A stretch of DNA of 56,105 bases, taken from Desulfitibacter sp. BRH_c19. GTDB taxonomy: Bacteria; Bacillota; DSM-16504; Desulfitibacterales; Desulfitibacteraceae. The stretch lies in NCBI GenBank assembly GCA_001515945.1, contig LOER01000042.1, positions 1 through 56,105 on the forward strand, in the 5' to 3' direction. The notes below the pieces were generated by a model. That model was not told the DNA's origin and made no database searches. It saw nothing but the letters and a program-made list of their open reading frames with translations. Both the position numbers and the translations under genes were made by a program. This document shows, piece by piece, positions 1-56,105 of this stretch; the stretch's first letter is position 1; each line of letters starts with the position of its first letter.

Positions 1-502
1 TAAGAATAACATCGGACTCTGTCCCAGGTGTTAAATCAAGCTTAGCACCATATTTTTCGATTCTTTCGTATCTTTCCTTACTCATATTATCAGGCATGAT
101 TACAACTGCTTCATAACCCATCAGGTTACAAATATACGCAACACCAATCCCAAAGTTTCCTGTAGAAGGACCCAATATTGTGTGTTCACCAGGAATAATA
201 TCCCCATCTACACATCCTTCCATTAAAGTAGCATATGCTGGTCCTACTTTGTGAGAACCAGATGGAAAAGGAGTCCCAAGCATAACGACTATATTAGCGT
301 CAACACCTGTTAATTCTTTTGGAAGTACAATTTTATTAACTTCATTTTTTTCGTTTTTCCAGCTAATATTAAAGAGATTAATTGGGTCCAGTTCATTTTC
401 TGCTTTAGCTTTTAAAGCTTTTTCTCTGATTTCTGGGGATATTTTTTCTGGGTGAAGCATCTCTTCATAAGTTGGACCAAAAGGAATCTTTTGTTTAGAC
501 AT
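1..502 (-). CDS. PLP-dependent enzyme, cysteine-synthase-like fold type II (partial, 3' end outside window)
   Basis: The first 167 codons of a protein that runs off the left edge. It starts at ATG 502-500 after an AGGAG site. The stretch SGSHKVG near residue 85 carries the lysine expected to hold pyridoxal phosphate, and GPSTGNFG about 30 residues later looks like the phosphate-binding/substrate loop of the cysteine synthase/threonine synthase family. It is the last visible gene of a minus-strand run after YgeY, YgeW, a threonine-synthase-like protein and carbamate kinase. In related purine clusters a PLP lyase (YgeX, diaminopropionate ammonia-lyase) occupies a comparable place, but this protein does not resemble YgeX at its N-terminus. 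I infer an ammonia-lyase or related beta-elimination/replacement role; the substrate is unknown. Confidence 0.75.
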   Translation of the reverse strand, partial: MSKQKIPFGPTYEEMLHPEKISPEIREKALKAKAENELDPINLFNISWKNEKNEVNKIVLPKELTGVDANIVVMLGTPFPSGSHKVGPAYATLMEGCVDGDIIPGEHTILGPSTGNFGIGVAYICNLMGYEAVVIMPDNMSKERYERIEKYGAKLDLTPGTESDVIL

Positions 503-602
503 CAAAATCTCTCCTATCAAATTTTATAATTTTTTTCTATATGCTTATTTACAATTAACTAATATCTAAAGGTAACTAGTAAATTAGTTAAAGTTGGTCA
601 TA

Positions 603-1541
603 TTATTCTTTAACAAACCTTGTTCCAGCAGTACCTTGAACAGCTTCTCCAAGCTTTTCAAGTGAAGCTATTACTGAACTACCGCCTCTTTCAACAAAAG
701 CTACAGCTGCTTCAACCTTAGGGCCCATACTGCCACTTCCAAATTGCCCTTCTTTTAGATATTGTCTTGCTTGATCTGTTGTGACAATATCAAGGTTCTT
801 CTGATTTGGTTTCCCGAAGTTTATAGCTACCTGGGCTACATCAGTAAGTACCATGAACAGGTCAGCACCCATTTGTTGGGCTAAAAGACTTCCTGCACTA
901 TCCTTATCAATTACAGCTTCTACACCTTTTAATTCCCCATCTTCTTCAATAACAGGTATGCCGCCACCACCACCAGCAATAACAATATTTCCTTGGTCAA
1001 CAAGCGCTTTGATGATTGCAAGCTCTACAATCTTCTTAGGTTTAGGAGAATAAACCACCTTTCTCCAACCCCTACCACTATCCTCTATCCATTTTTCTTC
1101 AGTCTGAGACATTATCTCTTCTGCCTCTTCTTTAGATACAAATGCTCCTACAGGTTTTGTTGGGTTTTCAAATGCAGGATCATTTTTATCAACCATTACC
1201 TGGGTAAGAATCGTACAAACCTGCTTGTTTATCCCCTCTTTACGGAGAATATTTGTCATGGTTTGCGTAATCATGTATCCTAAAAGACCCTGACTTTCTG
1301 CACCACACACAAAAAGAGGCATTGATGGTACTTTGTTCCTGGCCTCCATATGTTGTACTAGAATATTTCCCACCTGTGGTCCATTTCCATGGGTAATGAT
1401 GACTTTATACCCTTCCTTAATCAATTTCACAATATGGAGACACGTTTTTTCTACATTTATCATTTGCTCTTCAAATGTTCCTTTTTGCGTTGGCTGTAAT
1501 ATGGCATTTCCACCTAATGCAACCACAATAGTTTTTCCCAT
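603..1541 (-). CDS. arcC: Carbamate kinase
   Basis: Carbamate kinase makes ATP from carbamoyl phosphate and ADP, releasing carbamate that decays to ammonia and carbon dioxide. At 312 residues it has the normal family length. The N-terminal VVALGGNAIL and the later HGNGPQVGN motif are typical of the amino-acid-kinase fold, and the C-terminal part has the AVIDKDSAG stretch seen in ArcC proteins. The ATG at 1541 follows AGGAGG. No arginine deiminase gene is present; instead the gene lies downstream of the YgeW carbamoyltransferase-family protein. This points to carbamoyl phosphate released from ureido compounds of purine breakdown as the source of ATP. The family call is firm; the pathway assignment is inferred from neighbours. 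Confidence 0.93.
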   Translation of the reverse strand: MGKTIVVALGGNAILQPTQKGTFEEQMINVEKTCLHIVKLIKEGYKVIITHGNGPQVGNILVQHMEARNKVPSMPLFVCGAESQGLLGYMITQTMTNILRKEGINKQVCTILTQVMVDKNDPAFENPTKPVGAFVSKEEAEEIMSQTEEKWIEDSGRGWRKVVYSPKPKKIVELAIIKALVDQGNIVIAGGGGGIPVIEEDGELKGVEAVIDKDSAGSLLAQQMGADLFMVLTDVAQVAINFGKPNQKNLDIVTTDQARQYLKEGQFGSGSMGPKVEAAVAFVERGGSSVIASLEKLGEAVQGTAGTRFVKE

Positions 1542-1574
1542 ACCAATTCCTCCTCAACGATGTTCGGTTATGCC

Positions 1575-2831
1575 TTACTTACCTGTACCTATATTAGTAA
1601 CTGATGTTAACACTTTTTCAAGGTCCTCCAAGCTTGGTGAAATCTTAATTGGTTCACCTGCTGCTTTTATGCCATTTGCAACATCCTTCAATCCATTGCC
1701 TGTAATACAACACACTATAGTTTCCTTAGGGTCAACTAATCCTTTAGCTACAGCTTTCTTAACACCTGCAAAGGCTGTTACCCCAGCTGGTTCTCCAAAT
1801 ACTCCTGCAAAGTTGCCTATATTCCTCATAGCTTCAAGTATTTCATCATCTGAAACATTTACTGCTATACCTTTTGATCCTCTAATTGCACATACTGCCT
1901 TCTCAGGGTTTCTGGGCACGCCAACTGCAATACTATCCGCTATGGTATTTTCCTCCATTGGTTCAAACCCTTTATCTAGGGTAAAGGCCCTATTAATAGG
2001 ATAGCAACCTTCAGCCTGCACCGAAATGATCTTGGGTATCTTGGAAATGAATCCTAGTTCCTGAAGATCCTTAAAACCTTTCCACACACCTGCTATTGTA
2101 CATCCATCGCCAACTGATATTGCTATCCAGTCAGGCATTTCCCAGTTTAATTGTTCTGCAATTTCCAAAGAAACGGTCTTCTTCCCTTCCACTAGGAATG
2201 GGTTTATGGCTGCATTTCTATTATACCAACCATATTTTGCAATGGCATGGGCTGATAGCTCAAATGTTTCTTGATAGCTCCCTTGAACACTAATCACTAT
2301 TGCTCCAAAGATCTTTAACTGGGCAACCTTACCTTGTGGAGCCCTGCCTGGTACAAATATTACACTTTTTAGTCCTGCTGCAGCTGCACTTCCAGCTAAT
2401 GATGATGCTGCATTTCCCGTCGAAGAACAAGCAACTGTATCATAGCCTTCCTCTAAAGCCCTAGCTACAGCGATAGCTGACGCCCTGTCTTTCAAACTAG
2501 CCGTTGGATTCAGTCCATCATCCTTTAAATATAAGTTAGAAAATCCGAATTGCTCCCCAAGTCTTTGAACTCGATATAATGGACTCCACCCGACCCTCAA
2601 AGGTGGTCTCGGACCATCTGGTTCAACGGGAAGAAGCTCCACATATCTCCACATGCTATTTTCTTTATTCTCCGAAAGGATTCTTTTATTAAGGCGGCTT
2701 GCAATATAGTCATAATCATAAACAACATCTAGAATGCCTGTGGGACCACATTCTTTACAAGTATAAAGTCCTGGCTCCACAGTAAATGTTTTATTACACT
2801 TAACACAACGGAGATGCTTTACATTTTTCAT
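1575..2831 (-). CDS. Threonine-synthase-like PLP enzyme
   Basis: A 418-residue fold-type-II PLP enzyme. The N-terminus has a small zinc-ribbon-like segment with Cys pairs (LRCVKCNK near residue 8 and YTCKECG near residue 23), as in many threonine synthases. SLKDRAS near residue 112 supplies the PLP lysine, followed by CSSTGNAASSLA, the phosphate-grasping loop. A glycine-rich SVGDGCTIAG follows in the C-terminal half. It lies 34 bases upstream of carbamate kinase in the same direction, without homoserine-pathway genes nearby, so a housekeeping threonine synthase role is doubtful. With the neighbouring second PLP enzyme it may handle diaminopropionate- or ureido-amino-acid intermediates of urate breakdown; that is inference. 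The start at 2831 has only a weak ribosome site. Confidence 0.75.
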   Translation of the reverse strand: MKNVKHLRCVKCNKTFTVEPGLYTCKECGPTGILDVVYDYDYIASRLNKRILSENKENSMWRYVELLPVEPDGPRPPLRVGWSPLYRVQRLGEQFGFSNLYLKDDGLNPTASLKDRASAIAVARALEEGYDTVACSSTGNAASSLAGSAAAAGLKSVIFVPGRAPQGKVAQLKIFGAIVISVQGSYQETFELSAHAIAKYGWYNRNAAINPFLVEGKKTVSLEIAEQLNWEMPDWIAISVGDGCTIAGVWKGFKDLQELGFISKIPKIISVQAEGCYPINRAFTLDKGFEPMEENTIADSIAVGVPRNPEKAVCAIRGSKGIAVNVSDDEILEAMRNIGNFAGVFGEPAGVTAFAGVKKAVAKGLVDPKETIVCCITGNGLKDVANGIKAAGEPIKISPSLEDLEKVLTSVTNIGTGK

Positions 2832-2879
2832 ATCCGCTAACCCACTTTCAATATTTAATAATGCTACATCTTCAAATGG

Positions 2880-2914
2880 TAAAAATAGGGGAGTTTTTAT
2901 GCCCCCTATTTTTA
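2880..2914 (-). terminator. Hairpin terminator after ygeW
   Basis: Inverted repeat AAAAATAGGGG / CCCCTATTTTT with a loop of about 11 bases, directly downstream of the YgeW stop codon. On the minus strand the stem ends in a T-run. It would terminate or attenuate transcription between ygeW and the threonine-synthase-like gene. Confidence 0.75.
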
Positions 2915-2946
2915 CTCTTTTATCTAAATTTTACCCTATAACTTTT

Positions 2947-3930
2947 TTAGCGACCATTCATTGTTAGTGCCATGACTGCTTTGGAAGTATGCAATCTATT
3001 CTCAGCTGCATCAAACACTACTGAGTGCGGACCATCGAGAACTGAATCAACAACTTCATTTCCTCTATCTGCAGGTAAAGCATGTAAATAAATAACATCA
3101 TCATTAGCCATTGCCATTTTTTCCTCAGTACAAATCCAGCTCTTGTTAGCTTCTAATTGATCATCCACTACTGCATCACTTTGATTTGTAACCCAACTAC
3201 CCCAGTTTTTAGGTATAACTATATCTGCATCCTTATAGGCTTCAGCTTCATTATTAGTTACTGTAAATGAACCACCATGTCTTCTTGCATTTTCTTTTGC
3301 TTGTTCAATGACCCAATCAGGAAGTGGATAGCCTTCAGGATGTGCTAAGCATACATCCATTCCGTACCTTGGGAAAAGAAGTGCCTGGGATAATGGAACA
3401 GAAATGGGCTTCTTATGACTCTTAGCATAAGCCCAAATAATTGAAACTTTAAGTTTCCTTAAATCCTTCTTTTTCTCCTGCATAGTCATTAAGTCTGCAA
3501 TTCCTTGTAATGGGTGATATAAGTCACACTGCATATTAATAATTGGCACTCTAGAATGGGCAGCTAACTCTCTTAAGTATTTATTGCCCACCTCCCAGAA
3601 ACAATTTCTGCAGGCAATAGCATCACCATAGCTTGATAGGATAGTAGCAGTATCCTTGCCAACTTCTCCATGAGAAATCTGCATTGTGCTAGTATCTAGA
3701 TAATTAGCATGACCACCAAGCTGTGCAAAACCAGCTTCCATGGAATTTCTTGTTCTTGTTGACTGTTCAAAGAACATTAGAAACATGGTTTTGTACTGAA
3801 GGTAAGGAGTTGGTATCCCCATGGCATGATTTCTCTTCATTTCATAGGACACATCTAACAACGTATCAATCTCTTCTTTTGTCCACTCTTGTAAAGTTAT
3901 CAAGTGTTTACCTCTAAATTGTGTTTTCAT
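2947..3930 (-). CDS. ygeW: YgeW-type knotted carbamoyltransferase
   Basis: A 327-residue member of the aspartate/ornithine carbamoyltransferase superfamily, closest by pattern to YgeW of the E. coli purine/selenium cluster. The carbamoyl-phosphate motif STRTR is at residues 57-61, and the HPLQGIADLMT motif (near residue 140) replaces the HPTQ loop of OTC. The C-terminal LHALPADRGNEV matches the carbamoyltransferase HCLP region. The enzyme is expected to work on ureido compounds from purine or urate breakdown, producing carbamoyl phosphate for the adjacent carbamate kinase. ATG 3930 follows GGAGG. It lies 22 bases downstream of ygeY and ahead of a terminator hairpin. The family call is strong; the exact substrate in this organism is not shown by the sequence. 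Confidence 0.92.
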   Translation of the reverse strand: MKTQFRGKHLITLQEWTKEEIDTLLDVSYEMKRNHAMGIPTPYLQYKTMFLMFFEQSTRTRNSMEAGFAQLGGHANYLDTSTMQISHGEVGKDTATILSSYGDAIACRNCFWEVGNKYLRELAAHSRVPIINMQCDLYHPLQGIADLMTMQEKKKDLRKLKVSIIWAYAKSHKKPISVPLSQALLFPRYGMDVCLAHPEGYPLPDWVIEQAKENARRHGGSFTVTNNEAEAYKDADIVIPKNWGSWVTNQSDAVVDDQLEANKSWICTEEKMAMANDDVIYLHALPADRGNEVVDSVLDGPHSVVFDAAENRLHTSKAVMALTMNGR

Positions 3931-3952
3931 TTAAATCCTCCATTTTATTAAA

Positions 3953-5203
3953 TTATTTATCGTTAATAAGATTTTGTGTATTATCGGGCATTTCGTCAGC
4001 ATATTTGTCAGTATATATTGTTGGGATAACTGCATACATTGCTGCAGCTTTAACTAACTCACTCTTCCAGGTTTTTTCATTGGGAGCATGTGCTTCCTTT
4101 TCTGCACCAGGACCAAACCCTATAGATGGTATTCCAAATCTACCCATAATTGATACTGCGTTTGTTGAAAATGTCCATTTATCAACTAGTGGCTTGCTAT
4201 TAAATAACCCTTCAAAACTCTCCACTAAAGTTTTAGTGGCAGGATGGTCTTCCTCTATTAACCAGGTTGGAAAATAAGATTTTGTTGGATATACCAAATC
4301 GGTATATGATTCTCTTTTATAATCATACATTTCCACTTGGGCATTTGCTGCTTTGGTAGCAGGTAGATTTCTAATTTGTTGAAGTGCATATTCATAAGTT
4401 TCACCGGCTGTTAATCTTCTATCTACAGAAATAGTACAACTATCGGCAACAGCACACCTAGATGGAGAACTGAAGAAAATTTCTGATATGGCTAGTGTTC
4501 CTTTTCCTAAAAAATCATGATCCAAAAGGTTTTCATTTAATGCTCTTAGCTCTGTTATAATTGGTGCCATCTTATAAATCGCATTGTCCCCTCTTTCTGG
4601 AGCTGAACCATGACAACTTATCCCTTTTGTGCTAACCTTTATCTCCATTCTACCTCTATGCCCTCTGTAGATATTAAGAGAGGTAGGCTCTGTGATCACC
4701 ACAAATTCAGGTTTCAATTTATCCTCATTAATAATATATTGCCAGCATAAACCATCACAGTCTTCTTCCTGTACAGTTCCAGTAACGACTAATGTGTAGT
4801 CACCTTCCAAGTTTAGATCTTTAATAATTTTACCAGCATAAACCATGGAAGCCATACCACCTAATTGGTCAGAAGCACCCCGTCCGAGAATAATTTCATC
4901 ATCCTCATAGCCTTCGTAAGGATCATATTCCCAATTAGCTATATCTCCAACACCCACAGTATCAATATGAGCATCCATTGCAATTACATGTTTCCCATGG
5001 CCTATATATCCCAAAACATTTCCCATGGGATCTACTTCAACCTTGTCGAAACCAACCTTTTCCATTTCTTCAACAATACGCTTAATTACTAGTTCCTCTT
5101 TACAGCTTTCACCTGGTATTGCGATTAAATCTCTTAGAAATCTCGACATTTCGGGCTTATATTCATCAGCCTTTTCCATAATTTTTTGAAAGTCTATGTT
5201 CAT
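3953..5203 (-). CDS. ygeY: YgeY-type M20 hydrolase (selenium-metabolism-linked)
   Basis: A 416-residue M20-family metallohydrolase (peptidase/deacylase fold) of the YgeY type. Metal ligands are visible: the MDAHIDTV motif places His79 and Asp81, GASDQLGG gives Asp112, and QEED gives Glu146/Glu147 as catalytic base and ligand. The middle of the protein holds the dimerisation domain, including [10 protein letters not shown]. YgeY proteins co-occur with YgeW, YgfK and selenium-dependent xanthine dehydrogenase in purine-degrading anaerobes, as here. It probably hydrolyses a ureido or acylated amino-acid intermediate. ATG 5203 follows an AGGGGG site. It is the first gene of the ygeY-ygeW pair. Confidence 0.92.
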
Positions 5204-5253
5204 TTAATCAATCCCCCTGCTTTGTAATTTGTTAGTTGTATTATTATAATTGA

Positions 5254-5284
5254 CTTAGGCAAAGCTATATAAGCTTTGCCTAAG
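5254..5284 (-). terminator. Perfect hairpin after NCS2 permease 1
   Basis: CTTAGGCAAAGCT, five-base loop, AGCTTTGCCTAAG: a perfect 13-bp stem just downstream of the first NCS2 permease. The following T-run is weak (TCAATTAT), so it could also be a 3'-end stabiliser. Confidence 0.65.
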
Positions 5285-5309
5285 AACAAATTCTTATGCT
5301 TATATAAGC

Positions 5310-6650
5310 TTATGCATTCCTGCCTTTATCTTCTGGAAGTATGATATTAAGGAATAACGCAACTAATGCAGCAACCACTATGCCAGACCCAGCAAATATC
5401 AACTTAATTGATTCTGGAAAAAACTGAAGTGCATCAGGTACAGATCCTAACCCTAATCCTAATCCCAAAGAAACTGCAACAATAAGAAGATTTCTACGGT
5501 TAAGTGCACTCTTAGTAATCAATACAATGCCTGAAGTAGCTATCATTGCAAACATAATTATAGCTGCTCCCCCAAGTACACTCTGAGGCATAACCGCTAT
5601 TAAAGCACCTAGTTTTGGAAAAAGAGCGGCAGCTATCAAGAAAAACGCACCTATAGTAACAACATATCGACTCATAACACCTGTAAAGGATACAATCCCT
5701 ACGTTTTGGCTATATGAAGTGTTTGGAAGTGCATTGAAGATTGCTGCAAAACTACTGGCTAAACCATCAGCTATAACACCACCTGATAATTCCTTGTCAG
5801 TTGCCTCTCTACCGGCACCACCTACAGTAATACCAGATATATCCCCTACTGTTTCAACTGTGGTTACTATAAACATAACTAGCATTGCTGCAATAGCAGG
5901 CCAATGGAAGGTCATTCCATACACAAAGGGCGTTGGAACTGAAAACCATGCTGCTTCACTTACTGCTGCAAAGTTAACCTTACCCATTGGAATAGCCACT
6001 AGATAACCAACAGTTATTCCTATCAATATGGCTGACATGCTAGCAAATCCCTTTAGATACTGATTACAAAATATAACTATTGCTAAAACAAGAAATCCTA
6101 AAAATAGATTGGAAAATGATCCAAAATCTGCGGCACCTACACCACCAGCAAAGTAATTAATACCTGTAGGCATTAAAGATAAACCAATTGTTAATAGAAC
6201 AGTACCAGTAACAACAGGAACAAAATACTTTCTTAATGTCTTTAAAAAGAAACCTAATACTGCCTCAAATAAACCTCCTATAAATGCAGCACCAAGAATT
6301 CCAGATAATCCATAAGCACCACCAATAGCAATTGATGTGGGAACAAAACCGAAGCTTGTACCCATAACAATAGGTAAATTCGCTCCTACAGGTCCAATTC
6401 TATTTGCCTGTACAAGTGTTGTAAGACCTGCCACAAGCATTGCACATTGGATCAAAAATGCTCTTTCACCTATGGTAAGACCAAGTACACCAGCAATGAT
6501 TATTGGTACTGTTACGTTTCCCGCAAACATTGCTAACACATGCTGTAAACCTAGTGGAATAGCTTCCTTTAGTGGTGGCTTGTCATCCACACCGTATACT
6601 TCTTTTACAGTAGTAGTTGGTTGACCAACCATTGTTTCATCATTTTCCAT
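5310..6650 (-). CDS. NCS2 uracil/xanthine-type permease, copy 1
   Basis: A 446-residue polytopic membrane protein with the NCS2 signature QNVGIVSFTGVMSR near residue 320 and glycine-rich helices typical of about 14 transmembrane segments. NCS2 carriers import xanthine, urate, guanine/hypoxanthine or uracil, usually with protons. It is preceded by a GntR regulator in the same direction. It has a nearly identical paralogue at 7936-9276: by eye about 20 residue differences over 446. ATG 6650 follows GGAGG. Xanthine or urate is the likely cargo from context, but the specificity residues cannot be assigned with certainty. Confidence 0.9.
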   Translation of the reverse strand: MENDETMVGQPTTTVKEVYGVDDKPPLKEAIPLGLQHVLAMFAGNVTVPIIIAGVLGLTIGERAFLIQCAMLVAGLTTLVQANRIGPVGANLPIVMGTSFGFVPTSIAIGGAYGLSGILGAAFIGGLFEAVLGFFLKTLRKYFVPVVTGTVLLTIGLSLMPTGINYFAGGVGAADFGSFSNLFLGFLVLAIVIFCNQYLKGFASMSAILIGITVGYLVAIPMGKVNFAAVSEAAWFSVPTPFVYGMTFHWPAIAAMLVMFIVTTVETVGDISGITVGGAGREATDKELSGGVIADGLASSFAAIFNALPNTSYSQNVGIVSFTGVMSRYVVTIGAFFLIAAALFPKLGALIAVMPQSVLGGAAIIMFAMIATSGIVLITKSALNRRNLLIVAVSLGLGLGLGSVPDALQFFPESIKLIFAGSGIVVAALVALFLNIILPEDKGRNA

Positions 6651-6792
6651 TTCTTTTGCCTCCTTAATATGTTTTAATATGGTTCATCATCATCTCTGAC
6701 AATTCTTTTGCAATAAAATAACATCTTTAAAGGCTAGTTGTATCTTCCAATACCCATGATTATTTTACCCACTCTGATCCTTTTAATAGATT

Positions 6793-7518
6793 CTATTTAC
6801 TTCTAACTAACTTAAATTGATATTTATCCCCTCTATAATACTGATAGCCATAATTTATGCGAATTCCTTGTTCATCATACATGAAACCTTCAAGGTAAAT
6901 CATTGGTATATTTCCTCTTACTTCAAGTAGACGTGACACCTTTGATGGAGGTAAAACTGCATTAACAGTAGAAATATATTTATTGGTTTTATACTTGGTA
7001 TATTTATCAAAGAATTCATCTAATGATTCACATTTATATCTCAGTTTCAAATAATCTTTGTCATTATCAATGACAAAGCCGGGAACTATATCAAAGCAAT
7101 AGATAACTGGGATCCCATCTGAAAGACGCAGGCTCTCAATTTCATAACACACTGAACCTTCATCCAGATTCAACATTTTAGCTGTCTCTTCGTTCAGTAC
7201 AGTTTCATGAACTGATAGAACCTTATCCTCAGCAATATGTCCTGACTGCCGTATTGATTTAGTTAAAGGAACTAATTTTTCTATTCCCGCTACTACTTTG
7301 GACGGATTCTGATTAACAAAAGCTCCTCTACCGTGTTTTCTAGAGATAATACCGCTGTTTTCAAGACTTGTAAGAGCCTCTCTTAAGGTACCCCTACTCA
7401 CCCCAAGAATTTCCGCAAGTTCTGGTTCAGAGGTTAACTTTTCCCCTGGTTTAAATATCTCGTCATCTATTCTTTTTTTTATCTCATCAGCTACCTCAAG
7501 ATATAACGGTCTACGCAT
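6793..7518 (-). CDS. GntR-family regulator with UTRA domain
   Basis: A 241-residue repressor-type protein. The N-terminal winged helix (about residues 1-70) has the GntR pattern YLEVADEIKKRI...PGEKLTSEPELAEILGVSRGTLREAL. Residues about 90-241 fit a UTRA ligand-binding domain (EDKVLSVHETV, CYEIESLRLSDGIPVIY). I chose ATG 7518 because it has a GGGGG site about 6 bases upstream; a TTG six bases earlier would sit directly against that site. It lies upstream of NCS2 permease 1 and probably controls it in response to a purine or its metabolite. A perfect palindrome (7641-7654) upstream may be its operator. Confidence 0.88.
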   Translation of the reverse strand: MRRPLYLEVADEIKKRIDDEIFKPGEKLTSEPELAEILGVSRGTLREALTSLENSGIISRKHGRGAFVNQNPSKVVAGIEKLVPLTKSIRQSGHIAEDKVLSVHETVLNEETAKMLNLDEGSVCYEIESLRLSDGIPVIYCFDIVPGFVIDNDKDYLKLRYKCESLDEFFDKYTKYKTNKYISTVNAVLPPSKVSRLLEVRGNIPMIYLEGFMYDEQGIRINYGYQYYRGDKYQFKLVRSK

Positions 7519-7640
7519 TAACAAACCCCCAAAGGAAAGTAATTCTGTTTTAAAGCAAGAAACCCAGTTTTATTGCCATATCGACTTATTGTTTTATTGA
7601 TTGATTGATGGATTGTCTAACAACTTTCTATAGTTACTAT

Positions 7641-7654
7641 ATTCTATATAGAAT
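7641..7654. promoter_or_regulatory. Palindrome upstream of GntR gene, candidate operator
   Basis: ATTCTATATAGAAT is a perfect 14-base palindrome about 125 bases upstream of the GntR start codon. The duplicated leader near 9785 has a degraded version (ATTCTATGTAAAAC). The position suggests autoregulation, but no second intact copy was found near the permeases. Confidence 0.4.
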
Positions 7655-7814
7655 GAATGATTCCTTCTTAAAAATTAAAAAAAATCTATTTTTATTATTA
7701 ACTTTGCCATTATTTATTATCAATTAAGGTGCGCCAAGTCCTTAGACGGAGGCTGAGGACTTAGTCTTTGAGAATACTATCTACCTTGTTTGAACTTATG
7801 CTTTCTGATAGTAC

Positions 7815-7870
7815 AAAAAAGAAACTGCGATTGGCCAGAATGAAGAAGGCACAATCACAGTTTCTTTTTT
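7815..7870 (-). terminator. Hairpin terminator after NCS2 permease 2
   Basis: AAAAAAGAAACTGCGATTG pairs with CAATCACAGTTTCTTTTTT across an 18-base loop, with one mismatch. T-runs flank both sides, so it can work in either direction. It lies 66 bases past the permease 2 stop. Confidence 0.82.
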
Positions 7871-7935
7871 CTAATATTCAAGTTACCTTTATCCATAATA
7901 CTTTATTGGGATGACGAGTTCACTTTTTGTGGACT

Positions 7936-9276
7936 TTAAGCATTTCTACCAGTATCTTCTGGAAGTATGATATTAAGGAATAACGCAACTAATGCAGCAA
8001 CTACTATTCCTGAACCGGCAAATATTAGTTTAACTGACTCTGGAAAGAACTGAAGTGCATCAGGTACAGATCCTAATCCTAATCCTAATCCCAAAGAAAC
8101 TGCAACGATAAGAAGATTTCTACGGTTAAGTGCACTCTTAGTAATCAATACAATACCTGAAGTTGCTATCATTGCAAACATAATTACAGCTGCTCCTCCA
8201 AGTACGCTTTGAGGCATTACCGCTATTAAAGCTCCCAATTTCGGGAAAAGGGCTGCAGCTATCAAGAAAAACGCACCTATTGTAACAACCCAGCGACTCA
8301 TAACACCTGTAAAGGATACAATCCCTACGTTTTGGCTATATGAAGTGTTTGGAAGTGCATTAAAGATTGCGGCAAAACTACTTGATAAACCATCTGCTAT
8401 AATACCGCCTGATAATTCTTTGTCAGTAGCTTCTCTACCTGCACCACCTACAGTAATACCAGATATATCTCCTACTGTTTCAACTGTGGTTACTATAAAC
8501 ATAATTAACATTGCTGCAATTGCTGACCAATGGAAGGTCATTCCATACACAAAGGGCGTTGGAATTGAAAACCATGCTGCTTCACCTACTGCTGCGAAGC
8601 TAACCTTACCCATTGGTATAGCCACTAAGTAACCAACAACTATTCCTATCAATATGGCCGACATGCTAGCAAATCCCTTTAGAAACTGATTACAAAATAT
8701 AACTATTGCTAAAACAAGAAATCCTAAAAATAGATTAGAAAAAGAGCCAAAATCTGCGGCACCTACACCGCCTGCAAAGTAATTAATACCTGTGGGCATT
8801 AGTGATAAACCAATTGTTAATAATACAGTACCAGTTACAACAGGAACAAAATACTTTCTTAATGTCTTCAAAAAGAAGCCTAATACCGCCTGGAATAAAC
8901 CTCCTATAAATGCAGCTCCAAGGATTCCAGATAATCCATAAGCACCACCAATAGCAATTGATGTAGGAACAAAACCGAAACTAGTACCCATTACAATTGG
9001 TAGATTGGCACCTACAGGTCCAATTTTATTTGCCTGCACAAGAGTTGTAAGGCCAGCCACAAGCATTGCACATTGAATTAAAAATGCTCTTTCACCTATG
9101 GTAAGACCAAGCACACCAGCAATGATTATTGGTACTGTTACGTTTCCCGCAAACATTGCTAAGACATGCTGCAAACCGAGTGGAACGGCTTCCTTTAGCG
9201 GTGGCTTATCGTCAACATCATATACTGCTTTTACAGTAGTAGTCGGTTGACCAACCATGGTTTCTTCTTTTTCCAT
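7936..9276 (-). CDS. NCS2 uracil/xanthine-type permease, copy 2
   Basis: Second 446-residue NCS2 permease, nearly the same as the one at 5310-6650, with the same QNVGIVSFTGVMSR signature. Differences are scattered and mostly conservative (for example Ile/Val, Tyr/Phe, Lys/Arg), with a few in loops (Glu/Gln, Ser/Gly), so both copies look intact and under selection. ATG 9276 follows AAGGGGG. The cognate GntR copy upstream is broken, so this permease may be controlled by the surviving GntR acting from a distance, or may have lost regulation. The cargo is probably a purine such as xanthine or urate. Confidence 0.9.
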   Translation of the reverse strand: MEKEETMVGQPTTTVKAVYDVDDKPPLKEAVPLGLQHVLAMFAGNVTVPIIIAGVLGLTIGERAFLIQCAMLVAGLTTLVQANKIGPVGANLPIVMGTSFGFVPTSIAIGGAYGLSGILGAAFIGGLFQAVLGFFLKTLRKYFVPVVTGTVLLTIGLSLMPTGINYFAGGVGAADFGSFSNLFLGFLVLAIVIFCNQFLKGFASMSAILIGIVVGYLVAIPMGKVSFAAVGEAAWFSIPTPFVYGMTFHWSAIAAMLIMFIVTTVETVGDISGITVGGAGREATDKELSGGIIADGLSSSFAAIFNALPNTSYSQNVGIVSFTGVMSRWVVTIGAFFLIAAALFPKLGALIAVMPQSVLGGAAVIMFAMIATSGIVLITKSALNRRNLLIVAVSLGLGLGLGSVPDALQFFPESVKLIFAGSGIVVAALVALFLNIILPEDTGRNA

Positions 9277-9349
9277 TGTCTTTCCCCCTTAAAGTGTTTT
9301 TCTTTCTTATCATATTTCTGATAATTCTATTAATTCAGGTAATTTTTGT

Positions 9350-9669
9350 TTATCAATAAGAACTCCATGGACTATATCATAGCAATAGATTACTGGTATC
9401 CCATACGAAAGACGCAAGCTCTCAAGACTCTCTAATTTTTCTATTCCTGCTGCTACTGCTACTTTGGACGGATTTCTCTTAACAAAAGCCCTCTTCCATG
9501 TTTTCTAGAGATAATCACCGCTGTTTTTAAAGACTTGTAAGAGCCTCTCTTAAAGTACCTCTACTAACTCCATGAATTTCTACAAGCTCGGGCTCAGAAG
9601 TTAACTTTTCCCCGGGGTTTAATATTCCATCATTTGTTCTTCTTTTTAACTACCTCAAGGTCTACGCAT
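9350..9669 (-). pseudogene. Decayed GntR/UTRA regulator (duplicate of 6793-7518)
   Basis: Stretches line up base for base with the intact GntR gene: CTACGCATTAA at the start codon, GAGCCTCTCTTAA, GTTTTCTAGAGATAAT, ACTTTGGACGGAT, and AGCAATAGAT with ACTGGTATCCCAT. Between these are small insertions and deletions that break the frame. A deletion of about 130 bases has removed the region between the DNA-binding and effector domains, and the 3' end of the gene is gone. No open frame of useful length remains, so it is a pseudogene. Confidence 0.85.
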
Positions 9670-9712
9670 TAATAATCCCCAAAAAGAAAGTAATTCAATT
9701 TTTAACGCCACA

Positions 9713-9758
9713 AGATTGATAGATTGATAGATTGATAGATTGATAGATTGATAGATTG
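9713..9758. repeat. Octanucleotide tandem repeat (AGATTGAT)
   Basis: Five perfect copies of AGATTGAT at 9713-9752 followed by a partial copy. The matching position in the other duplicate (near 7597-7616) has only a short TTGA run ending in the same GGATTGTCTAAC-like context. The repeat therefore expanded after the duplication, in the leader of the dead regulator. Confidence 0.9.
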
Positions 9759-9883
9759 TCTAACATTTTTCTTTCTTATACTATTCTATGTAAAACAAAA
9801 AATTCCTTCTATTTTACAGAACTTTTTTTGAATATTGATAAAATTCTATATTCCATAGCCAATGTTGCCCATAGAAAAAAGAA

Positions 9884-9913
9884 AACTGCGCTTATCCATT
9901 GGAATTCGCAGTT
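9884..9913 (-). terminator. Eroded duplicate of the GntR-leader hairpin
   Basis: AACTGCG and CGCAGTT flank a 16-base loop, preceded on the plus strand by AAAAAAGAA, matching the hairpin at 7815-7870 in a shortened form. It lies 70 bases past the stop of the amidohydrolase at 9985 and may still serve as its terminator. Confidence 0.6.
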
Positions 9914-9984
9914 AATCCTACATTGATTTATTTTTTCATATCATTATGTCATATCATATAGTGGATATCTTAATATCTTTGCTT

Positions 9985-11310
9985 TTATGATATCCCTGCT
10001 CTTTTCTTTATCTTCTTAAGAATTTCATTGCTCTGTTTAACTACCTTATCTTTATCTATAGTCTTTAGCTCTCTATTTTCCATTAATATTTTACCATCTA
10101 CCATTGATAGATTTACATCAGATACCCTGGCTGAATATACAAGAAGTGAATATGGATTAACTCCGGCTACAGGGTTGAGGTGAGGCTCATCCAAAGAAAT
10201 CATTACTAAATCAGCCTTCTTCCCTACCTCAATGGAACCAATCTCCTGTTCTAAGCCCATAGCTCTAGCACCACCTAATGTAGCCATTTTGAATACTTCC
10301 TTGGCAGGCATTATTGTTGGCCCATGGAGAGGTTTTTGGATTAATGCAGCCATTTTCATTTCTTGAAAGACATCTAGGTTGTTATTAGCAGGAGAGCCAT
10401 CTGCACCCAATGAGACTGTAATGCCCCTTTTTAACATTTCTGGTATAGGAGCTATTCCTGAGGATAATTTTATGTTGCAAGTTGGGCAATGGGCAACCTT
10501 TACATCCCTTTTCTCAAGAACATCCATTTCTTCATCATTAAGCCAAATGCAGTGAGTTAATATCAGGTTAGGAGCAGCCATACCTATATGGTCTAGATAT
10601 AAGACATTCCTCATACCCCTTTCCCTCTCAACAATTTCTATTTCCCCTTTATTTTCAGAAGCATGGGTATGCACCCTAACTCTATATTTTTCACTTAAGG
10701 CGACTACTTCTTTCAGAAGTTCTTCAGTACAAGATACTACAAATCTTGGAGTAAAGGCATATTGTATTCTGCCGTTTTCCCTGCCGTGCCATTTTTCAAG
10801 TAAGTCTACACTTTCCTGAATAGCATCATTAGTTGACTGTATTAATGTACCAGGAACATCATCACCATGGTCCATCATAACCTTTCCTGTGGTTGCCCTG
10901 ATACCACTTTCAGCAATTGCATGAACAGCAGCATCAGTATGATGAACAGTCTGCATATCAACAAGAGAAGTAGTACCTCCTAGTAGTAACTCTGATATTC
11001 CTAGAAGAGCAGATTGATATAAGCTTTCTGCATCATGAGCACCCTCAAGTGGCCAGATTCGCTTTTTTAACCAGTCTAATAGTTCAAGATCATCTGCCTG
11101 ACTCCGAAATAGGGTTTGAGAAAGATGAACATGAGTCTGTATAAGTCCTGGTATCAACAACTTTCCTTCTCCATAAATTACTCTATCAGCATGTGGCTCT
11201 TCATTTCCTATATATGCAATACGATTGTTGTCAACTAATACATTGCCTTGAAAAACGGCCTCTTGTGGATTCATCGTTACTATAGTAGGTCCTTTGAAAA
11301 GTATCTTCAC
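9985..11310 (-). CDS. Amidohydrolase, guanine/adenosine-deaminase-like (TrzN/AtzA superfamily)
   Basis: A 441-residue metal-dependent deaminase. Zinc ligands are visible: THVHLSQ places His60 and His62, VHTHASEN gives a central His, LTHCIWL another His, and SLGADGSPANNN the catalytic Asp. The family includes guanine deaminases, S-adenosylhomocysteine/5'-deoxyadenosine deaminases and s-triazine hydrolases. It lies just downstream of the purine/nucleoside ABC transporter genes and ahead of the purine permeases, so deamination of an imported purine or nucleoside is the natural reading. GTG 11310 is the start, with GGAGAC upstream. It is distinct from the SsnA- and 8-oxoguanine-deaminase-like enzymes elsewhere in the window. 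The exact base is unresolved. Confidence 0.8.
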   Translation of the reverse strand: MKILFKGPTIVTMNPQEAVFQGNVLVDNNRIAYIGNEEPHADRVIYGEGKLLIPGLIQTHVHLSQTLFRSQADDLELLDWLKKRIWPLEGAHDAESLYQSALLGISELLLGGTTSLVDMQTVHHTDAAVHAIAESGIRATTGKVMMDHGDDVPGTLIQSTNDAIQESVDLLEKWHGRENGRIQYAFTPRFVVSCTEELLKEVVALSEKYRVRVHTHASENKGEIEIVERERGMRNVLYLDHIGMAAPNLILTHCIWLNDEEMDVLEKRDVKVAHCPTCNIKLSSGIAPIPEMLKRGITVSLGADGSPANNNLDVFQEMKMAALIQKPLHGPTIMPAKEVFKMATLGGARAMGLEQEIGSIEVGKKADLVMISLDEPHLNPVAGVNPYSLLVYSARVSDVNLSMVDGKILMENRELKTIDKDKVVKQSNEILKKIKKRAGIS

Positions 11311-11352
11311 TATATATAATGTCTCCTTTCTACAGAAAACAGTACCTTCTAT

Positions 11353-12288
11353 CTATCTATCTTCCCTATCATAAGCCTGCATTAATGCTCCTGGAGCACC
11401 AATCCTATTCTTTTGGGTTTGTCTAGTAGCAAAAATAAGAACTGCAATTGTAAATAAATATGGGAGCATACTAAGGAAGTAAGCCGGAAAAGCTACACCA
11501 ATGGCTTGTAGCCTAAAGGCTAATGCTGATACTCCACCGAAGAGATATGCCCCTATTACTGCTCTAGAAGGGTTCCATGTGGCAAATATCACCAATGCAA
11601 CTGCTATCCAACCTCTACCTGCTGTCATATTTTCTAACCATGTAGGTGCAAATGCCAAGGCAAGGTACGCACCTGCAATACCTGAAAATACTCCACCTAT
11701 GATTACATACGTATATCTGATAGCAAACACATTAATTCCCAAAGAATCAGCTGCTCCTGGATTTTCGCCTACTGATCTCATCTTTAGACCTGCATTAGTT
11801 CTATATATAAAGAACCATAATAGTGGCACTAGTAAATAGCTTATATACACTAAAGCATCTTGTCTAAATAATATTGTTCCTAAAAATGGGATATCACTTA
11901 AATATGGAATTGCAATCTTTGTAAATGTTTGAGGCGCAGGAATTCCAATAAGGGACTTACCAATAAAGCCACTAAATCCTGTGCCAAATATTGTTAGGGC
12001 AAGACCGCTTACTACCTGATTGGCCTTGAGTGATACACAAAGGAATGCGTGTATGGCTGCTACAGCACCACCTGCTACCATACCGGCTAATAAACCTATC
12101 CAAGGGTTTCCGGTATTTATAGCTACCATAAAGCTCATAACTGCACCTACTAACATCATTCCTTCAATTCCCAAGTTTAATACGCCTGTTCTTTCTGCCA
12201 AAATTTCTCCTAATGCAGCATATAGAATGGGAGTTCCAGTAGCAATAGCAGCAGTCAAAACTGTAATGAGTAATACTGAGTAATCCAT
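11353..12288 (-). CDS. BMP-type nucleoside/purine ABC transporter permease (NupQ-like)
   Basis: A 311-residue membrane protein of the branched-chain/ribose permease superfamily. The GILYAALGEILAERTGVLNLGIEGMMLVGA segment (about residues 20-50; quoted as landmarks TPILYAALGE and GVLNLGIEGM) is typical of the smaller permease in BMP-family systems. It has about nine hydrophobic segments. The start codon overlaps the stop of the upstream permease as TAATG, indicating translational coupling. It forms a four-gene operon with the lipoprotein, ATPase and larger permease, and the deaminase follows 42 bases after. The transporter probably imports guanosine/purine nucleosides or bases. Confidence 0.9.
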   Translation of the reverse strand: MDYSVLLITVLTAAIATGTPILYAALGEILAERTGVLNLGIEGMMLVGAVMSFMVAINTGNPWIGLLAGMVAGGAVAAIHAFLCVSLKANQVVSGLALTIFGTGFSGFIGKSLIGIPAPQTFTKIAIPYLSDIPFLGTILFRQDALVYISYLLVPLLWFFIYRTNAGLKMRSVGENPGAADSLGINVFAIRYTYVIIGGVFSGIAGAYLALAFAPTWLENMTAGRGWIAVALVIFATWNPSRAVIGAYLFGGVSALAFRLQAIGVAFPAYFLSMLPYLFTIAVLIFATRQTQKNRIGAPGALMQAYDREDR

Positions 12289-13400
12289 TATGACTGCCCC
12301 CCTTTTTCATTGGTTTTAGTGCTTCTTTTAACCCTTATTTTATAACGGTAGAATACTTCCCCGCCTAGTACAAAGAATAATATTAAGCCCTGAATCATAT
12401 TCGAAGTTGTTATTGGTAAACCAATGGACTGAACGGACTGTCCTCCCACAACCAAGCCTCCAAATAAGAAGGAAACAACCACAATAGCAAATGGATTAAG
12501 TTTAGATAGCCAAGCGATAATAATGGCTGTATATCCATAGCCTGGTGACATTATCGGCTGCAGCCTATGAGTCAGACCTGCAGCTTCTACCATCCCAGCA
12601 ATTCCTGCCAATCCACCACTAAGTGCAAGAACCAGCAGAATATTTCGTTTGATATCCATACCTGCATAACGTGCAGCATTCTGGCTCTCTCCAATTACCC
12701 TTATCTCATATCCCCATTTGGTTCTTTTTAATAAGAAATAAATAACCACCGCAAGTATTAGTGCAATAAATATACCCGTATGAACCCTTGTACCTGCAAT
12801 CTTTGAAAGAGTAGCAGCATCTGAAAAGGGTGCAGTTAACGGAAAGTTAAATCCTGCTGGATCTTTCCATGAGCCATATACAAAGAAGGAAACCCATAAT
12901 ATAGCTACATAGTTTAGTAAAAGACTCGTGATTGTTTCATTCACATCAAGAAGTGCTCTAGGAATAGCAGGTAATAGTCCCCAAAAAGCACCCCCTACAA
13001 AACCAAAAAGCAACATTGTTGGAAGTACCAAGAACCCAGGAAGTCCAGGCATAAAAAGTGCTACATAACTAGCAGCCCAGGCACCTATATAGAGCTGTCC
13101 TTCTGCGCCAATATTCCACAGCTGCATTCTAAAGGCAATTGATACAGCTAGACCAGTTAATGTCAATGGAATTGCCTTAATCATTGTCTCTGAAATGCCA
13201 TACTTCGAGCCAAAGGCACCCTTTAACATAACTTGATAGACTTCTATAGGCTTGTAACCAGTAAGATATATAAAAATTGCGCCAGCAAGAAAGGCTAAGA
13301 TTATAGATATAATCGGAACAACAATAGTTACAATTTTAGATGGGATTAGTCTTTTTTCAAATTTCAAAGAAACTGTACCAATCTTGTTAGATTTACTCAT
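12288..13400 (-). CDS. BMP-type nucleoside/purine ABC transporter permease (NupP-like)
   Basis: A 370-residue membrane permease, the larger partner of the protein encoded at 11353-12288. It has an N-terminal cytoplasmic lead, a first membrane helix around residues 25-50, and the conserved LWNIGAEGQLYIGAWAA region near residue 95 that identifies this permease family. A later AGMDIKRNILLVLALSGGLAG segment (landmarks AGMDIKRN and SGGLAG) is the coupling region. ATG 13400 overlaps the end of the ATPase gene by eight bases and is preceded by AGGAGG. The role is uptake of purine nucleosides or bases, by family and context. Confidence 0.9.
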   Translation of the reverse strand: MSKSNKIGTVSLKFEKRLIPSKIVTIVVPIISIILAFLAGAIFIYLTGYKPIEVYQVMLKGAFGSKYGISETMIKAIPLTLTGLAVSIAFRMQLWNIGAEGQLYIGAWAASYVALFMPGLPGFLVLPTMLLFGFVGGAFWGLLPAIPRALLDVNETITSLLLNYVAILWVSFFVYGSWKDPAGFNFPLTAPFSDAATLSKIAGTRVHTGIFIALILAVVIYFLLKRTKWGYEIRVIGESQNAARYAGMDIKRNILLVLALSGGLAGIAGMVEAAGLTHRLQPIMSPGYGYTAIIIAWLSKLNPFAIVVVSFLFGGLVVGGQSVQSIGLPITTSNMIQGLILFFVLGGEVFYRYKIRVKRSTKTNEKGGQS

Positions 13401-14928
13401 TGCTATTTACCTCCTGGTCCAGTTTGCTTCCTGCCATTAACATTCCTACTTCTTCTACATTGGTTTCTTCGACAGCCTTTATATCCATAATAGCTCCCGC
13501 ATGCATTACTGCAATCTTATCGGACATTTTAAAAATCTCATCCAAATCTTCAGATATGAACAAAATAGCAGTTCCTGACTCTCTTTGGGCTAAAAGTATC
13601 TCATGAACAGCCTCTATTGCACTTACATCCAACCCTCTCACAGGATACACCGCAACTATAAGCTTCGGTTCACTTGACATCTCTCTTGCAAATAAAAGCT
13701 TTTGTAAGTTTCCACCAGACATTAGTTTGACAGGCTTGTCTATACCAGCAGATTTTACATTAAAGTCTTTTACGAGTTTACCAGCTTGCTCCTTGGCATG
13801 TTTGTTATCAATAAAGAGAGTATTACATACAGGCTTATGCCTATAGTTTTTTAAAATTACATTCTCTGTGCAGCATAGGTTTGGTACTAAACCCATACCT
13901 ACTCTATCCTCTGGAATATATGCCACCTTTGCTTCAATAATTTCCCTTGGAGTAGCATTTGTATAATCCTTATTTTCAATTTTAATTGAACCACCTGTAA
14001 CTTCACGAAGTCCTGTTATGACCTCTGCTAATTCTTTTTGTCCGTTCCCCGCCACACCTGCTATACCGATAATTTCCCCGCCTCTAATTTGAAGCTGTAT
14101 GTCCTTCAATGCAGGGTAACCTTTATCGCTTAGACAAGTAACATTATTTAATTCTAGCACTACCTCACCTGTTGTTGCTGGTTTCTTATCTGTCTGAGGC
14201 ATTAGTTCTCTTCCTACCATCATTTTAGTGAGTTCTTTTTTATCAGTATCTACCTTATTAACAGTTGAGATGGATTTTCCACCTCGTAAGACGGTAATCC
14301 GATCTGCCACTTCCATAACCTCATTTAGTTTATGAGTTATTATAATAACAGCTTTGCCTTCCTGCGCCATTTGTCTAAGGGTTCTAAAAAGTTCTTTGAC
14401 CTCTTGTGGCGTTAAAACTGCTGTCGGTTCATCCAAAATCAGTATTTCAGCACCACGATAAAGCATCTTTACTATTTCTACTCTTTGCTGTTCACCAACA
14501 GATAACTGCCAAACCTTAGCCTTTGGTTCTACCTTAAGAGCAAACTTTTTGGATATATCCTCTATTTCTTGCTCCACTTTTTCTTTATCAATAAATAATC
14601 CAACACTTTTCTTGCCAAGAATAATATTCTCAGCTACTGTAAATGGATGAACAAGGCGGAAATGCTGGTGTACCATTCCTATTCCTAGCTCAATCGCTTC
14701 CTTTGGTGAAGCTATTTTTACAGAATGGCCCTTGATAGAAATTTCTCCATCATCTTGAGAGTATAGCCCCGTTAAAATACTCATCAATGTACTTTTGCCG
14801 GCACCATTTTCTCCTAAAAGGGCATGTATCTCCCCAGCCCTTGCCTGAAAGTTTACATTATCATTTGCAATTACTCCTGGAAACTTTTTTGTTATAGAAT
14901 TCATTTCTACAAGTAGATTCTGAGGCAT
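13393..14928 (-). CDS. BMP-type nucleoside/purine ABC transporter ATPase (NupO-like)
   Basis: A 511-residue double ATPase. The first half has Walker A GENGAGKST near residue 38, signature LSVGEQQRVEI and Walker B LILDEPTAVLTP. The second half has a degenerate Walker A (GVAGNGQKEL), signature LMSGGNLQKL and a Walker B region reading VAVYPVRGLDVSA, where most relatives have QPTRGLDV; the Thr-to-Val change is a small oddity. Such asymmetric tandem ATPases are normal for sugar and nucleoside importers of this class. ATG 14928 follows AGGAGG. It lies between the lipoprotein gene (past a hairpin) and the permeases. Confidence 0.92.
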   Translation of the reverse strand: MPQNLLVEMNSITKKFPGVIANDNVNFQARAGEIHALLGENGAGKSTLMSILTGLYSQDDGEISIKGHSVKIASPKEAIELGIGMVHQHFRLVHPFTVAENIILGKKSVGLFIDKEKVEQEIEDISKKFALKVEPKAKVWQLSVGEQQRVEIVKMLYRGAEILILDEPTAVLTPQEVKELFRTLRQMAQEGKAVIIITHKLNEVMEVADRITVLRGGKSISTVNKVDTDKKELTKMMVGRELMPQTDKKPATTGEVVLELNNVTCLSDKGYPALKDIQLQIRGGEIIGIAGVAGNGQKELAEVITGLREVTGGSIKIENKDYTNATPREIIEAKVAYIPEDRVGMGLVPNLCCTENVILKNYRHKPVCNTLFIDNKHAKEQAGKLVKDFNVKSAGIDKPVKLMSGGNLQKLLFAREMSSEPKLIVAVYPVRGLDVSAIEAVHEILLAQRESGTAILFISEDLDEIFKMSDKIAVMHAGAIMDIKAVEETNVEEVGMLMAGSKLDQEVNSNE

Positions 14929-14983
14929 ATCTTACCTCCTTTTTTTGAAATAAAAGAATTTTGCATTTTCTTTTTGGATAAAA

Positions 14984-15012
14984 ATGGTTGCTGGCGTTAC
15001 ACCAGCAACCAT
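14984..15012 (-). terminator. Hairpin between the binding-lipoprotein and ATPase genes
   Basis: ATGGTTGCTGG, seven-base loop, CCAGCAACCAT, followed on the minus strand by TTTTTATCC. A partial terminator here is typical of transporter operons, giving more binding protein than membrane components. Confidence 0.78.
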
Positions 15013-15022
15013 AATTTAGTTT

Positions 15023-16141
15023 TTAAATGTCACCCTCAACACCTTGCACAAACCAATCAAATCCAAGTCTTTCGCCATCTGTCATAGCGGTTCCATCTGA
15101 AACCTTTACTGCACCTGATTGATCATTGATGGGACCAGCAAAAACATCTAAGTCTCCACTAATAATTTCTGCCTTAGCAGCTTCAACTGCTTCAATTATT
15201 TCAGGAGTCATAACATCTTCATTATAAGGTGCAAGACCTACTGCACCTTCAGCCATTGTTCCCCAATATTCATGAGTAGACCATGTTCCATCCATTACAG
15301 ACTCAACTGTGCTTACATAATATGGTCCCCAATTCCATACTGGACCTGTCAGAATAGCATTAGGAGCGAAATGTGTCATGTCAGAGTTATAGCTAATTCC
15401 CCAAGCGCCTCGTTCTTCTGCAGCCTGCATCGGCCCAGGAGTATCTTGGTGCTGAGCAATAACATCTGCACCCATATCTAATAAACTTAGTGCTGCATCT
15501 TTCTCAGTTCCTGGATCATACCAAGTGTTTGTCCATACAACATTTACTGTTGCATCTGGATTTACTGACTGAACTCCTAATGTAAAGGCATTTATTCCCC
15601 TAACAACCTCAGGAATTGGGAAAGCTCCCACATAGCCTATTTTATTAGATTCGGTTTTCATACCTGCAGCTATACCTGATAAATATCTTGCTTCATAAAT
15701 TCTACCAAAGTAAGTGGCCATATTATCTGCTGTTTTATAACCTGAGCAGTGCTCAAATACTACATCTGGATATTGTTCTGCAACATTAGCCATGTAATCC
15801 ATGTAACCAAAGCTTGTAGCAAAAATAACCTTGGCTCCATTTTCTGCAAGCTCAGTCATTACTCTTTCAGCATCTGGACCCTCTTCAACAGCTTCATAAA
15901 TTACAGTTTTTATTCCTGGTACATTTTCCTCCAAATACTTTCTTCCAAGATCATGGGCGTAAGTATAACCACCATCACCTGCAGGGCTAACATAAACAAA
16001 TCCTACTATAAACTCTTCTTCCTCAGCCTGAGGTTCTTCCACTCCTGGTTCCTCAGCATTTTGACCACCACAACCTGAAATAACCAATCCTAATGCCAAA
16101 ATTAATACTAGAAGCATACTCATTTTTTTAAACTTAATCAT
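15023..16141 (-). CDS. BMP-family substrate-binding lipoprotein (NupN/BmpA-like)
   Basis: A 372-residue binding lipoprotein. The start ATG 16141 is chosen because GAGGGGG lies 8 bases upstream and a classic lipoprotein signal follows directly: basic KFKKMS, a hydrophobic run, then lipobox ISGC with the acylated Cys at about residue 24. A longer reading from 16195 would put charged residues ahead of the signal peptide. The mature part has the BMP/PnrA pattern FIVGFVYVSPAGDGGYTYAH and QHQDTPGPMQAAEERG. It captures purine nucleosides or related compounds outside the cell. A purine riboswitch precedes the gene on the same strand, which supports guanine, hypoxanthine or their nucleosides as cargo. 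Confidence 0.9.
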   Translation of the reverse strand: MIKFKKMSMLLVLILALGLVISGCGGQNAEEPGVEEPQAEEEEFIVGFVYVSPAGDGGYTYAHDLGRKYLEENVPGIKTVIYEAVEEGPDAERVMTELAENGAKVIFATSFGYMDYMANVAEQYPDVVFEHCSGYKTADNMATYFGRIYEARYLSGIAAGMKTESNKIGYVGAFPIPEVVRGINAFTLGVQSVNPDATVNVVWTNTWYDPGTEKDAALSLLDMGADVIAQHQDTPGPMQAAEERGAWGISYNSDMTHFAPNAILTGPVWNWGPYYVSTVESVMDGTWSTHEYWGTMAEGAVGLAPYNEDVMTPEIIEAVEAAKAEIISGDLDVFAGPINDQSGAVKVSDGTAMTDGERLGFDWFVQGVEGDI

Positions 16142-16372
16142 TACTTGTAACCCCCTCTTTTTTAGATCGATGTTTTTATTTACCTCTTGCTCCATGTAAA
16201 GACCTAGTACACTTAATGAGATTCTGGTTTTACAACCACCTCCGTATACACTCCGTATAAAACTATTCTTTACATTTCTCTTATATATTTTAATTCCTAC
16301 TTAGGGATAAGTCTATCATAAATTTACCTTAAAAAGGCTTAGAAAAATTAAGTTAGGCTTAATTTTAAAAAC

Positions 16373-16412
16373 AAAAACCCCACCACGAAGGAAATAATCC
16401 TCCGTAGTCGGG
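16373..16412 (-). terminator. Riboswitch expression-platform terminator
   Basis: On the minus strand ACTACGGAGGA pairs with TCCTTCGTGGT across a five-base loop (11 pairs, two of them G-T). Three further C-G pairs lie outside a single G-G mismatch, and TTTTTGTTTTT follows. Its left arm uses the J3/1 bases GACTA and the 3' strand of aptamer helix P1. Confidence 0.85.
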
Positions 16413-16468
16413 TTATTTATGGTTCCCGGTAGAAACTCCCAAACCATATTATTGGGATTATACGAAAA
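16399..16468 (-). promoter_or_regulatory. Purine riboswitch aptamer (guanine/hypoxanthine class)
   Basis: Read on the minus strand, the segment has the landmark order of the purine aptamer. J1/2 is TATAAT. P2 is CCCAA paired with TTGGG around the seven-base loop AATATGG. J2/3 is AGTTTCTACC. P3 is CGGG paired with CCCG around a loop with CCATAAA. J3/1 is GACTA. The ligand-reading base in GACTA is C, which pairs with guanine-type ligands (adenine switches have T/U). P1 is short and G-U rich (TTTTCG with CGGAGG). It lies 258 bases upstream of the binding-lipoprotein start. The terminator shares P1 and J3/1 bases, so aptamer and terminator exclude each other; ligand binding should favour read-through. 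Confidence 0.9.
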
Positions 16469-16759
16469 TCAAAAACATATTTATATCTTATTATTTTATC
16501 TACTGCCTTTTGTAATTAATTCTTCATAAGTTCTAAGAATCCTTCTTTTGAGAAAATAGAAATTATAAATAAATAGAATATTGTAAATCTATTTTAAAAT
16601 TTACATAAGTTATGTTATTATGTTGTTTATCATTTCATTGTTGCAGTGTTTGGTTAGGCATCTAGACATTGTAAATTGCTATGAACAATACTAATGTTTG
16701 GAGGTGAATTATTAAATACTCTAAGGAAATACACATCATAAAAATCGCGAGGTGACATT
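16469..16759. other. Divergent promoter region between riboswitch and symporter
   Basis: No gene seen. Very AT-rich. It contains the inverted repeat TGTAAAT, ten bases, ATTTACA at 16582-16605, placed between the two divergent transcription units, a possible regulator site for the plus-strand symporter. Confidence 0.4.
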
Positions 16760-18193
16760 ATGAATACCATTGTTATGTCAATTGTTATTGTTTATTTAGC
16801 TGCAATGTTATTTATCGGATGGTATGCATCAAGGAAAATTAGTACAAATGAAGACTTTATGGTTGCCGGAAGAAGACTAGGGCCGCTTATGGTGGCTGGT
16901 GCACTAGCTGCTACAGAGATAGGCGGTGGCAGTTCTCTAGGTGTTGTGGAGATGGCTTATGGAGACTGGGGAATGGGTGCTGCCTGGTATGTTTTAACAA
17001 TGGCCATTACTTTTACCATTCTAGCTTTTATAGGTCCAAAACTTAGAGATGCGCTTGTTAAAACAGTACCTGAATATTTCAGAAGGCGTTATGGAGAAGC
17101 ACCTGGTACTGTTACTGCAATTATTATGATTTTGCCTTTAATTGGTTTAACCGCAATTCAAATTATGGCTTCATCAGTTGTGTTATCAGTTATGACTGGG
17201 CTAACCTATACCCAAGCAGTTCTTATAGTTTCAGTTATTGTAACCATATATTCTGTTATGGGTGGGTTATGGGGTGTTACCATTACCGACTTTATTCAAA
17301 TGTTCCTGATAATTGGTGGGATGGCTTTAGCAATTCCTTTCACACTAAATGCAGTTGGCGGCTGGGGAAATGTAGTTGCAGCACTTCCCGCTGAACAGTT
17401 AAGCTTTACTGGGAAAATAGGTTGGGGGACTATAATAGGTCTTGTGGTTATGTATACTGCATCCTTTGCAGTTGGTCAGGAAGCAGTAGCTAGGTACTAT
17501 GCTGCAAGAGATGGCAAGGCAGCCTTTTGGGGATCTTTGCTTGCGGCATTTGCTAATCTAATATATGCTTTTATTCCTACAGTCCTTGGTCTAATGGCTT
17601 TAGCCATGGTTCAAAATGGAATGATTGATGCTACTGCTATATTGGAACATGGTGCAAGATATGCGCTTCCAACTCTTGCTATTCAAATAATGCCTCCAGT
17701 CCTTGTAGGTTTGCTGTTTGCAGGTATAATTTCTGCGACAATGTCAAGTGCTGACTCAAACCTATTAGGTGCCGGTTCAATCTTTGCTAATGACATTTAT
17801 AAAATATATATGAAAAAATCAGCTACTGATAAACAAGTATTAAATGTAACACGGTTAACTATGGTTGTTATAGCAACTCTATCAACAATAGTTGCACTCA
17901 CAAGTACCCAAGCTATAATTACAGTGCTGATGTTTTCCTTTACTTTAAGAGCAGGTGGTTCCTTTATTCCATATGTTGTAGGACACTACTGGAAAAAAGC
18001 GAGCTGGGCTGGTGCAATGGCATCAATTGTAGTTGGAAGTATAGGTGTAATTCTAGTAGAGAAAAACTATGTTTCTTTCTTCGGGTTAAACCCAATATTT
18101 CTTGGTTTGCTTTCAAGTGCTCTAGTCTTTGTTTTATTTAGCTATTTATATCCAAATAAAAATAATTCTACTGCTTTGGCTGATGAAAGCTAA
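16760..18193 (+). CDS. Sodium:solute symporter (SSS family)
   Basis: A 477-residue membrane protein with about 13 hydrophobic segments. The pattern GWYASRKISTNEDFMVAGRR near residue 20-40 and GGGSSLGVVEMAYG near residue 60 is characteristic of the SSSF family, as is SATMSSADSNLLGAGSIFANDIY near residue 330 (landmark SATMSSADSNLL), where Na+-site serines reside. It uses a sodium gradient to import a small organic solute. ATG 16760 follows GAGGTGA. It is one of two plus-strand genes and diverges from the riboswitch-controlled ABC operon. Cargo is unknown; a purine-derived acid, ureide or methylated amine would fit the setting. Confidence 0.88.
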   Translation: MNTIVMSIVIVYLAAMLFIGWYASRKISTNEDFMVAGRRLGPLMVAGALAATEIGGGSSLGVVEMAYGDWGMGAAWYVLTMAITFTILAFIGPKLRDALVKTVPEYFRRRYGEAPGTVTAIIMILPLIGLTAIQIMASSVVLSVMTGLTYTQAVLIVSVIVTIYSVMGGLWGVTITDFIQMFLIIGGMALAIPFTLNAVGGWGNVVAALPAEQLSFTGKIGWGTIIGLVVMYTASFAVGQEAVARYYAARDGKAAFWGSLLAAFANLIYAFIPTVLGLMALAMVQNGMIDATAILEHGARYALPTLAIQIMPPVLVGLLFAGIISATMSSADSNLLGAGSIFANDIYKIYMKKSATDKQVLNVTRLTMVVIATLSTIVALTSTQAIITVLMFSFTLRAGGSFIPYVVGHYWKKASWAGAMASIVVGSIGVILVEKNYVSFFGLNPIFLGLLSSALVFVLFSYLYPNKNNSTALADES

Positions 18194-18226
18194 TTCTCTA
18201 AAACACAATTAATTAATAACAATATA

Positions 18227-18274
18227 AAATAAATAGCGGAGGATAGTGTGAACAGCACCCTCCGCTATTTATTT
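18227..18274. terminator. Bidirectional terminator between symporter and MFS genes
   Basis: AAATAAATAGCGGAGG pairs perfectly with CCTCCGCTATTTATTT across a 16-base loop, between the converging symporter (+) and MFS (-) genes. A/T flanks on both sides fit use in both directions. Confidence 0.88.
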
Positions 18275-18311
18275 TCTTCTACTAACGAACAAGGAAGTAA
18301 AAGAACTGTCC

Positions 18312-19520
18312 CTACGCTTCCTTGCTAGCTTTGGTGCCAAGTTCAGGAAGAAATAATGCGACAATGCCTAATAACAGTAGGAACAAACTACTCAGCCCAA
18401 ATAGTATAGTATAATTGTCACCTCCGAGAGGTGCAATAATAATAGATGGAATAAAGAAAGCACCAATTAATTGTAACGTAGCTAAAAGCCCTCCAGCACT
18501 TCCTGCATATATAGGTCCTATTTCAGGTAGTAGCATTGGAAATGCCATTAACAACGGAGTACTAATTCCCAAGCAAATCCCCAGAAGGAGAAGAATTGCC
18601 CACATGCTTATTCCTTGAGTCATCCAAGAAGCAAACATAAGAATTGCACCCAAAAAAGCCACAGGCGAAAGAAAAGGTTTCATTCTACCAATCCTATCAG
18701 CCATATACGGACCTATAATATTTCCAAGAATTGTGCCTAAAGTTACCATGGCTGCCATAATACCAGCTTGCCCCGGTTCTATGCCACGTGCTTGAGTTAA
18801 TGCATTTGGCAAGAAACCTAAAAACGCCATATTTGCACCCATAAAACACATCAGCGCTAAACCTGCTAGCCAAATACTCTTACTTTTTGCAGCAATCCTT
18901 ATATATTTAAGAACTGGCTGAGAAGGCAATTCTGGTGCTCCATCTGGCTTGTTTTTTATAAAAATCATCCACAAAATAAACACAACAATCATGATTAACC
19001 CCGCAGTAGTATAAGCACTTTTAACTGTTGAAAAAAATGATGCTGTAATTAGCGTTGCACCCATACCAAATCCTAACGCTGAAAAATAAATACCCATGGC
19101 AGTACCAATTTGTTTTCTAGGAAACCATGCCCCAACAAGTTTGGAAACATTTGCGTTCAAAAGTGCAACACTAAACCCAGATAAGAACATTAAAAGGAAA
19201 AAACTCCAAAAATCAGTAGCCAGATATCGGTAATATGTTCCAATTATTGAAAAAACAAAGCTTACTGCTACTACTCTTTTAACACCAAATCTGTCTGCTA
19301 ATGCACCTGCAACAATACTAAAAAATACTGCGGGCAGCATAGGTGATAAAAGAACCATAGCAAAATTTCCAGATGTTAGGTTTAAATCAGGAATAATCTT
19401 ATATGCCAAAGCAGACACTTGAAATTGTGCATAAACTGAAATAAACGTTGTAGACCACATTATAGCTAGGATTATCCAACGATAATATGGTGACTCTTGT
19501 TTAGAATCATCATTAGTCAT
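18312..19520 (-). CDS. Major facilitator superfamily transporter
   Basis: A 402-residue protein with about 12 hydrophobic segments. The loop between helices 2 and 3 reads GALADRFGVKRV, the classic MFS motif, and the second half repeats it as GPYMADRIGRMKP. No close specificity clue is visible. It follows the URO-D-type methyltransferase in the same direction, separated by an 18-bp hairpin whose edge is about 26 bases before the start codon. AGGAGTG precedes ATG 19520. It may import or export the substrate or demethylated product of the adjacent methyltransferase module; that is context only. Confidence 0.85.
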   Translation of the reverse strand: MTNDDSKQESPYYRWIILAIMWSTTFISVYAQFQVSALAYKIIPDLNLTSGNFAMVLLSPMLPAVFFSIVAGALADRFGVKRVVAVSFVFSIIGTYYRYLATDFWSFFLLMFLSGFSVALLNANVSKLVGAWFPRKQIGTAMGIYFSALGFGMGATLITASFFSTVKSAYTTAGLIMIVVFILWMIFIKNKPDGAPELPSQPVLKYIRIAAKSKSIWLAGLALMCFMGANMAFLGFLPNALTQARGIEPGQAGIMAAMVTLGTILGNIIGPYMADRIGRMKPFLSPVAFLGAILMFASWMTQGISMWAILLLLGICLGISTPLLMAFPMLLPEIGPIYAGSAGGLLATLQLIGAFFIPSIIIAPLGGDNYTILFGLSSLFLLLLGIVALFLPELGTKASKEA

Positions 19521-19545
19521 AATCTATGTTCACTCCTAAAAGCTC

Positions 19546-19583
19546 ATACAATAAACGGCATCTGTAGATGCCGTTTATTGTAT
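19546..19583 (-). terminator. Perfect 18-bp hairpin between methyltransferase and MFS genes
   Basis: ATACAATAAACGGCATCT and AGATGCCGTTTATTGTAT are perfect complements separated by two bases. On the minus strand it lies 22 bases past the methyltransferase stop and just ahead of the MFS ribosome site; the following T-run (GCTTTTAGG) is weak. It could be a leaky terminator or an mRNA processing/stability structure. Confidence 0.7.
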
Positions 19584-19604
19584 ATAATTTTTATATTCCC
19601 TAGC

Positions 19605-20954
19605 TTACTTATACTCTCCATATTTTTTTCCGGCGTTAATCATTGCATGGAGATTATCTGCTTCAGCATCATCAAGTACCGATCCATTGCTTAAAATAAA
19701 GCCTCCATCTTGGGCAACATTTTCCATTAGAAACTTTACATACTCTTCTACTTGCTGAGGTGTACCAACTTTTAGCATAGAGCCTGGTACGTTACCACCA
19801 AAGCAGGCCTTGCCTCCCAGAGCTTTCTTTACACTAACCATGTCAGTTGTATCAAAGAGCCACATTGTTTTTCCTTCTGGAATATCTGAATCCATTATAT
19901 CATTGAGCCTCTGGTTGTATCCGCCTTCAGCAAATAGATATGGGACCAGCCCCTCGTTTATTAACCCTAATATGACAGCCTTAAGAGTTGGCCAATAAAA
20001 CTTGTTAAAATCATTACTTGAAAGAAAACCATCTGCACCTTTATGCAGCGGAATAAAGATTATTGGTACACCACTAGAATTAGCAGCCCGCACACCCATG
20101 TCTACGTTTAGTGCCACAAGTCTATCAAGAGCTTCTAACAGCTTCTTGGGCCGACGGAACATGTCCAGCATGATTGGGCGAGTTCCTCTCATGGTATCCC
20201 CTAGGGTATCAAAGGGTGCCTTTGCAAAACCACCCATAAATCCTGGAAGTCCTTGGGTAGCTTGAATCTCACCTTCCATAGCTCCTATGGCACCTATCCA
20301 CTCAAGAGCAGCATCCCCAGCCTGCATCAGCTTTTTAAGTGATTCTTGAATCGCAGGTATACCAAAGGGAATCATGGATGGCCCTGCAAATGGAAGCTCT
20401 ATGATATCTGTAAATGAAGTCATCGCTGCCCACGGAGCCATAACGCCAAATGTACGAGGTAGATAGTAACGCATCCAGTAAGCTGATGGGTCATTTATAA
20501 GCAAGTCATATTCTTCATCCAACATATATTCTTTTTCAACATATTGATAGGGAGTTTCTGGAGATAATCCTCCTCCACCAGGCCATTGATACAACTTATA
20601 ATCTAAAATTTCAAAGACCTTGCCTGGACCCGCGGTTAAACCGCTAGTAAGTGTATCAATTTCAAATTCTTTATTAAACTTTTTATAAGCTATTCCAAGC
20701 TTTTCATAATCGTACATCATATCTTCTGGGGTAAAGCCTGCATGAAATGCTGGAAAAGCACCAACTGCTAAAGCAATGGGAACCCTTGAAGGTTTTTTAA
20801 GTTCTATTACATCTTTAAGCATCTGAACTCTATCCTTGTATGCTTTTTCCACTTCTGGGCTTGCAAATTTAATAGCAGGATTTGCAAATCTTTTAAACCT
20901 TTCTTCATACTTCTCTTGTGCTGATAGCTTTTCCCAGTTATCAGTCAATTTCAT
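19605..20954 (-). CDS. URO-D-superfamily corrinoid methyltransferase
   Basis: A 449-residue protein of the uroporphyrinogen decarboxylase superfamily. True HemE is about 350 residues and not paired with a corrinoid protein; here the stop-to-start gap to a corrinoid protein gene is one base, which marks a methyltransferase. The zinc-binding His-x-Cys of MtaA/MtbA is not seen; the equivalent strand reads LFAEGGYNQRL, followed by WLFDTTDM and CFGGNVPGSML, as in acetogen demethylases acting on methoxylated or methylated substrates. It should transfer a methyl group from a substrate to the partner corrinoid protein, or from it to an acceptor. ATG 20954 follows GGGGG. The methyl donor is not known. 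Confidence 0.82.
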   Translation of the reverse strand: MKLTDNWEKLSAQEKYEERFKRFANPAIKFASPEVEKAYKDRVQMLKDVIELKKPSRVPIALAVGAFPAFHAGFTPEDMMYDYEKLGIAYKKFNKEFEIDTLTSGLTAGPGKVFEILDYKLYQWPGGGGLSPETPYQYVEKEYMLDEEYDLLINDPSAYWMRYYLPRTFGVMAPWAAMTSFTDIIELPFAGPSMIPFGIPAIQESLKKLMQAGDAALEWIGAIGAMEGEIQATQGLPGFMGGFAKAPFDTLGDTMRGTRPIMLDMFRRPKKLLEALDRLVALNVDMGVRAANSSGVPIIFIPLHKGADGFLSSNDFNKFYWPTLKAVILGLINEGLVPYLFAEGGYNQRLNDIMDSDIPEGKTMWLFDTTDMVSVKKALGGKACFGGNVPGSMLKVGTPQQVEEYVKFLMENVAQDGGFILSNGSVLDDAEADNLHAMINAGKKYGEYK

Positions 20955-20955
20955 A

Positions 20956-21597
20956 TTAGTTCCCCCCTATCCACTTTTTAGCTATGGAAACTGCTTCTAC
21001 AGCATCTTGTCCCCAGCCATCGGCACCAGTATATTCCTTAATCTGGTCATTAATAGGAGCCCCACCTATAAGAATTTTTACATTATCCCTTAGACCTGCA
21101 TCATCAATGGCTTTAACTGTGTCTTTCATTTTATCAAAGGCTAAGGTAAGTAGTGCACTCATACCTACTATTTGAGGATTATGCTCCTTTATAGCTTCCA
21201 CAAACTTGGAAGCTGGCACGTCCACTCCAAGATCATGAACCTTAAAACCGTTAATATCGAACATAAAGGCTACTATGTTTTTGCCAATGTCATGAATATC
21301 ACCCTGTACTGTACCAACTACCACTTTTCCAATATACTTGCTATCGTCTTCTTCAACTTCGTCTACCATCTTAGATTTTGTCAATTCCGATATCTTGGTC
21401 AGCATTTCCCCTGTTAAAATCAATTCTGGCATAAAAAATTCGCCTTTTTCATACTTTTCACCGATAATCTCAACTGCTTTACGAGCATTATCCAGAATTG
21501 CTATGGGATCCACATTTTGGTCTAATAACTCTTGAACTATATTTATGGCTTCTTCCTCACGCATCTCAACAATAGCACTAACTAATTTATCTAACAT
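20956..21597 (-). CDS. Corrinoid (B12-binding) methyl-carrier protein
   Basis: A 213-residue two-domain corrinoid protein of the MtbC/MttC type. Residues about 1-85 form the helical cap (methionine-synthase B12-binding module 1), with the pattern GEKYEKGEFFMPELILTGE. Residues about 88-210 form the Rossmann-like domain with GDIHDIGKN, in which the His is the lower cobalt ligand, then GVDVP, SALLTLAF and GGAPI. It shuttles the methyl group between the adjacent URO-D-type methyltransferase and an acceptor. ATG 21597 follows AGGGAGG. A near-perfect promoter is located at 21732-21760. Confidence 0.93.
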   Translation of the reverse strand: MLDKLVSAIVEMREEEAINIVQELLDQNVDPIAILDNARKAVEIIGEKYEKGEFFMPELILTGEMLTKISELTKSKMVDEVEEDDSKYIGKVVVGTVQGDIHDIGKNIVAFMFDINGFKVHDLGVDVPASKFVEAIKEHNPQIVGMSALLTLAFDKMKDTVKAIDDAGLRDNVKILIGGAPINDQIKEYTGADGWGQDAVEAVSIAKKWIGGN

Positions 21598-21731
21598 AGC
21601 ATCCTCCCTAAATATGATAATTTTACCTTTTTGTATAATATTCAGTTAATTTACACTACCCTCCCTTCTAGCTTATTCTAAAAGACTAAAGTTATTCCGT
21701 TTACAGAAAAGTAGAAACATTCTTGATATAA

Positions 21732-21760
21732 ATTATATAGTTATATATATAAGTTGTCAA
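21732..21760 (-). promoter_or_regulatory. Consensus sigma-70/sigma-A promoter
   Basis: On the minus strand TTGACA (21760-21755), exactly 17 bases, then TATAAT (21737-21732). Both hexamers are perfect consensus. It lies about 135 bases before the corrinoid protein start and should drive the corrinoid protein and URO-D-type methyltransferase genes at high level. Confidence 0.88.
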
Positions 21761-21805
21761 TTACCAATACATTGTAATTTTTAGAATATTTGTTTTTATT
21801 TATAT

Positions 21806-22462
21806 TTATTTGTCGACATCAATCAAACGTTGACAAATTCGCACTCCTTCAATTGCATCATTGCACCAAAATCTGGTCCCAACCAAACTTGCAACTTGTT
21901 GATTTATCTGTCCACCGCCAATAACAATAGGTATTTTGGCCCCGTGGGCTTGCGTTTCCTTATTTAGAAGGTTTATTGTTTCTTTCATTTTTTTATAAGA
22001 AACTGTCAATAATCCAGAAAGACCAACAATATTGGGCTGAAGCTCTCCAATCTTTTCTATAAATGTTATGGGGGCTACATCCACACCTAAATCATGTACC
22101 TTGAATCCATGGCAAGTAAGAAGTATGCTTAAGATATTTTTTCCTAAGTCATGGATATCCCCTTGCACAGTTCCAAGTAGTATACATCCATTGGACCCAT
22201 TGGAAGAATTGCTTCTAAGAAAAGGTTGTATAGTCTCTGTTACTTGACGAAATATCTCACCAGCCATAATCAGCCCTGCTATATAATATTGCCCCTGCTC
22301 ATAACGTTCTCCAACTAAACGCATCCCTCGTTGACAATCATCAATGATATGTAATGGGTCATCTCCAGATTCTATTCTCTTTAATACTAATTCACGCACA
22401 GCTTCTTCCTTTAAGTCTCCGATATTATTTATCAATTGTTCCCTTGCTGTCACGTTTTTCAT
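21806..22462 (-). CDS. Corrinoid (B12-binding) methyl-carrier protein, second
   Basis: A 218-residue corrinoid protein related to the one at 20956-21597 but clearly diverged. It has the helical cap (GERYEQGQYYIAGLIMAGE), then GDIHDLGKN with the cobalt-ligand His near residue 104, GVDVAP, SGLLTVSY and GGGQINQQV. It lies between a GntR regulator and the strong promoter at 21760, so it is probably co-transcribed with the regulator. No methyltransferase follows it directly, so it may share the URO-D-type enzyme or serve another in the window. ATG 22462 follows GGAGGG. Confidence 0.9.
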   Translation of the reverse strand: MKNVTAREQLINNIGDLKEEAVRELVLKRIESGDDPLHIIDDCQRGMRLVGERYEQGQYYIAGLIMAGEIFRQVTETIQPFLRSNSSNGSNGCILLGTVQGDIHDLGKNILSILLTCHGFKVHDLGVDVAPITFIEKIGELQPNIVGLSGLLTVSYKKMKETINLLNKETQAHGAKIPIVIGGGQINQQVASLVGTRFWCNDAIEGVRICQRLIDVDK

Positions 22463-22484
22463 CGGCTAATTCCCTCCATAAATC

Positions 22485-23264
22485 TCAAAATATATCCTGA
22501 ATTCCTACTGTTGTAGTAAAGCGTAATTTATCTCCCCTACAAATGAACCATCCCCAGCTAGTTGGTTTTTCATCAAAATCATAAAAAATGTGTTCAATAC
22601 GAAAAGCCGGAAAACCTTCTTCTGTTTCTAACACCTGGGTCTCTTCATTAGTGATTACTGTTGCCTCTATACTTAATTCGCCTTTCTTAAATTCTGGAGA
22701 GCCCGAACCACTAAAAAGTCCTCGTAACGATGTTACTTCTAATTCAGATTCAACTATAGGTCGAGTTGGATCATATATTAAATATTCCTTATGATAGAAA
22801 AATGGTTCATTGCCTTTAAGTAGTAATCTTCTAATATAAATTACTGCTTCTTTTGGTTGAACATCTAGCTTTTGCATTATACGTTTGTTTGCCAACACAA
22901 TACGGGCTTCAAGAATTTTAACTGTAGTTTTTTTATCCATAAAAAAGTCTTGCAAGCCCTTTAGATAAAAAGCAGCTGAGCCAAGCTTGATAGACCGTAC
23001 AAAAGTTCCTCTTCCTTGAGTAGTAGTTGCAATTTTTTCATCAATGAGTATATTAATAGCTCTTCTTACTGTCATGGGGCTAACCTGATATCGACTACAA
23101 AGTTGAGATTCTGATGGCAATTGATCCCCAGGCCGAAATATACCTGAAGCAATTTGTTGTTTGATTATATTAACCAATTGCATATACGCAGGTTCATAGG
23201 AATTACGATCTATATCAATAAAAGACATGAAATTAGAATTTTTTTTTCCCCGCTCCATTTTCAT
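22485..23264 (-). CDS. GntR-family regulator with UTRA domain
   Basis: A 259-residue regulator. The winged helix (about residues 22-90) reads YMQLVNIIKQQIASG...PGDQLPSESQLCSRYQVSPMTVRRAI, followed by a UTRA effector domain (ILEARIVLANKRIM, CRGDKLRF at the end). It belongs to the HutC-like branch. ATG 23264 is well placed behind GAGGAG, supporting the longer N-terminus. It is divergent from the hydantoinase gene and upstream of the two corrinoid genes, so it may control either or both. Confidence 0.87.
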   Translation of the reverse strand: MKMERGKKNSNFMSFIDIDRNSYEPAYMQLVNIIKQQIASGIFRPGDQLPSESQLCSRYQVSPMTVRRAINILIDEKIATTTQGRGTFVRSIKLGSAAFYLKGLQDFFMDKKTTVKILEARIVLANKRIMQKLDVQPKEAVIYIRRLLLKGNEPFFYHKEYLIYDPTRPIVESELEVTSLRGLFSGSGSPEFKKGELSIEATVITNEETQVLETEEGFPAFRIEHIFYDFDEKPTSWGWFICRGDKLRFTTTVGIQDIF

Positions 23265-23440
23265 CCAAACTCCTCACTATTGCACTAAATTAGATTTTAT
23301 GTACTAACACGAGCTTCAATAATATCTATTATATCACTAAAGGTTCTAAACAACCAAACCGTTGCCCAAGCATATTTACCACGTAGCAACCGATCTATGT
23401 TATGGAAGAAGGATTCCTAAGGTATTTCCTTGAATATTGT

Positions 23441-23466
23441 ATCAATAGTTCTAAGAAACTATTGGT
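23441..23466. promoter_or_regulatory. Inverted repeat between GntR and hydantoinase genes
   Basis: ATCAATAGTT, CTAAG spacer, then AAACTATTGGT: an imperfect palindrome about 50 bases before the hydantoinase start and 180 bases from the divergent GntR start. Candidate operator. Confidence 0.35.
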
Positions 23467-23511
23467 ATACATATGGAATTTAGGCTCTATTCACATTGGA
23501 GGTAGATAAAC

Positions 23512-24891
23512 ATGCAGCTAGTGATTAAAAACGGTATCCTTGTAACACCCTTTAATACCTTTAAAGCAGACCTAGGAGTTAAGAATAATAAAATAGCGGC
23601 AATTGGAGATTTAAGTGGTCTTATGGCAGAAAGGATTATAGATGCCCAGGGCATGTATGTTTTTCCCGGTATTATAGATGTACACACCCACTTTGAAATT
23701 GTTGGAGGGGGTGGTGTAAAAACAGCGGATGACTTCTATACTGGCACCAAAGCAGCTGCTTTAGGAGGAGTCACCACCATCATTGACTTTACAAAACAGG
23801 AAAAGGATGAATTTATAAGTGATGCAAATAATAAAAGGTTATTAGAGGCAAAGGACAAGGTTTGCATTGATTTTGGACTCCACAGCCATTTTACTGACTT
23901 AAACAAGGATTCCTTTGATGCCATACCTGATGTGATAAATGCTGGGTACTCTACCTTTAAGCTTTTTATGACCTATAAAAAGGCTGGTTTTTTAATTGAG
24001 GATGGAGAACTACTTGAAACAATTAGGAAAACACACGAAAGCAACGGGATGGTCATGGTTCATGCAGAAAATGATTCAATATGTGAGTATTATACAGAAA
24101 AATATATTAATGAAGGTAAATTATTGCCAAAGTATCATGCCTGCAGCAGGCCTAACATTGCTGAAGCAGAGGCTGTCTCTAAAGCAGCACTCTTTGCAAG
24201 TGAAACTAATAGTCTGTTATACATAGTTCACCTCTCTACAGCACAGGGTTCACAGATAGTTGAAGAGGCACGAAAAAATGGTGTAAAGATAATGGCAGAA
24301 ACTTGCCCACAATATCTCATCCTAACAGATGATAAATATTTAGAAACTAACGGTCATTATCATATTGCAGCACCACCCCTCAGAAAGAAGGCCGATCAGG
24401 ATAAGCTCTGGGAAGGTATCACTAAAGGATATATACCTGTAGTCAGCACTGACCATTGTTCATTTACTACTAAACAAAAAGATGCAGGTAGAGAGTCCTT
24501 TAAGGATGTGCCACCTGGTATTCCAGGTACTGAAACTCTACTACCACTAATGCATCATTTCGGAGTAAACCAAGGTAGAATATCATTTAACAAACTAATA
24601 GAGGTATTATGCCATAATCCCGCTAAAATCTTTGGACTGTATCCCAACAAAGGAACTTTAACTGTAGGTACTGATGCAGACATCATCATTTTCGATCCCA
24701 ATAAAAAAGTACGTTTGGGCGCAGATACTCTTCATATGGGTAGTGACTATTCTCCCTATGAAGGCATAGAAGTACAGGGCTATCCAGCAACTACTATTTT
24801 AAGAGGTAATATAATAGTAGAAAATGGTCAATTTCTAGGCAAAGAGGGTGCTGGGCAGTTTATTAAAAGACAAAAGCCCAAGTATTTATAG
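23512..24891 (+). CDS. hyuA: Dihydropyrimidinase/hydantoinase
   Basis: A 459-residue cyclic amidohydrolase. Metal ligands are plain: VHTHFE gives His58 and His60, STFKLFMTYKK places the carboxylated bridging lysine at about residue 150, and later His and Asp residues occur in VHLSTAQ and STDHCSF. C-terminal CHNPAKIFGLYPNKG is typical of hydantoinase/dihydropyrimidinase. It opens cyclic diamides (hydantoins, dihydropyrimidines, or allantoin-like rings). In selenium-linked purine clusters a hydantoinase (HyuA) accompanies YgeW, YgeY, YgfK and SsnA, as here. TTGGAGG precedes ATG 23512. It is on the plus strand, divergent from GntR. Confidence 0.9.
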   Translation: MQLVIKNGILVTPFNTFKADLGVKNNKIAAIGDLSGLMAERIIDAQGMYVFPGIIDVHTHFEIVGGGGVKTADDFYTGTKAAALGGVTTIIDFTKQEKDEFISDANNKRLLEAKDKVCIDFGLHSHFTDLNKDSFDAIPDVINAGYSTFKLFMTYKKAGFLIEDGELLETIRKTHESNGMVMVHAENDSICEYYTEKYINEGKLLPKYHACSRPNIAEAEAVSKAALFASETNSLLYIVHLSTAQGSQIVEEARKNGVKIMAETCPQYLILTDDKYLETNGHYHIAAPPLRKKADQDKLWEGITKGYIPVVSTDHCSFTTKQKDAGRESFKDVPPGIPGTETLLPLMHHFGVNQGRISFNKLIEVLCHNPAKIFGLYPNKGTLTVGTDADIIIFDPNKKVRLGADTLHMGSDYSPYEGIEVQGYPATTILRGNIIVENGQFLGKEGAGQFIKRQKPKYL

Positions 24892-24900
24892 GGGTATAAA

Positions 24901-24937
24901 AAACTAACTCTTGCCTCGTATTGGCAAGAGTTAGTTT
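24901..24937. terminator. Bidirectional terminator between hydantoinase and ygfK
   Basis: AAACTAACTCTTGCC pairs perfectly with GGCAAGAGTTAGTTT across a seven-base loop; T-runs follow on both strands. It serves the converging hydantoinase (+) and YgfK (-) genes. Confidence 0.9.
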
Positions 24938-24968
24938 TTAATTATTCAAAATTGAAAATGTCAATTTG

Positions 24969-27900
24969 TCAAGCCTGACCCCATTTAAAATATACTTCCC
25001 AAACTAAGGCCAGAATGGATGGATCTAAGTCTGATGAGGTTCTTCCTTTTTCATCATATTTTACTGTGGATACATTACCTTCTACTCTAACCTTAAAGGT
25101 AGTTTCTTTTCCTTCCTCCACCACAAAGAAACCGTCATTCTCACTATCATTGAAGTCCTCTTCGCTCCAGAAAAGGGTAAACTTTTCCTTATATGGAGCT
25201 CCGTCATATGGACAGAAGATGGCACAGTTGCCGCATTCATTACACATACCGTCTATATGAACAACCTGATTCAGTGATTTCAGTCTGCCATCATCAAGCT
25301 TAACCGTAACATTTGCTCTGTTTGGACAGACCTCTGTACATACATTGCAGATATAGTTACATTCCAGACATCTATCTGCTTCTCTTTGTACGTCTTCAGG
25401 TCGGCCTTTAAGGTTACCTCTTCTTTCTACTATTTCTGGATGCCTCTTTTTGTGGTCAAAGACTATATCTGCAACCATATCCTTACCTTCTTCAAGCTGT
25501 TCCTGGGTAATAATTTCCTTAGCTACTTTTTTACCTTGGGCCATTGCCTCTACAACTGTTGATGGTCCTGTTAAAGCATCTCCACCTATAAATACTTTAT
25601 CAATATTTGTTTCATTGGTGGCTGGGTTAACCTTGATATTGCCCTTATCATCAACTTCTAATCCTTGTTTCCTCAGTATATCAAGATCTACACTCTCACC
25701 TACAGCCGAAAGAACGGTATCAATTTCTACTTCTGCAGTCTTTTTGGTTGAAACAGGTCTTCTCCTACCAGATGCATCCAGTTCACTAAGCTCCATTATC
25801 TCACACTTTAACTTACCGTTAGATAATGAGATAGGTGCTAACAGCTCTTTAAATATTACACCATCATCAATAGCAGCTAGTAGCTCTTCCTTATCAGCGG
25901 GCATATATTCTTTTGTTCTTCTATAAACAATATACACCTTATCTACTCCACTAACCCTGGTAGCTGCCCTTGCAGCGTCCATGGCAGTATTACCTCCACC
26001 AATTACTGCAACGTTTTTACCTAGTTTTAAATCTTCCTTATAATTGTATTGCTCTAGGAAGCTGATTGCACTAATTACCTTGTCACCAGCACCTTGAATT
26101 TGAACTGGATTTGACTTAGCAGCTCCAATAGCAAGGTAAATATATTCAAAACCCTGGGACTTCAAGTCTTCTATTGAGAAATTCTCACTTATTCCAAGCT
26201 TGAATTTTACTCCCATTTTCTTTACCAATTCAATGTCACTATTGATATCTTCTCTGGCAATCCTAAACTCAGGGATTATATGTTGTACAGTACCCCCTGG
26301 CATTTCCCTTTTATCAAAGGCAGTAACATCCATTCCGGATTTTGCTAGGAAGTAAGCCGCGGCTAAACCTGAAGGGCCAGCACCAATAATTGCCACTTTC
26401 CCATAGACCTTTTCTTGACTTTCTTTTACTTTACCCATAAATGCTTTATATCCCTTTTGGGCCGCCTCTTTTTTCAAGTCGCGAATATGAACTGACCTAT
26501 CATAATCCAAACGAGTACACTTGGTCATGCAATTATGATTACAAATTGTTCCTGTAATAAAGGGTAAAGGATTCTTGTCAACTATTAATTCAAAAGCCTC
26601 ATCATGTCTACCCTCACCAACTAGCCTAGTGTATTCTGGGATATCCTGTTCAATAGGGCAGCCTACTGTACAAGGAGCCACAAAACAATCCGTGAGAGGA
26701 AGCTTTTTGGAGATTTTCCGGCTCTCTCCTATTTTCCTTTCCTTAGCATAATTTGCATCCTCCATAGCTTCTGCTGCCAAGCCCTTAAGTTTCTCTAAAT
26801 CAATTTTATTGAAGCTCTTAGTTAAATGTCCTTCTAGTTCATCAGCCATTTGCTTTAATCTGTAATAGCCTCCGGGCTTTAAGATGGTAGTTGCCACAGT
26901 AATTGGCTGAATGCCCGTATCAAAGATGCGAACAATATTAAAGTAGTCTGCACCACCCGAATAGGAAATGTTAATATTGCCTTGAAACTCAGTCGCAAGC
27001 TTATAGGCAAGATTAATAGTTAGGGCAAAAAGCGACTTTCCTGACATATACATTTCTTCTCCAGGAAGCTCACCTTTAGCTATTTTCACAGGCAGGGTAT
27101 TTGACAATTTTACTCCAAATTCTCTCTTATTTTCTGCTGCATACTTTTTGAGTCTCTTGACCATGGCTATTCCATCATCATACTGCAGGTCATGGGTAAA
27201 GGATTCTTCCTTTAATTCAATATAATGATAGCCCATCTTATGAAGAGTATTTTTCACATATTCATATCCTAGTAAAGTGGGATTCATTTTCACAAATGTA
27301 TGCACTTTTTTCTCCGAAATTAGATACCTACAGATTTTCTCAATCTCTGTTGGAGGGCATCCGTGCATCGTAGATAGAGTAATAGAGTCACATATATTTG
27401 AAGAGATATTATCTATATATTCTTCGTTAACATTTTTAAAGTATTTTATCTCTTCTTTAAGGACTTTCTTGAATTCCTTAAATACATCTCGATCTGAAGC
27501 ATCCTTCATTCCTTCAATAAAGCTATTAACCTTCTCTGACTTGATCCCCTCTAGGTCATAACCAACACTCATATTAAACATGAAGGAACGCTTCTCAATC
27601 CCAAATATTTCTTTTTGAATAATGTTAAGCAAAAACCATCCTTTGACATATTCTTCAAATGCACTTTCTATGGTGAGCTCTGTAGACCATTCAGTATTAT
27701 AGCACTCGTCTTCAGCATGGATACAAGGCTTTGGGAATTCTAATGCATCTAATATCTGAACTGTTTTTAGCTCTATAAACCTGCCCCCACATAGATAAGA
27801 GGTTACGATATTTTGGGCAAGCTGAGTATTGGGACCTGCTGCTGGACCAATGGGTGTATCTAACTCATCTTCAAACAGATTTATTTTATTGTTAGTTTCC

Positions 27901-28013
27901 TTCTCAAAAAACTTTTCCTTGGGAATTCCAAAAATTGAGTTTTCATTTTTATATTCTTCAAATACCCACTTAACTAACTTCCTAAAGGGTATTTCTCTCA
28001 TTTTATCACCCAT
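24969..28013 (-). CDS. ygfK: YgfK-type iron-sulfur flavoprotein oxidoreductase
   Basis: A 1014-residue protein. The N-terminal ~450 residues resemble a dihydropyrimidine/dihydroorotate-dehydrogenase-like barrel (IGPAAGPNTQLAQN near residue 53). A cysteine cluster follows near residue 470 (CTVGCPIEQDIP and ICNHNCMTKC, glutamate-synthase-like 4Fe-4S region), then an FAD site (GAGPSGLAAAYFLA) and an NAD(P) site (VIGGGNTAMDAARA). Near the C-terminus are two ferredoxin-like clusters (CNYICNVCTEVCPNR and CNECGNCAIFCPYDG). It is often annotated as a putative selenate reductase subunit, but its cluster placement points to electron transfer in anaerobic purine/urate breakdown. GAGGAGG precedes ATG 28013. 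Confidence 0.93.
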   Translation of the reverse strand: MGDKMREIPFRKLVKWVFEEYKNENSIFGIPKEKFFEKETNNKINLFEDELDTPIGPAAGPNTQLAQNIVTSYLCGGRFIELKTVQILDALEFPKPCIHAEDECYNTEWSTELTIESAFEEYVKGWFLLNIIQKEIFGIEKRSFMFNMSVGYDLEGIKSEKVNSFIEGMKDASDRDVFKEFKKVLKEEIKYFKNVNEEYIDNISSNICDSITLSTMHGCPPTEIEKICRYLISEKKVHTFVKMNPTLLGYEYVKNTLHKMGYHYIELKEESFTHDLQYDDGIAMVKRLKKYAAENKREFGVKLSNTLPVKIAKGELPGEEMYMSGKSLFALTINLAYKLATEFQGNINISYSGGADYFNIVRIFDTGIQPITVATTILKPGGYYRLKQMADELEGHLTKSFNKIDLEKLKGLAAEAMEDANYAKERKIGESRKISKKLPLTDCFVAPCTVGCPIEQDIPEYTRLVGEGRHDEAFELIVDKNPLPFITGTICNHNCMTKCTRLDYDRSVHIRDLKKEAAQKGYKAFMGKVKESQEKVYGKVAIIGAGPSGLAAAYFLAKSGMDVTAFDKREMPGGTVQHIIPEFRIAREDINSDIELVKKMGVKFKLGISENFSIEDLKSQGFEYIYLAIGAAKSNPVQIQGAGDKVISAISFLEQYNYKEDLKLGKNVAVIGGGNTAMDAARAATRVSGVDKVYIVYRRTKEYMPADKEELLAAIDDGVIFKELLAPISLSNGKLKCEIMELSELDASGRRRPVSTKKTAEVEIDTVLSAVGESVDLDILRKQGLEVDDKGNIKVNPATNETNIDKVFIGGDALTGPSTVVEAMAQGKKVAKEIITQEQLEEGKDMVADIVFDHKKRHPEIVERRGNLKGRPEDVQREADRCLECNYICNVCTEVCPNRANVTVKLDDGRLKSLNQVVHIDGMCNECGNCAIFCPYDGAPYKEKFTLFWSEEDFNDSENDGFFVVEEGKETTFKVRVEGNVSTVKYDEKGRTSSDLDPSILALVWEVYFKWGQA

Positions 28014-28276
28014 GTTATTACCTCCTCTTTAAATTCTGATTTCTGTAGTCTGTCGTCTAATTCCAAAATGTTATATGAAGCGTACCATAATTAAGTTTTT
28101 TGCAATTATTAGTTTATGAAGGTAAATAAGACGTAATGATTTGCATGTCTGAGCGAAGCGAGTTTTGCAAAGCATAGGCTTTTTGTGCTGTAATAAACCT
28201 TAGAATTGCCAAAATTTAATTCCAGGTAAGCGGCACTATAGCATTTTCTATATTCTGGTTCCTGAATTCTGTCTTT

Positions 28277-29605
28277 CTAGAATCTTTCCCACATTTTCTT
28301 TGCCAATTCTCTTGATTTTGCATTAATTTTTGCCTCATCAATGCCCACTAATTCCTTATTCTTCATTAGCACTTTACCAGCAATAATAGTAGTATCAACC
28401 ATTCTTCCTGTCATTGCAAATACCATATGTCCATAGAAGTTATCTAATGTTAAAGGGGTTGGAGGGTCATAATCAATGACTATCACATCAGCTGCGCACC
28501 CTTCCTTTAATTCACCCATTGGTTGTGAAAAATAGTTTGCCATTATTTTGGCATTGTTAGAGAACTGCATGGCAGGCACTTCCATCCAGCCCACTCTTGG
28601 ATCATTTTTATTAAACTTATGAAGAATATGGGCCACCTTCATTCCTTCTATCATATCAGATGTCATTCCATCTGTTCCCATTCCCACAACAACACCCTTA
28701 TCCACCATTTTAATAACATCCGCGCAACCTACTGCGTTATTCATATTTGATTGAGGATTATGGGCAACATTTGTTTTTGTCTCAGCAAGCAATTCCATTT
28801 CTTTTTCATTAACATGAACACAGTGTGCAGCCATAGTTTTTGGACCAAGTAGTCCATGTTTATTTAATCTGTCAATTACCCTTAATCCATATTCTTTTAC
28901 ATTATAATCAACGTCTGATTTGCCTTCAGCAGCATGTATGTGTACACCAATACCTAAGTCCTTTGCTACTTGAGCAGATTTCTCCATAGTTTTCTCACCA
29001 ACTGTGAAGCAAGCATGCATTCCAAAGGTTGCTCCTAACATTTCTGAATTATCTTGCTGACATTTTTTTATAAATTCTTCATTTTCTTTGATTCCTGCTA
29101 GAGCCCTATCCTCTCCATCCCTATCACTCACCTCATAACAGGTATTCACGCGAACACCCACCTCAGAAGCAGCATTAGCAATCTGCTCAAGACTACCTTC
29201 TATCGTAAAAGGACTGGCATGGTGATCTAATATTGCAGTAGTTCCGTTTTTCACAGAATCAATAAATGGTACCAAGGCACTATAGTATACATCTTCTAGG
29301 GCCAGGGACTTATCAAGCCTCCACCACAACCGCTCCAGAATTTGCACAAAGTTTTCAGGTGGCTCATCCTTTAAAGACATTCCCCTGGCAAAGGTACTAT
29401 AGGTATGCATATGGACATTTAAAAAGCCCGGCATAATTAGTTTGCCCTTACAATCCAGAAATTCCACTTCGGGATGCTGCTGTTTTAATTCCTCTGTTGT
29501 TCCAATCTTTGATATAGTGTTTCCATCAAGTAATACTGCACCTTTTTCAACAACCTTACAATCACTACCTAATGTTATCAGGGTACCGTTACCTAAAAGT
29601 AGCAT
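28277..29605 (-). CDS. ssnA: SsnA-type aminohydrolase
   Basis: A 442-residue amidohydrolase-superfamily protein of the SsnA type. NVHMHTYSTFARGM gives His65 and His67; VHIHAAEG, AAHCVHV and MGTDGMTSD supply the remaining metal and catalytic residues. SsnA lies beside YgfK and selenium-dependent xanthine dehydrogenase in many purine-degrading anaerobes, as it does here (27 bases after xdh, 264 bases before ygfK). It probably removes an amino group or opens a ring in the purine pathway; the precise reaction is not established from sequence. ATG 29605 follows GAGGTGA. Confidence 0.92.
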   Translation of the reverse strand: MLLLGNGTLITLGSDCKVVEKGAVLLDGNTISKIGTTEELKQQHPEVEFLDCKGKLIMPGFLNVHMHTYSTFARGMSLKDEPPENFVQILERLWWRLDKSLALEDVYYSALVPFIDSVKNGTTAILDHHASPFTIEGSLEQIANAASEVGVRVNTCYEVSDRDGEDRALAGIKENEEFIKKCQQDNSEMLGATFGMHACFTVGEKTMEKSAQVAKDLGIGVHIHAAEGKSDVDYNVKEYGLRVIDRLNKHGLLGPKTMAAHCVHVNEKEMELLAETKTNVAHNPQSNMNNAVGCADVIKMVDKGVVVGMGTDGMTSDMIEGMKVAHILHKFNKNDPRVGWMEVPAMQFSNNAKIMANYFSQPMGELKEGCAADVIVIDYDPPTPLTLDNFYGHMVFAMTGRMVDTTIIAGKVLMKNKELVGIDEAKINAKSRELAKKMWERF

Positions 29606-29631
29606 CTAATCACCTCATATTTTTATATTCC

Positions 29632-32418
29632 TTATATGTTTTTGTTTTTTACCTCTTTTAACTGTGCTAGTATCTTTTCCTTAGTTGCAGGCAATTCATT
29701 TATCCGAATTCCTACAGCATCGTAAATTGCATTCATAATAGCAGGAGCAGTTGGATTTATGGGAACCTCTCCCATTCCTTTGGCACCATATGGCCCCTCT
29801 GGTTGATCTACTTCAACTATAATTGTCTTAATTTCAGGCGTTTTTGAAATATCAGGGACACCTAATTTTTTCAAATTATCTGTTATAACTTTAGTTTCCC
29901 CTAGTTTATACTCCTCAGATAAGGCATAACCTATACCCATCATAACAGATCCTTCTATTTGTCCTTCAACATTTTGAGGATGAATAGCTTTTCCACTATC
30001 TTGGGCAGCTATCATCTTTAAAACTTTAACATCACCAGTTTCAGTATCAACCTCTACTACTGCCGCTTGGGTACCGAAGCAGTAGGCATAGTGAATATCA
30101 TATTCTTCTAAACTGACTCCGGGTTGATGATCTGCACAATCCCTCAACGGATAAGTCTTTGGAGGAAGATAATGATATTCAGATTTTAATACTGTATTCC
30201 TCATTTTAGCCCTTTGGTAAATCTGAGTTAAAGTAAATTCTGAACCATCATCTTCTAATACAATTTTTCCATCAGCCTTAAAAGTAAAGTTTGCTGTGTC
30301 AGTCTTAATTTCTAGTGCCATATATTCCAGTATCAGTTGCCTTAACATTTGTGCAGCAGCTTTAACGGCATTTCCTGTGACATATGTTTGTCTAGATGCC
30401 GTTGTCATCTCGCCATCTGGGCAAAGTGCAGTATCACTAGATATTACATCTATAAGATCATATTTTACTCCAATTGTAGCAGCTGTTATTTGTGCCATGA
30501 TAGAATCTGAACCTTGCCCCATATCAATAGCACCGACTTTAACAGTTATTCTACCCTTTTCATTAAGTTCAATGTGTGCCCCTGCACCATCTGGTTTTCC
30601 TGTTCCAAGACCAACGTTTTTATAGGAGCTGGCAAGACCAATTCCGATCTTTTTGTTAGGGCTAGAACTAGTCCTAGTAATATCCTTTAGTTCCTTTTCT
30701 ACAGTTTCAAGAGACTGTAAATAACCAATGCCAGACTTCAACACCTGTCCAGTAATGGTCGCCTTACCTTCTGACAAGCCGTTTATCCTACGTAACTCTA
30801 CTGGGTCCAAATCTAATTTTTTTGCCAGTTTATCCATCTGTAATTCAGAAGCAAAGGCAACTTGTGTACTGCCAAAACCCCTAAAAGCACCTGCTGGATT
30901 ATTATTTGTATAGACTCCATATGAGTCAGCTTTTACATTGGGAATTTCATAGGGTCCAGAGGAAACTACTGCTGAACGAAACACTACAGGCTTTCCAAGA
31001 GAAATATAAGCTCCAGTATCGCAAATGGCTCTTGATTCAAATGCAATCAACTTACCGTCTTTTGATGCTCCATGTTTCATATAAATATGTTCAGCATGTC
31101 TTTTTGTGGAAAACCGAATGGATTCCTCTCTAGTTAGAACCATTTTTACAGGTCGCCCTGTTCTTAGTGCAGCTATTGCACTTTGAATTTGAACAGTTGG
31201 TTCCTCTTTACCCCCAAAAGCTCCACCACACGGAGTATAGATTACCCTAACCTTTTCTTCTTCCAAGCCCAAGCTCCTTGCAATCATACGCCTAAATGGA
31301 TGAGATCCTTGGCTACCGGTCCAGATTGTTACACAACCATCCCCTTCAGGTTTTACCAAACAGGCTTCAGGTTCTAAATAGGCGTGTTCAATTGCAGGAG
31401 TATAGTATTCGCTCTCTACGATAACATCTGCCTCTGCAAAACCCTTTTCTAAATCTCCCTTTCTTACCTTTACATGATGCATTATGTTTCCTTCATCATG
31501 AATTAAGAGGGCACCCTCTTTAATGCTTTCCTTAGCAGAAAAGATTACTGGTAGTGGCTTATATTCTACTTTAATCTTCTTGATTGCTTCTTGAGCTATT
31601 TCTATAGTTTCAGCAAATACTGCCGCTATTACATCACCTAGATAGCGCACCTTTTTATCGGCAAGTACAGGCTGTTGAGGAACAATTAGTCCAAAACTAT
31701 TTTCCCCGGGTATATCCTTTGCAGTTAAAACAAGCACAACTCCATCCAAGGCTTCGGCCTCACTAATGTCAACAGATAGTATTTCGGCATGAGAATACTC
31801 ACTAAATAAAAACTTTCCATGTAGCATACCTTCTGAGGTATAATCATCAGCGTATATGGGTTTTCCAGTTGCCTTATCCAATGCATCTACTTTTATAGGA
31901 GAAGATCCAATTACTTTACCTTCTACCTGTTCTCTATTATTTTCCCCAGGTTCACTAAGCATCTTAGCTGCCAATTTTACAGAGTCAAGAATCTTTTTAT
32001 AACCCGTACATCTACAGATATTGTGCTTTAAAGCCCCTTTAATATCGTCTTCTGTAGGATTAAGGTTCTTATCAAGGAGTGCCTTGGTTGACATTATCAT
32101 TCCCGGAGTACAGAAGCCGCACTGAACAGCACCGGCATCAATAAAAGCCTTTTGAATAGGATGTAACGCATCCCCCTGAGATATACCCTCAATGGTTTCT
32201 ACTGTAGCTCCATCTAATTTATTAATTTTTACTAAACAGGCACGTTTTGCCTCCCCATTAACTATTACTGTACATGCTCCGCAATGCCCTTTAGCACAAC
32301 CATTTTTTGTACCCATTAGTCCCATTGAATTCCTTAAAAATTCCAAAAGAGTTATCTTAGGACTTGTCTCAACTGTTGCCTTCTCTCCGTTAACTGTTAA
32401 AGATATATTTTCGCTCAT
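29632..32418 (-). CDS. Selenium-dependent xanthine dehydrogenase (fused 2Fe-2S and molybdenum subunits)
   Basis: A 928-residue fusion. Residues about 1-155 form the 2Fe-2S domains: CAKGHCGACTV for the plant-ferredoxin cluster, then CGFCTPGM and CRCTGYKK for the second. From about residue 170 the molybdenum-binding part follows, with GGAFGGKEE, AFRGFGSTQ (active-site Arg), ASRQTYVTGNAV and GMGEVPINPTAP (catalytic Glu). No FAD domain is fused. It hydroxylates purines such as hypoxanthine/xanthine, or runs urate reduction in reverse, using a labile-selenium molybdenum cofactor in this family. It heads the xdh-ssnA-ygfK run. AGGGGG precedes ATG 32418. A candidate IclR operator lies at 32461-32487. 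Confidence 0.92.
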   Translation of the reverse strand: MSENISLTVNGEKATVETSPKITLLEFLRNSMGLMGTKNGCAKGHCGACTVIVNGEAKRACLVKINKLDGATVETIEGISQGDALHPIQKAFIDAGAVQCGFCTPGMIMSTKALLDKNLNPTEDDIKGALKHNICRCTGYKKILDSVKLAAKMLSEPGENNREQVEGKVIGSSPIKVDALDKATGKPIYADDYTSEGMLHGKFLFSEYSHAEILSVDISEAEALDGVVLVLTAKDIPGENSFGLIVPQQPVLADKKVRYLGDVIAAVFAETIEIAQEAIKKIKVEYKPLPVIFSAKESIKEGALLIHDEGNIMHHVKVRKGDLEKGFAEADVIVESEYYTPAIEHAYLEPEACLVKPEGDGCVTIWTGSQGSHPFRRMIARSLGLEEEKVRVIYTPCGGAFGGKEEPTVQIQSAIAALRTGRPVKMVLTREESIRFSTKRHAEHIYMKHGASKDGKLIAFESRAICDTGAYISLGKPVVFRSAVVSSGPYEIPNVKADSYGVYTNNNPAGAFRGFGSTQVAFASELQMDKLAKKLDLDPVELRRINGLSEGKATITGQVLKSGIGYLQSLETVEKELKDITRTSSSPNKKIGIGLASSYKNVGLGTGKPDGAGAHIELNEKGRITVKVGAIDMGQGSDSIMAQITAATIGVKYDLIDVISSDTALCPDGEMTTASRQTYVTGNAVKAAAQMLRQLILEYMALEIKTDTANFTFKADGKIVLEDDGSEFTLTQIYQRAKMRNTVLKSEYHYLPPKTYPLRDCADHQPGVSLEEYDIHYAYCFGTQAAVVEVDTETGDVKVLKMIAAQDSGKAIHPQNVEGQIEGSVMMGIGYALSEEYKLGETKVITDNLKKLGVPDISKTPEIKTIIVEVDQPEGPYGAKGMGEVPINPTAPAIMNAIYDAVGIRINELPATKEKILAQLKEVKNKNI

Positions 32419-32460
32419 TTTACAATCCCCCTAATGTGCTTTATCTACTATTTAACTCAA

Positions 32461-32487
32461 TGTTTCTACCAAGGAAACATTGTTTCC
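32461..32487. promoter_or_regulatory. Candidate IclR operator upstream of xdh
   Basis: GGAAACATTGTTTCC (32473-32487) is a perfect palindrome, preceded by TGTTTCTACCAA. The same arrangement (GTTTC, seven-base gap, GGAAAC, three bases, GTTTC) recurs upstream of the IclR gene itself at 33270-33295. IclR-family proteins commonly bind GGAAAC/GTTTCC-like palindromes. Confidence 0.7.
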
Positions 32488-32503
32488 TTATAAATATTAA
32501 GCA

Positions 32504-33229
32504 TTAAACTCTGTAGCCAAGATCCTTGGATATTTTCCGAGTGGCTTCCTGAACCTGATATGCTATTTCTGGAATTTTTTGTTCATCTAATCTCACCTTT
32601 GGAATAGGAACATTTACTGCACCAACTATTTTAGATTCATAATTATATATAGGGCATCCGATTACAGTTACACCTGAGTCAACCTCTTCGTCACTAATTG
32701 TATAACCTATTTCTATAAATTTAGATATTTCAGTTTTTACTTTAGCAATTTTTTCTTTGCCAATTAAATCTAATTGTTCTTTTTCACTTAGGAAAACTAA
32801 TATTGGCTTAGTAAAACCCTCAAAAGCTAGTTGTATTTTTGACCCAATCTGTGAATGTATTCTAACGACATGGGTAGAGTCAATTTTATTAACATAAACT
32901 GCATAATTTCCATGTCTAGCTATTAGCGTTATAGTCTCATTGATTTTCCTAGTTAGCTCAATAGCATATTTTCTGGCTACCTGTACCAAGTCATAATTAT
33001 TCAAACAACTCTGTCCAATTCTGACAGTCTCAAATCCCAACTTATACTTTTTTGTTTTAGGATCTTGAATAACATATCCATGATTTTGCAAAGTTATAAG
33101 AGTTCTGTATGCAGTAGCTTCATTCACTTCAAAAGCTCTGCTTAATTCCCTTACCCCAACTTCATTATGGTCTGCCAAAAAACTAAGCATTTTTAAAGCA
33201 CGAGAGACTGAATCAATCAATCTAGACAC
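32504..33229 (-). CDS. IclR-family transcriptional regulator
   Basis: A 241-residue regulator. The winged helix (about residues 5-65) reads RALKMLSFLADHNEVGVRELSRAFEVNEATAYRTL, and the effector domain follows with KIDSTHVVRIHSQIGSKI and the late GCPIYNYESKIVGAVNVPIP, typical of IclR. It lies upstream of xdh in the same direction (86 bases). The annotated GTG at 33229 has AAGGA almost touching it; a TTG three codons later (33220) has better spacing and may be the true start. Shared palindromes before its own gene and before xdh suggest autoregulation and control of the xdh-ssnA-ygfK run by a purine-pathway ligand. Confidence 0.9.
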   Translation of the reverse strand: MSRLIDSVSRALKMLSFLADHNEVGVRELSRAFEVNEATAYRTLITLQNHGYVIQDPKTKKYKLGFETVRIGQSCLNNYDLVQVARKYAIELTRKINETITLIARHGNYAVYVNKIDSTHVVRIHSQIGSKIQLAFEGFTKPILVFLSEKEQLDLIGKEKIAKVKTEISKFIEIGYTISDEEVDSGVTVIGCPIYNYESKIVGAVNVPIPKVRLDEQKIPEIAYQVQEATRKISKDLGYRV

Positions 33230-33269
33230 TTCCTTATTGTTTTAGTATTATATACTTAACGCCACAACT

Positions 33270-33295
33270 GTTTCTGTGACGGAAACATCGTTTCG
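33270..33295. promoter_or_regulatory. Candidate IclR operator upstream of the IclR gene
   Basis: GTTTCTGTGACGGAAAC followed by ATCGTTTCG: the second copy of the double motif found upstream of xdh. Only the last base of the GGAAAC-N3-GTTTCC palindrome differs. It lies about 40 bases before the regulator start. Confidence 0.68.
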
Positions 33296-33432
33296 TTGGG
33301 AATTAACTATATATTCTCGATTTATGTTTTAGTTCCTGCATATTTTGAATAATAATTGCAAAATTTAATAAATAGTTCAATTTGTTATTGCAATTTAGGA
33401 ATAGTTTTATTGTAAATTGCAATGGCAATATA

Positions 33433-34935
33433 TTAGTGATTTTCTTCCATTAAATCTTGGAAATTTTCAAAGGATAACCCTACTTGATATATTCTCCCCT
33501 TATCATCAAGTATTGATGAAAATTTATAAAATTCTCCTCGTTGATTCTTTGTGAATGGTGAATGTGCTATATTAATCTTATTTTTTATGAGTGCCTCAAC
33601 ACATAGAGGGTTGCCACCACTTTCTCTGTTTATTTCAAAGTCCATAATATTTACCCCTAAATCTTCTTCTTTAGTACTATATATAACTGTAGCCTTTGAA
33701 TCGCTAATGGATAAATAATCCACATTTTGGACCGTTGCCAAATCTAATAGCGCTTTGTTATTTATCTCGTTCTTGCTAAGCATGTCTTCATTAATACTGT
33801 TTTTAAATTCAGCAACTTGATTTTCTAGATTCCTATTCATTACATAACCAGCAATGTTTTGTTTTGTTTGTTCTGCCATTTCAGCTAAACGCGAGCATGT
33901 TGCATATATTTCCTCCATAAAAGCATGATGTTCTTGGGTAGCTGCAGATGCATCTTGGATTAATTCGACAGTATCATTACATGAGAGTTTTACTTGATCC
34001 ATATCGTGGTTAACCTCAGTACTAATGTCAAAACTACTAGAAATCACCTTTTTAATGTCTCCCATATTTTCTACTGAATTCTCAAAGGTTTCCTTAATAC
34101 TTATTAATCTACCATCAAGATTTTTGACCATTATTACTGCATTTTCAACATCCTTAGAAATATTTTGAAAAACAGTAATTGATGCATTAATCTCCAACTG
34201 TATGTCCTTTATAGTTTCAGAAATCTCTGCAGCAGCTTCACTTGACTGATTAGCTAATTCTCTAACCTCCTGGGCCACAACTTCAAAACCTTTCCCATGA
34301 ACGCCTGCCCTTGCTGCTTCAATTGCAGCATTTAAGGCCAAAAGGTTTGTTTGACTGGTAATATTAGAAATAGTATCTGCGATATCCCCAACTTTTTTGG
34401 AAAAGTTGTGTAAAGAATGTATTTTTTCTTGGGAAATTGCCACCAAATTCTTGGTGCTCTCCATTTTCTCCAGTACCTTCTGTCCTTCTTCCTTGCCTTC
34501 TAAGGCAGTTGCTAAGCTATTTTCACTAGCTATGAGAGCGGCTTCAGAATTTGTATTAGCTTCGGACATGTAGTCATTTAATTTATTTAATAATACAATA
34601 CTTCTCTCAACCTTTTTAAATTGTTCTGTATTTTTTTCTGCTACCACTTGAACTTTTTTAGCAATTTCTTCAGTAGCTATATTCGCTTCATCTATGGCTA
34701 GATTAATACTGCTACTATTTTCTGCAATTTCAATAGAATCTCTTAAATTGCTACTAAGAATTCCCTTTAAATTTATTCTAAGATCCATTAACGCTTCAGT
34801 AAATTCAATGAAAAGCCCATGGCCTTTTTTAACTGATACAGTTAAATTACCCCAAGCCAACTCTCTTAGTGAAATTGTTAGCTCTTTTATTGTTTTAGGT
34901 TGAAACATTGATAAAAAATTATACTTCTTATCCAT
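33433..34935 (-). CDS. Soluble methyl-accepting chemotaxis protein
   Basis: A 500-residue chemoreceptor with no transmembrane segment. The conserved signalling tip is present at about residues 195-240 ([35 protein letters not shown]), inside long heptad coiled coils. The C-terminal 110 residues (about 390-500) form a separate small domain ([21 protein letters not shown]...) that I take as the sensor. Start ATG 34935 has GGAAGTG upstream; a GTG five codons earlier lacks one. It lies between IclR and the 8-oxoguanine-deaminase-like gene, so it may sense a purine, methylated base or the energy state arising from its breakdown; the ligand is unknown. Confidence 0.9.
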
Positions 34936-34975
34936 CTGAATCACTTCCACTTTTTATAATTAACTCATCGTCACC

Positions 34976-36334
34976 TTATTTGTATATTTCCTCTACAATC
35001 TCTGACGCTTTTACTTTATGTTCATCCTCATCTATTCCTAGAAGTACTCCTTCTTTCGCCACAACTTTTCCATTAACTATTGTTAAGTCAACGGGGCGAT
35101 TAAATCCAATTACAGCGAGAAAAGAAGCGGGATCTAGAGTGGCACCAACAAATTCTAATCTATTCACATTGATTAAAAAGAGATCGGCAGCCTTACCTAC
35201 CTCAATTGACCCAATATCATTTCTGCCTAAAAGTTTAGCACCACCTTTAGTAGCTATCTTTAACATTTCATAGCCTGTTGGAGCTTCTGCACTAGAATTA
35301 AGTCTATGCAGTAAATATGCAGCTCTTAATTCAGCCAATAGGTTTGAACCATCATTACTACCACATCCATCAACCCCTAATCCAACGGGTATATTTTTGT
35401 TCAGCATTTCGGGAATTCTGGCAATTCCAGATGAAAGTTTTTGATTAGAAACGGGACAATGGGCCACACCTGTTTGAGTTTGACTTAATAAGTCTAGTTC
35501 TTCTGTATTAAAATGAATTCCATGAGCATACCAAACATCTGAGCCGGTCCACCCCAAACCATGAGCCCAAGCAAGAGGTCTCTTACCATACTTTTCTAGG
35601 GTATAGGCTTCTTCATCTAAGGTTTCTGTAAGGTGAGTATGCAATCTAACACCTTTATCTCTAGCCAATTTTGCACTTTCTATCATAATGTGGTCATCAA
35701 CCGAAAATGGAGAGCACGGAGCTACAACTACTTGTCGCATAGAGAACTCATTGGGATCATGATACTTATTTATAAGCCTTTCACAATCTGTCAGAATCTC
35801 GTCAGCTGTCTCTGTCAAGTCATTAGGTGGAAGTCCACCGTCTTTTCTTCCCCTAGTAAAACTACTTCTACCAGCATGGAATCTAATTCCCAACATTTCA
35901 GCAGCCTCCATCTGTCTATCTATCAAGTCTCTACCTTTTCCCCTTGGAAAAGCAAAATGTTGGTCAAAACAAGTTGTACATCCATATTTAAGCAATTCGC
36001 CCATGCCAATTAGTGAGCTATAAAATACAAATTCCGAATCCACTTTTCTCCAAACTTCATATAGGTACATGAGCCAATCAAATAATTCCATGGACTGAAT
36101 CTCTGGAATATTTCTTGTAAATACCTGCAACAAATGATGATGTGTATTAATTAAACCTGGATAAACAAACATATTAGACGCATCAATTATCTCGGCATCT
36201 CCGACAGCAATATCTTCTCCAATTTCTACTACACGAGGCCCATCAATCAGAATACTAACGTTTGACAAAATTCGGTCGTTCTCATCACAGGTGATAATCT
36301 TTTTTGCATTTTTAATTAAAATTTTGCTCATCAT
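34976..36334 (-). CDS. 8-oxoguanine-deaminase-like amidohydrolase
   Basis: An amidohydrolase of about 452 residues. The motif NTHHHLLQVFTR near residue 58, a triple-His variant of the usual HxH, is characteristic of the 8-oxoguanine/hydroxy-triazine deaminase branch. Further ligands are in LHTHLTET, AHGIHFN and GLGVDGCGSNDGSN. The start is ATG 36334 or the adjoining ATG 36331, both behind AAGGGGG; the longer reading from 36376 has no ribosome site. It would deaminate 8-oxo- or related oxidised purines (for example 8-oxoguanine to urate), feeding the urate pathway. It is the third deaminase-family enzyme in the window, suggesting a wide range of purine substrates. Confidence 0.82.
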   Translation of the reverse strand: MMSKILIKNAKKIITCDENDRILSNVSILIDGPRVVEIGEDIAVGDAEIIDASNMFVYPGLINTHHHLLQVFTRNIPEIQSMELFDWLMYLYEVWRKVDSEFVFYSSLIGMGELLKYGCTTCFDQHFAFPRGKGRDLIDRQMEAAEMLGIRFHAGRSSFTRGRKDGGLPPNDLTETADEILTDCERLINKYHDPNEFSMRQVVVAPCSPFSVDDHIMIESAKLARDKGVRLHTHLTETLDEEAYTLEKYGKRPLAWAHGLGWTGSDVWYAHGIHFNTEELDLLSQTQTGVAHCPVSNQKLSSGIARIPEMLNKNIPVGLGVDGCGSNDGSNLLAELRAAYLLHRLNSSAEAPTGYEMLKIATKGGAKLLGRNDIGSIEVGKAADLFLINVNRLEFVGATLDPASFLAVIGFNRPVDLTIVNGKVVAKEGVLLGIDEDEHKVKASEIVEEIYK

Positions 36335-36697
36335 ATAACCCCCTTGACTTATACTTGGGTTTTTCCTAGAATACAAAAGAAGCTTATTTTAGTAATATCC
36401 ACCTCCATTTAGCTCTAACTCAGGTGGAATACAAGCTCCATCTGATTCCCCGATGTTCAGCTTTGGCTGAACTATTTCACTTAATTTATACCCTTTTGAA
36501 GAATAATCAATTAAATCAAGCTAATCTTAATTGATAATTTTGTTATATATATAATTTTCCGAAAACTTAAAAAAATGCCTTTGATTATACATACAAAAAG
36601 CGCCCTAAATCACATTCTTATTTATAAGTTTATTTGTTAAAATAAGCAATTTACATCAAATGTACTTCTCATAGTATTGAGTGTATTTTATTGCAAT
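36335..36697. other. Intergenic, AT-rich, with a palindromic element
   Basis: No gene seen. Apart from the hairpins at 36420-36472 it is AT-rich with no convincing promoter or open frame on either strand. Confidence 0.5.
36420..36472. repeat. Paired small hairpins resembling the element at 43245-43274
   Basis: TCAGGTGGA, seven bases, CTCCATCTGA, followed by a second stem GTTCAGC/GCTGAAC. The first hairpin closely matches TCAGGTGGA...CTCCATCTGA at 43248-43272. Both copies lie just upstream of minus-strand genes. Confidence 0.55.
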
Positions 36698-36836
36698 CCC
36701 TTTCCTAATCTTCAAAAAGTCCTTTTCTATGAATTTTCAAAAACTGTTTACAGTATTTATCCAATCCTAGTAAAGCCTGAGAAGAATAAATAAGACGCAT
36801 ACTCTCTTTATCTAATGGATTTAAAATATAGGAATC
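36698..36836 (-). pseudogene. 3' fragment of MtrH-like methyltransferase (copy of 52326-52464)
   Basis: About 139 bases almost identical to the 3' end and downstream edge of the MtrH-like gene at 52333-53142, with a handful of substitutions. The rest of that gene is missing. At 36836/36837 the sequence jumps directly into the start-proximal part of the PucR gene. Confidence 0.92.
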
Positions 36837-37035
36837 TACTTTGCATATCTTCATCATCTAAAATACTATAGGCTGTAGTTATGACTAATTCTCCACCCCT
36901 TAAATATTGATGTGCGTCAGGGGAATCTAAAACAGTAACAGAGGTGACTTTCTTAGAAAGCCCCTTTTCTCCCGCAAGGACAGTTGCATTTTTTAAAAAA
37001 TTAGATAAAAGTAAATCTGCTAATGTGACCTCCAC
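36837..37035 (-). pseudogene. 5' fragment of PucR regulator fused out of frame to the MtrH remnant
   Basis: The first 66 codons match the PucR-like regulator at 53352-54941 (MEVTLADLLLSNFLKNATVL at the start) with only a few changes, then the sequence enters the MtrH remnant out of frame, adding nine foreign residues before a stop at 36808. The 75-residue reading keeps only the beginning of the PucR N-terminal domain and none of the DNA-binding C-terminus. It is a deletion scar rather than a working regulator, though the start region is still readable. Confidence 0.92.
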
Positions 37036-37159
37036 CTAATATACCTACATCAATAGTGTTTAGTACATATATTTCTATTACTTATCAGCTTTTCCCTTTA
37101 GTTTAAGAAAAAAACTTAGTGCATTTAATAACAACCTAGGTGTTGAATATGTAAAAAAA

Positions 37160-37184
37160 TGGGCTCCATATCTTTAGGAGCCCA
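37160..37184 (-). terminator. Terminator after MtmB-like gene, copy A of three
   Basis: TGGGCTCC, nine-base loop, GGAGCCCA, followed on the minus strand by seven Ts. The same hairpin and its upstream CTTCAAAGT recur at 52134-52156 and 55083-55105. Confidence 0.9.
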
Positions 37185-37223
37185 CACTTTGAAGAGCTAT
37201 ATCAAGCAAATATATTCTACAAA

Positions 37224-38624
37224 TTATTTAGTATAATAAACATTATCAAGGGGCATTCCTAATTCAATTAACTCATTTCTAACTCGGTTATAGAGTGCTT
37301 CGTATTCAGGCGTAGGTCTCATGTTATCTAAATCAAAACATTCTTTTACACTATAACCTTTATCAGGAGTTGGTAATTTTTCTTCATACTTTGGCAATAT
37401 TTTCTTAGCTATTTCATTTGCCTGCTTCCTTGTCATACCAGCACAGGACTTAAATACTTCACCACACCACCAAGCTTCCATTGGAGTTAAATAATCTGTA
37501 TACCTACCTCCAGCTGATCTTGGTTGTGTTGTTTTAGAAGAACCAGACACACAATGATTCATCAATCCTACAGCAGCTTCATACATGAACATTTCAGTAC
37601 ATGGACCAGCTGTCTCATTAACAATTTTATTACGCATAATATTAGTATTTCTACTAACTGCTTGAGTTGAAACACTATTAGCCCATACTGCTTTACGTCC
37701 ACAATTACCGAATAACTGTAAGTCATATACATAGGAGCTGACATAGGTAGCTTGTAATATAACTGGTAGCAATAAATCTGTAGCAATATTTGCAAGAACA
37801 GCTCCTTCAGCTGGACCAGCATAACCACCTATATAGGAGAAACCGCCTGCTCTTATATTATGCCCACAATTTATTCCCATAACAATCCTATGGAAGTTAC
37901 TCATAGATGCTTTTAATTCCACCGGGCACAATGACATTGTATTATTTCCTTCACCAGGGAAAAATGCTGCTCCACCAAGATGACCATAATGTGTCACTGC
38001 ACCAGCAATTCCTGTATGGCCAATTCCAGGCCTTTCGGCTCTATATGTGGCTTGTCTTCTAAGTTCTGCTTCATATCTGCCCATTAATGTTTCATAAGGT
38101 GTTCCAGATCTAATTTTTTTGCCGTATACTGTTGCTAATGTAGGTCCATGTAAAACGTCTACTAACTTAGGATATTTAATCAGGCCTTCTGTAATTGGTA
38201 CATATAATTCTTCAGAAACCACAATTCCTAGGGATGCACATACAATTGGCTCCACAGTAGATTCGGGTCTCCTAGGTCTCATAACAACTTGGTCTTTCCC
38301 ACGTCCAAACTTTATCTCTTTAGGGTATGCTTTTAATGTCTGACGGATTTCTTCTTCTGTCACTTTGATGATACGTTCTGTATCAGTACAAAGCAAACCC
38401 ATTTCAAGTGCTAATTCGTAACCTGCTTTAAAAAATCGGTCTGCAAGATTGTCATCAGAACTTATTGGATTATCCATATCAAGGGTATTTTCTAATCCAT
38501 GTTCCTTTAATTTAGCTTTAATTGTCCTAGGTATAACTTTAGTATCCCATTCCTTAACTGAACATACAGGACCAGTATACGCTTTATCCAAACTATTCAT
38601 TATTGCTTGTATTCTAGCTGACAT
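37224..38624 (-). CDS. MtmB-like methylamine methyltransferase lacking pyrrolysine, copy 1
   Basis: A 466-residue protein that aligns through most of its length with archaeal monomethylamine methyltransferase (about 458 residues). Shared landmarks are FKAGYELALEMGLLCTDT, SGTPYETL, RPGIGHTG, IGGYAGPAE, AGPCTEM, TPMEAWWCGEV and KECFDLDNMRPTPEYEALY. In the archaeal enzyme the RPGMGV motif is followed by pyrrolysine and Gly; here the equivalent residue is Thr204 (codon ACA at 38015-38013), with no in-frame TAG. ATG 38624 follows GAGGGGG; an upstream TTG lacks spacing. A corrinoid protein gene sits 66 bases upstream. It should methylate that corrinoid protein from an N-methyl or other methylated donor that is probably not methylamine. 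A near-identical copy is at 55153. Confidence 0.88.
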   Translation of the reverse strand: MSARIQAIMNSLDKAYTGPVCSVKEWDTKVIPRTIKAKLKEHGLENTLDMDNPISSDDNLADRFFKAGYELALEMGLLCTDTERIIKVTEEEIRQTLKAYPKEIKFGRGKDQVVMRPRRPESTVEPIVCASLGIVVSEELYVPITEGLIKYPKLVDVLHGPTLATVYGKKIRSGTPYETLMGRYEAELRRQATYRAERPGIGHTGIAGAVTHYGHLGGAAFFPGEGNNTMSLCPVELKASMSNFHRIVMGINCGHNIRAGGFSYIGGYAGPAEGAVLANIATDLLLPVILQATYVSSYVYDLQLFGNCGRKAVWANSVSTQAVSRNTNIMRNKIVNETAGPCTEMFMYEAAVGLMNHCVSGSSKTTQPRSAGGRYTDYLTPMEAWWCGEVFKSCAGMTRKQANEIAKKILPKYEEKLPTPDKGYSVKECFDLDNMRPTPEYEALYNRVRNELIELGMPLDNVYYTK

Positions 38625-38690
38625 TTGCTCTTTCCCCCTCTTATTCAATTTTATTATGTTTCAACGAATATATGGCTAATAAGTTACTGT

Positions 38691-39383
38691 TTATGCTTTA
38701 CCCATGTCAACTACTTCTATTTGTTGTCCAGGTGCTTTACTAGATTTCATGATAGTCTTACAAAGTTCTACTGCATCTGTGGCATTTCTACCATATCCGT
38801 CTGCTCCAATTTTTTCTGCCCAATCTGACGTTATGGGTCCACCACCGACAATACAATAATATTTATCACGTAGACCTGCATCCTTTAAATATGCAATAAT
38901 ATCCTCCTGATATGGCATTGATGTTGTTAATAATGTAGAAGACGCAATAATTGAAGCTCCTACTTCCTGAGCCTTATCAACAAATGCTTTAGGATCAACA
39001 TCTACTCCTAAGTCATATACTTCAAATCCATTTACTGAAAGCAAGGCAGATACCACATTTTTGCCAATATCATGTAAATCACCTTTAACCTGTCCGATGA
39101 CTATCTTGCCCATCCTTTCTGCACCGGCTTCGTCCCCAAGTGCAGCTAATACTAGTTTTAGAATTTCTGTCATAGAATCTCCTGCTAGTATTAGTTCTGG
39201 CAGGTAGGCAGTTCCTTCGCTAAATCGGTCACTAACAAGCTTTAACCCTTTTGTTCCACCTTTTTCCATAATCTCTAGTGGGGGTATCCCACCTTCTATT
39301 CCCTCTTTTACTATAGCTACAGCCTCCTCCACTTCTCCCTCAGCTATAGCATTACTCAGCCTTTCAAATAACTGATCTTTCAT
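38691..39383 (-). CDS. Corrinoid methyl-carrier protein (MtmC-like)
   Basis: A 230-residue corrinoid protein, the apparent partner of the MtmB-like enzyme encoded next. The helical cap (about 1-90) holds DRFSEGTAYLPELILAGDSM. The cobalamin domain has GDLHDIGKN with the cobalt-ligand His near residue 107, GVDVDP, STLLTTSM and GGGPI. A short C-terminal tail (SSKAPGQQIEVVDMGKA) extends past the usual end. AAGGAGG precedes ATG 39383. It lies between the molybdenum hydroxylase 2Fe-2S gene and the MtmB-like gene, in the same direction. Confidence 0.93.
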   Translation of the reverse strand: MKDQLFERLSNAIAEGEVEEAVAIVKEGIEGGIPPLEIMEKGGTKGLKLVSDRFSEGTAYLPELILAGDSMTEILKLVLAALGDEAGAERMGKIVIGQVKGDLHDIGKNVVSALLSVNGFEVYDLGVDVDPKAFVDKAQEVGASIIASSTLLTTSMPYQEDIIAYLKDAGLRDKYYCIVGGGPITSDWAEKIGADGYGRNATDAVELCKTIMKSSKAPGQQIEVVDMGKA

Positions 39384-39557
39384 TATACTTATGCCTCCTT
39401 GTTTGTTATTTATTTTTATTTACCTTAGCTTATATTAATAATTCAGATTATACATAAAATTTTACCTTTGGTTACTCCTACAAAAAAATTAACTTTTCAG
39501 AGAACATTTTAGGGGAGTTTTGTAACAATATACAATTAATTAAAATGTATCCAAATA

Positions 39558-40019
39558 CTATCCTTCTACTGCCTTTTCCACAGCTTTAATTATGTTCTGA
39601 TATCCCGTACATCTACACAAATGTCCTGATAATTCCCTTTTAATATCCTCCCTGCAGCACTTTTTGCCACTTTCAACTAAAGATGTTGCTGTAAGCACCA
39701 GCCCTGGCGTGCAAAAACCACACTGAATAGCTCCCTCATCTACAAAGGCCTGTTGAACCTTAGATAGCTGGCCATCTTGGGCTACACCTTCAATAGTTAC
39801 AATTTCCTTACCGTCTGCCCAAACAGCCAAGTATATACACGAATTTATTGGTACACCATCTATTAATACCGTACAGGCCCCACATTCACCGACACCGCAT
39901 CCTTTTTTTGCACCAGTATAGTATAGCCGTTCTCTTAACATGGTCAAAAGTGTTTCCCCAACTTGAACTTCCAAACTTTCTCTTTTACCATTCACAACAC
40001 AATTAATCCTTTTATTCAA
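39558..40019 (-). CDS. Molybdenum hydroxylase 2Fe-2S subunit
   Basis: A 153-residue small subunit of the xanthine dehydrogenase family. CGVGECGACTV binds the plant-type 2Fe-2S cluster; CGFCTPGL and CRCTGYQN bind the second cluster. It passes electrons from the molybdenum site to FAD. The start is TTG 40019 behind GGAGGTG, overlapping the end of the FAD subunit by eight bases, so the two are translationally coupled. It is the last of the hydroxylase subunits before the corrinoid protein. Confidence 0.93.
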   Translation of the reverse strand: MNKRINCVVNGKRESLEVQVGETLLTMLRERLYYTGAKKGCGVGECGACTVLIDGVPINSCIYLAVWADGKEIVTIEGVAQDGQLSKVQQAFVDEGAIQCGFCTPGLVLTATSLVESGKKCCREDIKRELSGHLCRCTGYQNIIKAVEKAVEG

Positions 40020-40896
40020 GTCTCACACCTCCTGCATCAGCAACAGATTTCTTTAATGCCCTTTGTACCAATTCTTCAATCAACTGTTCCCTGTACTCCT
40101 TGGAGGCCCTCCAGGATGTTCTCGGATGAGTAGACTTCAACGCTAGCTTACCTATTTCAGCGATGGTTTTAGTGGAAATAGACCTGCCTTTTGCATAGGA
40201 TTCTGCCTCAAGACATCTCAAGGGTGTTGGCCCTGCAACTCCCAAACCAATCCTTATCTCATCAAATACATTCTCTTCCTTTAAACTCATAGTTACAGCA
40301 ACACCTACTGTAGCAATATCCATTGCCTTACGCATGGAAAACTTAATGTAGTGTCCATAAAACCCCTTGTAATTATCAGAAGATACAACTATCTCCTCTA
40401 AGATCTCCCCTTGCTTTAAGTCCACCCTGCCAGGCCCAAGATAAAAGTCTGTAATTGGAATGATCCTGCTACCAGTCTTTGATCTTAACTTTAGCGTTGC
40501 ATTTAAAGCAAATAGTATGGGAGCACTATCTGCTGACACAGCACCATTGCAAAGGTTTCCTCCTATGGTAGCAGCATTGCGTATTTGGGGGCCACCTACT
40601 GAGGATGCTGCTTGCATCAGAATCGGTAGGTGTTCATCTATAAGGAGGTTGTTAGCTATGTCCGTAAATGTAGTCAGGGGACCTATCCCAATGCTTCCAT
40701 CCTCATAAGAGTGTATCCTTCTTAATTCCTTAATTTCTCTTATACTTAAAAGCTCTACATCCTTAACTTTTCCACCATGCACTTTGATTAACAGGTCAGT
40801 ACCTCCTGCAATTACTAAAAGGTTGGGGTTATCAGCCAACATATTAGCAGCATGGTTTAGGTTGTCTGCTTCAATATAACCTTCAATTCTAAACAC
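40012..40896 (-). CDS. Molybdenum hydroxylase FAD subunit
   Basis: A 294-residue medium subunit. IAGGTDLLIK near residue 32 and TIGGNLCNGAVSADSAP near residue 110 are the two FAD-binding loops of the CO-dehydrogenase/xanthine-dehydrogenase flavoprotein family. It takes electrons from the 2Fe-2S subunit and reduces an acceptor such as NAD+ or ferredoxin. The start is GTG 40896, with AAGGAGGGG well placed. It lies 22 bases after the large subunit gene and overlaps the 2Fe-2S gene. Confidence 0.93.
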   Translation of the reverse strand: MFRIEGYIEADNLNHAANMLADNPNLLVIAGGTDLLIKVHGGKVKDVELLSIREIKELRRIHSYEDGSIGIGPLTTFTDIANNLLIDEHLPILMQAASSVGGPQIRNAATIGGNLCNGAVSADSAPILFALNATLKLRSKTGSRIIPITDFYLGPGRVDLKQGEILEEIVVSSDNYKGFYGHYIKFSMRKAMDIATVGVAVTMSLKEENVFDEIRIGLGVAGPTPLRCLEAESYAKGRSISTKTIAEIGKLALKSTHPRTSWRASKEYREQLIEELVQRALKKSVADAGGVRLE

Positions 40897-40917
40897 TTCT
40901 TAGCCCCTCCTTTCTTT

Positions 40918-43209
40918 CTATATTAGTCCAAGTTCTTTAAACCTTTCAAAAGCTTTCTGTGGAGTTATGGGAATAGAATTAAAAGCTACACCAGTAGCAT
41001 CTAAAACAGCATTTCTAATTGCTGGTGCCTGAGTTATAGTCGGCGGTTCACCCAAGGATTTATTTCCAAAGGGACCTGTGGGATCATGGACTTCAATGAA
41101 ACTAACATTAATATCAGGAGTATCCATTATAGTTAAAAGCTTGTAGTCTAAGAAATTATTATTTAGTGGTTCTCCCGTCTTTTCATCAAATAACATCTGT
41201 TCAAAAAGTCCATAACCTATTCCCATGCTCACTCCACCGTGAACTTGCCCCTCAGCCAGTTTAGGATTTATAATTATTCCAGAATCATGGACATTATATA
41301 TTTCAAGGATCTCAATTTTTCCTGTCTTCATATCCACCTCAACCTCAACAAAGGTTGCTCCGAATGCTACAGCATTTGTTTTGGCATTAGTAGAAGTGTC
41401 ACTAGTAATTGGTTTAGCATGTACCCTATCATAAAAAGAGTGCAATGCTACCTCAGATAGAGATAAAATGGCTTCCTGAGAATTTTTTATTACTATGTTT
41501 GCCTCAACTATCTCTAATTCCCTAGCCGGAGTATCTGTCATAGAATATACAAAGGCCAGGATTTGCTCTTTGACCTTTGATGCTGCCTTTTTTACAGCCA
41601 TGCCGGTAATATAGGTCTGTCTAGATGCATAAGCTCCTGTATCAAAGGGGGAGACATCAGTATCCTGTGTTGAGATGACATGAACCATATGTAAGGGAAT
41701 TCCCAACTCCTGTGCTGCCATTTGTGCAAAAACGGTATCACTACCCTGACCAATTTCTGTAGCACCAATTTGCAGTTGAATGGAACCATCTTGATTTAAA
41801 ACTATTCTTGCCCCTGCTAGTTCCAGGCTAGCTGGATAAGTACCTGAAAAATAGCTAAAGCAGGCCATTCCCAATCCTCTTCTAAGATATTCAGGTTGAT
41901 TAGTATATGCTAATTTTTTCTCATCCCATTTGATTAGTTCCTTGCCTTTGTTTACGCATTGTTCTATTTCACAGGTTATTACTTTTAGCCCATTAATGGG
42001 ATCTACATAGCCCGATCCAAGAAAATTTCTTCTCCGTAGTTCCACACTATCCATAGACAATTCTTTGGCTATATTATCCAAATGGGATTCTAATGCAAAG
42101 TTAATTTGGGGAACACCATAGGCCCTCATTGCACCAGCAACAGGTAGGTTAGTATAAACAGTAAGCGGTGAAAACTTCATTGTATCAAAGGAATAAAGTG
42201 GCCTTATTTTAGTACCTGCACTCAGGGATATGGTATGACCGTGGGACGCATAAGCTCCTGTATTGGATACGGCTTGAATTTGTATTCCGGTTAGTCTCCC
42301 ATCTTTTGATACAGCGGTTTTCAGCCTATATTTAAATGCATGTCTTGTGCATGTTGCAATCATACACTCTTCTCTAGAAAGCTCGATTTTAACAGGTTTG
42401 CCATTTACAGCCATTGTAAGTAATGCATTTAAAGGCTCTAAAAATACATCTTGTTTGCTGCCAAAACCTCCGCCTACATACGGTTTGATAATACGAATTT
42501 TACTCCAGGGTATCCCTAATGCCTGCCCAACAATTCTCCTGCACACATGTGGAATTTGCGTTGAAGAAACAATTACAACCCTTTCATTTTCATCTATATA
42601 AGCGTAAGATACATGGTTTTCCATCTGACAATGCTGGACTATACTAGTTTCAAACATATCCTCGAAAACATAGTCAGCATTTCTTAAAGTTTCCTCCATA
42701 TCACCAATTTCATACCCATGGGAAGCGACAATATTATTTTCTTTATTTTCATGAATCAGGGGAGCATTTTGTTGAAGTGCAGCGTCTGTAGTCAATAAGG
42801 GCTCTAATATCTCATACTCTACATTAATAAGTTCAATTGCCCTTTGTGCGGTTAAAACATCTTGTGCTACTACTGCTGCTATCTCATCACCCACAAACCT
42901 GGCTTTTTTGGTTAAAACCATTCGATCCTCAACATCCCTATATTTTGGATCTATGGAATAGGGGTGTCCCGCAGTAGCATACCTAACCTGGGGTACATCT
43001 CGATAAGTTAGTACTGCCTCAACACCAGGTAGGGCCTTAGCACAACTTGTATCAATACTTCTCACTCTTGCATGAGCATATGGACTTCTAAGAATTTTTG
43101 CCGTTAGCATTTTTCCCTCAAAAAAATCACCGGCGTACTTGGCTTTGCCGGTAACCTTGGCAAAAGCATCAAGTCTATTTGGGCTTTTTCCTATTGTACT
43201 GCTAGACAT
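40918..43209 (-). CDS. Molybdenum hydroxylase large subunit, paralogue 1
   Basis: A 763-residue molybdopterin-binding subunit of the xanthine dehydrogenase family. YVGGGFGSKQD, AMRAYGVPQ (active-site Arg region), IGQGSDTVFAQMAA, GAYASRQTYITGMAV and SLGEPPTITQAPA (catalytic Glu) are in order. The Arg motif reads RAYG rather than the RGFG/RGYG of classical xanthine dehydrogenases. I prefer ATG 43209 (GGAGTG eight bases upstream) over 43230, which lacks a ribosome site. With the FAD and 2Fe-2S genes next to it, it forms a three-subunit hydroxylase. The substrate is likely an N-heterocycle such as a purine, methylxanthine or pyridine; nicotinate- or hydroxypurine-type reactions are possible. Confidence 0.88.
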   Translation of the reverse strand: MSSSTIGKSPNRLDAFAKVTGKAKYAGDFFEGKMLTAKILRSPYAHARVRSIDTSCAKALPGVEAVLTYRDVPQVRYATAGHPYSIDPKYRDVEDRMVLTKKARFVGDEIAAVVAQDVLTAQRAIELINVEYEILEPLLTTDAALQQNAPLIHENKENNIVASHGYEIGDMEETLRNADYVFEDMFETSIVQHCQMENHVSYAYIDENERVVIVSSTQIPHVCRRIVGQALGIPWSKIRIIKPYVGGGFGSKQDVFLEPLNALLTMAVNGKPVKIELSREECMIATCTRHAFKYRLKTAVSKDGRLTGIQIQAVSNTGAYASHGHTISLSAGTKIRPLYSFDTMKFSPLTVYTNLPVAGAMRAYGVPQINFALESHLDNIAKELSMDSVELRRRNFLGSGYVDPINGLKVITCEIEQCVNKGKELIKWDEKKLAYTNQPEYLRRGLGMACFSYFSGTYPASLELAGARIVLNQDGSIQLQIGATEIGQGSDTVFAQMAAQELGIPLHMVHVISTQDTDVSPFDTGAYASRQTYITGMAVKKAASKVKEQILAFVYSMTDTPARELEIVEANIVIKNSQEAILSLSEVALHSFYDRVHAKPITSDTSTNAKTNAVAFGATFVEVEVDMKTGKIEILEIYNVHDSGIIINPKLAEGQVHGGVSMGIGYGLFEQMLFDEKTGEPLNNNFLDYKLLTIMDTPDINVSFIEVHDPTGPFGNKSLGEPPTITQAPAIRNAVLDATGVAFNSIPITPQKAFERFKELGLI

Positions 43210-43244
43210 TCCCTTTGCACTCCATTTCATAAACAGGATTCTTT

Positions 43245-43360
43245 ATTCAGGTGGAGTTTTGACTCCATCTGAATATTAGAAACCGTTATCCAGGGGCTTA
43301 GTACCACTTATCTCCCACCTAAAGAGGTGGGAGTCTTAGTGGTAGTTAGCCATCGGATAA
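43245..43360. repeat. Long imperfect palindromic element (possible IS200/IS605-derived end)
   Basis: Two nested structures. First, ATTCAGGTGGAGT with ACTCCATCTGAAT (43245-43274). Second, a long near-palindrome of about 35-base arms (43286-43320 and 43325-43360): TTATCC...CTCCCACCT, loop AAAG, AGGTGGGAG...GGATAA. TTAGCC at 43347 can also pair with GGCTAA at 43373, giving an alternative fold. Such hairpins are typical of IS200/IS605 ends and related palindromic mini-elements, but no transposase is present. Confidence 0.6.
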
Positions 43361-43388
43361 AAATTATATCTGGCTAACTTATTATCAA

Positions 43389-43422
43389 GGGTCCCCTGTA
43401 ATTACTTAATAACAGGAGACCC
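43389..43422 (-). terminator. Hairpin after NCS1 permease
   Basis: GGGTCCCCTGT and ACAGGAGACCC pair with one mismatch around a 12-base loop, 12 bases past the permease stop. The T-run on the minus strand is weak (TTGATAAT). Confidence 0.55.
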
Positions 43423-43433
43423 CTAATTCTGGT

Positions 43434-44870
43434 TTATTGCTTTATACTGCTATCACCATTTTCTAGGGCAATCTCTGGCGAGACTACATCCTTATAGTCC
43501 ATTCTTTTAATTGCAATCTTAGCTAAAACATAATAAACCACACAAGAGGCAAAGAAATTAGGTATAACCGCACCTGTACTATTTGCTCCAAAGTGGTAAT
43601 GTTCCATGGTTTGCATTAATATCACACCTATTACAAATGCCGCAACAGCGTACCAGTTTACTCCATTGGTATACCAATAGGGACCGCTTTTATTGCCTAA
43701 TTGATTTATGTCGTAATTGCGTTTACGAATAATATAATAGTCCACTATCATAATGGCACATATGGGAGGATATACGGTGCCAAGGTAATGCATGAAGGAG
43801 TAGAAGGCTCCCACAAATTGACCAGAAAATATTGGAACCCAGGACATTAAAATACATATGATACTATAGCCTAAAATTGTCCATTTGAGTTTTAATTTGG
43901 GGAAAATATTTACAGTAGATAAACTTCCTACATAAACATTTATTAAATTTGTACTTACAGTTGCCAACACCATGACTAGCAATGCAACCCAGCCAATTCC
44001 CAGAGCCTGTGCAACACTTGATGGATCACTAAAATCTGGATTAAAGACTCCTGTTTTAAGCACTACAGCGATTACACTAATTGCCCCGACCAATGCAAAC
44101 CAGAACATGCCAAGGTTTGTGCCAACCATAGGAGCAATTGTTGCTGCACTTTTTGTCCTTGTATAACGCGAAAATTCTGAAACACACAGCATCCAACCAA
44201 AGCTGTATGCAGCCATCACATCAAAACCCACTCCAAATGGCATCCGCATACTTTCATCGGGCTGCCAACTGATAATATCAGCTAATGGAAAACTGCTTAA
44301 TACCGTATAAGTCATCCAAACACTTAGGATTACTAAGGCCGAAACTATTACTCTCTGTGCTATTTTAATAGATCGAGACCCGGATACTACAACAAGAATA
44401 AAGGCGAGTATTCCATTTATAGCAGCACCAGCCATCATGATAGGTACACTTCCAGGTTCCCCAAAGGCAGGCCATCCAAAAAATCCTTGAAAAAGGTAAC
44501 TATAGGTAATTGCTGCTAAGAAGTTACCAATAAATGCCCAGCCCATTAATGCTAATGCATTGGCAGCAGCCGGAACCTTACTACCACTAATACCAAATGT
44601 AACTCGTGTGAGACCTATAGAGGTGGTAGCAACCTTAAATCCCATAAATGCAATTAGTGCCATAATAGCATAGGCTATTGGATTAGCTATAAACGTAATC
44701 CCCAAAACACCTATGAAACCAGTAGCTGCAATTGCTCCACCTGACCACCAGGAGGCAGGATGCGCATTACCACCCATCCAAATAGCAGCCATATCAATAA
44801 AGCCTATATGCCTATCTTCCATTGGAACATATTCCTCTATCCCATACTCCCTATTTTCTAATTGAGCCAT
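43434..44870 (-). CDS. NCS1-family cytosine/purine/hydantoin/allantoin permease
   Basis: A 478-residue membrane protein with about 12 hydrophobic segments. HPASWWSGGAIAATGFIGVLG near residue 37 (landmarks HPASWW and IAATGF) and FSRYTRTKSAA near residue 233 fit the NCS1 (CodB/PucI-type) family. These carriers take up cytosine, purines, allantoin, hydantoins or vitamin-like bases. It sits between two molybdenum hydroxylase large-subunit genes in the same direction, which makes the cargo very probably the heterocycle they hydroxylate. GGAGGTG precedes ATG 44870. Confidence 0.88.
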   Translation of the reverse strand: MAQLENREYGIEEYVPMEDRHIGFIDMAAIWMGGNAHPASWWSGGAIAATGFIGVLGITFIANPIAYAIMALIAFMGFKVATTSIGLTRVTFGISGSKVPAAANALALMGWAFIGNFLAAITYSYLFQGFFGWPAFGEPGSVPIMMAGAAINGILAFILVVVSGSRSIKIAQRVIVSALVILSVWMTYTVLSSFPLADIISWQPDESMRMPFGVGFDVMAAYSFGWMLCVSEFSRYTRTKSAATIAPMVGTNLGMFWFALVGAISVIAVVLKTGVFNPDFSDPSSVAQALGIGWVALLVMVLATVSTNLINVYVGSLSTVNIFPKLKLKWTILGYSIICILMSWVPIFSGQFVGAFYSFMHYLGTVYPPICAIMIVDYYIIRKRNYDINQLGNKSGPYWYTNGVNWYAVAAFVIGVILMQTMEHYHFGANSTGAVIPNFFASCVVYYVLAKIAIKRMDYKDVVSPEIALENGDSSIKQ

Positions 44871-44886
44871 TTATTACACCTCCGTT

Positions 44887-47157
44887 TTAGTAGTTTTTTA
44901 TTACTTCCATTTTTAATCCATTCAACACCCTTTCAGGAGTTAATGGAATTTCATTAAATTTCACACCTGTAGCATTTAAAACTGCATTTCTAATTGCAGG
45001 AGCTACTGAAATACACGGGGGTTCACCTAGTGCCTTATTACCATAAGCAGTTGACGCTTCTATAGTTTCCACAAATCTGACATCAATATCTGGAACATCT
45101 AGAATAGTTGGAATTTTGTAGTCCAACAAATTATTGTTTATTATTTTCTTAGTTTTCTTATCTAAAAGGAGCTGCTCTGAAATACCATAACCTACGCCCA
45201 TTATAACCCCACCATGTACCTGCCCCTGAGCTGTTTGATAATTAATAATTTTGCCTGAATCATGTATAGCAAGTATTTTGTTCACTATTATTTTTCCAGT
45301 ACCCATATCCACATCAACTTCAGCAAATACTGCACCGAAACACAAAGGATTGTTGCTAGGTGTAAAATATTCCTCGCAGTCAATTGATATGGATTTACCC
45401 TTGGAATAGTAGGCTTCCATCATAATATCCTTAATGGTAACCAGCTTTAGACCATTTTTCTTATCAATAACCCAACCTGCTTTTAGTTGAAGATTATAAG
45501 GAATAACATTTAACATTTTAGAGGCAAAATCCAATATCATACTCTTGCATTTTTGTGCAGTTTTTTTAACTGCCATTCCCCCAACATTAGCTTGACGAGA
45601 TGCATACGCACCCATGTCAAAGGGACAAAGGTCTGTATCTACAGCAATAACTTTTACTGCATTTAAAGTCAATCCCAATTCTTCAGCTGCAATTTGGGCC
45701 ATTATCGTGTCATTTCCCTGTCCTATATCTGCTGAACCTATAAATAACACAATACTTCCATCTTCATTGATTTTTATTCTTGCACCAGACATTTCCGCAT
45801 TGTATGGATAGGTGCTGCTAGCATAGCTGAAGCTTGCCATGCCCTTGCCTTTTCGTATATTTCTATTTTCATGTATCTTTAAACCTTTTTGCCAATTACT
45901 TAATTTCTCCCCCGTTTGCAAGCACTCTTCCACCCCACAGGAGTCAACTGTAAAATGACCTTGAGGATCTTTAAATCCTGCTTTGACTATATTTTTTTTC
46001 CGAAGTTCTATAGGGCCCATTTTTAACTTATTTGCTATGTTGTCCATGTGTGATTCCATAGCAAAATTATACTGGGAAATCCCATAGGACCTCATAGCTG
46101 ATGCTATGGGCATATTAGTATAGACCGTTGTACCATGGAAGGCAATATTTGGAGTAGGGTAGAGACAAGGAAATTGTGCATCTATGTTGTAGACAACGCA
46201 ATGGCCGTGGGCTGCATATGCTCCTGTATTAGACCAGACATGCAGCTGCCTGGCTAACAAATTTCCTTCCATACTGACGCCTGTTTTAAATTTAAAGCTC
46301 ATGGAATGACGCGTTCTAGTTGATATCATATCTTCTTCTCGGTTAAGTTCTAACAAGACAGGTTTGCCAGTTTTTAGTGATAGTACTACATTAATGGGTT
46401 CCTGGCAAACATCTTCTTTACCACCAAAACCTCCGCCAACATAACCCTTCACTACCCTTATACTTCCAATAGGTAAACCAAGGGCATGAGCAAGTATTCG
46501 TCTTAAATGAAATGGAATTTGGGTAGCAGAATAAACCGTTACTGTTCCGTCAGTTTCCACTTGAGCTAATGAAACGTGATTTTCCATTGGACAATGTTGT
46601 ACAATGGGTGTATGAAATTCATCTTCCACTATTAAATCTGCATCTGCAAATCCCTTTGAAATATCTCCAAATTCATAGGAATGCTGCCCACAAATGTTTT
46701 TTGTACCGTGATGAATTTCTACAGCATTCTCTTTTAATGCATCCTCTATTGTAAAAAGTGAAGGTAGCTCTTCGTAATCCACCTCAATGAGTTCAACAGC
46801 CCTGACGGCAGTCTCCAAAGAGTCAGCAGCTACTGCCGCCACAGGATCCCCTACAAATCGGACTACATTGTCCAGGATATATGTATCCTGGGGACTATCA
46901 TCAGGATAGGGGTGTCCTGCTGGGCAATAAGCATTTCTAGGAACATCCTCCCAGGTCACTACTGCTTCCACTCCTGGAAGAGCCTTTGCTTTTTCAGTAT
47001 TTATTCGCTTTATTTTTGCATGTGCTACTGTGCTCCACAAAATCTTACTATATAGCATATTACTAATTTTTATGTCTCCAACATATTTAGCCGTTCCCAT
47101 TACCTTTGGCACAGCATGTATGTCACTATAGCTTTTGCCAATATACTCATAACCCAT
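44887..47157 (-). CDS. Molybdenum hydroxylase large subunit, paralogue 2
   Basis: A 756-residue paralogue of the protein at 40918-43209. It carries YVGGGFGGKED, AMRSYGISQ in the active-site Arg region, IGQGNDTIMAQIAA (with variation), GAYASRQANVGGMAV and ALGEPPCISVAPA. It has no FAD or 2Fe-2S partner of its own, so it probably shares those encoded at 39558-40896 or pairs as an alternative large subunit. The Arg motif is RSYG. AAGGAGG precedes ATG 47157. It lies 44 bases after an MttB-like gene and 16 bases before the NCS1 permease, suggesting one transcript. Confidence 0.88.
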   Translation of the reverse strand: MGYEYIGKSYSDIHAVPKVMGTAKYVGDIKISNMLYSKILWSTVAHAKIKRINTEKAKALPGVEAVVTWEDVPRNAYCPAGHPYPDDSPQDTYILDNVVRFVGDPVAAVAADSLETAVRAVELIEVDYEELPSLFTIEDALKENAVEIHHGTKNICGQHSYEFGDISKGFADADLIVEDEFHTPIVQHCPMENHVSLAQVETDGTVTVYSATQIPFHLRRILAHALGLPIGSIRVVKGYVGGGFGGKEDVCQEPINVVLSLKTGKPVLLELNREEDMISTRTRHSMSFKFKTGVSMEGNLLARQLHVWSNTGAYAAHGHCVVYNIDAQFPCLYPTPNIAFHGTTVYTNMPIASAMRSYGISQYNFAMESHMDNIANKLKMGPIELRKKNIVKAGFKDPQGHFTVDSCGVEECLQTGEKLSNWQKGLKIHENRNIRKGKGMASFSYASSTYPYNAEMSGARIKINEDGSIVLFIGSADIGQGNDTIMAQIAAEELGLTLNAVKVIAVDTDLCPFDMGAYASRQANVGGMAVKKTAQKCKSMILDFASKMLNVIPYNLQLKAGWVIDKKNGLKLVTIKDIMMEAYYSKGKSISIDCEEYFTPSNNPLCFGAVFAEVDVDMGTGKIIVNKILAIHDSGKIINYQTAQGQVHGGVIMGVGYGISEQLLLDKKTKKIINNNLLDYKIPTILDVPDIDVRFVETIEASTAYGNKALGEPPCISVAPAIRNAVLNATGVKFNEIPLTPERVLNGLKMEVIKNY

Positions 47158-47201
47158 ATAATTGTTTCACCTCCTTTCTTAATTTCATTGTACTTTTTTA
47201 T

Positions 47202-48659
47202 TTATGAACGGTTCTTATTAAAGTCCTGATATGCGCGGTACATAATACTTTGTAATTCCTTTTCAATCTCATAAGAAAGCTCTACTGGCTTGTGCTCTTT
47301 TATTAAGGATAAGTACCTATCACGTGCACGCTCAATTATTCCTTTACTTCCCTTGTCAACCCAGGTGGGTCTAGAGATAGTGTTAAATAGGGTTGACTTA
47401 TAGTTTTCTCTAAAGTGCTTAAATGTGTGTTCCATGTCTATAAAAGCTTCCCGACCTTGTAGGTCTAATAACTCTTGTAGTGCAATAGTGTCCTTATTAA
47501 TTTCATGCCCCTTTTTGACTTCTTTGGCATACCTAAATAACTCATCATCTATTATTAGCTGTAGAGAACTAGCAGTTTTCCCCGTTTCCACATGCCCTAC
47601 ATCTCCAAGTATGGTTGCTCCTGATAGACTAACTAACTGTGTAATGAATGCATCTGTAGAAACACTTTCTGCACCCACATCAAAAGCATCTGAACCTCCT
47701 GCAAAGCTATGACAGGGTAATCCATAGCCTTCTTCTATTAACTGGGTTACTATCATTCTAGCCATAATAGTGGAGATATTTGCTTGTAGCGCATGTGTAC
47801 TCACCATGTCCATTTCATACATGATGGGAGTTAAGATGCAGGGAGTTCCCTGTCCAATGCATTGAACCATTATAGTCATGGCAATAGTTTCAGCAGCAGC
47901 CATTACCGCCACCCCTGCAGGAGTAATGGGAGCATTTGCACCCGCTGTAGGCAGCGAACATACATGAATGGGAATTTTATGAATACCGCTTTGATAGATA
48001 GCTTCAGAATCCATGTACTTGAGATCAAAGGGAGAAGCCGAGCAGGATATGTTGCTGATAATAGGTCTCTTTTGAAGCTCCGATACACCACCAACAAGTA
48101 CTGCCGCCATTTCAATTAAGTACCTTACATTCTTGGTTTCATATGGCTGTAACCATCCATGCTTTGTAGAATGGTGCAGTACATTATAAAAAGCGTGTAT
48201 ATCTATCATTTCTGATGGAAAATCGTTTGCCTTCACGGTGAGCAACGACCAAAAATCAATATTCTCAAGGGCCTGGGTAATGCTGATATAATCGATCAGA
48301 TCTCTTTTAGCAACCTCACGGTATTCACCTGTAAGTGCATCAATATAGTACATGGCACCTGTGATTGCTCGTGTATAGAAAAGTCCTTGTGGATGCGGAA
48401 TGTGCAGATCATACTTTGAATCTATTCCAGCCAAGACAAAGCTTCTAGGTGCTTGACCCAACATTTCCTCCTGCAGCTCCCTTGGAAATAATACTTTTCC
48501 AGTTTGGTTGGATATTTTTGCCCCAGCTTTTTTTAGATATGCCAGAACATCCGGATGATCAACCATCATACCTTGTTTCTCCAACAGCTCAATAACACTA
48601 TTTTTCATCAAATCAAGCTCTTCTTCAGTTGCTATCTTTAACCGTAAATCCTTCGCCAT
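47202..48659 (-). CDS. MttB-superfamily methyltransferase, paralogue 1 (no pyrrolysine codon)
   Basis: A 485-residue member of the trimethylamine methyltransferase (MttB) superfamily. Landmarks are TKHGWLQPYE near residue 165, TAGANAPITPAG near residue 238 and GDVGHVETGKT near residue 355. The frame is open throughout, with no in-frame TAG, so it belongs to the non-pyrrolysine group whose known members demethylate quaternary amines (glycine betaine, proline betaine, carnitine). It is clearly a paralogue of the protein encoded upstream at 48875-50329. AGGAGG precedes ATG 48659. The placement immediately ahead of a molybdenum hydroxylase gene points to a methylated N-heterocycle as substrate; that is inference. 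Confidence 0.87.
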   Translation of the reverse strand: MAKDLRLKIATEEELDLMKNSVIELLEKQGMMVDHPDVLAYLKKAGAKISNQTGKVLFPRELQEEMLGQAPRSFVLAGIDSKYDLHIPHPQGLFYTRAITGAMYYIDALTGEYREVAKRDLIDYISITQALENIDFWSLLTVKANDFPSEMIDIHAFYNVLHHSTKHGWLQPYETKNVRYLIEMAAVLVGGVSELQKRPIISNISCSASPFDLKYMDSEAIYQSGIHKIPIHVCSLPTAGANAPITPAGVAVMAAAETIAMTIMVQCIGQGTPCILTPIMYEMDMVSTHALQANISTIMARMIVTQLIEEGYGLPCHSFAGGSDAFDVGAESVSTDAFITQLVSLSGATILGDVGHVETGKTASSLQLIIDDELFRYAKEVKKGHEINKDTIALQELLDLQGREAFIDMEHTFKHFRENYKSTLFNTISRPTWVDKGSKGIIERARDRYLSLIKEHKPVELSYEIEKELQSIMYRAYQDFNKNRS

Positions 48660-48701
48660 TCAAATCCTCCTTTGTCTGTTGAAATATTCAATAGTTATTT
48701 T

Positions 48702-48736
48702 AAATTTTTTAATTTTTTAAATTTTTTAAATTTTTT
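48702..48736. repeat. AAATTTTTT short tandem repeat
   Basis: Four head-to-tail copies of AAATTTTTT (one copy lacks an A) in the leader of MttB-like paralogue 1. Low-complexity; may affect promoter spacing. Confidence 0.8.
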
Positions 48737-48770
48737 ATGATTTTATGATAACTTCTTTTATACCAAAAAA

Positions 48771-48810
48771 AACTGTAATGGACTAAAAGTCTGAATAGTC
48801 CATTACAGTT
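48771..48810 (-). terminator. Terminator between the two MttB-like genes
   Basis: AACTGTAATGGACT and AGTCCATTACAGTT form a perfect 14-bp stem with a 12-base loop, followed on the minus strand by TTTTTTGG. It separates MttB-like paralogue 2 (upstream) from paralogue 1 (downstream). Confidence 0.9.
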
Positions 48811-48874
48811 GATATGTTAGATAAGCTAACAAGTCATATAAATATATTAGTTTCATTTATTTTTACTAATATTT

Positions 48875-50329
48875 TCAAGCATTCATGAGTAGGCTCTTCT
48901 CAGCAGCCTTTTTTAAATCAAGCAGTTCCTGAACCAATTCATCTGAAAGATTAACTTCCTTGTACTGAACCTTAAGTTCATTATAAAGATCTTTTGCCCG
49001 ATCAACCATGTCCTTGCAGCCCCTTTCCAACCATGCAGTTCTGGAAGAGTATGTAAATGTTTTTGCCCTATAAATTTCCTTAAAGTGACGGTATGAATGT
49101 TCAAGGGTAATAAAAGAATCGGTCTCACCATTCAAATGCATAATTTCATCAACTGCTAGAGTATCATCATCTATAACATATCCTCTTTTTAACACCTTTA
49201 GCATTCCCAACACATCGTTATCAATAATTAACTGCACAGGGGCAATTGTTTTACCAGTTTCTAATTGCCCTAGATCACCAAGGATAGTACACCCACTTAA
49301 TACATCCCCGTAAGCAGTTACTGCCTGATTGAAGATACTTTCTTCACCAACCTTATAAGCATCTGAGCCTCCACCAAATAAATGTACTGGAATTCCATAT
49401 CCATCCTGCATCAATTGTACTGCCAGCATTCTACCCCAATTAATTTCAACTGTAGACTGAAGTGTATACATGCTGCTCATATCCATAGCAAAGTGTTCTG
49501 GAGTTGCAATACAGGAAATGCCTGGTGCAACACACTGAGCCATAATAACCATAGCTAGACATTCTGCAGCCATCATCAAAACTGTCCCAGGCTGAGTAAT
49601 AGGAGCGTTTGCTCCTGAAGTGGGCAATGTACAGCAATGAATAGGAACACCATACAAAGCACCTTGATAAATAGCTTCAGCATCCATATATTTAATGTAA
49701 AGGGGATTCATAGCACAAGATATCATACTGACTATTGGTCTCCTGCGTAGCTCTTCCCTGCCCCCGATTCTCGTGGCTGCCATTTCCAAAAGCCATTTAA
49801 CATTCTCTGCCTCATATGGCTGCAGCCACCCATGTTTGGTGGTGTTTTTAAAGACCGTGTACATTGAATTAATATCAATTGCCTCAGGTGGAAAATCTTT
49901 TGCCTTCAATGTCAGAAGGGAATAAAAATCCATATGCTCTAGATTGTGGGTTAGCCTTGTCCACTCCCCTAAATCATCCAACCCAAGCTGACGATACTGG
50001 TCATTTTCAGAATAGATATACATGGCACCAGTTACCGGCCTGCTATAAAACAGGCCTTCTGGATGAGGAATCTTTAGATTGTATTTTGCATCAATACCTG
50101 CTAATAAAAATTCTTTTGGAGCTAGTGCAAGATATTCTTCTTGCATCTTTTTAGGGAATATAACATTCCCAGTTGAGCTTGAAATCTTAGCTCCAGCATC
50201 TACGCAGCATTTTATTAACTGTGGATGATCAACTTTCATGCCCCTTTTTTCCAAAAGTTCGATTACTTTTTTCTTCATCAGGTCAATTTCATCTTGTGAT
50301 GCTACCTTGACCGATACGTTTAAAGCCAT
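48875..50329 (-). CDS. MttB-superfamily methyltransferase, paralogue 2 (no pyrrolysine codon)
   Basis: A 484-residue MttB-superfamily protein. It shares with its neighbour TKHGWLQPYE, SGANAPITQPG, GDLGQLETGKT and the N-terminal VIELLEKRGMKVDHP, so the pair probably arose by old duplication. The frame has no in-frame TAG. ATG 50329 is chosen because AGGAGG lies nine bases upstream; a longer reading to 50371 would start inside the leader hairpin. Two Crp/Fnr-like regulators lie upstream in the same direction, and a terminator-like hairpin stands only 37 bases before its start codon. The substrate is likely a quaternary or N-methyl amine. Confidence 0.87.
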   Translation of the reverse strand: MALNVSVKVASQDEIDLMKKKVIELLEKRGMKVDHPQLIKCCVDAGAKISSSTGNVIFPKKMQEEYLALAPKEFLLAGIDAKYNLKIPHPEGLFYSRPVTGAMYIYSENDQYRQLGLDDLGEWTRLTHNLEHMDFYSLLTLKAKDFPPEAIDINSMYTVFKNTTKHGWLQPYEAENVKWLLEMAATRIGGREELRRRPIVSMISCAMNPLYIKYMDAEAIYQGALYGVPIHCCTLPTSGANAPITQPGTVLMMAAECLAMVIMAQCVAPGISCIATPEHFAMDMSSMYTLQSTVEINWGRMLAVQLMQDGYGIPVHLFGGGSDAYKVGEESIFNQAVTAYGDVLSGCTILGDLGQLETGKTIAPVQLIIDNDVLGMLKVLKRGYVIDDDTLAVDEIMHLNGETDSFITLEHSYRHFKEIYRAKTFTYSSRTAWLERGCKDMVDRAKDLYNELKVQYKEVNLSDELVQELLDLKKAAEKSLLMNA

Positions 50330-50365
50330 TTTTCCCCGCCTCCTAGATTTTATTGTATAAAAAAA

Positions 50366-50399
50366 CCACACTAAAGGTAACCAAGTTACTTTAGTGTGG
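50366..50399 (-). terminator. Leader terminator/attenuator ahead of MttB-like paralogue 2
   Basis: CCACACTAAAG(G)TAAC pairs with GTTACTTTAGTGTGG around a three-base loop, with seven Ts following on the minus strand. Only 37 bases separate it from the start codon, including the ribosome site, leaving no room for a promoter. MttB-like expression should therefore depend on read-through. Confidence 0.8.
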
Positions 50400-50598
50400 G
50401 TCTATCTTGAAACCACTTTTTGATTTAAGGCTTAATTCAAAAATCAAACTTTATTTATCATTATTAAATTCCTTGTCTACAATCCTTAGGCAGAGACCCT
50501 GTGTTTTAAGCTCTATAATCCTATAATAACAATTGTAGTCAGAAAAGTACCTGTAATAGACTAATTTTTTACTAGAATAATGCATTTTTAGGTTATTT

Positions 50599-51186
50599 CT
50601 ATACTTTTTTATTTTTCACAGCTTTTGATATTGTAACTGGATGCAATGAAAGTGCCTCAGCAATAGTTTTCTGGGTTATGCTACCGCAGGAAATAAAATC
50701 CTCAAAACTTGCAGTATCATATTCATGAACAGCTTTATAAAACTGGTCTAGTTTCGCATGAGAATCATAAAAGCACATTAGGCTCAATTGGTTTATATAG
50801 CAGTAAGAGGAATATGCATTATACATGATAACTTCTTTTAAAAATTTATTATTGCATCTCATTCTTTCCTTAAAATCATTAGCATTCATGACTTTAAATG
50901 TAACATCTGTCATAGTCTGCAACTGAAAACCATAGTCATTCAAAAAAATAAGGAAAGAATTAATTAGGCTTTTGCATTTCCAATATATTTTTTTTGTCTT
51001 CTTATGAGAACTTAGATTAAAACTGACTACTCCTTCATCCAAATAATATATGCATTCTAGTTGATCTGTAGAAAAGAACATTGTTGCATTAGGCCCTAGA
51101 TTTAGTGTCCTACATGTTGAAAACTCTTCATTAGTAATGGGTAAATCGCAACCCCAGAACAAACCAGATTTTTCTAGATTCAACAT
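50599..51186 (-). CDS. Crp/Fnr-like regulator, short and degenerate
   Basis: A 195-residue protein. The C-terminal ITQKTIAEALSLHPVTISKAVKNKKV region (landmarks TIAEALSLHPVTIS) is a helix-turn-helix of the Crp/Fnr kind, but it ends right after the recognition helix without the usual wing. The N-terminal part has a weak match to a cyclic-nucleotide-binding-like barrel (ATMFFSTDQLECIYYLDEGVVSF). ATG 51186 is preferred: AAGGGGGG is close upstream, and it overlaps the preceding gene by seven bases. Two overlapping regulators in tandem suggest they act together on the MttB-like gene downstream. Effector unknown. Confidence 0.65.
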   Translation of the reverse strand: MLNLEKSGLFWGCDLPITNEEFSTCRTLNLGPNATMFFSTDQLECIYYLDEGVVSFNLSSHKKTKKIYWKCKSLINSFLIFLNDYGFQLQTMTDVTFKVMNANDFKERMRCNNKFLKEVIMYNAYSSYCYINQLSLMCFYDSHAKLDQFYKAVHEYDTASFEDFISCGSITQKTIAEALSLHPVTISKAVKNKKV

Positions 51187-51845
51187 AGAATTCCCCCCTT
51201 CCATAATGCTTCAGGGTTTTGTATCAAAAATTTATCATTTACTCGTACTATTATTAGATTTTTTTTAGACGTTTTTAAGAATAAATCCACCATTTCAATT
51301 GAACAGGCACTAAGCTCAGCTATATCCTTTCTTGAAACATAAAAATTCATTAAGATTCCCTCATTACATTTAATCCCGAATTTTTCTATGAAGTTTCTAA
51401 ATACCCAGATAATGCGTTTCTCAACACTTGAAAAGCAAATGCTTTTAATCTTGTTCTCAGCTAATATGCACTTTTTAATGGCACTTTGACCCAGAGAAAA
51501 AGCAACTTCGTATTGATCAAGTACTTTTTCCATGCTAAATCTGTCAAAAATATAGCTCACAACATCTGTTGCTGCCTCAACACCATAATTACTCTCAGTA
51601 CCCCCTGACAAGTAAAAAAACTCTGAAATCCAAGACATTGACCCGCAATAGCCTATTATATGAGACCTTCCATCCTCTGATAATAAGCTAAGTTTACCAA
51701 ACCCTTTATCTATTAGGTAGAGCCTATCTATATTTTGACCCTGTTCAATTATTATTTGGTTTTTTTTAAATTCACCAATCATTCCGTAAGATTTGATTTT
51801 ACTAAAGGCCGCGGCATCTAAATCATTTTCAATAAATAATTCCAA
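51180..51845 (-). CDS. Crp/Fnr-family regulator
   Basis: A 221-residue Crp/Fnr-like protein. Residues about 18-110 form the sensor barrel (KKNQIIIEQGQNIDRLYLIDKGFGKL), a long dimer helix follows, and a C-terminal helix-turn-helix (SRKDIAELSACSIEMVDLFLKTSKK) with a wing ends the protein. No Fnr-type cysteine cluster is visible. The start codon appears to be TTG 51845, with AAGGA about nine bases upstream; an in-frame stop lies just before it. It overlaps the second regulator. The pair probably controls the MttB-like methyltransferase gene; the signal is unknown. Confidence 0.8.
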   Translation of the reverse strand: MELFIENDLDAAAFSKIKSYGMIGEFKKNQIIIEQGQNIDRLYLIDKGFGKLSLLSEDGRSHIIGYCGSMSWISEFFYLSGGTESNYGVEAATDVVSYIFDRFSMEKVLDQYEVAFSLGQSAIKKCILAENKIKSICFSSVEKRIIWVFRNFIEKFGIKCNEGILMNFYVSRKDIAELSACSIEMVDLFLKTSKKNLIIVRVNDKFLIQNPEALWKGGILC

Positions 51846-51857
51846 GAGGAATCATCC

Positions 51858-51875
51858 TTTCCCTTTCCCTTTCCC
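51858..51875. repeat. Hexanucleotide tandem repeat next to ribosome site
   Basis: Three copies of TTTCCC (GGGAAA on the coding strand) directly upstream of the AAGGA site of the Crp/Fnr gene. A change in copy number would alter promoter/leader spacing. Confidence 0.8.
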
Positions 51876-52133
51876 TTATACTTTACTAATTTCTACTTCT
51901 TTCATAATTTTCCTCTATAGTTGAATAATGTTTTTTGTATATTCTAAATAATCGAACTAGTAATAGCAATTATTTACGCTTCATCACCTTTAAACATTTA
52001 ATCCTTTAAATCCCCACTGGAACAAACTAATAGGCATTATCAATATACTACAGTTTATCGGAAAATATTCTATATTGGTTGAGACAGCTTTACCTGAACG
52101 ATTTCACTTAGAATGCTTTAGGTTAATAAAATT
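51876..52133. other. Intergenic, nothing recognised
   Basis: About 260 AT-rich bases upstream of the Crp/Fnr pair. It must hold their promoter, but I see no clear consensus pair, repeat or open frame. Confidence 0.5.
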
Positions 52134-52156
52134 GGGCTCCATAGCTTTAGGAGCCC
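52134..52156 (-). terminator. Terminator of the MtrH-like transcript, copy B of three
   Basis: GGGCTCC, nine-base loop, GGAGCCC, with CTTCAAAGT just before it on the minus strand, as in the hairpins that follow both MtmB-like copies. The T-run is interrupted (AATTTTATT). Confidence 0.78.
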
Positions 52157-52176
52157 TCACTTTGAAGAACAATTTT

Positions 52177-52305
52177 TTAAGTTCTGCCCAAACACTTATA
52201 TAGGTTAATCGGTTTGTCATTAATATCATAAACTGCCTTGACCTGACTTACTGAATTTTTCTCCATAAATAAAGGGATAACCGAAGTTAAACTCCATTTA
52301 TCCAT
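52177..52305 (-). CDS. Possible 42-residue small protein
   Basis: An open frame from ATG 52305 to TAA 52177, encoding MDKWSLTSVIPLFMEK at its start, with AAAGGA six bases upstream. It lies between the MtrH-like stop and the shared terminator, so it would be on that transcript. No family recognised, no membrane segment or signal peptide. It could be a real small gene, a remnant of a longer gene, or chance; the good ribosome site is the only support. Confidence 0.3.
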   Translation of the reverse strand: MDKWSLTSVIPLFMEKNSVSQVKAVYDINDKPINLYKCLGRT

Positions 52306-52332
52306 TAAGTATCCTTTACTATAGACCCTTTC

Positions 52333-53142
52333 CTAATCTTCAAAAAGTCCTTTTCTATGAATTTTCAAAAACTGTTTACAGTGTTTATCCAATCCTAGTA
52401 AAGCCTGTGAGGAATAAATAAGGCACATACTCTCTTTATCTAATGGATTTAAAATATAGGAATCCATGCCAAAACTCATCGTATTTATTGTAAATGCTCT
52501 ATTTAGATACTTTCTATTGGGTAATCCATAGGAAGCGTTACTCAATCCACATATCATGTGCACATCTGGGTATTTCGCCTTAATGTAGCTTATGGTTTGT
52601 AAAACTTCCTGGCCGGCTAAGTATCCTGTACTTATGGGTTTGATAAGCGGATCTAGGTAAATGTCCTCAGCAGGTATGCCATTATCTAATAACCTTGGTA
52701 ATAGGTTCTCGACAACCTTTATCCTATCCTCGGCACTATCTGGCATACCTTCGTCACTCATTAGCAATGCAACAACCTTAGTTTTGTACTCTTTAATTAG
52801 CGGCAATACTTCATTAAATCTTTCTTTTTCGGCCGTGATGGAATTTACCATTGGCTGTCCGTTCTTGTGTAATTCTAGACCAACCTTTATCGCTTTATGG
52901 TTTGGACTATCTATGCATAGCGGGATATCAGTAACTACTTCTTGAACAGTATTTACCAACCAGGCCATAGTCTCTTCTTCATCATAAACTCTGGTTCCAC
53001 AATTTACATCAATATAATTTGCACCAGCTTTCTCTTGCTCTAAAGCTACTTTTTGAATATAGGAAGCATCTCTAATTTCTACAGCTTCCTTAATCGCTTT
53101 ACGACTAGTATTGATTAATTCTCCCACAATTAAAACACTCAT
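52333..53142 (-). CDS. MtrH-like methyltetrahydrofolate:corrinoid methyltransferase
   Basis: A 269-residue protein with the dihydropteroate-synthase/MetH-AcsE barrel. VGELINTSR near the N-terminus, YIDVNCGTR near residue 45, CIDSPNHKAI near residue 78, and ICGLSNASYGLPNR near residue 200 are landmarks of the family. It should move methyl groups between a methyl-corrinoid protein and tetrahydrofolate, feeding the Wood-Ljungdahl/one-carbon pool. ATG 53142 is chosen because GAGGAGG lies seven bases upstream, whereas the longer reading to 53184 has none. It is near PucR and an MtmB-like gene, and a consensus-like promoter lies upstream. A 3' fragment of a duplicate is at 36698-36836. Confidence 0.9.
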   Translation of the reverse strand: MSVLIVGELINTSRKAIKEAVEIRDASYIQKVALEQEKAGANYIDVNCGTRVYDEEETMAWLVNTVQEVVTDIPLCIDSPNHKAIKVGLELHKNGQPMVNSITAEKERFNEVLPLIKEYKTKVVALLMSDEGMPDSAEDRIKVVENLLPRLLDNGIPAEDIYLDPLIKPISTGYLAGQEVLQTISYIKAKYPDVHMICGLSNASYGLPNRKYLNRAFTINTMSFGMDSYILNPLDKESMCLIYSSQALLGLDKHCKQFLKIHRKGLFED

Positions 53143-53251
53143 GCTTGAAACCTCCTCTGATATTTTGTGTACATAAGAACTCATTGTTACTAGTATTCTT
53201 AGTCAAAGTTCTATTAGCCTTTGATTAGGTAAACAAAACAAGCTTTAAAAA

Positions 53252-53280
53252 CTTATAATTATAGGAGCTCTTTTTGTCAA
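53252..53280 (-). promoter_or_regulatory. Sigma-A promoter for the MtrH-like gene
   Basis: On the minus strand TTGACA (53280-53275), 17 bases, then TATAAG (53257-53252), about 110 bases before the MtrH-like start. Confidence 0.75.
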
Positions 53281-53309
53281 CTTATACAACTGATCACCCG
53301 ATACATAAT

Positions 53310-53336
53310 AAAGAACAACTATCAAAGTTGCTCTTT
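53310..53336 (-). terminator. Hairpin after the PucR gene
   Basis: AAAGAACAACT with AGTTGCTCTTT (10 of 11 bases pair), loop about five bases, 16 bases past the PucR stop; followed on the minus strand by ATTATG rather than a strong T-run. Confidence 0.6.
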
Positions 53337-53351
53337 AGCAAAACCATTTTT

Positions 53352-54941
53352 TTAAGTATTTGTAATAAAAGGCATTATTTTTAATGCAATTTGCATATTT
53401 AGACGATCATCTGCTGATTTTAAATCTAGTTGAGTTAATCTTTCAATTGTGGAAACCCTATATCTAACAGTATTTGGATGGACATAGAGGCATTTTGCTG
53501 TCTCTCTGTAATTATAACCACAGCTAATATAAATGCTTAATGTCTCAATTAAGTCTGCATTGTTGTTCCTATCATACTCCACTAGTGGAATTAAGTATTC
53601 ATTGTAAAACAGTCTTATTTCATCATTAACCTCTGGTAAGTTCAATAATCTATAAAAACCTAGGCTACTAAAATGAAAGAGCTTCGGTGCGATGTTAATA
53701 AGGCTACCTATTTTTATTGCTTTTTTTGCTTCTTCGTAACTCTTTTGAACGCTACTGAAATTAATTAACCTACCTATGCCAAGATAGTATGGTGTCTTGC
53801 CAAAAATATTCTCTAGCTCATCATAGAATTTATTAATTGGAAAGTCAGTTCTATTTATATAATTACTAAATAAAATCACAAGATCATTATTATACATTCC
53901 ATAGATAGCGTTCTTACCAAAGACACGTGTAATTAAATTATCAATTCTTTCAATGGAAAAGTTATGTTCCATTATATTATTACTGTCTAGTACAGCAACT
54001 ATCAGATTATCCTGTGATATACTAAAATCCAATTGACTAGCTTGGTAAAATGCATCTTTAAAAGAATATTCACCATTCATAAGCCGTAATAAAAACTCAT
54101 TTTTATATTTTCGTTTAACATCCTTTAAAGATTTAATCCTTTGAATCTCCATGGAACATGCCGATGCAGCATAGTCAAGTATTATACAGTCAGTCTTATT
54201 AAAATCTTCCTTATCTTTAAACATTAAAATGTAACCTTCTGAACTGTTATCCAACATTATTTCTGTGGCAAGCCATTCCAAGCTAGTTTCTCCATTTATC
54301 TCCCAACCATAACAATTCACGGACCCAGCAGTATTATACTTGCTATACTTAGGACTCCATTTTTCATGTCTTTTAGAAAACTTTGTAGGCAAGGTAAAGG
54401 CTGGGTAAGAATAGGCTTCTTCTTCAAATAAAATTACAATAGATAGTCCAGTCCACTTATATAGTATCTTTGCTACACCATCCAACCCTTCACTACTTAT
54501 TGATTTATTAATTTCTTTATATACTTCATCGATCCTTTTGACTTCCTTTGTAAGGTTGCAAACCATATTTAGCATAACAAATTCTAAAATATCTATATAT
54601 GCATGTTCATCCGGCATGCTAATAATTGAAAAACCAATTTCGTCAGCTTTCTTTTTGAGCCGTTCAGGCAGTTTGTTCTTAAAGAAACGTAGTTTTATGC
54701 CAAGCCCCGCTGCCCCATTTTTGGCTAAATTTTCCACAACCCTACTTTGCATATCCTCATCATCTAAAATACTATAGGCTGTAGTTACAACAAACTCTCC
54801 ACCCCTTAAATATTGATGTGCGTCAGGGGAATCTAAAACAGTAACAGAGGTGACTTTCTTAGAAAGCCCCTTTTCTCCCGCAAGGACAGTTGCATTCTTT
54901 AAAAAATTAGATAAAAGTAGATCTGCTAATGTGACCTCCAC
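53352..54941 (-). CDS. PucR-family transcriptional regulator
   Basis: A 529-residue regulator. The N-terminal ~130 residues (VTLADLLLSN, RGGEFVVTTAYSILDDEDM, MPDEHAYIDI) form the PucR purine-catabolism regulator domain; a central GGDEF-like/linker region follows (about 280-420), and the C-terminus carries the PucR helix-turn-helix (LIETLSIYISCGYNYRETAKCLYVHPNTVRYRVSTIERL, landmark YVHPNTVRYR). The start is GTG 54941, with GGTGGAGG a few bases upstream. PucR proteins activate purine catabolic genes. Its position between MtmB-like copy 2 and the MtrH-like gene suggests it controls the methyl-transfer module, linking demethylation with purine catabolism. Confidence 0.92.
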   Translation of the reverse strand: MEVTLADLLLSNFLKNATVLAGEKGLSKKVTSVTVLDSPDAHQYLRGGEFVVTTAYSILDDEDMQSRVVENLAKNGAAGLGIKLRFFKNKLPERLKKKADEIGFSIISMPDEHAYIDILEFVMLNMVCNLTKEVKRIDEVYKEINKSISSEGLDGVAKILYKWTGLSIVILFEEEAYSYPAFTLPTKFSKRHEKWSPKYSKYNTAGSVNCYGWEINGETSLEWLATEIMLDNSSEGYILMFKDKEDFNKTDCIILDYAASACSMEIQRIKSLKDVKRKYKNEFLLRLMNGEYSFKDAFYQASQLDFSISQDNLIVAVLDSNNIMEHNFSIERIDNLITRVFGKNAIYGMYNNDLVILFSNYINRTDFPINKFYDELENIFGKTPYYLGIGRLINFSSVQKSYEEAKKAIKIGSLINIAPKLFHFSSLGFYRLLNLPEVNDEIRLFYNEYLIPLVEYDRNNNADLIETLSIYISCGYNYRETAKCLYVHPNTVRYRVSTIERLTQLDLKSADDRLNMQIALKIMPFITNT

Positions 54942-55082
54942 CTAATACACCTCCACCACCTGTAGTTACTATATATATATACACATATATATATTTCTAT
55001 TAGTTATCCGCTTTTCCTCTAGCTCAAAAAAATAAATAGTGTGTCTAGTAAGAACCTTAGATATAACTGTTCTAAAAAAAAT

Positions 55083-55105
55083 GGGCTCCATAGCTTTAGG
55101 AGCCC
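55083..55105 (-). terminator. Terminator after MtmB-like copy 2, copy C of three
   Basis: GGGCTCC, nine-base loop, GGAGCCC, followed on the minus strand by ATTTTTTTT. Same hairpin as at 37160-37184 and 52134-52156. Confidence 0.9.
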
Positions 55106-55152
55106 GAACTTTGAAGAGCTATCTTATATATTAAGTCAAAATGTACCACAAA

Positions 55153-56105
55153 TTATTTAGTACAATAAACGTTATCAAGAGGCATTCCTAATTCAATTAA
55201 TTCATTTCTCACACGGTGATAAAGTGCTTCGTATTCAGGCGTAGGTCTCATGTTATCTAAATCAAAACATTCTTTTACACTATAACCTTTATCAGGAGTT
55301 GGTAATTTTTCTTCATACTTTGGCAATATTTTCTTTGCTATTTCATTTGCCTGCTTCCTTGTCATACCTGCACATGACTTAAATACTTCACCACACCACC
55401 AAGCCTCCATTGGAGTTAAATAATCTGTATACCTACCTCCAGCTGATCTTGGTTGTGTTGTTTTAGTAGAACCTGATACACAATGGTTCATTAAGCCTAC
55501 AGCAGCTTCATATAGAAACATTTCAGTCATTGGACCCGCTGTCTCATTTACAATTTTATTACGCATAATATTAGTATTTCTACTAACTGCTTGAGTTGAA
55601 ACACTATTAGCCCATACTGCTTTACGTCCACAATTACCGAATAACTGTAAGTCATATACATAGGAGCTGACATAGGTAGCTTGTAATATAACTGGTAGCA
55701 ATAAATCTGTAGCAATATTTGCAAGAACAGCTCCTTCAGCTGGACCAGCATAACCACCTATATAGGAGAAACCGCCTGCTCTTATGTTGTGGCCACAGTT
55801 TATTCCCATAACAATCCTATGGAAGTTACTCATAGATGCTTTTAATTCCACCGGGCACAATGACATTGTATTATTTCCTTCACCAGGGAAAAATGCTGCT
55901 CCACCAAGATGACCATAATGTGTCACTGCACCAGCAATTCCTGTATGGCCAATTCCAGGCCTTTCGGCTCTATATGTGGCTTGTCTTCTAAGTTCTGCTT
56001 CATATCTGCCCATTAATGTTTCATAAGGTGTTCCAGATCTAATTTTTTTGCCGTATACTGTTGCTAATGTAGGTCCATGTAAAACGTCTACTAACTTAGG
56101 ATATT
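55153..56105 (-). CDS. MtmB-like methylamine methyltransferase lacking pyrrolysine, copy 2 (partial, 5' end outside window)
   Basis: The C-terminal 317 residues of a second MtmB-like protein; the open frame continues to the right edge, so the Met at 56013 is internal. RPGIGHTG is present, with Thr at the pyrrolysine position as in copy 1. Differences from copy 1 are few: AGPMTEMFLYEA in place of AGPCTEMFMYEA, a Ser/Thr change soon after (GSTKTT), and two near the end (Tyr/Cys, Asn/His). The Cys-to-Met change is in a motif that archaeal MtmB also reads as AGPCTEM, so the copies may differ in activity. It lies upstream of PucR and MtrH-like genes in the same direction. Confidence 0.88.
   Translation of the reverse strand, partial: YPKLVDVLHGPTLATVYGKKIRSGTPYETLMGRYEAELRRQATYRAERPGIGHTGIAGAVTHYGHLGGAAFFPGEGNNTMSLCPVELKASMSNFHRIVMGINCGHNIRAGGFSYIGGYAGPAEGAVLANIATDLLLPVILQATYVSSYVYDLQLFGNCGRKAVWANSVSTQAVSRNTNIMRNKIVNETAGPMTEMFLYEAAVGLMNHCVSGSTKTTQPRSAGGRYTDYLTPMEAWWCGEVFKSCAGMTRKQANEIAKKILPKYEEKLPTPDKGYSVKECFDLDNMRPTPEYEALYHRVRNELIELGMPLDNVYCTK

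Follow-up and report, generated by a model that had tools for sequence, protein, structure and literature searches.

The window analyzed here, a 56,105-nucleotide stretch of contig LOER01000042.1 of Desulfitibacter sp. BRH_c19, contains a single cmscan match to Rfam above the gathering score, a purine riboswitch (RF00167) located upstream of a five-gene operon. The match runs from 16485 to 16385 on the minus strand, covers the full length of the model (positions 1–102) and has a score of 78.8 bits (E = 1.8e-12), clearing the gathering threshold of 37 bits. An earlier reading made from the sequence alone (hereafter, the sequence-only reading) had proposed a guanine-type riboswitch here without giving its strand; the covariance-model match bears out the family assignment and sets the strand. 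The features of the locus are as follows.

16385..16485, minus strand: purine riboswitch aptamer with a guanine-I core (full-length RF00167 match, cmscan)
16461..16468, minus strand: P1 5' strand, UUUUCGUA (covariance-model alignment)
16437..16457, minus strand: P2/L2; the tunebox, i.e. the two junction-proximal pairs, consists of canonical U-A and C-G
16429..16436, minus strand: J2/3, GUUUCUAC, with U51 at 16431 and without insertion (sequence compared with the classes in PMC9295807)
16409..16428, minus strand: P3/L3, with unpaired A residues adjoining L3 (covariance-model alignment, non-standard pairs marked)
16407, minus strand: C74, the guanine-class specificity nucleotide, in the J3/1 context GACUA (covariance-model alignment)
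16399..16406, minus strand: P1 3' strand, UACGGAGG, which doubles as part of the terminator left arm (terminator scan and coordinates)
16376..16414, minus strand: intrinsic terminator hairpin with a left arm made of the P3 3' strand, J3/1 and the P1 3' strand (−26.6 kcal/mol)
16367..16377, minus strand: U-tract, UUUUUGUUUUU (U5GU5; from the sequence)
16287..16315, minus strand: promoter-like TAGACT-N17-TAAAAT between the terminator and the first gene (aligned in two congeners)
15023..16195, minus strand: BMP/PnrA-like substrate-binding lipoprotein, operon gene 1 (PF02608, E = 9e-61)
13393..14928, minus strand: ABC transporter ATPase
12288..13400, minus strand: ABC transporter permease 1
11353..12288, minus strand: ABC transporter permease 2
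9985..11310, minus strand: amidohydrolase, the last conserved operon gene (best NCBIfam match, 5'-deoxyadenosine deaminase)

With U51 in J2/3, C74 in J3/1 and zero junction insertions, the aptamer has the sequence of the guanine-I class, confirming the proposed guanine type. It has neither the one-nucleotide J2/3 insertion nor the J3/1 insertion of guanine-II, and U51 is retained, without the U51G of xanthine-II. The loops are AAUAUGG (L2) and CCAUAAA (L3). One usual, though not defining, guanine-I trait, OFF regulation, does not agree with the wiring, in which the terminator left arm overlaps P1 and P3 and predicts otherwise. P1 (UUUUCGUA/UACGGAGG) had been described as weak and G-U rich, and is so: it contains three G-U pairs, has a computed stability of −5.4 kcal/mol with flanking bases, and is weaker than in 91% of 162 purine riboswitches compared.

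The BMP lipoprotein likely starts at 16142, preceded by GAGGGGG, and the amidohydrolase is kin to guanine and 8-oxoguanine deaminases. The window further encodes a nearly complete set for reductive uric acid degradation, a pathway described in PMC12507026, where riboswitches are not mentioned. The set comprises an XdhD-like protein, YgfK (1535 bits), SsnA (637), YgeY (699), a HyuA-like dihydropyrimidinase and carbamate kinase, as well as YgeW-like and YgeX-like proteins assigned from position and similarity; additional xanthine dehydrogenase subunits and two xanthine permeases are encoded as well. The catabolic setting is thus stronger than the sequence-only reading knew when it linked the operon to purine import for fermentation: genes of purine degradation are present, but fermentation itself is deduced from the genes. 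The two xanthine permease genes (5310–6650 and 7936–9276, minus strand) form a near-identical tandem pair around a GntR-type regulator and, judging by that near-identity, are a recent duplication. Interspersed among the purine-degradation genes, at 19605–22462, 37224–39383 and 47202–50371, are several genes whose products look by eye like corrinoid proteins and MtaA/MttB-like methyltransferases.

The core stem of the terminator (16408–16382) has 11 bp, 5 of them G-C, and is followed by the U5GU5 tract; the extended stem spans 16414–16376. Its left arm, AACCCGACUACGGAGGA, is made of the P3 3' strand, J3/1 and the P1 3' strand, so that aptamer and terminator are directly mutually exclusive. The sequence-only reading had correctly assigned the J3/1 and P1 3' bases to this arm but was incomplete, as the P3 3' strand also belongs to it. 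When the sequence downstream was shuffled 200 times with dinucleotides preserved, and a left arm of J3/1 and P1 3' was required, no shuffle (0/200) gave a hairpin as stable as the observed −17.4 kcal/mol (shuffled mean, −4.3 kcal/mol; best, −11.6 kcal/mol). The computed energy of the terminator state, −33.9 kcal/mol, lies far below that of the aptamer state, −15.8 kcal/mol; termination would thus be the default, and control must be kinetic. A stem built from P3 3', J3/1 and P1 3' and a tunebox paired by U-A and C-G are both properties of the pbuE-type platform.

Two congeners (G001/L026 and G002/L032) carry the same aptamer and terminator stem before a five-gene operon of unchanged content and order, with protein identities of 78–79% for the BMP lipoprotein, 82–83% for the ATPase, 79–85% for the permeases and 89% for the amidohydrolase. 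Although their flanks have diverged strongly, the three species all retain an intact aptamer core, C74 and both loops included. The terminator stem is identical in all three, changes being confined to the loop and to positions beyond the stem, and covariation in these three identical stems is uninformative either way. The P1 5' strand varies, and in both congeners a non-standard pair falls at one and the same position, a pattern that would be expected if the terminator constrained the 3' strand. Another conserved block (~16555–16515, minus strand; AAGnAGGATTnTT...GAATTA), similar to the terminator left arm GGAGGAUU, is shared by the three congeners some 90 nt 5' of the aptamer. In both congeners, CRISPR-Cas-like genes (by eye) directly follow the amidohydrolase (L168 7515–17322; L111 516–8897).

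We conclude, from sequence, from conservation in the two congeners and from the survey of other genomes described below, that the guanine-I riboswitch is very probably a transcriptional ON switch of the pbuE type, as the sequence-only reading had suggested. As the leader is transcribed, the aptamer would fold; binding of a purine in the three-way junction (most likely guanine, possibly hypoxanthine or xanthine) would hold P1 and P3, the terminator left arm would be unavailable, and the polymerase would read into the BMP transporter and amidohydrolase genes. With no ligand, the downstream strand would invade P1 and P3, the terminator would form and transcription would stop. Following the scheme for pbuE (PMC7707468), the ligand would have to hold P1/P3 until the polymerase passes the U-tract. 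Against this reading, the ligand-bound P1, which is weak and contains a non-standard pair in each congener, might lose to strand invasion.

The direction of the response depends on there being no element that reverses the logic, as happens in xpt and most guanine-I riboswitches. If a hidden upstream antiterminator or a second downstream terminator were present, the riboswitch would be an OFF switch, like guanine-I riboswitches commonly (PMC9295807), the 4/4 guanine riboswitches of C. difficile (PMC11477304) and 108 of the 162 purine riboswitches of our survey. The surveyed OFF members have a separate terminator, mostly starting 50–110 nt after P1 3', and mostly a segment complementary to P1 3' (GGTTTCACTC against GAGTGAAA). 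A scan of 210 nt of the remaining leader detected no such terminator, and this candidate was rejected. An upstream antiterminator was likewise rejected, since upstream pairing with the terminator left arm does not exceed chance (154/300 shuffles as low). For the right arm there is no clear upstream partner either; the best, moderately good at −14.3 kcal/mol (25/300 shuffles as low), belongs to the aptamer itself (J2/3–P3 region), which means that a bound ligand would still work against termination. Given the overlapping terminator and the lack of a second terminator or of a clear upstream antiterminator, the latter being the element that the sequence-only reading had named as capable of overturning its view, ligand binding should prevent termination, and we regard OFF regulation as very unlikely.

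A different objection is that the aptamer has decayed or is bypassed, leaving the hairpin as a constitutive terminator and the operon driven from the promoter-like block at 16315–16287. This block, which aligns in three species, might start riboswitch-independent transcripts and so bypass the riboswitch in part or in whole, and the very weak P1 would agree with decay. Yet a promoter scan found about as many sites as in shuffles (8 vs 6.8), and the conservation of the aptamer core, C74, both loops and the terminator stem makes such a loss of function highly improbable. Canonical guanine-I pockets are only ~10-fold selective against hypoxanthine and xanthine (PMC9295807), one guanine-class riboswitch of C. 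difficile is xanthine-responsive (PMC11477304), and genes for xanthine permeases and xanthine dehydrogenases lie in the window, all of which would suit an ON switch whose natural ligand is xanthine, hypoxanthine or some other uric acid pathway intermediate. The core, however, has none of the substitutions of the xanthine-II or 2'-dG classes, and a separate riboswitch with a xanthine-II-like U51G is present in the same genome; a natural ligand other than guanine is possible but rather doubtful.

Guanine riboswitches are the textbook OFF switch. We searched up to 249 genomes of the phylum for RF00167 and classified 162 loci, calling a riboswitch ON if the terminator left arm uses J3/1 and P1 3'. 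An initial hairpin classifier with looser criteria took long irregular hairpins for ON wiring in many OFF members and was replaced by a stricter one, by which 28 loci were strong ON (n ≥ 9 shared bases and ≤ −15 kcal/mol) and 95 were OFF, with terminators of −12 kcal/mol or stronger. The classifier called ON 4/4 of the T74 (adenine) members that precede adenine deaminase or pbuE-like genes, including two of a second sample. First downstream genes were clustered and then named by Pfam, T74 members being left out of the comparison of gene and sign. With gene categories that were set after the first survey was seen, catabolic first genes were ON at 14 of 15 loci (XdhA 7, XdhB 4, amidohydrolase 2, formiminotransferase 1), compared with 2 of 42 for biosynthesis or salvage genes (PurE, PurK, PurD, PurC, PurB, GuaA, GuaB, Xpt), a difference with p = 2e-10 by locus and p = 2.5e-5 by family (9:1 vs 2:19). 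AzgA permeases were mostly OFF (33 to 2), and BMP transporters were mixed (6 ON, 13 OFF).

The second sample was drawn largely from a single order of Bacilli, and its three catabolic loci belong to families already in the first sample. It gave ON wiring at 3/3 catabolic vs 1/27 biosynthesis or salvage loci; among its classified loci, XdhA (2/2) and amidohydrolase (1/1) were ON, and PurE (5/5), PurK (12/12) and Xpt (9/10) were OFF. Class-wide searches around G082, G113 and G045, with 3 genomes each, added almost nothing. The ON members do not all have the canonical guanine-I core, many being A73G (GGCUA) or otherwise changed; those beyond the genus with a canonical core include L047, L048, L066, L122, L128 and L257. 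The association of gene and sign is not absolute, since an OFF-wired guanine riboswitch precedes xanthine-dehydrogenase-like genes in the congener G002 (L009; L169). ON wiring of guanine riboswitches, which the sequence-only reading considered unusual, is thus indeed a minority form, but a recurrent one.

Both signs occur upstream of BMP transporters. Among 80 BMP relatives from named genomes, a purine riboswitch was found at 25 loci, with ON wiring in a congener and in Moorella sulfitireducens and OFF wiring in Carboxydocella, Thermincola, Desulforamulus, Geosporobacter, Sporomusa and others; the predominance of OFF riboswitches on related BMP genes counts against the ON reading of the Desulfitibacter locus. 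In a quick BMP tree with two very long branches, L027 and L140, that are probably wrong ORFs, the ON members fall in three places, at least two of them forced by well supported branches.

In xpt/pbuE chimeras, a guanine aptamer on the pbuE platform needs a fully paired P2 tunebox and an A-A mismatch in P3 (PMC7707468). In the survey, the tunebox was paired in 18/23 ON vs 37/83 OFF members (p = 0.005) and, in the second sample, in 14/16 vs 7/32 (p = 2e-5), both p values being inflated by shared ancestry. This enrichment in natural members predicted to be ON matches the chimera requirement. A distal P3 mismatch was rejected as an ON hallmark, with no difference between ON and OFF members (1/15 vs 1/72; the present aptamer was excluded for its shorter P3). 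The same applies to a weak P1: across the survey, median P1 strengths were −8.2 and −8.0 kcal/mol in ON and OFF members, respectively (p = 0.50), which places the weak P1 of Desulfitibacter outside the ON design.

The Desulfitibacter riboswitch has the same aptamer fold as the guanine-I riboswitches of B. subtilis xpt-pbuX and yxjA (RF00167) and agrees with them at every specificity position, U51 and C74 among them. In xpt and yxjA, however, guanine promotes a separate terminator (OFF), whereas here aptamer and terminator are in direct competition (ON). With the adenine riboswitch of B. subtilis pbuE it has in common the ON architecture, a terminator whose formation disrupts P1 and P3 (PMC7707468), the paired P2 tunebox and an A mismatch near L3; pbuE has U74 and controls efflux, in contrast to C74 and control of import and degradation. 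Guanine riboswitches commonly lower expression (PMC9295807), as does that of nupR in B. thuringiensis (PMC9430930), and ON regulation was predicted for the guanine-II, xanthine-II and 2'-dG-III variants (PMC9295807). The guanine-II riboswitches of Paenibacillus resemble the present one in its probable guanine sensing and predicted ON regulation but have J2/3 and J3/1 insertions and precede phosphoribosyltransferase genes. Xanthine-II shares the overlapping terminator that predicts ON and the link to purine-degradation genes, but carries U51G and insertions and binds xanthine (PMC9295807). Our search of the open-access literature turned up no guanine-I ON riboswitch, and subscription journals or supplements could hold one. 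The aptamer class is known and so is the platform type; their pairing is new.

On balance, we favor the view that a guanine-I ON form recurs in several Bacillota families and couples purine availability to catabolism or catabolic uptake. The sign would follow the fate of the purine (ON where it is degraded, OFF where it is made or salvaged), with repeated sign changes upstream of one transporter family and the P2 tunebox shifting with the platform. ON control of uptake and deamination would fit a purine-burning cell. If guanine-I riboswitches take either sign according to whether the genes make or burn purines, neither genome annotation nor drug work targeting guanine riboswitches can read the direction of regulation off the aptamer. 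Such regulation would also provide a direct regulatory input to clusters for anaerobic uric acid degradation. Natural guanine aptamers on pbuE-type platforms test which features, such as the P2 tunebox and the P3 mismatch, are needed for strand-invasion ON switching, a question so far studied mainly in engineered chimeras.

Two further groups of sequences came to light. In Bacilli, ON-wired purine riboswitches precede a FAD/NAD-binding dehydrogenase-like gene (L291, L293, L294, L295, L309, L315, L317, L319, L321, L329 and L338); they mostly have a changed J2/3–P3 region (CUACAAGG) in place of the guanine-I core and possibly represent a variant ligand class. The other purine riboswitch of the Desulfitibacter genome (L002 506–610, minus strand, contig C5; also L170) has U51G and a J3/1 insertion, is xanthine-II-like as are L325, L331 and L337, and has a long overlapping terminator, with the contig end 505 nt downstream. 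On its 3' side is a tandem array (L170 1–385) of a 56-nt unit in 6.9 copies, 99% identical, which reaches the contig end.
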